From Polytrichum commune (lineage: Eukaryota > Streptophyta > Polytrichopsida > Polytrichales > Polytrichaceae), in NCBI GenBank assembly GCA_950295325.1, contig OX485805.1:17717501-17781500 (forward strand): a DNA stretch of 64,000 bases. Direction: 5' to 3'. A program made the translations under genes and the position numbers. Positions 1 through 64,000 of the stretch are shown in pieces (the stretch's first letter is position 1; every line of letters starts with the position of its first letter). The notes beneath the pieces were generated by a model. The model saw nothing but the letters and a program-made list of their open reading frames with translations. It had not been told where the DNA came from and did no database searches.

Positions 1-358
1 GTACTATCTTGAATCCTGCAAAGAATAAACTCTCATGGCAGAAATTAACTCTACCTCGAGAGACTACTAGTGACATAAAGACGCAAGAGATTTATGAAGC
101 CAATAATATCACATGGGCATGTGAGACTATCTCTTTCTCTCTGGCAAGTGTATATCTAAATTCTGTTGACGTTGATTGATTGATCCTTTTCTACAGGATG
201 TTTGGCCTGTTTCTGGCATGGCTCAAACACTTTAAGAGATGCAGCCATTCTGGCTTCAGGGGAGGAAATGGTATGTCAATAATACCCAGGAAGAATTTTG
301 CAACCAGGACTTTGTAACACAACATACAGAGAGAAGCTGGTTCGTGGTGAGCAAGCTG
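1..358. other. Sequence downstream of ARG1, no gene seen
   Basis: This stretch lies past the ARG1 stop codon (ARG1 is on the minus strand) and probably includes its 3' untranslated region. I see no coding signal, RNA gene or repeat structure in it. A polyadenylation site cannot be fixed from sequence alone. Confidence 0.4.
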
Positions 359-3300
359 TTATTTGCCAGCCGACCCAACACTCGACTTGAAATTTAGACT
401 GAACCACTTCTTTTTGTTAGCTTTTTCATTAGCTGACTCCTCCGTAGTAGGTGACCCTCCCTCATCCATAGTGGCCGCAGAGTCTTCGCTAACACCCCTC
501 ACATTCCCACTGCTACTTACTTTCTTCGGAGTTACAGGCACAGAGGTGAAAGACTCTTGGATCTTATCCCGAGATTTGAGGAGTTCGTCCACCTGTAAGC
601 GTCAACAAGACAAAGATGTAATTCTCATTTCAGATTGTAAACCAGATTTATTTTCAGTACATGATGCAAGTCCTTTCACTTTACTTTGGTGAATCTCAAC
701 TTCACTAGATCAATTGTTCAAGAGCCCCTAAAAGGGTTTATTCAATTTATCAGGTTGCACGTCCCAGACACTACTGATGTTACTCCTCAGATACACAAAT
801 TAGTTGTTTCTCTCTGTCATCTCAAGTTGATGCAACTTCTCAAAATTCAAAACATCCAAATGAAGCTTGGCATGCACAAACACCAACCCTGGACATACCC
901 CTTGTTTCTCCTGGGCATATTTGCTGGTTACTGCTGTAAATCTTGCCAAAGCCTGTACATTCACAAAGTTTTGCAATAAACACAATTAGCTGGATCAGTA
1001 CTCCATCAACATTGAAGTTCATTGAAGGATGTGCCATCAAGAAGTTGAATATTAGAAACATCTTTAGAAAGCATTCTTTATGTGATTAGCAGGTCAGATA
1101 CAATGCACAGCAATATTCTGGTCATTCTACAGGAAGTCGTGCTTGAAATTTTCTTGTTTCTCGAAGTTGTACAGGATATACCTCACGATATTCGGACTCA
1201 AATTGCCGAAGCTCATTGCGCTTTGCTAGAATTTGGGCCTCGACTTCTTTAAGCCTCACTGCTGTCTCCAAGTACGTTTCAGCACAGATTGCCTCAATTG
1301 AGTAGCTGGCACTCTTGAAAAAATTGTCACCTTCACAAATTCAATAAACCACACAGAAGTATATACAAATATATTAGTGAATTCGATATGAAAAATAATG
1401 GCTGCTAACAACACAAAAATTGTACACAAGCAAGAACTTTGAAGAGCCTATGAATAGATATTTTACACCCTCGATGTAGATCTATTCTCCATCTGAAGTA
1501 ATTCCAGATGCTCCTTGCTTGTCACTTCGAGCACATAGAATTTAGACCCGCAAGTATGTCAACTCACCATATACAGCAAAAATATGAGTGCCCGCCTTCA
1601 GCTCTGACATCTCACAAGGTTGAAGTCCCTCCAACCTCTTGAAGAATGCAGCATCTGGATCTTTTGCAATTGCTAGCTGCACATTAAAACAAACAGAGAT
1701 TGATACAGGATGCTACAAGGCATAAATGTGAACAATTTCAACGAAAAAAGTTCTATAGCACATGAAAGGATTATAAAATATTATTACAGATCTGTACAAT
1801 GCCTTATAATTTAACTGATCTCAGATAGATCTTGGAGTCATGCCCCTTGGGCTCCGCAGGAAATTGAATAGCACATTTCAAATCTCCAAAGTAACAGTAA
1901 TATATTCGGAAATTACGAATGCTCCCATTAGAATATTCAAGAAATATCATCAATATTGCTGAGAACCAATCACATCAAGACCAAGCAAAGCAGGTAAAAT
2001 TTGAAGGTGAACAAAATGAATGTGGAAAACAACAAGTTTTCAAAAGATTTAATGAAATAGATAAAATTGTCAAAGCAACTCAGACCCAAAATCACTTCCA
2101 GAAACCTATCCAAACAAACATATTATTCAAGATAGCACAGCTAGCAGCAATTCTTAAAAGGAGTAAGATAATAAGTCTAGGCAACCAACCGCATTGACTG
2201 TCGGATCCAGGCGATAGACTTGAAAATGTAGGAAATACATGCCAGCAGATGTAACCTTCCCAGTTTTCACACTGTCTTCCTGCAACTCAAGGTAAAAATA
2301 AGATCACATAAAAATGTTGTAAGCAAACATTAATTTGCATATCTCTGTACAGCCATTGACAGGAACAATCCAGATGTACTAAACTAGTCTACAATGAATA
2401 TTTCAGTAAGTGCAAATTATAAGCTTTATCACCATGAACCACTGATCTGAATGTATATAGAAATTAGGCTTTTTGGTTTCCATCCTAGTTGGATAGAGTA
2501 GATTGTTCAAGACTTGTAACTTGAATAACAAAGAAGAATTCAGAAATTTTGAGACAGCATACCTGTAATGCTAAACCCAGTCCACCATTTTCTTCTTGCT
2601 CAAAATACAGTAGCTGTATTAACAGCACAGTACAAGACATTAGCACACATTCTGCAAACAAGTATCACATCTGCAATGAAGTTATTCCATGATAAAACAC
2701 CACTAAATATTTGGAATGGAATGACAACACCATCAGTGTAGACAACTTTCGGGCTTAAAAATACAGGCTTAAAAAAGTGACCATATTGTTATCGAAAAAT
2801 TGTCTTGCATCACATTGGACCCACAGTTAAAATTTGGACTTCTGCTACATACACCCAAGCTAATAGGAGGAGTTCAGAGACACAAACACCTCCAAAATAA
2901 TCCAGAAGTGGGACAATATGATGATGAGTACCATGGGTCAAATCCCCACTTTCTAGTAACCCTATTCACAAAAATCAACTCCCATGTACTACTTTGGGGA
3001 CTCAGAGTATGAATATAACAAATTCTGGACTAAATATAACCACCAGGAACCTTGATATTTATCTTTGGGTCAATTGATAATTGATAATTATTAGAAAGTG
3101 GGAGCTGCACATACTTTGAATTTGCTTTGAACTGGTGATACAACACGGATAACAACCCCTGCTTCTGCTTGTGCTTCCGAGATGGTTATGCCAAAAAAGT
3201 GCGCCCCTTGCTTCTCCACCTATCACACAAAGAGGGAACAACCATTGAAGTATTCGTAAGATTAACAATTTATAACAGCAATTCCGGCACTTCTATGGAC

Positions 3301-5642
3301 AAAACAACAGAGGTAAATAGCACAGAAAGAGAGAAAAGATATGTAGTAGAATAGTGCAACATGGAACAATTTTTATGAATTACTCAAGGTCATTCAAACA
3401 GAAATATATGAGAAGTTCCACCTTATCATGAACAGGTCGTCCCAAGGGAAGTGGTCTTATTGTCACAGTCCCATTAAGTGCTTCTTCAAGAATAGTGGCC
3501 GAAATTGTTGTCTTAATTGGCACTCCTAACTTGCTGCAAAAATACACATCATTGTTCCACTTTCTTAAAAGGCTCAGATTGAACATTCTTCACACAAGAA
3601 TTACCTACGTGGTCAAAAAGATGAATGCTTATGACCCTGCTTACGTATACATGAGTTGCATTATTAGGTCGATACACGCTTTCATATGCTCTGACTATGA
3701 CATCCTCAGCAAGTGTTGAAGGGACCTGATTGTACACTTTACCCTAGAGCTTAAGAGCCCGTGACCATTGAAGTCAACTATCTCTCATTGATGGAGAAAG
3801 GCAAGACTGTACAGTAGAGCTTGAGGAACCAAGGGACCAAGAAGTTTAAATGGAGGGACAAGCCTACATGAAGTCTACCTGACATGCAATAGATCAACTT
3901 TCCTGCTAGACCAGATTTTATTTCAAGCCCACCTCAAAGAGGTGGGTCTAATACAAGACCAGGATACCATGACACTTTAAAATATCACAACCCTTGATTG
4001 ATTATAACTTGATTATAACTTGATTGATAGGATGGTAGTGAATTAGCATTTGGTTGAGATCCCAGTCACAGAAGTCGTGCAGGCTTGTGACAGCACTAAA
4101 ATCAATCCCATTTTTTTCATGGAACAACCTCCAGATAAGTTTCAGGGGGCCTCACAACTTCATGGTCACGGCACTTCACCTTAGTGTAATGTAGCCCCAA
4201 ACAAGACCAAAAACCTAGCACAATGCATACCTACTCCCAAACTAGTGTCACTATACCTGAACAGTGCAGCAAACATAGTGTTGACAGTCCCAAGATTTGA
4301 GAGGTCTAGCTCCATGTCCAACCCTTCCAGATCTACAGCCTGAATACATTCAGAATTAACAGGTTATACAAAAAAAGTTTTTATGCTCAGTAACTAGGTC
4401 CAGTTCAAATCGCAAGCTGCAAATTACAAGCTCTTACAAAGCTAGACATCCATGAACAAAAAGCATGTCATAACCAAGGTTACCCAAAATACGAGAAGTT
4501 GCACGTTCATTATCAGGTCTCTACATCAGGTTTTTATTTTAAACAAGGGGAGAAATCAGTTGCAATTTAAGAGCTGCAAAATAAAATACCTCAAATCCAG
4601 CTGCATCATACGGCCGTCTCTTCTCCGGATCTGAAAGTATCCCATACGAATAAGCAACTTCCTTGAACTTATCTGCAGCATCTGGACTGCTTGCATTCTT
4701 GTCTGGATGATACCTGCTTTAGGAGTCACCCAAGATAGGGAAAAAATTGCAAGGTTTGAAAAAATCATCGCCCTCATTATGCTTGTATTGCAAAACCTGC
4801 TCCTACAATTGGAATACAGGATCCACCTCCTTGATACAAACAACAGAGGATGCGTCCCCCTAACTACTAGACCTGACTTCTTCAACAATCCACTGTCAAA
4901 ATATCTCCTAGAACACTATAATTGCAAAATAGCACTCGTTTCAATGTTACTCTTGTAATCTGAAGATGAAGGTCAACTAATTATCATAAGTATCCACGTG
5001 ACCCTCACTCGCTTCGAATCCAAAGCTCTACGAGCAACACTTCACTGTCTGCACTAAATACCAGATGATGAAGCAATCCAAGATGTTCCATGATTCTTAC
5101 TAATACCTCTCTACAAGACTCTTTGACCTAGACAATCGCACTAAAGACTATTTCAACTGCTAAACCAAACCAAGAATCAAAGGACCGAAAGATGGAACCC
5201 CAAGATTGCGCTTGACCTACAATGCCCTTCTCTATGACATACCAGTAATCAAGTCACATAATATTGAAACTGTTACGTCCACTATCCCAATGCTTTAATG
5301 CTTACTAAGGAAACCGATGTCATGGGTTCTCGCATTAAATACGACACAGAAGATGATAACGGTGCCAGAATTCTTCACATCGCATTCTGACACATGGTCT
5401 CTTCGCCATGATATGGGGAGAAAAAATGTGAAGAAACCTAAAAGTTCTGGAACCATCCAAAAACCCCGATCGTCAAGGGAGGGAACGCAAACTCACTTCA
5501 AGGCCAGCTTCCGGTACGCGCTCTTAATTTGCTGGTCCGTTGCATCGCGCGGGACGCCCAGAACTTCGTAAGGATCTCGGCGCCCAGGAGAAGGCCGCGT
5601 CACCACAGTTCCCGCATCTTGATGCCCCCCTGTTTCCGCCAT
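359..5642 (-). CDS. ARG1: ARG1-type DnaJ (J-domain) protein, 11 exons
   Basis: J-domain cochaperone of the ARG1/ARL2 family, which acts at endomembranes and the cytoskeleton in root and hypocotyl gravitropism. Exons, by splice consensus and homology (minus strand): 5497-5642, 4590-4713, 4257-4339, 3422-3533, 3115-3219, 2563-2613, 2190-2279, 1568-1676, 1182-1330, 899-952, 359-592. They join in frame into 1257 nt (418 aa), close to the usual ~410 aa. The J domain spans about residues 21-90, with its HPD motif at 51-53 (YHPDKNASSPDAADKFKEVA region). A family-specific middle follows (SKLGVPIKTT, GTVTIRPLPLG, VEKQGAHFFG). A coiled coil lies at about 290-352, and the tail is basic (KKKWFSLNF). The ATG at 5642 is the first in-frame Met, behind a (GA)n-rich leader. 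All introns have GT-AG ends. No frame disruption is seen, so the gene looks functional. ARG1 versus the paralogue ARL2 was not separated. Confidence 0.93.
3730..4195. mobile_element. Tourist-like MITE in an ARG1 intron
   Basis: The intron between ARG1 exons 3 and 4 (3534-4256) holds a segment with inverted ends. The left end has CTTAAGAGCCCGTGACCATT. The reverse complement of the right end has AAGTGCCGTGACCATGAAG. The same terminal sequence (CCGTGACCAT next to a TTCAC-rich end) bounds the MITE at 38323-38820, so both belong to one family. The ends are diverged and I could not fix a target-site duplication, so the boundaries are approximate. Confidence 0.55.
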
Positions 5643-6907
5643 TCTCTCTCTCTCTCTCTCTCTCACTCAGACGCCTTCCAATTCTGCGTCCGCACAGTTA
5701 CTAAACCCCTATACAGATCAGAGCAACTGCCTCAGGAACCACAGGTGTGCACTCTCATGTTCGACCTGCCTACTGGATCCAGCACCGGTCTCTCTCTCCC
5801 TCTCTACCTTCAAAGAGCCTTTCCTGCGTGCCCAATACTTACAAGCTGGGTTCACCCTCCATATGAGCAAAATTACTCCTCGCCGCCCGCTGTGAACCCC
5901 GTCGCAAGCAGAGATCCGCACAAACACACAAACACCGCCCAATTTTAGGAGAAGTTCTGGATCGCTCAGGGTTAAAGTTAAGTTCAGTCACGAAAAACTT
6001 TGACACGCTCCTCCAAACGCTCCCCAACAACTTTGACCACTTCTTACGCTGCCTGCCCTCCCGTTCCCACCACCAAAAAAACCAAAACCCCACAACAACC
6101 ACCTACACTCCCAGAAAACTCAAAACCACAAGATCGCACGGATTCATAACCACAAAATCAGAACTCCACCCAAATCGGACCCCCAACCGGACCCATATCA
6201 AATCACCCACCCTGAACCAAAATTAGGAGGCCGGGCAGTGGCTAACTAACCTGAGAGCGGTCCGGAACAGAAGACGACCCGCCGATTCTCCAACTTCACC
6301 CCCACAGACAGTCACGCAATTCAATTTGCCCCAAATTCGGAATCTGACGGGAACAAATAAGTAGGCAACACACAAACGCAGGCAGGAGGGGAGAGGAGAA
6401 GAGAAGAGAGTAGAGAGAAGAGTCGTGATGTCGTTAGTTGATGTTGTGCAGATTGCGGAGCCCAACCAAGGTTAGCTCAGCGTAAGAAGAAGCCAGCGAT
6501 GATGGCGATGACGGAACCCACCACTGCTCCTGGTGCCAGGAAAAGGAAACAGTCCATGCTTGCACCCATTCTTACTTACTGCTCATCCAACATGCTTGCT
6601 TACATACAATGATGCAGGCCCATGGCATCATCATGCTTTTATTAATCTTACTACAACACTGGCGTACTCAAACACTACAAGCTTAAGTAAGTTATTTCCA
6701 ATTCGGCGGGATGGGTCTCTCTTCCCTTTCGTTACCGCGACCGAGGCCGGCCTGCCCCCCCCTGCCCGGCTCCGGTTTCCCCGAAGCTCGCGCAGGCTTT
6801 TCCAGGTATCTGTTTGTGTGTGTGTTGTATGTTTGTACTGCGCCTGTGGCGGGGTAAGTTAAATTAAAGCTGTGTTCACACATGCGGGTGACCCGGTCAC
6901 GGAGAGA
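5643..6907. other. ARG1 upstream region; (TC)n tract, no other gene
   Basis: This is the presumed 5' UTR and promoter of ARG1. A (TC)n tract of about 20 bases begins directly upstream of the start codon (5643-5664), so the transcript leader is GA-rich. The rest is moderately GC-rich and holds only short chance ORFs. A small ATG-rich frame at about 6499-6610 encodes roughly 37 residues with no recognisable family. No second gene is supported. Confidence 0.45.
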
Positions 6908-7945
6908 GGGAATTATTGTGTACTAGTAGCATACCTCTCCTTCCTCCAACATAAACACTTTGACCCCCTAATAAGTTGTAAGGTAGATGGGGTCCTTAGT
7001 GGCTCGTTTTCTTAATCAAACCCCTATATTTTTATTGGCTATGTCTGTAGGGTAGAGACTATGCATCAATTTTTCTGTTTCAAGAGCAAATTTTCTAACC
7101 ACTTTGCTTTCATACTTGGACATTATTTATTTTTGCTATTTTTGGTCCATTCTATTTTAATGTGGACGTTAACTATAGTTATATGTATATTTATTTAATT
7201 ATAGTTGCTTCCTAAAATGTATTGAAAAATTCTAGTTAACTATAGTTATTTTGGCAGTTGTTTAGTATTGAACTTGTGGCTAATAAATGAGTAGCTTCAA
7301 TCCTTGACCCTCATTTGAGAAGAAGGTGCACAAAATCCAAGAAAGGTTTGGTTATAGGTATAGTAAATAGCCATGGACTGGCATGAGCAAAGTGGACAAC
7401 TATTGTTGTAGTCTTTCATAATAAAGAACAAAGCCTCACGGTTCTACCGTTTTCTTGTTGGTATGTGGTTTAGTGAGGATCAAAGAGCAAACACCACAAA
7501 CACACATGTTCAAAAGAGATTGGACTATGTCTTCACATCTTAATAACCACTCTACACGCAATAGTGAACACAATTGGGAGGACTTGTGTATCCAATCAAG
7601 AACTCAACGAACACTTGGTTCTGATAACCATAACTAAATCAAGGGAGGTCCGATCTTCAATATGGTTTTTGCATACGTCTCATCATAGACTTGCTAATGC
7701 AACACGAGTTCTGTTGTGAAAGTCTAATCGGTGAAAGTTGGAGAACATGAAAAAGGAACCGAATAACAACCACTTACCTTAGGTTTGTTGTTGATACCGT
7801 CTCAAATGACCTCAAGTACACTAATTCAGGATCTTTAAAGATAACTCCATTGTTAAATCAACTTTAAAACGGAAACATTGGGTTGCATACTATTTTAGGG
7901 TTTTGTGTTAGATGAATCAGAGGTACACTCGTATGCAATGATTCC
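6908..7945. mobile_element. Large foldback element related to the MITE at 25836
   Basis: The left end (GGGAATTATTGTGTACT, then CATACCTCTC) and the reverse complement of the right end (GGAATCATTGCATACGAGTG, then TACCTCTG) are inverted repeats of about 40 bases. They match the ends of the 225-bp element at 25836-26060. The interior shares a segment with that element in opposite orientation: AGTGTACTTGAGGTCATTTG on the minus strand around 7800-7830. No transposase frame is present, so it is non-autonomous. The target-site duplication is unclear, so the superfamily is not assigned. Confidence 0.5.
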
Positions 7946-10435
7946 TTCTTCCCCGCGGTAACATTGGAAAACTTCACCTACCAAGTGATTAACTTAACCA
8001 AAGTTTTTATGTCGGTGTTCTAAGTCGGGTCATAACTCAACATTAGGGTATTGTTGCACCCCTAGTGCCGGGAATTTTGCACCCCTAGTCCGACGTGCAC
8101 TTCTCTTAGGACATGAAACACTCGATTTAGTACAAGATGGTTAGCATTTTGAAATCGAGGTCATAGCCACTTGCGAAGATTCTTGTGCTTGTTAGATGAT
8201 CATACATATTTTCCCTAATTACATTGACTATTGAGCCTATAACTGTGGTTATCAAATTTTTAACACTTTGTTCAAAAAAATTAAACATGTGTCTTTTTAG
8301 TATCCATTGTTGGAGTCACATCTAACTACATGCCACTCAAATATAGGTGTCCAATTAAGATCAAAAACCCGATCAAGCACATCTACCTTATTTGCGTGTC
8401 GGGTGGACAATGCACAAATGAAGAATGAAATTTGGCTTTTTGTTTTCTTTCATATATGTTTCAAATTCACGGTCGGAAGTGAATTTGTTCCTAAAAACTG
8501 GAGTTACAACAAGGGGAGGGGATGAGGGGGGGGGGGGGGAGCTATCATAAATGATGCTTATTGAATGGCATAGGTTGCATACACGACATTTGATGTAGAG
8601 TTTGCATTGGCCTAGCAAATCACGTTGTCATGTTGGTTATTTGGACCTTCTTTTGAAGTTTCAATACTAAAGGGAAAAAATTACCTTGATATGTTAGGTC
8701 CAATCAATTGGCCAAAAAAAGACTGAATTTAAATAAGATACATGGGAACTATTTGATTTGTTTTTCATGTTCTCCAACTTCTACCAATCGTATTTACACA
8801 AACAAACTTATGTTGCATTAGCTAATCTATGATGAAACATAAGGAAAAATGAATTTGAAAATTGGATTGAAATTCAAACATCCCTTGATTTGGTGATGAT
8901 TATCAAAAGTGCATGTCTTTGGTTGGGTACTCAGGTTCCCAAGATTGTGTTGACTACTGAGTCTAGAATTGTTGATAAATTATGAGCATATAGTCTAATC
9001 TCTTTGAAATACGTGCATAATATATGTTTTGCTAGTTTCCTTTCTTAAATCTTGTCTTACTACATACCGCTCAATTATAAGTATCTAAATAAGATAAATA
9101 ACCAAATAAGGTTCACACACCGTACAAACTACATAATCATCGAGAGGATAGTGGATGATATAGGAACCAAATGTCATCCACCTACCCAAAATTATTATTA
9201 GTCATAACCAATTAGCTTGTGGATGGATTATGAGAATTATGGATGATATCATGCATTCATAAATGAAATTTTATGTCAAGCTCTATTACCCCTTGTGCTC
9301 TTGGATGAGCGGTCAATTGTGAAGGTGGATTTAAAGATGCTCACACATGTAGGTAACTCAACCTATCTAATCAACTAACGTGACTTCTAACTTAATAATG
9401 TTCATACATGCATGTAATGCGACCTTCTTATGCACAGGTGTCCGGCTTGTCAACTCCGGTGTATCTTGTCGTATCTTCAAATGGCTCTCCAAATGGTGGG
9501 GAGATAGTTTGACCACACTTGTGTTCACATGTGTAGATAAACTAACTATAAAGTTGAGTTAACTACAACTTTAAGGGCCATTGTTTTGTATTTAAAGGAT
9601 ATGGCTCTCTTCATTGCCTCGTGGCCCACATTGGCTAAAGTTTTAGGCACTTTGAGTGTGCTTGAAGGAGCCCTAGTTGGCCATGTGGGATCGATTGAAA
9701 GATGGCGAATGCGATTATATGTATTAGGATTATAAGTATGTGGCAATATGTTATATTTTTAGGGAGAGTGTACGTGGCTTTGTAGAGCCAATGGCCTCCA
9801 ATTCACAAAATTGTAGATGTAATTGTGGCTAATACACCTAAAGTACATCAAAATTTGGCTACATCTATGATATGGGGAATTGAACCCTGGTTAAGTCTTG
9901 ACCATGCTCACTACATCATGAAATGGCCTGCAAAACTACAAAATAGTACAACCCATCCACCGCCCACACATAATTAGTATATTGAGCACCTATCATGTGT
10001 TGCAGGTCATGGCCTACCAACATCTTCCTTCAACAACTCCATCCAAATATAACTAGTAAACTTACACAAAAACTCATTAAAAACTTACACCCTCAAACAT
10101 GCCATACAAGGTTCAAAGAGGACCCCGCATTCTTTTGTGCCCCCCCCCCTCCCCTTCATCTTGTTCCAAGATTTGATTACATGTTTTTTACATTGGATAC
10201 CTCTTGTAGAAGTAGAACTCCACTAGGCCTTTGTTTTCCAAGCCTCTACTTAGTGTTGCTAGTTGCACCTCAATTGTGTAAACATCAATTGTCGTTGCAT
10301 TTAGGAACTACTTGCAGCAACAAACACTACTAGTCATTTAATCTTTCGCCCACCGTTTCGTAAGGAAAAGTGTTCAAGGTCAAGGGCAGGGGGGGAGGGG
10401 GTGAACTATGTTTTTAATTCATGGATCTAGACACC
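7946..10435. other. AT-rich intergenic DNA with diverged inverted repeats
   Basis: No gene is supported here. A segment at about 8755-8850 is the approximate reverse complement of 7660-7750 (shared core AAGTTGGAGAACATG and a TAATGCAAC..ATGATGA stretch). A third relative lies near 24245-24330. These look like remnants of one old non-autonomous repeat family. A run of 15-16 G occurs at about 8526-8540 and a run of 10 C at about 10140. Confidence 0.4.
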
Positions 10436-10600
10436 CAGATAGATAGATAGAAACACCTGCCCTCTATCAAAAGGGCCGGCGTGAATAGAGTGTTTGTTCG
10501 TCTTGACAATGAGCCAGAGCCCACAGGACAAAGGGCCATTGGTACAAGACTACTCTCCCCTTTCGGGAATAGACACTTTAGTAGCCAAGAATAATTACTA
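10436..10600 (-). repeat. Dispersed repeat, copy 1 (simple-repeat tail)
   Basis: This is one of three copies of a ~170-bp repeat in the window; the others are 29822-30000 and the interrupted copy at 34830-36340. Shared cores are GGGCCGGCGTGAATA, then AGTGTTTGTTCGT, then CTACTCTCCCCTTTCG. On the plus strand each copy begins with a short tandem run, (GATA)n here and (AAG)n in copy 2. This fits a minus-strand retroposon with a variable simple-repeat 3' tail. No pol III boxes were seen, so the class is uncertain. Confidence 0.6.
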
Positions 10601-10654
10601 GTAACCCTTAGTGGTGTTGGTGAGTCATGTGGGTATATATTGGTGTTGGTTTTT

Positions 10655-10905
10655 TTTGTTGGAGGTCACCAAGTCATGGTTCCAAGGTTGGTTGGAACGT
10701 TTGTGCTACATTTATACGGTCCGGGTTCGATTCCCCTTGAGTCCGTATGAGCGTTTATTGTGGTGTTCATGACTTGGGACTGCTAGTGAATCTATTCATA
10801 GGCAGGGAAGTTTGTTGAGAACCAGCCGGCCCTATCCCTTTTTCCTGAGACAAGTGTTCACCTTGAGCTAGACATGTATTAATTGATTAATTGATTAATT
10901 GATGA
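10655..10905 (+). mobile_element. tRNA-derived SINE-like element
   Basis: A tRNA-like head contains a D-arm/A-box-like stretch (TGGTTCCAAGGTTGGTTGGA) and, about 35 bases on, a perfect B box (GGGTTCGATTCC). A body of ~120 bases follows and ends in a simple tail of (ATTAATTG)n then (ATG)n. This is the architecture of a plant tRNA-related SINE. Its tail abuts the tail of LINE copy A, which runs in the opposite direction, so the two appear tail to tail. Confidence 0.6.
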
Positions 10906-10956
10906 TGATGATTTTATTTTTTATTTTTTATTTTTGGTTAGTTTTGTGTTGTTGTT

Positions 10957-13900
10957 TTATTGATAAGGGGGTAGGGGTTGATTATTTTCTATTTTCCTTT
11001 TATGTAGTATAATTGATCCAGCATGTTGTATGGCGATGGTGTTGATTTCCTTGAATGTGTTTTTAATGGTAGTTTCTGCTATTTTGAAGTTTGTTTCAAG
11101 GAGTTTCATTGAGGGGGTGTGTGTTGTGCCTCTAGCTCCTGCTGTTATGACTATGAGTGGGTCGACTTTCCATCCTAGGTCTTTGATGTTATTTAATAAG
11201 GGTTGGTATTTGAGGATTTTGTTTTCAATTGTTTCTTGTGGGAATCTGTCATTACAGTATGTAAATTCAACGAATTGTATTGTGAGGTTGTCTGAGGGGT
11301 TTGGTGGTGGGTCATTATTGTACGGGTGACCTTTTACGCAGAGAATATCTGGTTTAAATTTGGCATTACAGTGACATCTTTGTTGTTCACATGAACATGC
11401 TAATAACCATGGAGGTACTGTGTTTTCCTGTGGTTTATTATTAAATGTTCCTGCGTTCATGAGGGTATAGCATCTTGATTTTTGTGATGATAGTATTAGT
11501 TTTCGTAACTCCCATACTGCTTTGTTATGTCTTTTGACTCTTATGGCGTGAATATGATGGTGGTTGCATTTTAGCAGTACGTGAAGCCATGTGTCCACAT
11601 CTTCAGAGTTACATATAGAGCATGTTATTGAGGGGAATCTTTCTCTTCCAAAAAATAATTGTTTCCTTGCATTGCCCATGTATTGGCCAGTGCGGAATTT
11701 TAATATATTAGTTTTTTGTGCATCTGTAATCATAGGGTTGTGCCAAAAAACATTGGATAGTTCGTTATCTATGTCTGGGTTCATAGTCCATTTGCTGATG
11801 TTAGGGATTTGGGTTGTCATAATTTCAATGTTATTTTCTTGGTCATGTTTGGTTAGATATGTTTGTAGGCATCTCACAAAGCCTTTATCTGGTCGTTTCA
11901 TAGGACCTGGCCAGATGTCTTTTTGGAAGTAGAATGGTGTGGTATGTGCAAATTCATATGATTTGGAGGCGGTGGAGTATCTTTTTTTGGCCCCTATTTT
12001 TGCCAATTTGTCTGCTTGTTCACTTCCTTTAATGTTAGTATGTGCTTTGACTTTATAGAATGTGGTGGGTTGGGTGCGTGTTTTTAATATTTCTACCATG
12101 CTTGTTAGTATTGTTTTGTCCGCATGGTTGTTATGTATAGTTGGGTGTTTAATGTGTGTGTTTAAATTATATAGGCAATTTAGGCAATCTGTAAATATGT
12201 GTGCTGGTTCGTTTGGGTATTTGGTAGATATTAGTTTGAGCGTTTTGTGGATGGCCATTAGTTCTGCTCGGAAGCTCGTTTGTAACCCCGGTAGTCTTTT
12301 CGAGATTTGTATGTCTGCTTTAGTTGAGTTGTATATTCCATAGCCGGCTTTTTCTTTTTTCCAGTGTCCGTTATCAGTCCGTTTGGGAGGTATGAAGGAT
12401 CCGTCGGTATAGTAGTTGTATTGTGGTTGGAATTTGAGTGTGGTGTTTGTTGTGAGGTTTGGAAGTGGCGGTGTGTTTGTTATGGTTCGGTAGGTTGTGG
12501 GTGGGTATATGAGTTTATTCCATTTTTTATTTTTGTTGACATGTGTATTGGGTGGGGTGGGTGGGGCATTTTGTACGTGGTATTGTGGGATTTGTAGGTT
12601 TTCGAGTACGGCTTTGATTGTGTTTAGTTGGTGGGGTGTGCCAATAAGGTGACTTTGGTGGTGGATACATAGGATTTGTATTGCAAGTGGTTATGTTTGT
12701 GGTTTGTGTAGTTCTTGGGGGATTGTTGGTTCTTCGTATGTTATTGTATCTGGCGCAAAGTGGGTGATGACGTGTGTGTCTGGGAATGGTCCGGTGCATG
12801 TGGATAGATCTTGGTACCAATTTATTTTTGGAGTTACTATTATGGTGATGGTGTTTGGGTCATTTTTGGTTGCCAGCCTTGCCCAGTGAATTGCTTGTTG
12901 AGTTGTTTCCTCGTTATGTGGGTGAGCATAACCTATACCTTCCCATTTGTATTGGAAAGCGGTACCTAATGATCCGAAAACTTTGTCCCTTGTAAAGGGA
13001 GAGTAAAATTTTGTGATTTGTGTTGAGCATGTTACTAGTGAGGAAAAATAGGAGTGGGAGATATTAAAAGTGCTAATGATAGAGTCGGTTATGCTAGTTG
13101 GTAGAATATGTTGTACTGTTTTTATTGGGTCTTTTTTGGGGATTTTACTTTTGTATCTCTGGTATAGCCAAACTATTTCCTTCTCAAATGCTTATGTTTG
13201 TGGCACTAACCCATGTGTGCTATAGCTTGCTTTGTTGTATTGTTGCCACAACCATTTAATTCTAGTGGTTGGTATAGTGATGAGGTGTTTACCAATGTCT
13301 TCATATATGTGAGTTTGTTCATTATTTACTTGTATGGTATCTTTATTGGCAATGATGTCCTTTTCTGGGTTACATTCTTTTATGAATATTTGTGTTAGTG
13401 GGATATTTGTAGGTGGGGGGATGAATCTTAAGTCTCTATTTTGTTCCAGGGGGAAGTGTGTGTTAATGATATTTTTGTAGTGTTCGTGTTGTGTTTTTGT
13501 GTAATATGTTATTAGTAATATAATGTTGTGTTCGATAACTGTTGGATGGTTAAGAGGGAAGAGATCTCGTTGTGGCATCCATTTGTTGTATCTGTCGTTG
13601 TTTTGGAGTGTCCATTGACATAAGTACGTGTTGTATTTTTTAGTTATTTTGTACTTGTCTTTTGAGATTTTTGTTTTGTGTTCTAATATTATGTTTACGG
13701 GGAATTTATGTGGCTGCTTTGTGATATTGGTAGGTGGGTTTGAGTGGTGTGGGTGTTGTGTAGTTAGGGCTTGGGGTGGGTTGATTGGTGTTCTCGGTAT
13801 TAGACTTTGGTTTTCTGAAATGTATTTTATTTTAAGTGTTTGGGGTGGTAGATGTAATGTGCATGAGTTTGGACAGTTTGGTGTGCAGCTTGGGTGACAG

Positions 13901-16900
13901 AACAGTTGTTCTACTATGTGTAGTGCACTTTTTTCTAGTCTGGTTGGGGTTTTGTAATATGTTTTGAAGTTGTCTAGTGTCATAAGATTTGTTCTGTTGG
14001 GGAGGGTGATGTGTTTAATTGTGTATATGTTTTGTGTTAATAGTTTGTGTAATAGTTTTAGTGATAGTTCGGGGTTGAGGTGTGGTAATTCTGTTAGGGT
14101 TTGCGCTCGCCATTTTCTTTCTAATTCTGTCTTATGGAGTTGGAAGTTTTCGTTCGTGCTTTTAAGGTGGATTCCTCCAGCTTTCTTTAATAGAAATAGT
14201 GTTCGTTTAGTTGGTGATCGAATACAATCATGTTGTTTTATTCTCGGGATTTCTTATGCCCCTCCGTGTTTAGCTAGAATGTGTTGTATGAGTCATTTGT
14301 ATATTATGCCTAATCTACCGGGGTCGTTAAGAGCGTTTCGAAGTTGTTCGCTAATGCATCGTAAATATGCATTTTTTAGTGAGAATGCTTCTAGTCCAAA
14401 TAATTCATGTGGTAATTGGGATATTACATTTGCTGTGCATTTTGGTAGTCCGCATATGATTTTTTGGATTCCTATGATTCTTTTGTCGAGTTTTTTGATG
14501 GTTGGTAGATAGTAAGGTACTGCATAGAAGCTATATGCTATACCTGCTCTTATGACTGTGTCAATCATGTTTATTTTTTATTTGATTGTGGCTGGGCACT
14601 TTGTTAGTTGTTTGCATTGATCTATTACTTTGTTTGTGGTGATGTATGTTTGAAGTTTCCATTTTAGTGAGGGTACTAGTTGAATACCTAAGTATACGTA
14701 GGGTTCATTTTGGTGTAGTACCGGTATTGGTTGATTCCTGTAGGATATGTTTTGATTTTGGATATGAGTTTTAAATGTTTGAGGTTTAGTTTTGGATTTG
14801 TTGGGGCATCCTGTGATGGCGCATTTTGGTACTCCTAAATCCATACCTGCCCATTCGCAGTATTTGTCTAGTTTTCTAGTTGGATTTGCAATGATTGGAA
14901 GTTATTTGAGATAGCTGCGAGGTCATCTGCATATGCTGCGGAACTAATGGTCAATTTGGATGTACCAAATGTGTATCCATTTTTACCTCTATGCAACCAG
15001 CGTAGCAGTGGTTCTAAAAATATGAGGAATAAATATGGGCTTAATGTGTCTCCTTGTATTGTGCCTCTTTGTATTGGTATTGGTTTTGTTTTTCCAAAGT
15101 GTTCGCCTGTAAATATAGTGGTTGATTGAGAGTATATATTTCCAACTAATATTGCTGCGTCTATTGGATATCCGAGGTCTTTCATTACGGCAAGTAGTCT
15201 TGCATGATCTAGGAAGCCGAATGCATTTTTAAAGTCTATGTATAGTAAGTATATGTTTTGGTTTGTAAATCTGATATCTTCTAAGGCTGCTATTAGTAGT
15301 TGTAGTTGTCTAGACTTGCTTCTCTCTGCTCTAAATCCTTCTTGGCTATCGTGGAGTATTTGGTGTTTTTCTCCGTATGCTGCTAGTATTAGTGTTAGGG
15401 TACTAGTAAATAGTTTGTATATTGTGTTTGCTAGTGCAATAGGTCTATGGTTTGATAATTGCGATGAATTGCTTTTTTTATATAGTAATATGGTTAGGCT
15501 GGTTTTCCATAAGGATGGTATTTGTTTTTATTTGTAGCAGTGGGTGAAGAACATGAATAGTAGTTTGTGGAAGCTTTCGGGCATGTTTTTAAGAATTACA
15601 TTTGGGATTTTGTCTGGGCCTGGGGTTTTGTTATTTGCTAAATGCTTTAGGCACAGGTCGTATGTTTCGTGGTCTAGGTATTCGTGTAGTGGGATTTGTG
15701 GGTTACCTCTTTTGTCTATAACAAATTCATCGAGGTCGTGCCATGGATATTGTCTAACTCCACATGTGCATTGTGGTGGGTGTTCAGGTTGGAAGTAACA
15801 TGTTGGGACTGTGGGTCTGTTGCTAATTGATTGTTGTATGTATAGTTCGTTGGCTATGTCCTCAGGGTTGGTTAGTATGTTATTATTTCTATCCATTATG
15901 CAGTCTAATGGTGGTGCTTCTTGGTTTTTGAAGACTTTTTTGTTTATTTTTTTTGGGTTTTTTTCTTATAGTTGTCTGTATTTTGATATGGCTTTTTTGA
16001 TACAGTCTTGGGTGTATTTTGTAGTGATTTTCCGGGCTTGTATGTTTGCAGTTTTGGCTAAGTCTGCTAATATTTTGATCCATTCTTGTTGATTTTGTTC
16101 TTGGTCCGGAGGTGGCGGGATGTTGACATGGGTATGTGTATTTAATTATTCTATGATTGGGTGTGATTGCCAATTTTGGGTGTTTTTTGTGATGTAAATT
16201 GCTTTTCTAATTAGGTGATAAGTAGATAGATGTTTTTTCCATTTTTTTTTAAGTTTTCTTGGGAGAAAGCCTCCTTGTAGAGCTGTACGATTGGTTAGTG
16301 TTGGGAGAGGTGGTGCCCTACACGTATCTTGTATTTTGTCTGATGTTTTTTGTATTATGTGATCTAATTGGCTGCACGATATTTGCCATTGGGTGTTAGT
16401 TAGTTGTTCGTTCATTAGTGTTGAGGTGAGATCGTTTATTTGGAATGCGTTTTCTTCAAAGAATTCTGTTTTGAATTTTTCAATGTTTTCTTCTGGAATG
16501 GGGTTTAGAATCCTTAGTGGGTCTATTATTGTTGTTGGTGTGGGCCTTGCTAGTAGTGTATTTGATGGTATATGTAATGTGACAGGTGAATGATCTGAGT
16601 TTAGGTTATGGTCATGGTTGGTGGTTGAAGTGTATAGAGAATTATTTGATGATTTGATGTAATATCCATCAATTAGACTAGTTTGGTTATAGTTTGGGCC
16701 ACCTTGTCTAGTGTATGGACTATTTGTTGGAATGTAAGTTAGTTGGAGGCTGTCTGTGTATGTGCGCCATTCTATATCTTCTGCTTGGGGTGGGGTGATG
16801 CTTAGTTCGTTATGTCTTCCTATTAGGGCAATGTCTCTGTTGAAGTCCCCGCACATTATGTATGTGTGATTTGGATGTGTTGTGATTTGTTGAGTTATAT

Positions 16901-17968
16901 TTTGTTGGATTATTGGTATATATTGGGTGTCTTCTGTATGTGAGGGCATATACATATGTATGATTAACCATGGTTGTAGGGGTTCATTATTGATTCTTAT
17001 TATCTGTAAGTATGGTGATATTCCTGCTGGGGTAGGGATTTTAGTTATGTTGCCTGGATATGCATATTTTTTATCTATGAGTATGAGGAGTCCCCCTCTT
17101 GTAGGGGTGTATGGCCATCTTTGTTGTATGCATCTAGTTAGTGTGTGTGTGTTATTAAATATTAATTTGTAGTTAGGGAATTGGTTTTGTATGTATTTGG
17201 TGGATTTTGTGGCGGTTATTTTAGTTTCTTGTATTGTAATTATTGCAGGGTTTTCTGGCGTGTTGGGGATTAGGTATTGGAGGCTTGGGAGTGTTGTGCT
17301 AAGGGATGAGGCATTCCAAGTAATAATGTGTGTAGTGTGGTTAGTTGTTTGTATTTCTACATTTTGACGTGTGGGTATGTCGGGTGGTGGGGGGGGGGGT
17401 GGGAGTATTCGTGTAGTGGTTCGTTGCACTTTATTGCTTCTTTGAGTAATTCAATTGGTAGATATGGGAATTTGTCGGTTATTGTTTGGAGAGTTATTGG
17501 TTCGTTGTGTTCTTTGATAAATTTGTAAATTTCGTTATGAATAGTATCTGATGGGTTAATTATGTTTTGGTTTGAGTTTAGGAATTGTGTGTATGGGTGT
17601 GGGGTAGAGATGTGTCTCTCGGGTGGGTTTTGTAATGTAGCCATTTTTTGTAGGAGTATTGATGTCCAGTCTGGGATAGGTGTCTGTAGTAGCTTGTTGT
17701 TGCATGTTTCTAATGAGGGGCTGATTGTAGTGATGAGTGCATATAATATTTGCGGGGGTGGGTGGTTTTGCTTTTGGGATATGTATAGGGAGAGGTATGG
17801 ATATTTGGTGTTTGTTTCTTGGTGGTTTGGGTGTGTGTTTTGTATTATAGGTGAGAATTGGGTTGCTAGATGTTGGTATTCTGGGTGGAGTTTAATTGTG
17901 CATGGTATAAAGTAAGTCTTACTGCGTCTTTTGTGGGTAAGTGGGTGTGTCGTTAGTATGTCTGGCAT
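10957..17968 (-). pseudogene. LINE A ORF2: APE, RT, MTase-like, RNase H, Zn finger, REL
   Basis: Reverse-transcriptase polyprotein broken into at least seven frame blocks by frameshifts and stops. Blocks in order: N-terminal region (17968-17400); APE endonuclease with ITWNASS, QETK, CGDFNRD and SDHSPV (about 17330-16560); fingers/palm (15896-15200); YADD active site (about 14930); thumb (14844-13192); FGSLG..KW.GIGYAHPHN domain (about 13000-12780); RNase H with YYTDGSF, RAELMAIHKTL, FTDCLN and a late KAHTN..QADKLAK (about 12400-11980); zinc finger CSICN...WLHVLLKC (about 11640-11560); restriction-like endonuclease with FKPDILC, VEFTYCND, KILKY and GARG (11360-11100). One frameshift sits in a G/C run at 17387-17398. 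The stop at 10957 closes a 433-codon C-terminal frame. Family assignment is inference from domain order. Confidence 0.85.
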
Positions 17969-17998
17969 AGGACCTGGGTTAGTTTCAATGTCTCCACC
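17969..17998 (-). other. 2A-like peptide motif GGDIETNPGP before ORF2
   Basis: The translated block reads LLLLLGGDIETNPGP and is followed at once by Met (17966-17968). It fits the 2A consensus D-(V/I)-E-x-N-P-G-P, including the hydrophobic run upstream. In known 2A sequences the ribosome skips the Gly-Pro bond. The frame is open upstream for about 230 codons through the repeat spacer, so the motif could release ORF2 from an upstream product. Copy D has the variant CGDIKPNPGP at the same place. Confidence 0.8.
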
Positions 17999-18039
17999 TA
18001 AGAGGAGGAGGAGTAGTTGGGTTATGTTTTTTATTAACA

Positions 18040-19440
18040 CTTTGTGCTTGTGTGGGTGGTGGTACCTATATTTAGTCTGTAGGTGTGTTATTCTATTTGT
18101 TTGCTTGGAGATTTTGACTTTGTTGCTGTTATGAGGGATATTCCGAGTGAGAGTTGTATTGGTTTTGAGGTTTGTTATGTGAGTGGTTTGTTTGTTTATT
18201 AATGTTTTTTTAATGTTTGTGTTGTTTTTCTCATGGCTTTGTGTTAATGTGTTGTTAAGTTTACTTAGTATTTTGATTAGTTGGTAATTTTTAATTTTAA
18301 TTTTAATTTTGTCTTTGTCTTTGTCTTCTTTTTTGTCTCTATTTATTTTGGCGAGGCCGGTAGGCCGAGCTTGTTTTAGTTTGTTAGTGTTTTTGTTTAG
18401 GTATTGTGTATTATTTTTGTAGTGTATTTTGACATTGTTTATTTTAGTTTGTGGTGTTATTACTATTTTGGGTTTTTCAGCGTAGACTTGAGTGTATGTG
18501 GGTGCTAGTAGATGTGAGTTTTTTATTACCATTTTGTTGTGTGGTAGAGTTAGTTTGTTGTGTGTTTTAGTTGGATTCTTTGTTATTATCTTGTGCTTGT
18601 GTGAGTGGAGAGGTTTGTGTTTAGTTTGTAGGTATATTGGTCTGTTGGTAATTTTGGTATTGTTGTTGTTAGAAGAGGTGCCCACCGTGAAAGTTTTATT
18701 GGTTTTGGTGTGTTGAGGTTGTTTATTTATTTTGTATGTTTCTTGTGTTATTGTGCTTTCATTCTTTTTTCTTTTTTATGTGTTGTTGGGTTTGCTTAGT
18801 AGTATGAGTGGGGGATATATTTTTTTGTTGTTATTGTTATTATTTTTATTTATGGCGAATCCTGTAGGCCAAGCTTGTTTTAGTTTGTAAGTGTTTATCT
18901 TTAGGTATTTTGTATTATTTATGTAGTTTATTTTACCATTCTTTCTTTTAGTTTGTGGTGTGTTTATTTTTTTGGATTCTTTAGAGTAGACTTTAATGTT
19001 TGTAGGTGCTAGTAGGTGTAAGTTTTCTATTACCAATGTGTTGTGTGGTGAAGTTAGTTTGTTGTGTAGTTTAGATGGATTCTTTATTAGTATCTTGTGT
19101 TTGTGTGGGTGGGGAATTTTGTACTTAGTTTTTAGATATATTAGTTTATTGGCAATTTTGGTATTGTTGTTGTTGGGAGGGGTGCCCAAAGTGGGTGTTT
19201 TATTGGTTTTAATGTGTCTAGGTTGTTTATTGTTAGTGTTATTATTATTTTTGTATGTTTTTTGGGTTTTTGTACTTTTATTCCTTTTTGTACTTTTTTT
19301 TATGTGTTGTTGGGTTTGTTTGGTAGTATTAGTGGGTGGTTTATTTTATTGTTGTTGTTTTTTTTGGCGAGGCCAGTAGGCCGAGCCCGTTTTAGTTGGA
19401 TTTTGTTTTTGTTTGGGGGTTGTGTTTTTATTTTGTAGTA
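18040..19440 (-). repeat. Three ~505-bp tandem repeats in LINE A ORF1-ORF2 spacer
   Basis: Three diverged head-to-tail units. Marker sites recur at 18350, 18854 and 19366 (spacings 504 and 512): each has GGCGA.(G/T)CC.GTAGGCC.AGC on the plus strand. A second marker (TTGTG.TTGTGTG.GTGG then TTTAGT.T.TAG.T) recurs near 18043, 18593 and 19099. The minus-strand translations of the units begin alike (MGTSSNNNNTKI and MGTPPNNNNTKI) but are low-complexity, rich in Asn, Lys and Thr, and broken by stops. A protein-coding role is doubtful. Confidence 0.75.
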
Positions 19441-19572
19441 TCTCTTGACACTTTTTATTCGGGCTTGTACATTTATTTTGATTTTGGGCTCTTTTTTTTT
19501 TTGTATATATTATAGTATCTATAGATACAAGTAGGAATGGATTATTTATTACCGTAGCGTTGTTTGACCAAG

Positions 19573-21204
19573 CTAGTTTGTCGTGTCCATGTTGCCTTCG
19601 ATGGCCGAGGAGCTGGCTCTTGTCATGTCTAGAGCTTGCATTGTTGTAGCAAGTTGTCTTTTTAGGAGTGTCATTTGTGTGTTGAGGGTTGATGTTGATT
19701 TCTCCGCGGCTTTCTCGGCAATTTGTTGTTGCTCACTTCGTAGTTCTTCCTTCATGGTGGTAATTTCTTCTCTTATTCCAACTATCTCTTTCATGAGGTC
19801 TTTGTGGGAGTTTTCTTTTGCGGGGATGTTTTCTAGTGCTTCTATGGTATTTGCAAGGGCAGTGTTCACATCACTAAACCCTAGTCTAGTGAGCTCAGTT
19901 GCATTTGGTGCATTTGCTCCATCAAGGCTCCTAGGGTGGGGGGTAAACTCTACATGTTTGCCAAGAAGTTTCACGGTTTTCTTGGCAAATGTTTTGTATA
20001 CCATTGCATTAAGGCATTGGATGTTGCATGAGCCAAGATGCTTTCCGTTCTTGTCATCCCGTTTGAAGAAGAAGTTAACCATATTCTTTGGCCCCATGTG
20101 TGCTTCAATGCTCTTCTCTATTTCTTCTATGCTCTTAGCTTTGTTGAGGTTTTTGGCGATGAGAATGAGAGCAATCTTTCTTGCGATGTCGTCCTTTGAT
20201 GCGTGTGTGCGGTCCGCTAGCTTCCCGTCTAGAATCTCGTGATTGTAGGTGATTTGATGCTCTTTCATCCGTTGTGCTTGTTCCGGGGAGGAGGCTACTA
20301 CCCATGCAAAGAGGTTTTCTTTTTTCTTTTGAATGTTTGTTATCTCGTATTCCGTTCCTCTTAGAAAACTTTCTTCTACGATTCTCTTGAATAACTCATA
20401 CCATTCTTTGGATTCTAGCTCCTCACTTGTAATTTTGACTGACAAGAGGTTGTTCAAAGCTAGGGAGTCATATGTTTTGCATACTTTTCCTCTTTTGAGT
20501 TTATCATCATCAAGTTTGAGAATGAATGGGCGGAGTCCTTGGAGGAGTCCCACCCCATCAATCTCGGGGGTTTTCAAGTGTAACTTGATTACCCCACTCC
20601 ACTTTGTGGATTTGTGGTAACACATAAGTGCAATGGGTTCCCCTATGATATCCCCAAGCTCAATGTTCATTTCTTTGAGCCTTGACTCTACTAACGTCAT
20701 GACTATGTTTTTTTCCCATTCAATTTCCCCCATTTCAAAGAGAATTGCAATTTGGTAATCAAATGAGAAGCCAAACTTGTCAACCTCAACATCCGATGGG
20801 ATTTGTGTGAGGTTGAAATGTTGTCCAACCTTACCATCCTCTCTAGAGTTAGGCCATTCATCTTGGGTAACAAAGGGGAAGGAAGATATGACGGATTGAC
20901 ATTCTCTAGCTTCTTTCTCTCTCATCCCATTTTTTACTAGAGTGGTTACCGGGACATTGCTATCCATGGGGAGTCCTTTTCCTCTATTAGTCCAATTCAT
21001 AGCTTGGTACCCAAGCCAAAAGGGAGGACGCTTCAAACCGGAGTTTGGTTTGCCCTTAGCCTTCTTTTGGTTTGTGGTGACTTGAGAGGTAGAGGAGGAG
21101 CGTTTTTGAGTTACAAACATTTCCACATCGGAGTCATTTTCTAGAGCTAGAAGTTTCTCTTTGTATCTTTGCGAGGAGCTAGAGTTTGTGGCCCGTTGAG
21201 ACAT
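19573..21204 (-). CDS. LINE A ORF1: two RRM-like folds and coiled coil
   Basis: An uninterrupted 543-codon frame, probably the nucleic-acid-binding (Gag-like) protein of LINE A. Start chosen at MSQRATNSSSS because copy D ORF1 starts at the matching place; the frame is open a further ~160 codons upstream. The N-terminus is Ser-rich and basic, followed by RPPFWLGYQAMN. A first beta-alpha-beta-beta-like unit covers about residues 150-235 (FDYQIAILFEM to RPFILKL). A second at about 335-420 (ALILIAKNL, SIEEIEKSIEAHMG, VNFFFKRD, SCNIQCLN, HVEFTPHP) has RRM order. A coiled coil covers about 455-530. No CCHC knuckle is present. The RRM call is read from pattern only. It shares many blocks with D (SFPFV.Q.EWP, NLTQIP.DVEV, FTPHP.SLDG). 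Confidence 0.8.
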   Translation of the reverse strand: MSQRATNSSSSQRYKEKLLALENDSDVEMFVTQKRSSSTSQVTTNQKKAKGKPNSGLKRPPFWLGYQAMNWTNRGKGLPMDSNVPVTTLVKNGMREKEARECQSVISSFPFVTQDEWPNSREDGKVGQHFNLTQIPSDVEVDKFGFSFDYQIAILFEMGEIEWEKNIVMTLVESRLKEMNIELGDIIGEPIALMCYHKSTKWSGVIKLHLKTPEIDGVGLLQGLRPFILKLDDDKLKRGKVCKTYDSLALNNLLSVKITSEELESKEWYELFKRIVEESFLRGTEYEITNIQKKKENLFAWVVASSPEQAQRMKEHQITYNHEILDGKLADRTHASKDDIARKIALILIAKNLNKAKSIEEIEKSIEAHMGPKNMVNFFFKRDDKNGKHLGSCNIQCLNAMVYKTFAKKTVKLLGKHVEFTPHPRSLDGANAPNATELTRLGFSDVNTALANTIEALENIPAKENSHKDLMKEIVGIREEITTMKEELRSEQQQIAEKAAEKSTSTLNTQMTLLKRQLATTMQALDMTRASSSAIEGNMDTTN

Positions 21205-21286
21205 TTTGAAAATGAGAAAAAATTGTGTTAATTTTCTAAAGCTTTTTGGTATAGAGTATCTCCTTGTAATCTCACGGTCTGCTTCT

Positions 21287-21308
21287 CCCCACAACTTAAT
21301 TTGTGGGG
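21287..21308. other. Perfect palindrome just upstream of ORF1 (LINE A)
   Basis: An inverted repeat CCCCACAA-CTTAAT-TTGTGGGG lies about 80 bases upstream of the ORF1 start. Copy D has CCACAACTTAATTTGTGG at 55580-55597, about 85 bases upstream of its ORF1. The surrounding leader is otherwise poorly conserved, so this stem-loop may be a functional RNA structure. It also encodes similar residues in the open upstream frame (PQIKLW and PQLNLW). Confidence 0.6.
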
Positions 21309-21958
21309 CCGGGCGAAGTATGACTTTCGAGAAGGAGAGGTGTTTTATGTGAGTAAGTTTGTTATACATACATTTATGCATATAGGAGTACTTTATGAAA
21401 AGAAGGGTGTGTTGTTTTGGGCCATTATATATTGGTATTTTACTAGTGTTCATCCATACATATTTTATAGAAGAGGTGTTGTGGTCATACATGCTAGGTA
21501 TTTGTATATAAGTGTAGTACGTATTAACTATGGTGTTGATAGGGTAAAGATTAGTTTCATGCCCGTTGCTTCTATACACATAATTCATATTGATTTTTTT
21601 CTTCCTAAGATTTTGCATGCATTTTTGGGCATATCCCTTATTCATATGTTTTTGGTGGGCAAGGGTGCATGCTTGCAAAATAAGCATCCCCAAGTGTTGT
21701 GAAGGGGTGTAAGGAAAATTCCTAGGGCTAGTGCTAAGAAGGCTATGAGAGTTATAGACAATATAGCAAGAGATACTAACTAGTGAAACATTATGTGAAG
21801 AACCTGAATTGTCTTTCTTGGTAACGGGCAGTTTGTTGGGTTGCTTCTACCTGTTCGTTGTCGTTCCCAAGCTTGTCTCCTCTCCCCGCCTCCTCACAGC
21901 TCCGCTTCTCGGTAGTTCGGTGCCTTGGTGCTCTCGGCTTCCTTTGCTGCTTGGCTTC

Positions 21959-22060
21959 GGGGTCGGCTGTTCCCTGGCTGATTCTCCTCTCGCTCCTCTC
22001 GCTGGTGTCGGGGTCGGCTGTTCCCGGGCTGATTCTCCTCTCGCTCATCTCGCTGGCGTT
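21959..22060 (-). repeat. 51-bp direct duplication in LINE A leader
   Basis: Two adjacent 51-bp copies start at 21959 and 22010, both with GGGGTCGGCTGTTCCC followed by GGGCTGATTCTCC or TGGCTGATTCTCC, then TCTCGCT. They differ at only a few positions. Confidence 0.85.
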
Positions 22061-22439
22061 GGCTTAGCTTCGGTGTTGGGATCGTGCTGACTGCGGCATA
22101 GATCCTTGGCCGCCTCCTTGTTAGTACCAGGGTCTTCGGTTCTTCGGCACAGCTCTTTATAGTGGCTGGTTGGGACAACATTTAGTCGATGTTTTCTGTC
22201 GTGGGAGTGTTTGGACAGTAATGACACATTGTTGTCTCTGTTAGGTTTTCGGTGGTGGCGGCTCTCATTTCTTGCTGTGATTTTGCCCTTTGTGGTGTTG
22301 GTTTTTTCTCCTGTGCTTGTGATGCTTAAAGTGTCGCCATTGTGGTTTTGTTGGTGTAGTTTGGATGCTCGGTGTCTGGACGATCCTCCTCTCGCTTGGG
22401 TCTGTTGTGTTGTTGGCTTGCTGGTTTCGGCGATGGGGT

Positions 22440-23070
22440 CGATGCTGTTGGGTTTCGGTGGCACGGATTCGATGTCGCTGGTCGTCAGCGTCGTCGCAGA
22501 TGTGCCTGTTGGGCCTGCTCTCTGTTGTTTAGATGTTTGTTTGTCTCTCGTCTTCTTTTCTGTTGGCCCACCTTTGAGCTTCGGTGGTATAGATTCGGTG
22601 TTTTTGATCTCCGGCATCGTTGCAGCTTTGTATGTTGGGCCTGCGGGCAGTTGACTCTCCGTTGTTCGGTCTATTTGTTTCTGTCTTGTTGGTTCGCCTT
22701 TGGATTCTGGCGGCATAGATTCGGTGACGTTGGTCTCCGGCGTTGTTGCAGTTGCTCCTGCTGGGTCCGCGGGCAGCTGTTTCGGTGTTGGTTGGCCTTT
22801 TTCCTTCTGTCTTGTCGGCTTACCTTTGAATTTCGACGGCGTAATTTTGGTGCCGATGGTCGCCATTGTTATTGCAGTTGTTTTTGTTGGGCCTGCGGGT
22901 AGCTGTCTCGGCGTCGGTCAGTCTTTTTTCTTCTGATTTGTTTGTTCTCCTCTGAGCTTTGGTGGCACCGGTTTGGTGTTGTTGCTCGCCGGCGTCGATG
23001 CAGCTATGCATGCTGGATCTGCGGGCAGTTGTCTTGGCGTTGGTCGGACTTCTATCCTTTGTCTTGTTGA
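22440..23070 (-). repeat. 126-bp tandem repeats (5 copies) in LINE A 5' region
   Basis: A marker of the form G(G/A)(T/C)GGC..(A/G).TT.G.T recurs at 22457, 22583, 22709, 22835 and 22961, exactly 126 bases apart. Each unit also contains TTGTTGGGCCTGCGGGCAG-like and CTTTGAGCTTCGG-like blocks. The array is GC-richer than its surroundings. Because 126 is divisible by 3, four units stay open in one minus-strand frame (22045-22866). The array most resembles promoter monomers of some LINE leaders, but this is not proven. Confidence 0.8.
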
Positions 23071-23759
23071 CTTCATTTTTGATGGGTCGTGTTGTCTCTC
23101 CTAATGTGGTTTCGACGAGGTTGGTTCTGTGCAGGTGATCTTTCGTCTTACCTGCGATGTTTTTCTGATCTTGCTGGAATGCTGGTTGCAGGTACATTTT
23201 GTTGCGGTTGCTGACTTTGTTTCGTTCACAGCTGCCTCCCCGCTGGTCTCGGTATGTGTATGTGTCGTTCTGCATTCTTTTCCGGTGTTGGCCTTGAAGC
23301 AGAGAGTTTGCATGATTTGTTGGCTGCAATGAGACATGTACAATTGCATAGAAGTTATAGATCTTACCTTTGTTTGTCGTGTTTGATGTTGGGTTGTGGG
23401 CTGGCCGTTTTGATGTTGAGCCCTCGATTGCAGTGGCCTTGGTTGATACGTCCTCATTCGGTTATTTGTTGGGTGCTGCAGGTTAGTGTGGATCACTAGA
23501 TGTTTCTTGGCCTCAGTGTTGACAACCTCCGCGCATAGGGACTGCTCTATTGTTGCACAAGGAAACATGTCTATGTTGTACGTGGTTAGTATGGGGGTTT
23601 TGGTAATATAGATAGGGTTATAACAAAGTTGTGTGCCAAATTGTGGAATAAAGACAATTGCAAGAGTAGTGTGAGAATGTGCAAGCCTGTGTGTTTGAGT
23701 CATTTGGTGTGCCTTCCTTGTGTGGTTTGGGGCGAGTCAGATCTGGCTGAAGAGTGGCC

Positions 23760-25179
23760 TAGGAGTTTGGATCTTTGTCGTGAGTGGTGAGCATGGTGGG
23801 CTAGTTGCAGTCAAGTAATGGTGGAAGAAAATAGCCCAGCCTATTTTCCTTTTGTTTTGATGCAACACACATCTCATGCCAACACACATTTTTTGCATTT
23901 TGGTGCAACTTCACCCTAAAATGTAATGCAAAGGACTTAAACTCAAACAGATTGAGATCTAGCACTACAAAAGAGCACCCAACATGCTCACCATTCCATT
24001 TCTTGTTTGAACGGCGCCCCAGCGCACCACTAGTCCCCCATGCTCCATCTCAGTTGCAAAGATCGTTGCTCATGTGGTAGAGAGTTCTTGGGCGACTCTC
24101 TGCGGCTGGCTCTTCAGATCCATCTTCCTTCCCTTTACCACATTTCGCGGAGCTTCAGCCGTTCATTCCCTCTCCCCCTTGATCCTCTAGACACCCACAT
24201 TTTATAAGCGCAACAAAACAAAGGGTGATTCGAATCTCAACCAAGACCATGTTGATGATTCATCATAGTTTTGTTAATGCAACACAAATTTCAAAACATA
24301 ACTATGAATAATGGAAGATGGAAAACAACGAAATATTAACCCACTAAGGTAGGCGTGCCTAATTCAACTACTTATCTAAATTTGACATTTATATTCAAGA
24401 GGTGTGTGGTTTGGTGCGGCTCCAAGATTGGATACAGAAGAAACACATGTTTAAATGAGATGGGTATATGTGTTCACGATACATTAACCATTCTAAGCTC
24501 CATAGTTCTCATAACGGGGGTGGGATGGGGGGAGGCTATATGACTATTTTACAAACATGAGAATGACATTCACTTTGATAATGAACAAAATATTGATAGA
24601 AGCTTCATAAACTATGAGGAAAGTGGCAACGACTTAAATTTGGATTTGCTAAGTATCTTAGTACTAATTGTGAGTTTCATCTCCTACGAGGAGAACTGGG
24701 TTAGTTGGAAAAAGTAACCATTTAAGACACCCGCATACCTTAGGGAGATGGATGAAGTTTGGGCTTGTGGGTTTTAGGTTCACGTGGGGTCCTATGAACT
24801 TATGAAGAAGTCTTGGCCACCACCACTCATAAGTGTGCCTTGGGGTCTTCATGCACGATGTGGGTCTCTTTTTGGAATGCCAATCCGACCTTGGAATTGG
24901 ACGCTAAGGAGTGAGCCTCGGTAGACCCCATGTCCGAATGTCAAGAATGTGTCCGTGTTGGAGTCATGGAACGCGTCGAGTTAGAGAAATACATTAGAAT
25001 ATGGTTGACATAGAAACGGGAGATTCTTATAAATAGATCGTCACATCGTTTTCAACAATGAAATTTTCAACCGCTCCTCCCACCCTTTCAAGTTGCAATT
25101 TTCAATTTCAAAGTCACCTATAGGCTTATCCAAGACTTCCGAGTTGATTTGGTTTGACTAAATTCACAAAACAAGTCAC
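23760..25179. other. Intergenic DNA, no gene seen
   Basis: AT-rich DNA with no supported gene. The stretch at about 24245-24330 resembles 7660-7760 and the reverse complement of 8755-8850, so it is a third piece of that old repeat family. Confidence 0.35.
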
Positions 25180-25445
25180 AATCCATTGCTTGCATTAATA
25201 AATAAATAAATAAATAACCAACATCGGGCAATCCGATGTGAAGTTGAGCCCGTTGACCCTACCCTGTTAAAGAATCCTCTTGGTGCAGGGTGGGGTTTAC
25301 TACCTCCCTTGCAGTGAGTGGGTTCTTGACTTCCTACTTACTTAGCTAGTTTTTTTCCGTCAAGCATAGAGAAAGTTTCATAGCGGGAATCGAACCGCCA
25401 ACCACTCCATTTGGAAATGAGTACCTCTCCACTATCACCCGACAG
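25180..25445 (-). mobile_element. Second tRNA-like SINE candidate
   Basis: On the minus strand a tRNA-like head has an A-box-like stretch (GGTGATAGTGGAGAGGTAC) and a B box (GCGGTTCGATTCCCGC). A body of ~180 bases follows and ends in a (TTTA)n tail at 25195-25218. The body is not clearly the same as that of the SINE at 10655. No target-site duplication was found. Confidence 0.5.
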
Positions 25446-25544
25446 TTTAGGGACATCTCAGACTTGCATATATACAATACCATAGGCAATGAATGGGGAT
25501 GAACTGGTTGAGTTTGAAAAATTACCGGTTCAAGTTCAAGACTT

Positions 25545-25640
25545 TAAGAAAATCACCCATCATTTTAGAGGAAATCAAAGAGCGAAAGATGTCAACATGA
25601 AACTTGGAAACACTAGGAACTTGACCGATTATACTTAAGG
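25545..25640. repeat. Dispersed repeat shared with 44112-44230
   Basis: This segment (ATCATTTTAGAGGAAATC, then CGAAAGATGTCAACATG, then GGAAACACTAGGA) matches 44112-44230 (ATCATTTTAGAGGAATTG, GAAAGATGTTAACATG, GAAACACTAGGACA) in the same orientation. Neither copy shows a coding frame or ends that reveal its class. Confidence 0.5.
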
Positions 25641-25835
25641 AATTCCCGGGACATTGATACATACATACATACCATAGGTTGTCCTGGTATCATTCTTCTT
25701 TTCTCCAATACCAGACTGGCAATGGCATGTTTTTTTTTTTTTTTGAAAGGAAAGCTCAATACCAGATCATATAATGATTGGTGAGGGTATGAAATAATTG
25801 TTAGAAATCATGCAGTGTTCTATTTGGGAGGGAGA

Positions 25836-26060
25836 GGGAATTATTCTATACGAGCATACCTCTCATTCATCCACGTAAAAGCCTTTAAACAATATTCAGC
25901 TCGGAGGTTGAATTTAAAATTTTCATTCAACACTGGAATTAGCTTTGGAAACCTTAGATTAGTGTACTTGAGGTCATTTGACATGAATCAACAACAAACC
26001 TATAGGGGATCAAGTTTCTATGTTGGATGGATGAGAGGTACACTCGTATAGGATTAATTC
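25836..26060. mobile_element. Small MITE with ~40-bp inverted ends
   Basis: The left end has GGGAATTATTCTATACGAG then CATACCTCTCATTCATCC. The reverse complement of the right end has GAATTAATCCTATACGAG then TGTACCTCTCATCCATCC. The interior carries AGTGTACTTGAGGTCATTTG and CAACAACAAACCTA, both found in opposite orientation inside the 6908-7945 element. It has no coding frame. Confidence 0.65.
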
Positions 26061-29000
26061 ACTCTACCTTTATGTTGGTGCATCGACTAATGTATTGCAC
26101 TAAAGTACTACACTAATATTGGATTTATGCAATGTTATTTATTTACTATTTATTTGTTGTATATCTCATATTTTGCCAGCAAGTATCAGACATGTTGTTT
26201 GGACATTATGGAACACTAACAAATTTACTTGGTCAACAATTACATTAACAATATAAATATATAGCGTTGTGTAACTCCAAATAGAGAGTGACAATAAATA
26301 TCATATTTAGTGTAGTGTTTTGAATTGATTTTAGACACCGGTAATAATATGGTAAGGAATCTAAATTCAAGTATAGATACCATGAAGATTTGTCATGCGT
26401 GTGTGTGTGTGATATTTCATGTCATGACCACATGACGATAATGGTCCTATACCGGTTGATGAAAGGTTTCACGCAAAATCTTTTGAAGAATCAATAGCGA
26501 TTGACAGATTTTGTACGGGTAGATCACTCCATTGTCAAGTTGAACACCACGTGCAACCGAAAAAAAACTTCTTTTGGTAAGTTGCACCACCAAAATGGGT
26601 CAAAATTTTATCAATTCTTTTTCATGAGTAGATATACACAGTACCTATGACATAGTTAAAAGTGGTAACTAAATTTGATGATTTGATTTTTTCATAAAAC
26701 ATACCATTTCTAACTAGAATGACACAAAATTGAACTAAAACAATTACTAAAAAAAATAAAGATGACTAAAAATTTCAAAATAGTATACAAAAGATACTAT
26801 CAATGGTTATGTATATGTAGAAAAAATATCATAAATTTTAAAATTATATATGGCATGTAATATAGGGGTAGCAAACTTTGTCCGCACGTGGTGTCAACTT
26901 GTCAATGAAGTGACCTCCCCGTGAGATTTTGGACATGTATTGTCAAATTTCATTGTTATAACTACCGTGTTTGTCATAAAAAACATCAATTTTAACAGTG
27001 TTGTGTGAATGTTTTGTTTGTAATCAATCATAAGATGATACATGGAGAGAGGTGAACTTCGTTTCGCATTGTGCCCTTCAAGAAGGAAAGTTAGAAATCA
27101 AAAATTGTACCACCTCCATAATGGATTTTATCGGTTCAAAGTCTCCTTGCATTTTGGAAGATGTAAAGAAATTTAGCAAGCTTTTCCAAGAGGTCTAAAT
27201 AAGAGAATGTGCTATTAACCAAAAGATATAAAAAAAATCAAGCTTAGCCTTAAATAGTATATACATGTGTATATATTGAAGTTGCGCTCAACTAATATTT
27301 TGTTGAAATGCAAATCAAAATTCAACCTCCAAAAAATAACTTTATGGTTTGAAGTATTGTTGTGTGAGTTATACACAAATACACACAAGAGGTTCAATGG
27401 GGCTTTTGAATCTCAAGTTTATATATCCCATATGTATAGTGACAACTATTGCACACTACTCCGCTATAAAAGAAAGAAGGACTTCTATCCCAAATTCTCA
27501 CGCTATCCAGTCATAGTGTTGTTGAATACTAATATTGCAAAGACAATTCCTAAGAGAATAGGAGTTGATTCTAATGTTGCCACAAGTATCAAATATGTTG
27601 TGTTTGTCCATCTTCAAGTTGGTTTAATTAGACATGTAATCCAAATACATGCATGGTATGAGAATAACATGGAATTAAGTGCATATTGCCCCTTTTAAAA
27701 TGTTGAACACTTGGAATCACACTATTTATTTAAGTAGCCCAAACTTCAAAGACACAACTCTAGGCTTCCAAATTGTTGGTAAAAAGTACCCGATCCACCT
27801 AGATAGTGTACCTTCACTATGATTTGGTGAACTATACCTATTGGGCACCGTCACTCAATTGGTAGGGAGGACAACACCTATCGGGCACCTATCATACCAC
27901 CGTTTTGGCCTTCGGCATCTTATATTCATAAGTGTTAATTCCCATTATGGTATTGGATTCTAAGCCTCCCAAGAGAATACCTACCTTTCAACGATCATTG
28001 GACAACATCTTGAAATGATTGAAATGCAAAGAAAAAAGAAGATAAAAAAAAAATTCAATGCTCTTTTTGTGGAATTCAAGTATAAAATTAGCAATTTAGA
28101 TAGTTATCTGGTTCAAATGTGCCAACCTTGCCAATAACCGTACCTTTGGGCCCCTTGGAAAGCACCCCATGTGACAATAAGGAGGTATGGTGTATGGGAG
28201 TAATTGAGGGTTGGTGCAAGTTACAGTGAACGAGTAAATAATTTTAGGGGAATGGAGCCATATGATTGCCTACAAAATGGGTTATTCACGAGCTGGAGTT
28301 TACACTACGGTCAAGACTTCTCCATTGGAGAATTTCAAGCATGAATAAACAGTGACATAGTCGCCAACGTGGTTACACTTTTTGTTGGGGGAGTTCTCCA
28401 CATGTCAAGTTTCATGGGCAACCTCAAACCTTCGTACAAATAACTTGACCTTTGGAGAATTCCAACACAAGGCATCTTTTTATTATTATTTTTCAATCTT
28501 GTCCACCATACACCTTAACCTCCGTATTGTCACCCTTTGCAATGTCATTCCTTCTCTTATGTCCCCAAACCTTAGGGAGTGAATGTGCCCAATTTTTTGA
28601 AATCCTTCCTTGTTGTCACATATCCCTCTCATATTTCATGGGTTTTGACATTAAAATAATATGCCAAAGAATTCAAACCACATGCTCGCATACATCATGT
28701 TGTCATCATTAGCATTAATGCAATGTTGACTTTGTGTTATTCCTCAATGTCACATAGTACACTACTTAACTATTAACACGCATCCATGTTAACACATTAG
28801 ACCTCCTTGATGTCATGTGCACTTTGGTTGCCACGGGCATGATATTAGGGAGGTTAGAGTGACCAATCATTGCCTTAAATAACCTTGTCTTGGGTTGAAA
28901 CCTTGATCTTGATCTTGGTGCATGTCTTCACTGTAGTCTAAACCGACCCTATCAATGTTATGGCTGACACATGTTGAACGTGGATGCACTAGCTAATGAA

Positions 29001-29821
29001 GGTATGCATAACCATACACATGTATTATTATTTGTACATGACAAGGCTTGTAGTTAAGAATGAACACAAACATGTGTAATGATAAGTTTGGACATTGTGC
29101 TTAATATATAACATTGACGAGGTTGATGTGGACACCTCCAACTTTGTGGAACCATCCAACCATTAGATTCATGCGTTAAAAACTTAAGCAAGTTACCAAT
29201 TGAGAATCAGGACCCAAAGCAACAAGTAACTCAAACCCCCTATTTGTACACTAGAGTCTCTCACGTCACATTTGAGCGTTCGAATATCTTACTCTGCATA
29301 CAAATGCACACAAAACAATTGACTCAATGGCACCCAAAAGTGATCGCAAATTGTGTGAAACAACACCTACTTAGCCAATCATTGCATCCTTTTCGGGTCA
29401 TCACTTTACAATTAGCCATATTGGGTCTACACAATAAACATTATACCCCAATCTAGTGCACTAGTAGTGGTCGTTCACCATGTTTGGTTTTTCTACCTTA
29501 ACCCAAAATATCATCAAGGTGGCAACTAAGTAACCATGTATTACTCACCCACCCAATTAGAGCAATTGTAACGCCAATTAAGAGTCAAAATAGTGTTTGA
29601 TCAAGGAAGCTAGTCAAATCAGCCTCATCTACCCTAGACACCATTATAAGTTCAATAATGAACACAACTAGAAGAGCATGGTAATCATTAAAAAATATTA
29701 TCTAAATCTTTACTTTTAGCTCTCATTAGTTTATACAATTTTCTTGCAATTTTAGGACTTGAAATGACAAATCCTTGTAATCCCCAATTGCTAATTGGAC
29801 GAGATATTTATGGAACCGATC
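26061..29821. other. Gene-poor AT-rich DNA with one foldback structure
   Basis: No gene is supported. A 143-codon frame at 27267-27698 (+) matches no family I know and has host-intergenic composition. Diverged inverted arms at 26514-26560 and 26874-26930 share CACTCCATTGTCAAGTTGA / CACTTCATTGACAAGTTGA and ACACCACGTGC. A short (TG)n lies near 26396-26410. Confidence 0.4.
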
Positions 29822-30000
29822 CAAGAAGAAGAAGAAGAAGAAGAAGAACTCCGGTCTTTGAAGGCGGTTGGGAGTGAATAAAGTGTTTGTTCGTAGAACA
29901 TCCCTGGCCACAACCTAGGGCAATGGCATTAGATGTAAAACTACTTCACCCTTTGCAAGGAGTAGACACTACATTAATGACTTATAGCCTTTACCAGTAA
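29822..30000 (-). repeat. Dispersed repeat, copy 2
   Basis: This copy begins with (AAG)n at 29822-29847, then ACTCCGGTCTTTGAAGGCGG, GTGAATAAAGTGTTTGTTCGT and a diverged CTTCACCCTTTGCAAGG block. It is the most diverged of the three copies. It lies directly beside the 3' end of LINE fragment B. Confidence 0.5.
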
Positions 30001-30082
30001 CCGGTAGTATGTGACCTTTAGTAGCGGTAGTCATGGTGGCACTACTACATGGGAGGGGTATATCGGGTTTTTTAATGTTTAG

Positions 30083-32140
30083 TTATGCTAGATCGTGTAG
30101 GTTTGTGATAGGTTGTCTATTTTCTAGCCTCCTTTTATGGACTAATATCATATGTGCATATTGTATGGCAATTATGTTGATTTGTTTAAATGTGTTTTTG
30201 ATTTTCATGGTAGGGAGTTTAAGTTTTGTTTCTAGTTCTTTCATTGATTGGATGTGAGTTGTGGCTCTTGTACCTACGTATAAGACCATAAGTGGTGCTA
30301 CATTTCATCCTCTTAATGCGACATTGTTGATGAACGGTTGATATTTTGTGGTTAATCTCTCGAGAGTCTCTGCAATAAATTTGTTGTTACAATATGTAAA
30401 TTATAATAATTGTGTGGTGATTTATGGTGTATGGGCTTCTGGTGGCGGATAATTGTATAGGTGACCTATGATGCACAATACGTCAGGTTTGAACATGGCG
30501 TTACAATGGCACCTTTGGGCACCGCATGTGCAAAACATTAGCTATGTTGGTACTATGTTTTATTGAGGTAGTCCATTATATGTGCATGCGTTCATAAGTG
30601 TGTAATGTCTTGATGTCTTGTTTGAGATGATAAGTTTACATATTTCCTATACAACTTGGTATGCCTCTTTGTTATTAGCGCATGAGTGTGTTGTTGTTTG
30701 CATTAAAGGAGTACTTTTAACCACATATATGTATCTAATGAGTTACAAATAGGGCATGTATTTGATGGGTATGCTTCTCTACCAAAGAAGAGTTGTTTCT
30801 GAGCATGTCCCATATATTGTCCAATGCGGAATTTTATTAGGCACGTTTTTTGTTTATTTTTTATGATAGAATTTTTCCAAAAGTCATTTGATAGTACCTT
30901 GTTGATATCTTTGTTGTCACGCCATTTATGTAGTTGGTGTGTTTGATTTGCTATAATTTCTAGGTTATACTTTTTATCATATTTAAGGATGTATTTACCA
31001 AGGTGCCGAATGGGGACTTTGTCTGGTGTTTCTTGCATTGATTGCCACCGATTTTTTTTTGAGGTAGTATGGTGTAGGGTGTGCATGTTCATATGTTGCT
31101 ACGACGTTTCTATGGTCCAGTTCGCAACCCAATTTGACTAGTGTGTTTGCTTTGTTGCCATTTATGTTCGTGTGGGCTTTGACTTTATGGAGTGTGGTGG
31201 TTTGTGTGCGGGATTGTAGCATTTTAATCATAGATTTGAGTATACCTTTATATGGGTGGTTGTTATGCAGGGTTGGGTGTTTGACTTGTGCATTCAGTAG
31301 GTATAGGACATCGAGGCAATATGTGAAGATATGTAGTGGTGAGGAGATGGAGGGTATAGCCATCAAATTTGCTCGTAGTATGTTTTGTAGCCCCGATAGC
31401 TTTTTTGCAATCCTAAGATTTTTAAAGGAGTTGTATATCCCATATCATGCATTTTCTCGTTTCTAGTGTTCTTGAGTCGTTTCTTTAAGCGATTTGAATG
31501 ACCCGTCTGTGTAGTAACAAAATTGCAGTTGGTATTTGAGGGGTAGACATATGTCTAGGTTGGTGATTAGTGGGGTATCAATGGTTTGGGTGATAGGTGG
31601 GTGTGAGGGTATATGAATTTAGACCATTTCGTACTACGGTTTACTGGAGTGTTTATTGGTGTAGGTGGTGTAATTTTGGTGAACATTGCGGGTATATGTA
31701 GGATGTTAGTAATGAAGTTCAGTTGGTGGGTATATTTCGTTGACCCAATGGGTGTAATCTAGTTGTGTGTATGCATAATATACGGATGGCATGGCTTCTT
31801 GTTCTTGGTTCAATTCGTAATTATGGTGGTATTGTTGGCTCTTCATATATGATGGTGTTAGCCTTGAAGTGTGTGATGACGTGTGAATCTAGGAAGGGGC
31901 CATCGTGGGGGTTAAGATTGTGGTAGTAGTTTAGGTATGTTACGAGTATTGTAAATTTGTTTGAGTTGTTTTTGGTTGCAAGTCTTGCTCAGTGGAGGGT
32001 TTGTTGGGCTTCATTTTGTGTATGTGGATGGACATATCTATACACTTTTCATTTGTATTAGAATTTTGTTCCTATTGATCCAAATACTCTATCCATGTGA
32101 AATGGGGAAGAAAATTGTCTAATCATAAGTGTATGTAGAG
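30083..32140 (-). pseudogene. LINE fragment B: 3' part of ORF2
   Basis: A 5'-truncated, heavily decayed copy of the LINE A ORF2 C-terminal half. Recognisable in order: VFGSIG...YVHPHT (about 32085-32020), an RNase H remnant (31366-31130), the linker LEIIANQTHQLHKW (31092 block), the zinc finger CPICNS (about 30750), and the restriction-like domain ending in VGTRATTHIQSMKELE and the stop at 30083. It ends about 32 residues from the RNase H tail order seen in A, with no gaps in domain order. 5' truncation is typical of target-primed reverse transcription. Confidence 0.8.
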
Positions 32141-34829
32141 TTGGGGTTTCCAACAAGAGGACCACATGAGGGGCATGGGCCTTATGTACCATGTCGCTCT
32201 TCTTAAGTGGAGGCCTACATTTGATTGAGATTTGGCAAGCTTGAAGTCAACAACAATCACTAGAAAGGAACATGTTATGACGAGATTGGGCTATGTATAT
32301 GGACAAAGAGAATCTTCATTGTGACCTTATTCAAAATTTGCACGTCAACTCCACTTATGAAACTTGAAATGACAACCCAAAGACAACCTTCATAATATGC
32401 ACATGCTAGCCGGATAAGACAATTTCCAAGCCACTCCAAAATCACAAAAGCATGCAAAGTTGAAAGTCTCAAAATTTGAACCACATAAGTTATTTTACCC
32501 CCCACATGCTCAAGCCTTCACATTTCATTTTATGGCATTCCTAGCACCAATGCTAAATTTTATGTTATGTACACAAATAGGTTTTATTTTCTTACATCCA
32601 ACCGTACATATGTGAACTACACTACCATATATCACACTTGCATGAAAATTTGAAGTCAATCGGACCACATTTGCTAGGTCACATAACACATGGACATGGC
32701 CTTCATCCGGGGGGCAACTACACAAAATTTGATTTTTTTTTTTTTTGGTTTTGTGACCATTTTGGTCATCCTATAATTTTTAGAAAGTTGGAAACTTTGC
32801 CATAATATGTTGTGTGGATGACAAAGGAGCTACTCCTAAAAATTTGGGTTTCTTGAGAAAATGTAGATAAAATCCATCACCCTCAAAGTTGGAGGGGCCA
32901 CATGAGGTCATTTTGGGATATTTCCCATTTTCCATAGAGCAAGCAACATGTTCACTATTTGTTCCCAAAATCCATATAGTCAAGTTATGCACAACCGTCG
33001 CCTTGTCCCAAGGGAAAAAAATCCCACCCAAATTGGACATCATATGTGAAAGAAATTGCTTATAAATCAGGTTCCTAAATTTGGGTCATACATTTGGGCA
33101 ACACTTGGAACCACCTCCCAAAACAAGCAATGCCAATCTAACGAAAAATTCTACATCCTTGGAGTTTGAGGTTTTTATATGCTTTTATAGCCCACACTGT
33201 AGTGGACACCAATAGATACCTTCCATTCATGTAGATTGCCATCTAGTGGCTCGCAAACCCCATTAGAATATTAGGTGGTGACCCATTTCAGATTGCATGA
33301 GCATTTAAGGGTTAAAGTAAGTAGATCTCGAACAAACATTTTTAACTCTACATCCACTTTTCAAAGATTAAGAAACACACAATTAGTGCAAGATGATTAG
33401 CAAATCCAAATTGTGCATGTCGCCACTTTCTGCATAATTTTTGGAGCTTGACATATGAATATTTGATTAATTAAGATTCTCTTGCTCATCAAATGATTAT
33501 ATAGGTCCTTTGACTATTAACCTAAAATATGCCTAGTCTAGTCTCTTTTAAACACATAACTTCTATTATGATGTTTGTTCGATACGTAATCCAATTGTAT
33601 GAATTATTTCTTTGATATTTCCCTCATAACTCTATTTTCTTTAAATTAATCTCGTTTTGTACATAAGAAACCCCTTATTTTGACATTTCTATTTTAGCTC
33701 GATACCCTCTACCAGGTAGGGGTTACATATATACATAACCACACACCACTGAAATATAGGCATCCATTTAAGGTGAGTAACGGATTACGCCCGCTTGGGG
33801 TGTAGTTGCACCACCTAGTTAAGAGAATCAACTAACTCACGAGTTAGTGAAGATCAACTAAGCAAGATCCTAACTAACTAAAATCATGGTCAAATAAGTT
33901 GCACCATCTCATGAGGAGAATTGGCTAAAAACATGAGTTTAGCGAGAATCGACTTACTAATATGCTAGCTAATTGATCGCATGCCTGAACATCCTGATTA
34001 CAACTAACCAAAAGTTGGCCAATTTAAGAGAGGAGTTGAAGTTGACAGACCAAAGTTTTACTCAAGTCGCTCAAGTTTTGAGCATGACACTAATTATGAT
34101 ACATTCTAAGTTTGTGGCCAACAAATATTTGCATTTCGTTATTATTAATCTAAACCGAATATATTAATTGTATTTTTAATATAATATTCATGTAAATTTG
34201 AGCACCAAAGTTTAGGTTGCTATTATTTCACCAATATATTATTACCTTTTAATTTTCAAACGTATGCTAATGTAGGGTGATGTAAGAAATAGTGTGGTCT
34301 TCTTTTGTAGCGGAATGGAGAAGAGATGGGAAAATGAGAAGCATGCATTTAAGAAACAAATCAGATTATTCATTGGTAGAAAGTTAGCTAGAATTAGGAG
34401 TTTGGATGACTTAATATTTCTTAACCAAAACAAAGTCCAAAAATTAACCAACTCTAGTTTGATAAAAGAAAATTTATTAAACCTTCTTCTTAATTAGGTG
34501 GTACGGGTGTGAGATTGATCAACTCTCATATAGGTTAGCTACCTCATATGCCACATTGATTGTCACATTTTGTGCGCGTGGTATTAGTTCCTAAAACAGA
34601 CACTATTTTGCCATGTCTCAAAACTAACGAGGGTTGATATTTCGACTATGTGGTACTAAATTCACAAATACTTGCTCATTTACAATACATATAAAAATAA
34701 AAATAAAATGCTCTACGGTGTTTGTGGGGTGATAAACGAAAGTACATGCAAACACATGTTTATCAACATCACACTCAACCCTCTGATTGACATCCATTTA
34801 TATCTTTCGGCATCCGAAATGGGCCTCCA
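32141..34829. other. Intergenic DNA, no gene seen
   Basis: AT-rich, with only short frames. No protein family, RNA gene or clear repeat was recognised. Confidence 0.35.
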
Positions 34830-34892
34830 GATAGATCGATAGATCGAAACTCCGGTCCCTTTTTAGCAAGGGGCCGGCGTGAATAAAGTGTC

Positions 34893-36237
34893 CAGGGCTG
34901 TTTTTTCACAAAGTTTTTACCCGTCCACGCCCCAAAACCTCGAATTGAAAGGCAAAAAAAATTGCAACCCGTCTCAAAACCGGTAATTTCAAAACCAACC
35001 CGTCCATGGAAAGGTTGAAGAAAAAACAACCCGTCCCAAAACCGGTAATTTCTAAACCAACCCGTCCATGAAAAGGTTAAAGGAAAAAACAAATCGATAA
35101 AGATAACCCGAAAGTTGTCGGCATGTGATTGGTGCACTTGCCACTTGGAAACAATAGTATCTTACTATCTTCGTTCATTTCTGCTTTTTCTATTATAATT
35201 ACCAATTTGCCAACCTGCCATTGCCCCATTTTGTCTGTTTGTCCACAGACTAGTTCAGAGAAACTAAACTAGACTCAGTCACTCAAACTCAACCGGTTCA
35301 TTTGAAACTAACTCGAATTCAAGAAGTTGGAGAGTGCTGCAGGAACAATCTCCTCCTGCAATCTTGAACTTCAACATGTGTTTTCTCAAACTCAACCGGT
35401 TCATTTGAAACTAACTCGAATTCAAGAAGTTGAAGAGTGCCGCTGGAACAATCTTCTCCTGCAATCTTGAACTTCAATAGGTGTTTTCTCAAACTCAACC
35501 GGTTCATTTGACGACTGCAATCAAGTTATCTCTCACCGGTCTCTCAGTTGCTTTAGCTTTCAGTTGCATATGTTCGATTCATTAGCATCCTAAATCTTGA
35601 GAGTCTTATTCCTCTCTTTTGTTGTGGGTTGAGTGCAGATTCGAGGGCTGTGTAGGAAATTTCTGTCAATTCAAGTTAAACCCTAGCAAATTGCAGGGTT
35701 GAGCTTGTAAGTTGTTGGGTCAATGTATGAGTAGATATTTGAGCCTTACATGTGCAAACATTTGATTGATGCTTGTTTGCAGAAACATGAAGGATAGGAG
35801 AATTCATCCACTTCTTTGAAGGGTAAGTAGCTCTTTATTTTTAAACTTTTTAACATGTTTATATATACTAATTCTTATTCAATTACTAAGTTTACCTTCA
35901 ATTGTAATCTTTGACATTATGTTAAAAAGGTTCTAAATTTTGTGGTTGATGAATTAATGTATGCAGGTGAATCAAGCACTTCAAGATTGATAGTTTGATT
36001 GGGTATTAGTGGTTTGATTGCATTATGCTTATATTCACATGTCATATATGACATAACGTAATTGATATTTGTACCATATTTTTTAATTAAAAAAATGTTA
36101 TTTGTAGAACCCGTCCAAAGTGAATTTGACACATCCCAAAACCGGTTCATTTTCTAAGAACCCATCCACTGGAAATGTTTTTTTTTTTATGAACATGTCC
36201 GTAGACATGTTAGGGACCTTGTGAAAAAACACCCCTG
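34893..36237. mobile_element. Non-autonomous hAT element with 8-bp duplication
   Basis: The left terminus is CAGGGCTGTTTTTTCACAAA. The reverse complement of the right terminus is CAGGGGTGTTTTTTCACAAG. The element is flanked by the direct repeat AAAGTGTC (34885-34892 and 36238-36245). An 8-bp duplication and CAGGG ends are diagnostic of hAT. The interior has no transposase. It has repeated CCCGTCC blocks near both ends (subterminal motifs), a ~105-bp tandem repeat at 35285-35510 and a (T)9 run near the right end. The length is 1345 bp. Confidence 0.9.
35285..35510 (+). repeat. ~105-bp tandem repeat inside the hAT element
   Basis: Two full units and the start of a third: each opens with CTCAACCGGTTCATTTGA (35287, 35390, 35492) and continues with CTCGAATTCAAGAAGTTG and TCCTGCAATCTTGAACTTCA. 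The units are nearly identical, so the duplication is recent. Confidence 0.85.
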
Positions 36238-36854
36238 AAAGTGTCCGTTCGTAATGCCAATGACCCGATGCCCACTGGACAAGGGGACATTGGGACAATA
36301 CTACTCTCCCCTTTCGAGGATGGACACTATAGTGACACACTATACTAGTTCCTAGCTAGCCACTAGTGCCTTGAAGATACCGGACATGGTATCCCCCCAA
36401 AGGGCTTTGAGGTACCCATACAACAAGGTCCAAGGACCCCCCACCATAGTTGGGTGGACTAAGAGCATCCCCACTAGACCGGGCACCGCCCCGGGCATAA
36501 TTGCACTGGTGGCACCCCGGGCATAGTGTGGGTTTACCCGACATATTGTTGGAGCCCACTAGCTCGGGTACATGCCCCTCTTCGAGGCTGGCCCCCGCCC
36601 GGTATTACCCCCTTGCCCGATTCCATTAGCCTTGCCCGATGCCTTGCCCGGATACCGATTCCGTGCCCGATGTGTTGCCCGATTCCCTACCCGATCCCCT
36701 TCGGTTCTCTGCCCGGAAATATACTAAAATCCCTCGTTAACTAATTCACTAATTCACTAATTCACTAATCATACTAGATTTTCATCAATCACGAAATAAA
36801 ACATTACACTAATATCACTATATGAGTTAATTTGAGACTTTCTATTGTCACCCA

Positions 36855-36920
36855 TTAATGTGTTTGAGTTTGAGTTTGAGTTTGAGTTTGAGTTTGAGTT
36901 TGAGTTTGAGTTTGAGTTTG
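36855..36920. repeat. (TTTGAG)n hexanucleotide microsatellite
   Basis: About ten uninterrupted TTTGAG units lie inside the Harbinger element. Confidence 0.95.
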
Positions 36921-37016
36921 TTGACGCCGCGTTTGAAGAGACGTTGCATAACATTGCACATTGGAATCCAATTAAGACAAATGAATTGCAGATAAATCAG
37001 GAATACAAATACATAA

Positions 37017-37742
37017 TTATGAGCCTAACATATGAGCAGGCTCGTTGGAGGCAGCAACCTGTGCCTTGAGCTTTGCAAGCTCTTGGGTCCTGCGTAGCTG
37101 CAGCAAAGTCAGTTGTAGCTTTTGCATTAGCGCGCAAAGCTAGCTCCTTCCCCTTACTTTGTGCATGCTCGTTTTTTGCCGACTTAGCACCTTGTGTGCA
37201 GGTGGCGATTCGGTGGAGGGAGCCTGGCCATTCGGAAAAAGCAGATCGCGACGATCAACAGGCAGCCCCTCTCTTGAGGGCGGATCAAACCCTCCACCAT
37301 TTCGCTTGCCCATAAATATTGCCGCAAACCTAGGATAGCTCTTTAACAACAACCAGCAATGTTTTAGAACAAATGCCTTCCCACATTTTTGCTTGTACAA
37401 ACTCATAGCATCTAATACAAAATCATCCTCACTCTTCCCACTCTCATTCAGATATCTCACTGACTGATAGCAACCACTGAACTTGGCGACAGATTGCTTG
37501 ATGTCAGACCATTTTGTCTCTAGAGACCTAGCAGGACGATCAGCTCCTCCCTCGGGTTTGTGTCTAGCATAGTGCGTTGCTACATTGATCCAAAATTGTG
37601 CATTCTTCTGCCCTATCCCTCTCCTGGCATCGGTGGAAGTATGCATAAAACTTCGGCAACACTGTTCTTCCTCCTCCAGGCAGAAGTTCCTGCCCTTCTT
37701 GGTCCTCCCCCCCGTTGCAGGCACACCCCCCCTTCCTGACAT
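37017..37742 (-). pseudogene. Harbinger-type Myb/SANT-like ORF1 protein, frameshifted tail
   Basis: The intact N-terminal frame (37140-37742, 200 codons, starting MSGRGGVPATGG) matches the Myb/SANT-like accessory protein of plant PIF/Harbinger elements, often annotated as glutathione S-transferase T3-like or NAM-associated. Landmarks: a trihelix-like start (NFCLEEEEQCCRSF), the QFW-type core (KNAQFWINVATHY), RSLETKWSDIKQSVAKFSGCY, and the HCWLLLKSYPRF block. In this family the protein binds the element ends and works with the DDE transposase. Past about 37205 the conserved C-terminal GAKSAKNE and QELAKLKAQVAA segments lie in other frames and reach a stop at 37017, implying two small indels. 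The protein is therefore probably shortened. Confidence 0.85.
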
Positions 37743-37964
37743 GGTGGAATAAGTCCAAAGTTGGGCTAACTGCCGGATGGCGTTGGCGGGCAGAACACGG
37801 TACCCGAGGCCAATATACCCGAAGAGCTCCTCCCAAATGCCCGGTCCGGCACCCTTTATGGCGTTAGCGTCGACTGGTGGACGTTAGAACTTGGCGTCAT
37901 GGGCACCGGATTTCCAGGAGTGCCGTTCAACTGACTTATACCTCTGCTGGTGGGGACGCTCTAA

Positions 37965-38322
37965 GGTGGTGAAATGGGCCTCCACTATCTCATCTTTATG
38001 GAAAGAAACTTAAATCACAAGAAGAAACTGATGTTGGTATGAATATTGCGTACTTTTAGTGAATAGTGTTGCAATGACTACAATAGTATTTTCAATGGAT
38101 AGTGTGGGGATGAACAATGCTTCCTAGATCCTTTGGTGGCACTAATTTCATAAAATTTAGTTACACCTTCACTTATTTCCCACACACGTTGTTAGCACAC
38201 CCTCAATAAATGGGACAATTAATGTAGTGAATTCTCTTAACCAAACGGTGCGGACATAATATAACTAATTTGAGTACTTACTGTAAATGAAGCCTTAACA
38301 AGGGAGTGCGGGTGGATGCTTA
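37965..38322. other. Spacer between Harbinger element and MITE
   Basis: AT-rich. No gene or repeat recognised. Confidence 0.35.
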
Positions 38323-38820
38323 GGGCTAGTTCACACACGAGATTGAATGCCCGTGACCATTACACTTCAAGCACTCTCATTGGTGGAAAAGGCAGAGTTG
38401 ATTCAAGTTCACTTCATATTAATCTTGGGGGAACCGATGCAGTAGGTGAATGCAACATGGATGTAAAGTCTACATGATTCCTACATGGCATCAAATGGAT
38501 CATGTTTCATGATCACTTGGATTATTTTCGAAAATCACCTTTGGGAGATAGGCCTACACAAAACCGGGAGACAATGGCACTCCAAATGCTCACAACCGTT
38601 GATTTATTTTATTTTATCATGTGTGAGGACCCGCATGAATAAAAATTTATTGAAATTGCATTTGGCTGAGGGCCCGGTCACATACGACTTCACACTACAC
38701 TGGAGGATCCGTGACCAGACTACATGATTTTGGAGGTGTGTTGGGACGGCCTTTGGACACTTTCGTTTGGGCTCTCACAATTTCATGGTCACTGCTCTTG
38801 GCTAGTGTGTGAAGTGGCCC
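38323..38820. mobile_element. Tourist-like MITE upstream of DEG5
   Basis: Ends GGGCTAGTTCACACAC (left) and, reverse-complemented, GGGCCACTTCACACAC (right) are flanked by TTA at 38320-38322 and 38821-38823. Just inside are GCCCGTGACCATT and its mirror CAGTGACCATGAAA. A 3-bp TTA duplication and GGGCC-type ends fit a PIF/Harbinger-derived (Tourist) MITE. It lies about 200 bases upstream of the DEG5 start codon, so it could overlap the promoter or leader. It has no transposase. Confidence 0.85.
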
Positions 38821-39023
38821 TTACTTACCTTAGTCCGCGTAACTTAAGTACCTTTGATATAATAGATTCTATTATGCACATGGCAGGTGTGAAAAGACCA
38901 GTAAAACTAGAGAGGGTAAAACTATCGGGTGAATACGGATTTACCATGCTTAACTTATTACTTCAGTCAGTGAGAGCCATCGAATGGCAGAGGTTTGTCT
39001 GTGTGTTTGTGTATCTTCTGGCT

Positions 39024-42000
39024 ATGGCGATGGCGATGGCACTCCAAAATCTTCCATACTCTTTGACGCCATGCGCCCACGATTCGCAAGCATCATCATC
39101 ATTGTCTCACGCAATCCCCACAGCATGCTCACGCTTCTCACCCTCTCAAAAATTGACCTCTCGTTTATCGCTTCCCTGTAGCTCAAGAATGTCATCTCTT
39201 AGCTTGACCCGGTGCCTGTGTGTAACGAGATTCGGCCAAACTTCCAAGAATTCTTCGAGCGGACAATATTCACCGGCATCAGAATCGATTGGATTGAATC
39301 CGAATCTCCAATGCAAGGCGGTGGACACAAAAGATTTGAGCCGGCGTGCTGTGATATTGAGCTTAATAGGTGCACCGTGTTTGCTGTCTGCCCCAATTTC
39401 TCATGCTTTTGAGATGCCGACCTTGAAGGACGAATTTGATGATGAGGAGGATAGCTTGGTGAAGCTTTTTTCGGTAATTTTATTTTAATTTTTTTCTCTA
39501 ATACTGAACATATTTTTATGTCCTTGAGACAGATTAAAGCACCGTATACTTCATTGGAAGGGTCTTTCGAGAAGTGTTTTTGACTCTCTTCCTTTGAACC
39601 CTTTAGCATTCCCACATATAGAGATCGCTGAGAATTTGAATTGTCCAGATTACCGGTGATGTATGTGGGCATTAAACTCGTATCACATTTCGCATGTTAC
39701 GCAAGTTATGCACAATGGTGGAATTGAGTGCGTAGATGATGCTCAAATGGACCATGGTGCATCTTTTTAGGACGGTTTTGAGGGAGGAATGGAATTCATC
39801 ATTTGTTGGACCTTCAAAAATAAAACTCCTCATGACTATGGCTTGCATTACGAGTTCTTGCTTTAAGGTAAAGTAAAGCCCGGCTGTGGCAGAGGAAGTG
39901 AGGAAATTGTCAGCTCTCTTTTGAAACCTTATCATAGGATATCATGTGCCTTACTAAAATATAGGATGAGTACGGGATTGGATTGATGAAATGATTTGGG
40001 AAACGTGCCACTCTCCAGTGGACGATGCTACTGTGAAAAAGGTACAAGTCTGTAATATGTAATTTTTTTGAGGATTTGAGAGGTCCAACGTTTACAGAGA
40101 GCAATGCACGATCGCTACTGTCCGTTATAATTCGAATGCGGAATATGGAAGCGCACTGTCCGTGATAATGGGAAAAATATAGCAGGATCTTGCCCTCGAC
40201 TGGGGCTTTTCATACTCAAAGCTCTCAAGATTTAGCGTAATACAGATCAACTCAAATTAATAGTACTTGTGACAGTGGCCAGCTCAGCAAGATACGCTTG
40301 AGATTTTACACTAGAAATTCATATTTTTTGAGGTGCTGGGGACGTGTATGTTTTGAAGAAGTGTCCAGTTTCCGTTATCTCCTATCAATCAGGGTGTTTA
40401 TATGGTGCTTTAATTGGAAAATCTGAAGGTGTTTTTATGGGTGTTTCAATCCTACCGATCACTTCTGAAGGTTTACATCCGAAGGTCTTGCATTGCAATG
40501 CAGGAAGCAACAAGATCTGTCGTCTCGGTTCAAAGTGTGCAAACCCAGGGAACCAAAGTTGTTGGGCAACCTGTCGTTGAAGATGAAGCAGTAAAGGTGG
40601 AAGGCATTGGCTCTGGATTTGTCTGGGACAAATTTGGCCATGTTGTATGTGTCTGAATCTCTGGGAAACCTCTCTTTTGATTGCATCCCAAACAGTAGTG
40701 AGAATCTTGCAACCTGTAATGTGGATCAGCTCTGTCAACATCCAATGTTACGGATTGCATCCAATTCTGTAGTGACAACGATGTTGAAGGTTTGGCTCTA
40801 GATTTGTATTGTATATGTCATTGGAAAAAAGGGCGAGTTTCATACGGAGTTGAGATTATGATTGCATCTGTCATCTTGCAGGTTACGAATTATCATGTGA
40901 TAGCAAAGCCAGCTATGGACTCCTCAGGGCGACAAAAAGCTCAGGTTTCTGATCAAATGTCTGGATCTTGTAATTTGGGTACTGGAGAAATCCCAATTTG
41001 TAATTTTTTGCAAGATTCTGAAAATCGTTGTTTTGGAGTTTGAAGAGTTATGTAGACAGAAAACAATTTCATTTTACGTTCTTGATAATTGGCATTGTTC
41101 ATTGGTAAAGTGCCCTGTGTGAAGGTTGGGATTTTCTCTTACGTAGGTATCGATTCTTGGAAGTGATGGTAAAATGACAGTATACAATGCATCTCTTCTT
41201 GGCATTGATGCAAGCCACGATCTTGCTGTTCTCAAGGTACAAGTCGATAGTCCCTTTCTTTAAAACCCTTCCTCTGTGAGACTTTGCCTTTTCTTTGTCA
41301 ATATGTTAATTTCAGTCAAGCATTGCTGGTGGGAATTGAAGTCAGGACGAGTCTTGAATTCCAGCTGGAGACCACACCAGAATTTGAGTGAATAATTTCT
41401 AATACCTGTACATCTCCTAGTTACACTTGTTTGGAACAATTTGAATAACAGTTTGTGATTTAACAATAACTTTATGAGGTTTGCCTGCTGTAGCTGGAAA
41501 TTTGAATACATGAATGATGTGATTGATAACAATGCATTGTGATGAACTTAAGTGAGCAAGGTTCGGTATTCTGTTGATGTAATTTCAGATGTTGAATTTT
41601 CCATTTGTCTTTTTGGCTTTCATACCCGCAGAGTAAACCCTAACACTTAGAGGGCTTTGTTGGTAGAGATTGACGCAGCGGAAGACAGGCTAATCCCTAT
41701 TCGCGTTGGGACATCTGATGATCTTCAGGTTGGTCAAAATTGCTATGCTATTGGCAACCCTTTTGGGTATGAGCATACGCTCACAACTGGGGTATGGACT
41801 CTTTCTCACTTTTATATAATCTTAATCTCCTTGGTCTGTGATGGATGATCATTGACATCACATAAACAGCTTCATTTGTGCACCATACTGTGTAAAGGTC
41901 TCTGCTTTAAAGTGCTGTGTTTATCATCCTCCTACATATCCTGATCACTTAAGAGGTCAACCATCGAAATGTGACTCTCGCTTAACAGGTTGTGAGCGGT

Positions 42001-42991
42001 TTAGGAAGGGATATTCCTTCACCAGCTGGAGGCCCTATTTCAGATGCTATACAGACAGATGCTGCCATAAATGCGGGTATGATACTCATCATTGTTGCTG
42101 AGGGTATAGGTTGTTTATCAGTATTTTGAGTGATATCAAAATATTCCAACCACTTTGCAATGTGCATGCTTTCTCTACTCTTCCGGGAAAAAGTTTGCAA
42201 ATCATGAACCGAGACCAACTGTGTCATGGTATTTCCTGATTCAGGGTTTTATCTGATTTCTATGATATTAGTCTATGCACAAGATCAACTGAGATCTCGT
42301 GAACTTCTGAAATGAAGGTAACAGTACAAGACCGTCTTTCTATGGCATGGCTGAGTCTATGTAATTCTGATCAGTTGCACAATGACCTTTGCAGGAAACT
42401 CAGGAGGGCCATTGCTGGACTCTTTTGGACGCATTATTGGAGTAAACACAGCAACTTTTACTCGTGCAGGTCAGACATGTTATATCTTTAAAAAAGAATC
42501 CATGCATTTATTTTTTGTTTTAGCCTCTTAAACACATCACTTTTAGTCAACTTTGTGCAATTCTTACACCTCTATACTTTCTCTCTTTAACATAAATATC
42601 AAATTTTGGGCATGTCCATCTCACTGGCGTACTTGGCATGACAACTGAAGACAACACATTGTGATATGTGTTCAGATTATGTTGATGTAAACATACTTCC
42701 TCATTGATACATCTTTGTTATAATTGACTAGCTAAGTACCATTCAATTCCGAGAATTGGAAGGAATGGAGAGTGGAACAAGGGGACAGGGAACAGAATTT
42801 GTCTTTGATCATGTGCTCTCGAACTTGCAGGAACCGGCATGTCATCAGGGGTCAACTTTGCTGTCCCTATCAACACGGTGCGCTCATTGGTTCCTCGCCT
42901 CATTGTTTATGGAACAATCTCTCCAACTAAATCATCAACACAAGGAATCCCATCAACAAGGAAAAATCTTGCAGGACAGTACAGTCCTTAG
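39024..42991 (+). CDS. DEG5: DEG5 serine protease, thylakoid lumen, 8 exons
   Basis: HtrA/Deg-type ATP-independent protease. In plants Deg5 partners Deg8 in the lumen and helps degrade damaged photosystem II D1. Exons: 39024-39473, 40504-40644, 40882-40944, 41147-41236, 41669-41791, 41989-42076, 42395-42469, 42831-42991. They join in frame to 396 aa with GT-AG introns. A Ser-rich transit peptide comes first. A twin-arginine signal (RR at 107-108, then VILSLIGAPCLLSAPIS, SHA ending at 128) indicates Tat import into the lumen. Triad: His202 (VTNYHV), Asp243 (SHDLAVLK), Ser321 (GNSGGP). There is no PDZ domain, as expected for Deg5. The protein ends with a short tail after VPRLIVYGT. The ATG at 39024 is the first of three close Met codons. 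The exon 5 acceptor (41669) was chosen by homology, with alternatives nearby. The gene is intact. Confidence 0.94.
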
Positions 42992-45900
42992 GATTCTGTG
43001 ATGAAAATTTATCTTAATATACATGATTATGTACTGGATTATGTGCAGATACTTTTGAGGTTCTTCGAGTCAAGTCACACTAAATTGAACGTCTGTCTTA
43101 ATTTTTTTTGTATGTGTCTTAATTATGTGTGGAGTGTGTTACTATGCCAACATGACATTCTTTGGTGGCAATGGGGTGGGAGGATTCTGATTAGGATCTC
43201 ATGTCATACATTGAGTTGCACTCAAAATCCGCTCCAATTTTGTAAGTCTCTGACAGAATCATGTGCTGTAGTGGCTAAATCCTACAGGCTCGTATGAACA
43301 TGTAGGTTTAGTATTTTCTGCTCTTAGACAAACTGTGACATTCAATTTCTGTCTGCATTATTAGATTTGGGTGAAAGTTGTGTGAGAAGTTATATGGTAA
43401 TGCACCTATTTACATGAGTCCATTCATACTTGTTGTTGTTGAAGTTTCTTTGAAAATTTGATATGGTACTGAACACATTGACCCAACAACACTTACGTGT
43501 TGGCAAGATGACATCCTAGTCAAGCTCTAAGGAAGAGAACATACCAGACTTTCGTTAGTTCACAAGCATTTCCGAACAAGGGACTCTGGCACCAACTCTC
43601 AAGTTGTATCATTGGACCATCACCTTTGCAGTCCCATTGGTTATAATTTCATGAACTCTTATTAGTAGACGTAATTCCTAAAGAATAAAATATCCCACTG
43701 GCTAGAGAACTATGGGAGTTGGCCTTCAGAAGAGCAAATAAAAATTGTGGTCAAACACCACTTTCTCACCCTCAATTGCAACACTCAGGAAAGGCTAGCT
43801 ACGTTTCCCATGCTTGATAACATGAAGGTCCCAGTATGGATATCTTCATCATTTCAGTTGTTCATCGATGGCATGAAATGTCTGATATGTTCATTATCTT
43901 TCACAAAAGATGGTCTTTATAGATTTTGGTGTGGAGTGACCACATCAAGGAATAGGGTGGCAAACATGCCTTCAAGAAATTGACCATGTCAACAATGCCT
44001 CTTCAAAGACTAACTCCACCACTTGTCAAAAGGCTCTCACATTTGCACCATTGAATGAGGAGAACCAACTGCTAGGAATAGTTGAACTGGTTTGAGAAAT
44101 AACAAGTTGAAAATTACTGATCATTTTAGAGGAATTGAGCGAATATTCCCCAATTCAATAAAGAAAACCCGAAAGATGTTAACATGTGACTGGTTGGACT
44201 TTGAAACACTAGGACATCAACTAATTGTGTCCAAAAATCTCCCTGAACACTTATTTGCACCTACTGCCAAGGCACATATGCCTTGGGATTGCCTTTGGAG
44301 TGATGTAGATACCATGAGGGCGCTCTATTCCAACACAAAATAATTTTTTTCCCCTTAAATATTGCCACATGTCATGCTTGCATACGCCACGACCACTTGC
44401 ATCCCATGTGAGAACTACATTCCAACACACGGAAAAAATGAAATAGGGAGCCTTTTGCGATATCCCAAAGGATGTGATTTCTATGGGGAGTAAGTGCCAC
44501 ATCTCCCAAATGGGTATATGCCCCTTGAATGGGTATCATAAGTCCTTGCAAAAAATTTAGAGAATTGTAGAATTCAGGGATGGATACTCAAAGCAATTTC
44601 ATTTAATATGGGGTCCACATAGTCACTTTCACTCTTGAGAGGGGACAAGGTGAAATGGTATATGACATGTTCCACCTTTACAAGGTTTGTTGCCATGCCG
44701 TTGACAGTGCATCAAACCATTGGTCATAAGGAGGTTGTAAAATAAAGCATGTGGTTACTTGTCTTGTTTCTTGGTAGGCAACTTTTTATTTCCACTACAT
44801 GTTTGCTATGCACACCCTAGGCTCACGAACATGTCCATAAGTTGTATATTTCATCTCTTGCAATACAATTGTTCTACTATGTCAAAAATAGAATAGTACA
44901 TAAAAACATAAACATTTTATCTAGACACCACAATGCGCCACATGTTATGATGGATGAAGCATATGGAGATATCCATTAATGATTGTTGTAGGATTTAAGG
45001 TCTCAAGAATTGCTATGACATGTCTTCACATTATTCTAGTTGAGTATGATTTTATTCCAAATACAAATTTTGTCAAAAGAAAATAAACGATGGCCCTCTA
45101 CTAAACTAAGCACAAATACAAATTACGTATAAGATATTGGCAATCTCTACCACAAAAGTCAACATTTTTGCCCATGCAAAAGTTTTGAGTTTTAATACCA
45201 TACTTAGTATAAATATTGACAATTGGTTGTGCTTGTCTTGTTATATATTGTGAGAAATATAAGATCAAAGTCACATTCAAATTTGCAAGTCGTTGTAATC
45301 ATATGCGACATGTTTGTAAAACCTTTAACTTGAAATCATAAAAACATGACATCACATGAGTGAGTATAATTTCCACCCGTTTGGATGCTATTTTTATACC
45401 ATTTGGAAATTCTTTTAATTTAAGGAAATGTACGTAGGTGTCATTACATAATTAATCATAGACCGTCGTAATTTTGAAAAACATTTTGTATCTTCCAAGG
45501 CTAAGTTATATTTTTGGCCAAGAAATATGAAATTCATTAGCATGATTTCATCGTCAAAGGGATATGTTTGCAAAAAACAAAGAGTAGAAACACTCAACTA
45601 CTAGGCCATCCTCACCCTTATAATATTGAATGTGAGTTGAAACTATAAAAATTGATGTCAAACTTGTTTGCTTTATCTAATCTCATTGGAAATTATTTAT
45701 GAATGTGTGTATATTCTACATGAACCAATTGTTGAGAAAGTTTGTATATGCGTATGTACAATTAAACCTCATGGTAGATAATCAAACTATAATGCATTAG
45801 TACTTCCTAAGGTACTAGGTCCTACTACATAGGTTCAAGTTCATAATTGAACTCTAGTGCAATGTCACTTTTTCTCTAGTTGCTTGGATGTACGATGCAC

Positions 45901-47608
45901 TCAAAACTCATGCAAAAAGTGGATGCACAACGCATTCAAAACCAACTTTTCCTTGTCCATCCCCGCCCCACCCTCACCTTCGCATGCATCATTCATAACC
46001 TTGTTTCCTATATCTAGGTATGAAATGATACCATATCCAATACAAATAAATAATACAATACAAAGTGGAGTTTGCAATAAACTTGAAAGCGTGCTTGACA
46101 AGAGTTGGCTTGCATCAATAGGAAATCACAATTGTATGATTTGGAGTTGAAAATGGTAGTCTTGGAGGATTTAAGTTGGTAAATATCCTTGAGAGTGGGA
46201 TGGAAGAGATATCTTCAGCCAACATGAAGCAATATTGGAAGGGTGATGAGTTACAAAGTCTTAGTTAAAGTGAAAATAACAAAACCTTCAAAATGAGTCT
46301 TCACTATGCAAGTGGTTTTGCGTTCACCTTCACCATCCCCAAGCTTGCGCTTTTTGATAGGGTTTCGATATACATATCTTTAAATTTAGTCACAATAGGT
46401 TTTCATCTCTTCTTCTCTTTCAATACCTACACAAAGCCCATACTTGTATGATACGTTGGTCACTACATATGACATTGTAAACTGCAATTTTGGAATTGTC
46501 ATTATATTCATGCACTTGATCATGCATGTGTGTAACGTATTCATTCTAAGATATATGATTTCAAATCTACTAGGATCATAGAAAATTTGTTTTCCATTGG
46601 TAGCCATATCAATGTTAAGAATCATTTTTAGTGTATTTGCGTATCACACAAAATATTGTAGATTAAGCATATTACATATTACATATGATCCAGATAGTGA
46701 TAACTTTTCTTTATTGAATAATATCACACATAAATGAACATAAAAAAACAATGGCAATATATCTAAAGTTTCATAAATTTCTACATTATTCTATGTTCAT
46801 ATTCAACATGCATGGAACAGTCCAGTTAATACCCATGAAATAACTCACCTTATTCATGCTCAGAAAACAAGATCTTAAAACCACCAACAACCAATATTCC
46901 CCACTCAATCATGCACCAAAACCACCACACAAACAACAAACTCTCAACAATGAATCTCACAAAAGCATTCCCAAATCCATTCAATTAGCTCAAATACATG
47001 GATAGACAACCTCCATAGTCACCCCAAGAATCAAACCCAACACATGTTGCAGCAAATAAGGACATCTCACCCTCATAACACCCACAACTTGGGGGGCACA
47101 TCATTGTTATACATAAACTCATGTACCCCACAAACATGCCTACATTGCCCCCCCCCCCACTTTGGTTACTAATAACAAGGACCACCTCCACCATGAGCCA
47201 ATAACACTAGTCACATAACCCTGGTTAGTACCCCCCTTTGAATCATATGAACTCGCAACTATGATCAAGGTGAAACATCCCTTATTCACACCACCACTAG
47301 AGGCTCTCTCTCTCTCTCTCTCAAAAATAAAATAAAATAATTGAATTTCAACAATTTGAGTACGTTTGAATGCAAATATTAATTTACTATTATCATCAAT
47401 GTTACAAATGAGCATGTTCTAGATTATCCTTTACTTAAGATGATATACTAAATAAAGTTTCACCCATGAATATAAACTATGATTCTAAAACTTGACAAGG
47501 AGTAGAAGTTGTGGATAGGCTTCCATTGAGTCCCTTGGTCCATGACTCCTAAGATCGCCACTAAACACTTTTGTATCTTCAGAAAAACATAAATAAATAA
47601 ATAAATAA

Positions 47609-47661
<53 letters not shown>

Positions 47662-47859
47662 AAATGAATGTCAATGATTTTATGCAGTGACATGTGAAGA
47701 ATGTTCGCCATCTCTTGTCCTTGTCCATATAGGACTTAGGCAGAGGTAGTTTAGTGCCCATGGTTAATAGGTGGACTAGTGTTAAATTTGTTAGTATTAT
47801 AAACTATATTAAATACATGTTGGTGTTGTGTGTGTCTATGGAAATGGGATTGGAGTTTG
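42992..47859. other. Gene-poor DNA downstream of DEG5
   Basis: The first part probably holds the DEG5 3' UTR. No further gene is supported; frames are short and without known motifs. A dispersed repeat lies at 44112-44230 (paired with 25545-25640). A (CT)n run lies near 47307-47323 and a C run near 47149-47159. Confidence 0.4.
47588..47659. repeat. Compound microsatellite (TAAA)n(TA)n(CA)n
   Basis: An uninterrupted succession of TAAA units, then about ten TA dinucleotides, then about sixteen CA dinucleotides. It is likely to be highly polymorphic. Confidence 0.95.
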
Positions 47860-48965
47860 TTCCTTTTTGAGTTTTTTGGTTTGTTATGGATGATGTGTGT
47901 GAGACATCTAATGGAGATTTTTGTGAAAAGGTGTCCATGACTTTTTGAACTTTGTTAGTGGGGGTTTTAAGATCCAATAGATTTTTTGGTGGTGGCTTTG
48001 TGTATGGCGCCTCTTACACCTACCGAAATGATTATTGGGGGTACAACTGTCCATCCTTATTGGGTTAGTGATGTTTGTAGTATGTTGTGTTTTTCTAGTT
48101 TCTTTATGACGGCCGCTTGGGAGAATTTGTCATTGCAGTGTGTAAATTGAAGAAATTGTACTTTCAAATTTGGATGGGGTGTGGATGCGGTGTGAATGGG
48201 GGTTTATATCTAGATGTGGTGCCTAAAATGCATAGTATGTCCAGTCTTAGTTTGGCAGGGCATTTGCATCATGGGAGGTTGCATGTGCGGGGGAGGAGCC
48301 ATGATGGTATTATGTTTTCCGGGGTGTGGTCTTTGATTATGCCAACGTTGATGAGTGCAAAACATCTTGAGGTGGGGGTGGGCCATTAATGTGGCGGCTA
48401 GTGCATGTACCGCTCTGTCGTGTCTATTTGTGTGGAGGTTGTTTATGTGTTGGTTTGCGCAACACAATAGGACGTGTAGGCATATATTGATTTCTTGGAA
48501 CGAACAAAGGTTGCATACTGGGGAGATATATTGTTTAAGGATGTGTTTTTTTACAACAATTACATGTGTATTGGCCGTACATGAATATGAGGAGTTTGGG
48601 TAAGTTTGGCATATGTTATATAGGGTGCATTCCATAAGAGGTTGGACCACTTCAGGTGAATGTTTTGGGTGGATAGCCATTTTGTTACATTTGGGATTGT
48701 GTTGGTGGCATGTGATATGAGAGCTCTCGTGTATTCATTTTCTACATAGCATTTTAACCACACCATCATGTGGGTGGAGGTCGGGGAGTTGGAAGACTAG
48801 TATGGTGTTTGGTGTCCTATATGATGGAAAAGGCTCTCTAGGATTGGGGGTTTTAGTGCTCCTTGGTTGGCGAGTTTGTTGGCTTCATTATTTTTTGTAT
48901 AATGGCATGAGAAGGTTTTTGGAGTGGTCGGATTTGTGTGGGGTTGTGGTGGACTTGTGTGAGTA
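47860..48965 (-). pseudogene. LINE fragment C: RNase H end to REL domain
   Basis: A third truncated ORF2 copy. Read on the minus strand it has the RNase H tail (NNEANKLANQGA, about 48890), a linker (NTIPNVTKWL, about 48690), the zinc finger (CNLCS...CLHVLLCC, about 48510), a KTGHTMH block where A has the KPD segment, then LQFTHCNDKFSQ and KKLEKHNIL (about 48130) and VGVRGAIHKATTK (about 48010). Several in-frame stops and frameshifts occur. The restriction-like domain has lost the KPD motif and its catalytic Glu reads Gln here. The ends are approximate. Confidence 0.75.
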
Positions 48966-50199
48966 AGTTGCAAGGATCCTTGTGTGGTGTGGGGGCATAT
49001 ATGTTGGTGACAATGGGAGGACTTTGTGTGAATCTATTGGACGCATTTGAGTGGAAAATGGTGGAAGAGAAGGGGAACTTTGTTGTTAACGATTTGTTGT
49101 GTGGCTCTTTGGGGGATGCATATGTGTGTGTGTGTGTGTGTGTTTCCTATGTGGATGCAATATGAGGTAGGCCATGGCCTAAGGCAGGGAGTTGTGTGAT
49201 TCTTTGTGGAATGTTTTTTTGTGTGAATTTTGTGTGGATGTAATGCAATGCATGCCATCGTCTAATGAAAGAGTGCAAGGAATAATGGTTTAGAGTTATA
49301 GGGAACTTGAGGGCATTTGAGGAACCCACTATTGATGGTTGTCTGGTGAGGTGCGTTTTATGTGTAGAGACGAGGTGAGGTGTGTGTGCAAAGGCGAGAT
49401 GCAACATATTTGTCGAGCCAAGGTAATCACATTTAGCCTACAAGGACAAATGTAAATTACAAAGTAATTTGATGGTTTGGTGTGACGTGATATTTTGGTT
49501 TTTGAGTAGAATGTGATGTTGCGTGCAAGAAAGTCATGATCTCATGTAATGTGATGAGAATGTGATTTGGTCTGATTTAGTGACTTGTTGATATGTTAAT
49601 CCTCATTTATGAAACCAAGGAGGGCGGATTGAGGCCATAGAGTTTGATTATTTCTCTCATTTTCACTCTTAAGATGAACATGTGCATAACCTTGTTTAAT
49701 CTTAATTGTTGGGTAGACTAATAAGGTATCTTCACCAACTTTTTAAACATCTTTATTTGGTTTTAAAGGTTCACATAGACATGAACATTCTCAAGAGGTA
49801 CATATTTTAAATTGTTTCCTTTATGATATGTAAACTCAAAAGATATGTATTATCTACATTCTTATATATGGATGATTGTATTGTGAAAATATGTAAATAA
49901 TAATTGAACTTTGTATTATCTTTTATAAAAATAAATTCCATCTTAGTTTTTTTAGGTGTTCTTTCACTTTGTGTTATTTTATAGAAGTTTTCGTTTTCAT
50001 TTTTTCACACTTTAATCAATAAAGGATGGATTTGTATAGATTACATCACAAATTCAAGTGAATGAACCACTTTCAAATAGTGAACATTCACCTTCCAATG
50101 ATGATTTATTGGTCTTCCAAAAATTTCAGCAACATACACTTGGAAGAGCTCAGGCATGAACATAATATGCAAAAAAAATCACACCGTCTTGGAAAATTG
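48966..50199. other. Intergenic DNA, no gene seen
   Basis: AT-rich, with a (GT)n run at about 49122-49142. No coding signal was recognised. Confidence 0.35.
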
Positions 50200-52185
50200 G
50201 TAGGAAAAAATCGTACATATGAGACCACGCGGTGGGCCTACACATGGTTATATGAAATGCTTTGCATATGAGGAATTTTATGTTAACTCACCATGGAGTT
50301 TGGGAGCAAGTTGCAAAGGTATGCAAACAACATTAATACGTGACCACAAGAAAAACAATGAACACAAATTTGCGGTCGCTAGATGGGAAGCCCTTCATAT
50401 TCCTCCAACCAGTTTGGTTTCTAGAATTGGTCATATTCAAAATGCTATTGAAAGAAAACATAGAAGGATTATCACTTGCATGAAGATCTTGTATTGTATA
50501 GGTTTTAATGCTCATTTAATTATTAGTTTATGAAAGAGAACGTCAATTTCTACATCTTTTGAATATTCTTGACATGTTTTTGAATGATAAATATGGATCC
50601 TACACCACACGTAAAGTTGCATTATAATTTAATAGGCTATATCGGAGCAATTAAAGCAAACCCTATAGTTTGATGCATCAAAATCTTAATTTTTCTTTGT
50701 CATAGTCAATGAGTAAACTGACCTAAGTACGGACCAACAATTGATAGTCAATTGTTGTTATTTGAATTTGAAAAGCAAGGGATTTGCAATTGTATCATGT
50801 GTGGAATTGTTAGCAATCGAGGAATCTATGGGAGAAAATATATACATCGCAACAAAATAATTGATTGGAAAGATTACAGTAGAATGATAATCAAGTTATG
50901 GATTTAGCAATAGATGGAGCAACTTCGATAATAAGTTGTCATCGTGGATTATCAACCCGTTTGATTAATGATTTGCCCACTTTGGTCAACACCCATTGCA
51001 TTGCACATCAAGAAGTTTTGTCTACATGTGATGGATTCAAAACAATACGAGAGTTGCTAGTTTTGGATCTATTTGCTAACAAAGTTTATGAGTGGGAAGG
51101 GAGAAGTAGCAATTGACGAAAGTGGCAAAAGTTTGATGATCAAATGTGATTTTCAACCATTGGCTATCTTGCAATTTCCAATCAATTCGTTGGCTTTCTC
51201 GAGGTCAAGTATTGAAGCAATTTGTATTGTTTGCCAACAATATTCGATGTTTTCCAAGTGGAGGATGCAAATTGGTATCATCAAGCTACAACCTTCTAGT
51301 TTCAATTTATGCTTCATCTTGTGATAGATGTGTTTGTGAAACAAAATCAATTGAAAAAAAAAAAAAAAAACTAATATGATTTGGTTGATATTTTAGCAAT
51401 TTAATTTATTTTAAATTCATCATATTTTATCTTGAAAAGACATTTTTCATGTGGTCATATACCTAGATTTGGATGATCAACCAAGAACTTGGTATGTTTT
51501 CATCTCAAGCTTGGGTGGATGGTGTGTTAAGATGGAGGGCAAATGATGATGTTGAAGGCACATATCATCCTATGCATCATAGATGAATTTTTGATTGGGG
51601 GGACACACTAGAATAATGCAAGATGATGGGAGCTATGTATGCGCAAGTAGTTGTGATAGCTTGAATGAAAGGTTCCTAATTTATTTGTTTCAAAGGATCA
51701 ATTTAGTTTTTTCCAATAAAAACAATTATCCAAATGATCAAGAAGTTCGTATAACTATGTCATAGCAATGGTTGGAGAGATTGATCATAAAATTTGGATT
51801 GGGGGCAGTTGAAAGTGATGCAAATAGAGTTGGGTTGCTTGAGTTTGTAGACACTTTAAGGCATGAATGTGAGAACAAATCATTGTACGAGGCATGGCAA
51901 TTTTATGGGGCATCAACTAGTGATATACCAATTGGCCACACTTCATGAAAAATTGTCAAAAATACTTGTCATTCCCTCAAGTGTTGCAATTTGTGAAAGG
52001 GGATATTCAAAACAAAATGCTATTAAAGGCCATTGGTGAGCTTCATCGAAGTTGGACACTTTGGATGCTTTGATGCAAATATCATTATGTAGGATAGAGG
52101 TGGAGAATGTGGGTTGGAGGGCACTAGTTGAGTTATGGCGCAACATGAAGAACCAGAGAGTTCTTAGTTTTGACTAAATATTATA
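50200..52185 (+). pseudogene. Decayed hAT-family transposase
   Basis: Remnants of a plant hAT transposase (zinc finger protein 862-like / C-terminal dimerisation type) on the plus strand in several frames. The N-terminal part (50219-50530) contains HKFAVARWEA and IERKHRRIITCMKILY. The middle (50898-51116) contains LAIDGATSIISCHRGLSTRL and NTHCIAHQEVL. Around 51195 lies SIRWLSRGQVLKQF. The C-terminal dimerisation segment (51955-52179) reads AICERGYSKQNAIKGHW, a stop, SKLDTLDALMQISLC and VELWRNMKN. Multiple stops and shifts make it non-functional. I found no flanking CAGGG ends, so a link with the element at 34893 is not shown. Confidence 0.82.
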
Positions 52186-53280
52186 AAAAGTTCAAACTTA
52201 TATTTTCATTTGAAAAATTTATGATTCGATCTTCAATTTTGTGTGAAAGATTAACATTTTTAGCCTGTCATTTGAAAGGTAGTTTCTCATGTTGTCCGTC
52301 ACATTGCAACGCAAATAAAAAAGAAAGTAACATGTCAAATGAAATGAAGGTGGACCCGTCCAAAAAGAACAACTACCTCCAAACCACTATTATATAGAAT
52401 ATAGTGGGTGAGTAGTTCACATGAAAACTCACTCCAAGAGGTACGTATTCACATACATATGCAAGAACTTCTCTCACATATGCTTGCGGCTTGGCGTGCT
52501 TTGTCAAGCATTTACATCCTAAGGGATTTATTTTGTTAGGGCTTCATACCCAACATTTTTTCCCCAAGCAAATTATATCCAATGTTTTACCCACTTAACA
52601 TTATAGCGAACCTCTAGGTTTGATATATATAAGAAGGTGGAGGGAGTTTTCTTTCACCTAGACCATGCCTCCACTACTGCCGCCCTCACTGCCATACTCA
52701 CTTGCAACAAATGATTATTGCCACTCTATAGCTCCCCCGTCACATTGACTATGCCATCTTGCTCCTTGCAATGGGTAGGTTTTTTCAATAATTTCCCACC
52801 CCCAAATAGAGGAACCACAAATTTATCACTTCAATATGCCATCATTTGTTGAGGCCAACTACCATGGGATCCTTGATGTCGCCCTACTACTCAATTATAT
52901 GTGCTAATTGTTTGTCACCATTGGTTTTGCCATTGAGGTTGAGGTTTAGTGTTGAATGCATTTGGGGGGTAGGTTTAGGAATACCAACGATATCGATTAC
53001 TAGACGATGGTAGGAGGGTTAAATTTTTGAATTCCCAACATTGATTTTGCAAGTTCAATAGGCTTGAGACAAGATGGTGGAACATACCAAGGAAAGAGTG
53101 GTAACTACTATCAACAATGAGTTCCATAGCCTTTACTCTCGGCGAAGCCCTGTCCAATCTGAGAAGGTGTTGGAGGTAAGGGGGGGGAAGAGGCAAGGTA
53201 GAAGCGGCTATCCTGCTGCTCCCGAAACTCTTTCCCCCCGGCCACCCACCTCTTCAGAATTTGAAAGGGCATAGAGAGAT
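52186..53280. other. Intergenic DNA before LINE D
   Basis: No gene recognised. Confidence 0.35.
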
Positions 53281-55681
53281 GCCGCCTGAACAACTCGCCC
53301 ACTTATAAAATCCCTAAGGCCAAAAGCAAACATCACCACCGTAGCCGTCCACTGAAACCACCGCCCACCGAAGACATCGCACATCGAAGCTGCTACACAT
53401 TCGAATACCACACCAAGCCCACACCACAGTCTACATTCCGGAGCTGAGCTACACCAAAGCGGAGGACTGCACCCACAACCCAGATCTACATTGAAGCTGA
53501 GGTCTGCCTCACAGCAGCCCACACCCCGACGTCGCAACCAAGGAAGCCAAGAGAAGTGAGCTATCTCAACACTTGCAACAGCCAAGGAGCGCATCCATGA
53601 CGGAGGAGAAGTCACATATCAGACTACGAAACGAAGAAGCTACCGTCCACAACAACCTTAGGAGTGAGTGATTAGATCAGAGCTAACACACTCAAAAGAG
53701 ACCCTGCACTAACCTTAGGAGTGATTGAGGATATCTTGATACAACTTAGAGATCTTATCTTGGGTTCACAGAGAAGTCACTTATCCTGGGTTCATAGAGA
53801 AACATTTAGAGCTTAGTGAGAATCCAAACTTGTGAGAACTTAGTTCGTTCTTAGTGAGAATCAGAAGCATCCATCCCAGCATTCTAGCTTTGTGAAAGAT
53901 CGCGCATTGTTCTTAAGAAGGAGGAGGGTTCATGAACCCCCCAACTCTGATCCAAAAGAAAGCAGAAGCAAAGCCGAAGTAGATACCAACCTCCAGGATC
54001 AGAAGGTAGCACTAGATTTGAAACCCAACTTAGAAGTCTGAAACATGATTTAGCTAGAACCGAAAATCTTGATACAATTTTCGCACTACAGTAAGAATAC
54101 ATAGCCTCCTACAGTCTTAGTGAAAGAGATCAGAAGTTCCGACTCTCCCCCCTTACGATTCATCTTGAAACGGTGAAGATTCAACCCGGAGGAGAGCTCG
54201 CCGATAAGGGAAGAGAAAGGGGAGGGGGTTGAATGTTGTCTTTATTCCCAAGAACCTTGAGATCAGAAACTGCGGTAAAACATTTAGAAATAGATCTGTT
54301 TCTATTGGAAGCAACTTCCCTTGGAGCTATCAACAGAGAAAGAAGGAACTTGGTTGCCGAAGTACAGACTAGGGACACGAGGTTGCTGCTGGGACACGAA
54401 GTTGTTTCTGCTGCAAAACTGAGGCGTTGCTAGTCGAACCGAGGTTGTTGTTGTCGCCGATCCGAGGTTGCCCCTTTGTCGAATTACTGCTCGACGGAGG
54501 CTTCTACTGCTACCGAACTCACTGCGAAGGGAACTATTGCAAGTGAAGAAGTTACTGCCCGGATATATTAAAGTGCTGCTGGTGGGCGTGAAAGTCGTTG
54601 TTGTTGCCGGATACGGAGCTCTTGATGCTGTTGGTTGAGAGGCCGCTACACCGAAGTTCACCGATACCTAGGAGTAACTGCCACCAAAAGTAAGCCTGCC
54701 ACAAGAGAAATTCGAAGCTGCTGGGGAGCTTTCAACTGAGGAGCTACTGGGAAGCGGATAGAAAGCTTGGAGCCGAGGAGCTGCTTGGAGCTTGGAGATA
54801 CGAAACTTTGGAGCTTTTCGAGACAACCCAACTTGTTGGAAGACCAGTGTGCAACAAAAATCTATCCAAGCTCGAAGAAGTTCCTAGCTGTCTGCCAGGG
54901 AAGAAAAGAAGGTGTTGGGACATCAAGGAGATTGAAGGCGAAGTGTTGTTGCTGGAGCTGTTGCTGACTGTCGTTTTGCTGCCCTTCATCCGCTTGGTAA
55001 GTTTACACGTTAATTTGTTTTCTCATTATTTGCACATAAGCACACACATAGTCTTAGACACATCATAGCATTGATAGGTTTGTTAGGATAGTAAGCAAAA
55101 TGAAGGTTGCATATGCAACCTACCTTGTTATCACTATGTGGCTAGTACTAGCCACACCATATTGGATATACTCTCATAGTGTCGACTCTCACACCACATG
55201 GGAATGCCTTACAAACTCTTGCTTTAAAAACACATATAAGAAAGACATAAATCCAAAGGTATGGTATAACAACCTTCATGTTCATATCATAAATGAATGT
55301 TCCATTAGAAATAATGGATCCGTGGTAGCAACGGTAGATGCTTGTACTTTTAGTTATACTTGCCTCAAATGCTTAGGAGATATATGGAATGTTAGAGTTG
55401 TGACAAATCATAATCTACATAAGAGCACTTACAACCAATTTGTAAATACTAATATGAAGATTCATATGAATAGGAAAAGGTGTTATCATAGGATGAATGC
55501 AAGTTGTACTCATACTAGTACTCATATGATGTTAGAACATGCAAATCACTTCTTCTTTCACTCTCAATTCCTAGGAGGCCCACAACTTAATTTGTGGAAA
55601 GGAATTAGAGGAAAGAAAATAAGAAGTATACCTCATTCAAAACTAAAGTACACACCGTTTGTTTGCTTTGCTTATATCAGA
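53281..55681 (+). other. Probable leader region of LINE D
   Basis: A GC-richer segment with short purine-rich repetitions (AGTGAGAATC twice near 53815-53865; ACCTTAGGAGTGA twice near 53660-53725; GGAGCTGCT-type blocks near 54720-54800) and no gene. By position it matches the leader of LINE A but shares no clear sequence with it, so its membership is inferred. A donor-like TTGGTAAGT lies at about 54995. From 55100 the ORF1 frame is open for 194 codons before the chosen start. Confidence 0.4.
55580..55597. other. Palindrome upstream of ORF1 (LINE D)
   Basis: CCACAACTTAATTTGTGG, an inverted repeat at the same distance from ORF1 as the 22-base palindrome of copy A. Confidence 0.6.
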
Positions 55682-57300
55682 ATGGCAACCATCACTCCAA
55701 CCTCATCATCCCGTAAGTTGTTTGAAAATGAAAATATAGATTCTACAAGTGGTAAACGTCCAGTGCTTGATGTGGTATTGACAAGTCAAAAAAAGGTTAA
55801 AGGAATAGCACCTGCTAAGAGAACACGCCCCCCCTATTGGCTTGGTTTTCAAGCTATAAACACAATTGCAAAATTTGCCAACATGCCTCTCATTCAAACA
55901 CCTTCTTTCACTGAGTTAGTCAAAAAATGTATGAGTGAGTCTGAAGCACATGAAATGGTGGAGTCATCTCCCTCCTTTCCGTTCGTTGCCCAAGAAGAGT
56001 GGCCTTCTATACGAACGGATGGTAAGGAGGGAATGCACTACAATCTCACCCAGATTCCTTTAGATGTGGAAGTGGGTGACCATGGATTTGCTTTGGACTA
56101 TCACATATCTATCCATTTTGAAATTGAAAGAATAGAATTGGATAGAGATGTGATACTCAACTTAACAAAGAATAGACTAAAAACAATGAGGATAGAGGTC
56201 GGGGAAGTCCTAGGAGAGCCCATAGCTGTCATTTGTTTTCATGGGACCAAAAGATGGAGTGGAATTATTAAACTCCACCTTAAAAACCCTGAAATGGATG
56301 GATATGGCCTTCTCTGTGGATTGAGACCTTTCATCCTCAAGCTTGGCCAATTTACACATGCTATAGGCAAAGTGTGTAAATCTTTTGATACCATTGCAAT
56401 TGCATCCATGCTCTCCGTCAAAGTCACAACCCCGTCAATCAAGGGTAAAGAATGGTATGATTTGTTTGTAGAAATAGTTGGGGATGGATTTCGACGAGGC
56501 CTTGACTTTGAAATAACGAATGTGCAAAAATCGGTGGATGCAGAGTTTGCTTGGATTAAAGCACCCTCTCCAGAGGAAGCCAAAAGAATTAAAGCACTCA
56601 AACTTTCGTTTTTTAATGAAATAATAGATGTAAACTTTGCAAGTAATGAAAAACTCTCAGAAGATGATAAAGCCCGAAAGAATGCACTCATTTTAATTGC
56701 CCGTAACCTCAATAAGGTAAAAACAACCATGCAAATCGAAGAAGGAATCCGAAAATGCATGGGAGAACTAAATGTTCTCGGTTTTTACTTTAGACTTGAG
56801 AACGGGAAGCATACGGGCTCATGCAATGTCCAATGCCTCGACTCGTTTGTTACAAGAAATTTGTTAAGAAAAATGAAAAAATATTTGGTAAATATGTTGA
56901 ATTTACCCCCCATCCAAAAAGTCTAGACGGGATAAATGCACCTAGTAAAGAAGAGCTAGTTAGACTTGGATTTTCAGACGTGAACACCGCACTTGCAAAC
57001 ACCATCCAAGCTCTGGAGAATGGACCGCACCAAAACATCACCAACAAAGATCTTAACAAGATGGTAGAAGCAGCGGTAAAAAAAGGGACGGATGAAATAC
57101 GAAAGGAAATGGTGAACCTTAAAGGTGAGATTGTGCAAGAGGCAAAGGTTTATGCCGACCATGTGCAAGCGGAGTCAAACAAGAATTCCAAGCTCCAAAT
57201 ACAACTCCTTCAAAGGCAAATGAAGATTACCTTGGATGCTATTGAAGCGGCTCATCCGGACATATCGGAAATTGAAAACAATATGGACTTGACAAATTAA
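55682..57300 (+). pseudogene. LINE D ORF1, one frameshift
   Basis: Homologue of LINE A ORF1. It starts MATITPTSSSRKLF and contains TRPPYWLGFQAIN, SFPFVAQEEWP, NLTQIPLDVEV, GIIKLHLKNPEMDG, LRPFILKL and the RRM-like unit (ALILIARNLNK, NVQCLD, YVEFTPHPKSLDG). It ends in a coiled coil and the tail IENNMDLTN, matching IEGNMDTTN in A. The reading frame shifts once at about 56840: the 55100-56926 frame carries the N-terminal four fifths and the frame ending at 57300 carries the rest. The 1619-nt length is not a multiple of three, which confirms a net single-base change. The role is presumably RNP formation with element RNA. Confidence 0.85.
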
Positions 57301-57538
57301 TTTCGACAAACATCCCGGCGGCGTACAATTATAAATTATTTATAGTATATTTATATACTAAAAACAAAAATACAATTAAAGTATTAATATATACTAAAAA
57401 TAAAACCCTACCTATAGTATTCATGAATACTATAACATCAAAAATTCAAAAAGAAAACCCCCCCAACACCTCACAAAAACAAATTTATTTACTCACAATA
57501 CAACAATATCCTATCCAATATAACAAAGTACACAATAC

Positions 57539-57861
57539 GGCCTCGGCCTACTGCCCTCGCCACAAAATAAAACTAACAAGATATATACACTACCACTCCT
57601 TCAACCCCATCATTAACACAATCACAAAGCCTACCCACCAACATACTAAACCTATACACTACCTCCCCAAAATTACACAAAAAACAATAATTGCCTTACC
57701 TAATCTATTTATAAAAAGTAAATATAAACTACTCACCTTAAATAAACCTCACCTCAACATCAAACACCATCATAAACCCTATTTCAAATACCTATTAAAC
57801 CCTCATTCAAAATACCAACCTCACCCAAAAGATACAATGGCCTCGGCCTACAGGCCTCGCC
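57539..57861 (+). repeat. 300-bp spaced hairpin motif in LINE D spacer
   Basis: GGCCTCGGCCTACTGCCCTC at 57539 and GGCCTCGGCCTACAGGCCTC at 57839 are exactly 300 bases apart and mark two diverged tandem units in the ORF1-ORF2 spacer. Copy A carries the same motif three times. Each can fold as a GGCC-TACA-GGCC stem-loop. Confidence 0.7.
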
Positions 57862-58109
57862 ACACAAATAATAACACATACCAATTCATAAATAACTGGA
57901 GACCTAACTCAATAACAAGCCAAAAATCTATAAAAAAAACAAACTCACACTTCTCACCCAAATAAATAGAAAACACCATACCCGCTATACCTAACCTCTT
58001 TACTACAACCAAGTTCACAATCATAATATATCTAAAAACAAATATGAAAAATCCAAAAACACTCCATTCCCACGGATAGCACTTTATTAACAAACTAGAA
58101 TTGCTAAAA

Positions 58110-58139
58110 TGCGGGGACATAAAACCCAACCCCGGACCA
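58110..58139 (+). other. 2A-like motif CGDIKPNPGP before LINE D ORF2
   Basis: Reads LELLKCGDIKPNPGP, directly followed by Met at 58140. Relative to the consensus, the usual Glu is Lys, while the NPGP core and the Asp are kept. A stop codon lies 17 codons before the motif (about 58077) and there is no Met between, so in this copy the motif is not joined to an upstream frame unless translation reaches it by re-initiation or frameshifting. Confidence 0.7.
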
Positions 58140-61100
58140 ATGCCTAACATCCTACATACACACCCTGCTACACAAAAAAAAAAGCCAACATCTACTTCAT
58201 TCCAAACACTATAAAACTACAACCTGAATACAAACACATAGCAAACACATTTGCCCCCATACTAAAAAACACACACCCACTACACCCTCAAGCAATAACC
58301 ACCTACCCGCATCTACATCAATATATCCAAACACAAAGGCAATCACCACTAACCCATCTGCTATACGCTCTAATCATCACCATCCACCCCTCAATAGACA
58401 CATGCAATAACATACTAGCCCAACCCCAAAATTACCACTTTAATAACATATGGACGAACACATTGATTATCAGACTGGCCAACCTCACCAACCCCCCCGA
58501 AAGGCATATATCAACACCTCACCCCTACACAACTTTTGTAGGAAACAATCAAGATATAATATACCCAAAAAACTCAATACACACAGATATATATGAATTT
58601 ATCCACAACCAAGATACTACATCAACACCAATCACCCTTCAAAATAAATTTCCCTTCCTCCCAAATCAATTGATCACCGAAGCACTCCGATGCCTAGAAA
58701 GCATCAACGAATATTCACACCCACCCCCACCCCTAGCTACTCTCACACCAACCCCAAGAATTAACACCGACACCGAGCACGAAACAAACATAATAACATG
58801 GAATGCGTCATCATTCAACACATCATTACCAAACCTACAAAGCCTAATAAACAACTCGCTAAACAACACAGCAATCATACATATTCAAGAAACCAAACTA
58901 ACTGCAAATAAATCTACAAAATACATACAAAATCTATTTCCGGAATTTAAAGTCATTTTCAACAACACACATGCATTCACAAGATGCATACAACAAAGAA
59001 TGCCTTATACCCCCGGAAGAGGATGCCTACTCACACTTATCCACAAGAAAGATGCATTCCCTGGGAATATCACCAAAATTCCCACGCCAGTAAATATATT
59101 CCCATACCTACAAATAATTAAAATAAACAATCAACCACTAATACCTTGGCTAATCATACACATGTACATGCCTACACACTTAGAAGACACAAGTTTCATT
59201 CCACACCTTAAGAACGAAATCACTAACGAAATCACTATACACCCCAATCACATGTATACATTATGTGGGGACTTTAACCGAGATATCGCACTTAGAGGCA
59301 GACAAAATAACAACATTAACACCCCTCCACAAGAAGAAGATTACCAATGGAGAATTTTCACCGCATCACTCAACCTAGAATATATCCCAACTAACACTAA
59401 CATCTACAGACAAGGAGGCTATAATTACACATCAACAAGTCTAATAGATGGATTCTACATTCATTCACCAGACAACAACAAATTCATTTCTACCACAAAC
59501 ACAAACATGAATCTAAACTCAGACCATTATCCAGTTGTACTACATATCCCCCACAACACCCTTATAGCCAGATCCCCACCTCCCACAAACACGTCACCAA
59601 CTAGAATACTAAACCCAATACCACTAGAAAACATCGAAAAATTCAACATAATATTCTTCGAAGAAAACTCTGCACAAATAAAAGCCCTTACCACCCTACT
59701 CGAAAACCACCAACACTTAAGTCCGGATCAATGGACGGAAGCCTGTACAACATTCGACCACATTGTATACAAAATTTCAAAAACAATTGAAGAAACCTGT
59801 AAAGCATACCCACTACCCAACCTTACAAACAGAACATCACAACAAGGTGGGTTTTTGCCACGCAAACTTGCGAAAAAATGGAAAAAACACCTCAACACAT
59901 ATCACCTCATCAGGAAAACCATATACATTGCACAACACGATCCACTCTGGCAAGCACACCCCATCCTAAACGATATACGAAACCACCAACACACAAACAT
60001 CCCACACCCACCTATTACAACGGCACCTCCTACTGAATGGATTGATGCCATAGCAACCATCGCAAAAAATGCAAATAAAAAAGCCAGAAGAATCACCACA
60101 AAATACACCAAAGACTGCATTCTAAAGCCTGTATCAAAATACCGTCAAATATATGAAAAAAACCCCAAAAAGATAAACCGAAAAGTCTTCAAGAGCACTG
60201 AAACCTCACCCCTAGACTCCATCATTGATAGACAAAACAATATATTAACTAACCTAGAAGACATCGCAGCAGAAATATACACGCAACAATCTATCAGCAA
60301 CCGTCCTATAATTCCCACATGCCAATATCAAAATACACATCCACTACATTCCACATGTGGAGTTCGGCAATACCCATGGCATGACTTAGATGGATACATC
60401 ATTGACAAACGAGAAGAACCCCAAACCCTCCTACACACGTATTTTGACCAAAAAACATACGACTTTTGTCTTAAAAACCTAAGTAATAACAAAGCCCCAG
60501 GCCCAGACAAAATACCCAATTCAATTCTAAAAAACATGCCTCCACGCTTCTATAAATTACTCTTCTTATTTTTTAAACATTGTTATAAACAAAAACAAAT
60601 CCCTGCATCATGGAAAACCAGTCTAACAGTTTCACTATACAAAAAAGGTAACCCATCACAACTAACAAACCATAGACCTATTGCATTAGCTAACACCATA
60701 TATAAATTTTACACGAGTACATTAACTTCTATTCTATCAGCGTATGGAGAAAAATACCAAATATTATACGATAGTCAAGAAGGGTTTAGAGCAGAGAGAA
60801 GCACTTCTAGACAAATCCAATTACTAATCGCAGCGCTTGAATACGCAAGACTCACGAACCAAGATAAATATACCCTCTACATTGACTTCAAAAACGCCTT
60901 CGGCTCCATTGATCACGCCAGACTTTTAGCCATAATGAAAGATATGGGATATCCCACTGACTCCATAAATCTCATAGGAAACATATATTTACAATCCTCA
61001 ACAATATTCACTGGTGAACACTTTGGTAAAACCTTACCAATCCCCATTCAAAGAGGTATAATACAAGGTGATACCCTTAGCCCATATCTATTTATCATAT

Positions 61101-64000
61101 TCATATAACCCCTCCTCAGATGGCTACAACAAGGGAATAATGGATACACTTTTGGTACATCTAAAATTAAAATATCATCAGCAGCATATGCAGATGACCT
61201 AGCAGCAATCGCCAATAAACTAGAGACACTACAAACACAACTCAACAAACTAGACAAATTCTGCGAATGGGCAAGAATGGATCTTGGAATACCCAAGTGC
61301 GCAATAACTGGATGCCCAAACAAATCCAAACTTCACCCCACAACCTTTAAAGCCCTAATCCAATCTACCAATATCAACTACAGAAACCAACCTATACCAG
61401 TCTTAAACCAACATGAATCATACACGTATCTAGGAATAAATCTTGCACCATCACTCAAATGGAAAACACAAATAAATACCACTACAGCTAAAGTAATAAA
61501 ACAGTGTCAAGCCCTTGTAACATGCCCAGCTACTATGAAACAAAAAATAAACATGGCAAATACAGTCATACGTGCTGGAATAGCATACAGTTTCTACACA
61601 GTGCCATACTCCATACCAGCTATCAAAAAACTCGATAAAAAAATCATAGCACTTCACAAAATGATATGCGGAATACCCAAATGCACATCTAACATCGCTA
61701 CACAACTCCCACACAATCTATTCGGAATCGAAGCATTCTCACTACAAAATGCCTATTTAAGATGCATTGGAGAACAACTACAAAACGCCCTCAATGATAA
61801 AGGTAGAATTGGGAAAATATATATTGGTCTACTTCAATTCATACTCGCCAAATATGGGGGCTCTAAGGAAATCACCCGCATTAAATACCACCACTGTGTT
61901 AGATTACCCATCACTAGAACATTATTCTTGCTCAAACATAAAGCCGGAGTCCACCTAAAAAGTACAATAAACAATTTCCTACTAACCCCATTCCCACTTG
62001 AAACGGCATGGATGCAGGAAGCACAAATGCTTCATGGCCTAAATTCCAGCACCTCACTTAAATTACTACACAAACTACTTGTACATAATATAATCACACT
62101 AGACCAAATTACCATGTCTAATGGTACCACTCTAATGAACCCGAACGAATTCAAGATCTACCACTCCACTCCTTCTAAACTTATCAAAAGCGCACTTAAC
62201 ATAGCTAATCAATTATTTTGCCACCCCCCTTGTAATCAATGCCCCCTACCATGCCAACAACACCATCCACCAAGATCCCTAAAAAATAAATATATAATAA
62301 GACACCACAATATCCTACCACACCCACCAACCGCCCCCGTACACCCCCCTAACCTCCCCATCCCCCCTCTACCCCCTCCTCCCAACAACATACTTAAAGA
62401 CCCCCGATAATTCCCCATACACAAAATAATCGATCATAAACAAAAACAATCCAAGGACCATAACGGAATAAAAAGAACAGTCACGTCGTACTTATGTCAA
62501 TGGACTACAACAAATAACAACACATATAACAAATGGCGAACTCAAAGGGACCTATACCCCTACTGTGAAGCCAACACATGTAATCACAACACAGACCTAC
62601 TTATCCATTACTACAAAGAAAAACAACACAAACATTTGTCAAACATAATTAATGCCTACTTCTCCACAGAACAACATAGAGACACAAGATACGTCACACC
62701 AACCACAATAATTCCATTAGCACATATCTCTATTAATGAATGCAACCCAGAAAACGACATCGAAACAAACTCTGATACTATCCAAACACAATTCGATGTC
62801 GCTCACATATACGAAAACAATGGCCGACACCTCATTACCATCCCGAAAGCTAGACTAACATGGCTATGGAAACAATACCAATTGACAAAAAACAACACAC
62901 ACGGTCTAGAACCATCTACCCAATCGTTCGAAACTGAAATTGTTTGGTTATACCAAAGGTACAAATACCGTATCCCAAAAAATGACCCACTCAAACGAGC
63001 CCAATATACAATACCAACCCAAATATTAGATCTCATGATTACAACATTCAATATTAACCACTCATATTTTTCATCCCCAGTTATATGCCCCACACAATTC
63101 ACCCAATTCTACTCACCATTCTCGCGAGACATAATATTTGGATCCCTAGGTAAAGCGTTTGATCATAAATGGCAAGGAATCGGTTACGCACACCCTCATA
63201 ATACAACAGACCTACAACAAGCTATTCACTGGGCGCGCATAGCGGCCCAAAATGATCCATATATAATAACTATACTTATATCTCCGAATACTAATTGGTA
63301 CCAAAATTCCAACCCACACACAGGCCCATTCCCAGACACACACGTCATTGCCCATTTCGCCGCTGATACGATCACGTATGAGGAACCCACAATACCCCCC
63401 GAGCTCAATATCACAAGAAAAGAACCATCTACCATACAAATATTTTGTATCCATCACCAAAACAATAACATAGGCACCTACGAACAAATGAAATTAATAA
63501 ACGACACAGCAAATAACCTCCAAATACTACAAAGTCACACACAAACTGCACCACCCACCCCTCCAAACATCACCGTTAACCCTAGTAAAAAATGGGCCAA
63601 ATTAAACTACCCAAATACAACCCCATACAATAATACCCCTACCCCACAACTTCCAAACTACCAAACTAACTTACCGCTAAAATTCCACCCCCAATTTAGC
63701 TACTACACAGACGGATCCTTTATAAAACCCAAAGAAATTGCCCCTGGGGTATGGAGAAGAGAAAGAGCTGGATACGGTATCTATAGCCCCAAAGGCTTAA
63801 ATATCGCCAAAAGACTCCATGGGCATCAAAACATACTACGTGCAGAAATGATGGCTATACACAAAACACTAAGAATCATCAATACACAATTTTCTAATGA
63901 ACCCGCATTCATATTCACAGACAGTCTAAACGTACTATACTTAATCAACACACAAATTAAACACCCCACTCTCCATAATAGTCACCCCGACCAAACCACA
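58140..64000 (+). pseudogene. LINE D ORF2 (partial): APE, RT, MTase-like, RNase H
   Basis: Starts MPNILHTHPA like copy A (MPDILTTHPL). It shifts frame in an A run at about 58173-58183 and then stays in one frame to the window end except for TAA at 61106 and TAA at 62408. APE domain: ITWNASSF, QETK, LCGDFNRD, SDHYPV (58790-59560). RT: HRPIAL, QEGFRAERST, YIDFKNAFGSIDH, RGIIQGDTLSPYLF, YADDLAAI (60660-61210). Then thumb and a Cys/His-rich CHPPCNQCPLPC segment (about 62220), the FGSLG..KW.GIGYAHPHN domain (63060-63390) and RNase H (YYTDGSF, RAEMMAIHKTL, FTDSLN; from 63700). The TAA at 61106 sits where A has Glu (LFLIFLEPLLRW). The frame from 62411 is open through 64000. Probably a young inactivated copy. 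Confidence 0.87.

Follow-up and report, generated by a model that had tools for sequence, protein, structure and literature searches.

A LINE of probable Dualen/RandI-like architecture with a PCIF1-like domain in a moss-like land plant genome

The locus described here, a stretch of 64,000 nt from Polytrichum commune (hereafter the window), raises the question of whether a land plant genome harbors a LINE with both an APE endonuclease and a restriction-like endonuclease (REL), as had been claimed in a first-pass annotation. Elements of this type bear on the history of LINEs: Dualen, which has both nucleases, underlies the view that APE LINEs derive from RLE LINEs by nuclease replacement (PMC4640811). 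The first-pass annotation described Dualen as a group of green algae. This is correct as far as it goes and is incomplete, since LINE/Dualen elements are also reported to be expanded in cryptophytes (PMC12747079).

Our analysis indicates that the element is probably an autonomous non-LTR retrotransposon with a dual-endonuclease, Dualen/RandI-like architecture and that it has recently been active in a moss-like land plant. It also brings three features that are new with respect to the first-pass annotation: a PCIF1-like domain, a 2A site one codon before the start of ORF2, and a covarying RNA structure located before the 3′ tails.

Organization, copies and host of the element

The components of element A and the other copies present in the window are listed in Table 1. 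Read in the direction of the element, they occur in the order ORF1, leader, 2A site, APE, reverse transcriptase (RT), PCIF1-like domain, RNase H, CCHC knuckle, REL, 3′ RNA structure and tail. The motifs reported at the outset (APE, a YADD RT, RNase H, a CCHC finger and a block including FKPD, VEFTYCND, KILKY and GARG) were all found, on the minus strand, as motifs and, for APE, RT and RNase H, also by Pfam. The four copies A, B, C and D announced for the 64 kb were borne out by tblastn. The interval proposed for the element, 10957-17968, corresponds to ORF2 of element A and not to the entire element, to which the TSDs assign 10438-24185. The upper limit of that interval, 17968, is a Met codon placed directly after the 2A proline.

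The ORF2 of element A is broken: its reading frame is interrupted by eight stops, and the frame shifts twice from one aligned stretch to another. That of element B includes two stops in the part lying within the window. In copy A, Pfam identifies APE (PF14529, 4.3e-07), RT (PF00078, 1.4e-08) and, from a partial ORF, RNase H (PF00075, 1.1e-04); a profile search with ORF1 yielded no Pfam family above the cut-off. Of the four elements tested, three are flanked by TSDs, with lengths of 12, 14 and 13 nt; for the fourth, L015, the TSD search gave none that was accepted (a 10-mer lay 30 nt off).

Table 1. Positions in the window of element A, its components and the other copies
Feature	Position	Strand	Remarks
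Element A, full-length LINE, ~13.7 kb	10438..24185	-	bounded by 12-nt TSD
5′ TSD of element A, 12 nt, TGGGTGTCTAGA	24186..24197	-	sequence repeated at 10426-10437
3′ TSD of element A, 12 nt, TGGGTGTCTAGA	10426..10437	-	same letters as 24186-24197
ORF1 of A, 706 aa	19573..21693	-	relative in B, 42% identical
Direct repeats, two copies of 300 nt, spacing 504 nt, 81% alike	18320..19123	-	leader upstream of 2A
2A (StopGo) site GDIETNPGP	17969..17995	-	
APE endonuclease domain of A	16530..17318	-	
Reverse transcriptase of A, YADD	14353..15689	-	four stop-free pieces
Weak chromodomain-like similarity, suggestive only	13312..13713	-	in some family members
PCIF1/CAPAM-like methyltransferase domain of A	12694..13191	-	HPHN in place of NPPF
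RNase H domain of A	11950..12462	-	D, E, D, D checked in intact relatives; His by eye
CCHC zinc knuckle CX2CX9HX4C of A	11566..11622	-	
Restriction-like endonuclease core of A (very likely)	11119..11352	-	PD, E, KX2KY, GARG
3′-terminal conserved RNA structure of A	10453..10589	-	
(CTAT)n tail of A	10438..10450	-	
Element B (= L018), ~12.5 kb in total	53135..64000	+	continues past window end to ~65.6 kb in window numbering
TSD of element B, 13 nt, TTCCATAGCCTTT	53122-53134		
Copy C, degraded, 5′-truncated	29848..32153	-	tblastn
Copy D, old fragment, very degraded	47982..48940	-	tblastn

Relatives were sought in 407.8 Mb of genome sequence distributed over 64 contigs, of which C1-C7 (77.9 to 42.1 Mb) sum to ~406 Mb; the genome probably has seven chromosomes, a number that would suit Polytrichaceae. 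There are at least 97 genomic matches to the C-terminal 433 aa (all of the best 97 of 6,305 candidates match) and, among the matches listed, intact ORF2 frames of 2,625-2,924 aa occur at six places. The four intact ORF2s that were read (L013, L015, L017 and L034) all keep the catalytic residues of APE, RT, RNase H and REL, and the APE motifs N, E, GDFN and SDH are present in each. In L013, RNase H (PF00075) is matched at 3.5e-15. Between L015 and L034, omega (Nei-Gojobori) is 0.07 for APE, 0.07 for RT, 0.08 for the PCIF1-like domain, 0.05 for RNase H and 0.12 for REL, the REL values for three pairs being 0.12-0.14; pairs involving L013 are near or at synonymous saturation, and saturated pairs were not used. 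The ORF2 domains are under purifying selection. Moreover L015 and L017, which lie on different contigs, are 99.5% identical across 9.2 kb, and this argues for recent activity of the family.

The genome had been described as vascular-plant-like. It includes four matches to LEAFY, which makes the host a streptophyte. In both LEAFY genes that were read, the DNA-binding domain includes LFDLYEQC, with an Asp that we take to be of the moss type. The original description is not supported, and the host is probably a moss and not a vascular plant.

The C-terminal domain and the affinities of the reverse transcriptase

RLE LINEs carry a CX2-3CX7-8HX4C knuckle followed by the nuclease, whose catalytic lysine lies in the second helix and opens the motif KX2KY (PMC5678591). 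In the family analysed here, the knuckle reads CX2CX9HX4C, and behind it come KPD or RPD, VEFT or IEFT and then KILKY, KIQKY, KNNKY, KTNKY and others; 14/14 aligned copies show no change at the residues P, D, E, K, K and Y. The ordered pattern CCHC-PD-D/E-KX2KY occurs in all four intact ORF2s read, and 0/5000 shuffled versions of one of these ORF2s contain it. Once R2 sequences had been inspected, the pattern was tightened and extended to GAR; in this form it also occurs in 4/4 and in 0/20000 shuffles (2/20000 when GAR is omitted). The R2 REL in PDB chains reads KPDLIFV..VVDVTV..EKVRKY..GARG, with GARG in two of the three distinct R2s.

Profile comparisons with R2 REL, which had been proposed as a check of the C-terminus, gave weak matches. 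With hhalign, the C-terminus aligned to three R2 RELs with P 0.041 and a probability of 1.3%; KPD and K..KY were in register, the catalytic E of the element was not placed on the R2 D, and the result was better than that of two unrelated element domains used as controls (P 0.80 and 0.84). The match to an R2-REL HMM was not significant, even among four sequences. Pairwise alignment with R2 REL was far above shuffles in only one of nine comparisons and, when R2 REL was placed on the whole ORF2, its best position fell inside this C-terminal domain in only three of eight tries. Searches with the C-terminus returned no Pfam match and no relevant PDB profile match (one PDB match was weak and unrelated). 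AlphaFold models of the PCIF1-like and REL regions, built from window sequences only and, for REL, from an alignment that left out the badly aligned row of copy D, had mean pLDDT values of 38.7 and 36.8; the order of strands and helices in the REL model was given no weight at this very low confidence.

Motif order and conservation together make it very likely that the C-terminal domain is a REL. The initial claim of a dual APE and REL element can thus be retained insofar as the motifs of both are kept under selection; its weaker side is the profile similarity to R2 REL. It could be argued that APE alone is functional and that the REL-like C-terminus is degenerate or has been repurposed for DNA or RNA binding. 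TSDs of 12-14 nt would suit APE alone, the similarity to R2 REL is weak, and the PD-to-E insertion is long, with a gap of 26 residues (the CCHC spacing is also X9, against X7-8 in RLE LINEs). The six invariant residues, the low REL omega in three pairs and the presence of the complete RLE-LINE motif order argue against this, and we judge it to be quite improbable.

The RT provides a separate view of the element's relationships. An unrooted tree of 11 rows, flagged by the program for long branches, resolves the element, L1 and R2 as three separate groups with support of 97/97 or better. The L1 group includes four RTs (human and three of this genome, whose L1s were located via zf-RVT) and leaves the element out (99/97); APE and RT are what the element and these plant L1 LINEs have in common. 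Of the RT phylogeny that had been suggested, this 11-row tree covers L1 and R2, and it places the element neither with L1 nor inside R2. Among solved chains, the best RT match is the R2 chain 9nl2 (7.1e-34), compared to 2.2e-19 for LINE-1 ORF2p and 1.7e-17 for 8gh6, which we take to be Bombyx R2. The likeness to R2 and other RLE LINEs thus includes the series CCHC then PD..D/E..KX2KY, the GARG shared with two of three distinct R2s, and this best RT match. In contrast to these LINEs, the element also encodes APE and RNase H and carries ORF1 as a separate frame, and its three insertion sites read carry differing TSDs.

With Dualen/RandI the element shares APE together with a PD-(D/E)XK-like nuclease, short-repeat tails rather than poly(A), and RNase H, which occurs in Dualen/RandI (PMC4640811). 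It differs in being found in a land plant, in its size (~13 kb) and in having a PCIF1-like domain and a 2A site, neither of which is mentioned in the descriptions of Dualen consulted; the comparison is one of architecture. Alternatively, an APE LINE of the I type or of another group may have gained a REL-like tail independently, in which case the element would not be a relative of Dualen. I-group and plant L1 LINEs also have RNase H (PMC4640811), and the RT comparison is restricted to L1 and R2. Nevertheless, the human and moss-genome L1 RTs group apart from the element, and its best solved-chain match is to R2 and not to LINE-1 ORF2p, so that we regard an independent gain as unlikely and prefer a Dualen/RandI-like architecture. 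Among the titles and abstracts listed by searches on Dualen, on PCIF1 and retrotransposons, and on bryophyte non-LTR elements, with key papers lying outside the search, none dealt with a land-plant Dualen or a PCIF1-bearing LINE. Profile scans likewise returned no relatives, either with the RT in viral and genome contig collections or with the REL and PCIF1-like alignments in viral contigs.

The PCIF1-like domain, the 2A site and the 3′ RNA

The region between RT and RNase H matches PF12237, a family that represents the CAPAM-like methyltransferase and not the WW domain (PMC7641849). The match is 2.2e-12 in the whole ORF2 of L013 and 4.6e-08 in L015, where it is barely above the Pfam cut-off (33.3 vs 31.1 bits), and 13/13 family members match (best 1.1e-13). 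Alignment to PCIF1 chains gives 7.1e-04 and 4.4e-03, and the values are weaker, E 0.022 and 0.045, when the family profile is used in a PDB profile search. Similarity to PCIF1 fragments has z values of 7.2-15.7 in six comparisons (2000 shuffles), and L013 is 37% identical to PCIF1 in a 95-residue stretch that includes FGS.G. The genome has at least 150 PCIF1-like matches, since all of the best 150 of 698 candidates are above the Pfam cut-off. When a host PCIF1 donor was searched for with a PCIF1 fragment, the top hit among the best 150 of 201 candidates was a LINE copy.

The catalytic motif of PCIF1 is NPPF. Besides being located inside a LINE polyprotein, the domain differs from PCIF1/CAPAM in having HPxN or HPxT at this site: it reads HP[HPY][NT], with Asn replaced by His, in 13/13 aligned copies (read by eye). 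The domain might nonetheless be an active adenine methyltransferase that introduces N6-methyladenine into element RNA or new DNA copies. Its homology to PCIF1 is clear, its omega in the L015-L034 pair is low, and capture of DNA methyltransferases by retrotransposons has precedent in the cytosine methyltransferases reported from Symbiodinium LINE/DIRS and Klebsormidium Gypsy elements (PMC5890265). These elements resemble the present one in having a captured methyltransferase-family domain kept by selection and differ in the enzyme family, which is unrelated, and in element class and host. Methylating activity is, in our estimation, doubtful given the altered NPPF site and the L013 match, which covers the 176-position profile only up to 144; in some genomic copies the match extends to 160-173. 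The PCIF1-like domain is kept by selection and is probably not an ordinary methyltransferase; from the loss of NPPF we infer, weakly, that its most likely role is to bind the element RNA or its capped 5′ end and not to methylate.

A chromodomain between RT and the PCIF1-like domain was also considered and was not retained: 5/14 members gave matches at E up to 1, the best being 0.033 (0.023 in a separate search), below the cut-off, and a PDB profile search with the region was empty. The idea came from a strand pattern in a low-confidence model and remains a lead.

The 2A motif fits the 2A/StopGo consensus D(V/I)ExNPGP. A degenerate DNA pattern for GDIExNPGP identifies 186 genomic sites, compared to 0 for the reversed pattern. 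Among the first 100 sites (C1-C3), at least 42 are followed on the same strand, at a distance of 3-14 kb, by one of the best 150 PCIF1-like matches, and at least 65 are upstream of a PCIF1-like or REL match when 88 further matches are added; in the controls for these 100 sites, matches lying upstream numbered 0, as did those on the opposite strand. 2A sequences are functional in plant cells (PMC4981915), and PMC12846837 reports no evidence for their natural use by plant viruses.

The terminal 134-140 nt preceding the tail were recovered from 13/14 copies, L012 being outside the search pattern, and 12 copies were aligned, with L036 left out. Their consensus forms six helices in which 92.5% of cells pair. 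Of the 38 pairs, 15 change on both sides; 0/500 shuffles reach 15, and slid controls give 2-6. Rfam returned no family above its gathering score in five loci and no match at all in the L013 3′ UTR. Structured 3′ RNA is also found in R2. The terminal hairpin is followed by a tail of (CTAT)n, (TTC)n or T(n), and these short repeats agree with the non-A tails described for 8/8 RandI families (PMC3747384).

A possible mechanism and its implications

These features suggest how the element may retrotranspose. StopGo activity at the observed 2A motif would free ORF2p from the leader, and ORF2p would then recognize the conserved 3′ RNA structure together with the tail. One endonuclease, most likely APE, would nick the target and prime reverse transcription. 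The REL of R2 makes the second-strand cut and, by this parallel, that of the element may make or resolve the second cut, RNase H presumably clearing the RNA. For the PCIF1-like domain, binding of the element's RNA or of its capped 5′ end is a likelier role than methylation. A more elaborate scheme, which we put forward as speculative and rather unlikely, supposes two active endonucleases with split roles, APE acting on the first strand and REL on the second, and a captured relative of PCIF1/CAPAM that recognizes or marks the capped 5′ end of the element's own mRNA while RT holds the 3′ end, so that only full-length RNA is copied.

The element could help to explain the relation between two known LINE classes. 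Because its lineage is young, lives in a land plant and retains intact frames, it allows the question of which nuclease cuts which strand to be asked directly, and its covarying 3′ RNA offers a concrete substrate for testing. In addition, the fixation of a PCIF1-like domain in a LINE would point to cap biology in retrotransposition.

Coding region of the element and strand composition

The part of ORF2 upstream of the PCIF1/CAPAM-like methyltransferase-related domain gave a weak chromodomain-like match, found in 5 of 14 members at E values up to 1, the best being 0.033. In L015, a genomic relative with an intact ORF2, about 25 nt (8434-8458) are common to the ORF1 and ORF2 reading frames, so that, judging from this arrangement, ORF2 could be reached by frameshifting or reinitiation. 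Strand asymmetry is marked at 10000-20000 and 58000-64000 of the window, where G and T are scarce on the coding strand and GC skew attains about 0.5 in size.

Positions of the features discussed
Feature	Location	Strand	Remarks
Chromodomain-like match	window 13312-13713	-	YLCQW..W..Q
GAATCGAACC(C/T)GG-type motif	window about 10700-10760	-	also in L013 and L015 (intact-ORF2 relatives) 3' UTR
3' RNA structure match, no ORF2 attached	window 36212-36340	-	96 bits
3' RNA structure match, no ORF2 attached	window 34849-34913	-	30 bits
LEAFY gene L048	G000 (host genome) C1:40569930		Asp in LFDLYEQC
LEAFY gene L049	G000 C7:8639033		Asp in LFDLYEQC

Host LEAFY genes

The host LEAFY genes L048 and L049 both carry an Asp of the moss type of LEAFY, which points to a moss as host.

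The 3' UTR motif and separate matches to the terminal fold

In several families the stretch that separates the terminal structure from the stop codon of ORF2 contains GAATCGAACC(C/T)GG or something close to it; this motif was not seen in the tails of L035 and L040, two other loci of the same genome. Read on the other strand, its sequence looks like a tRNA T-arm/B box; ARAGORN identified no tRNA genes in the window.

Matches to the covarying fold at the 3' end of the LINE also occur apart from ORF2. In the DNA search with the L013 structure, 40 of 1,354 candidates were scored. The match at 36.2 kb has only about 97 nt in common with the LINE 3' end and lies in other sequence; it is perhaps a SINE which borrows the 3' structure of the LINE.
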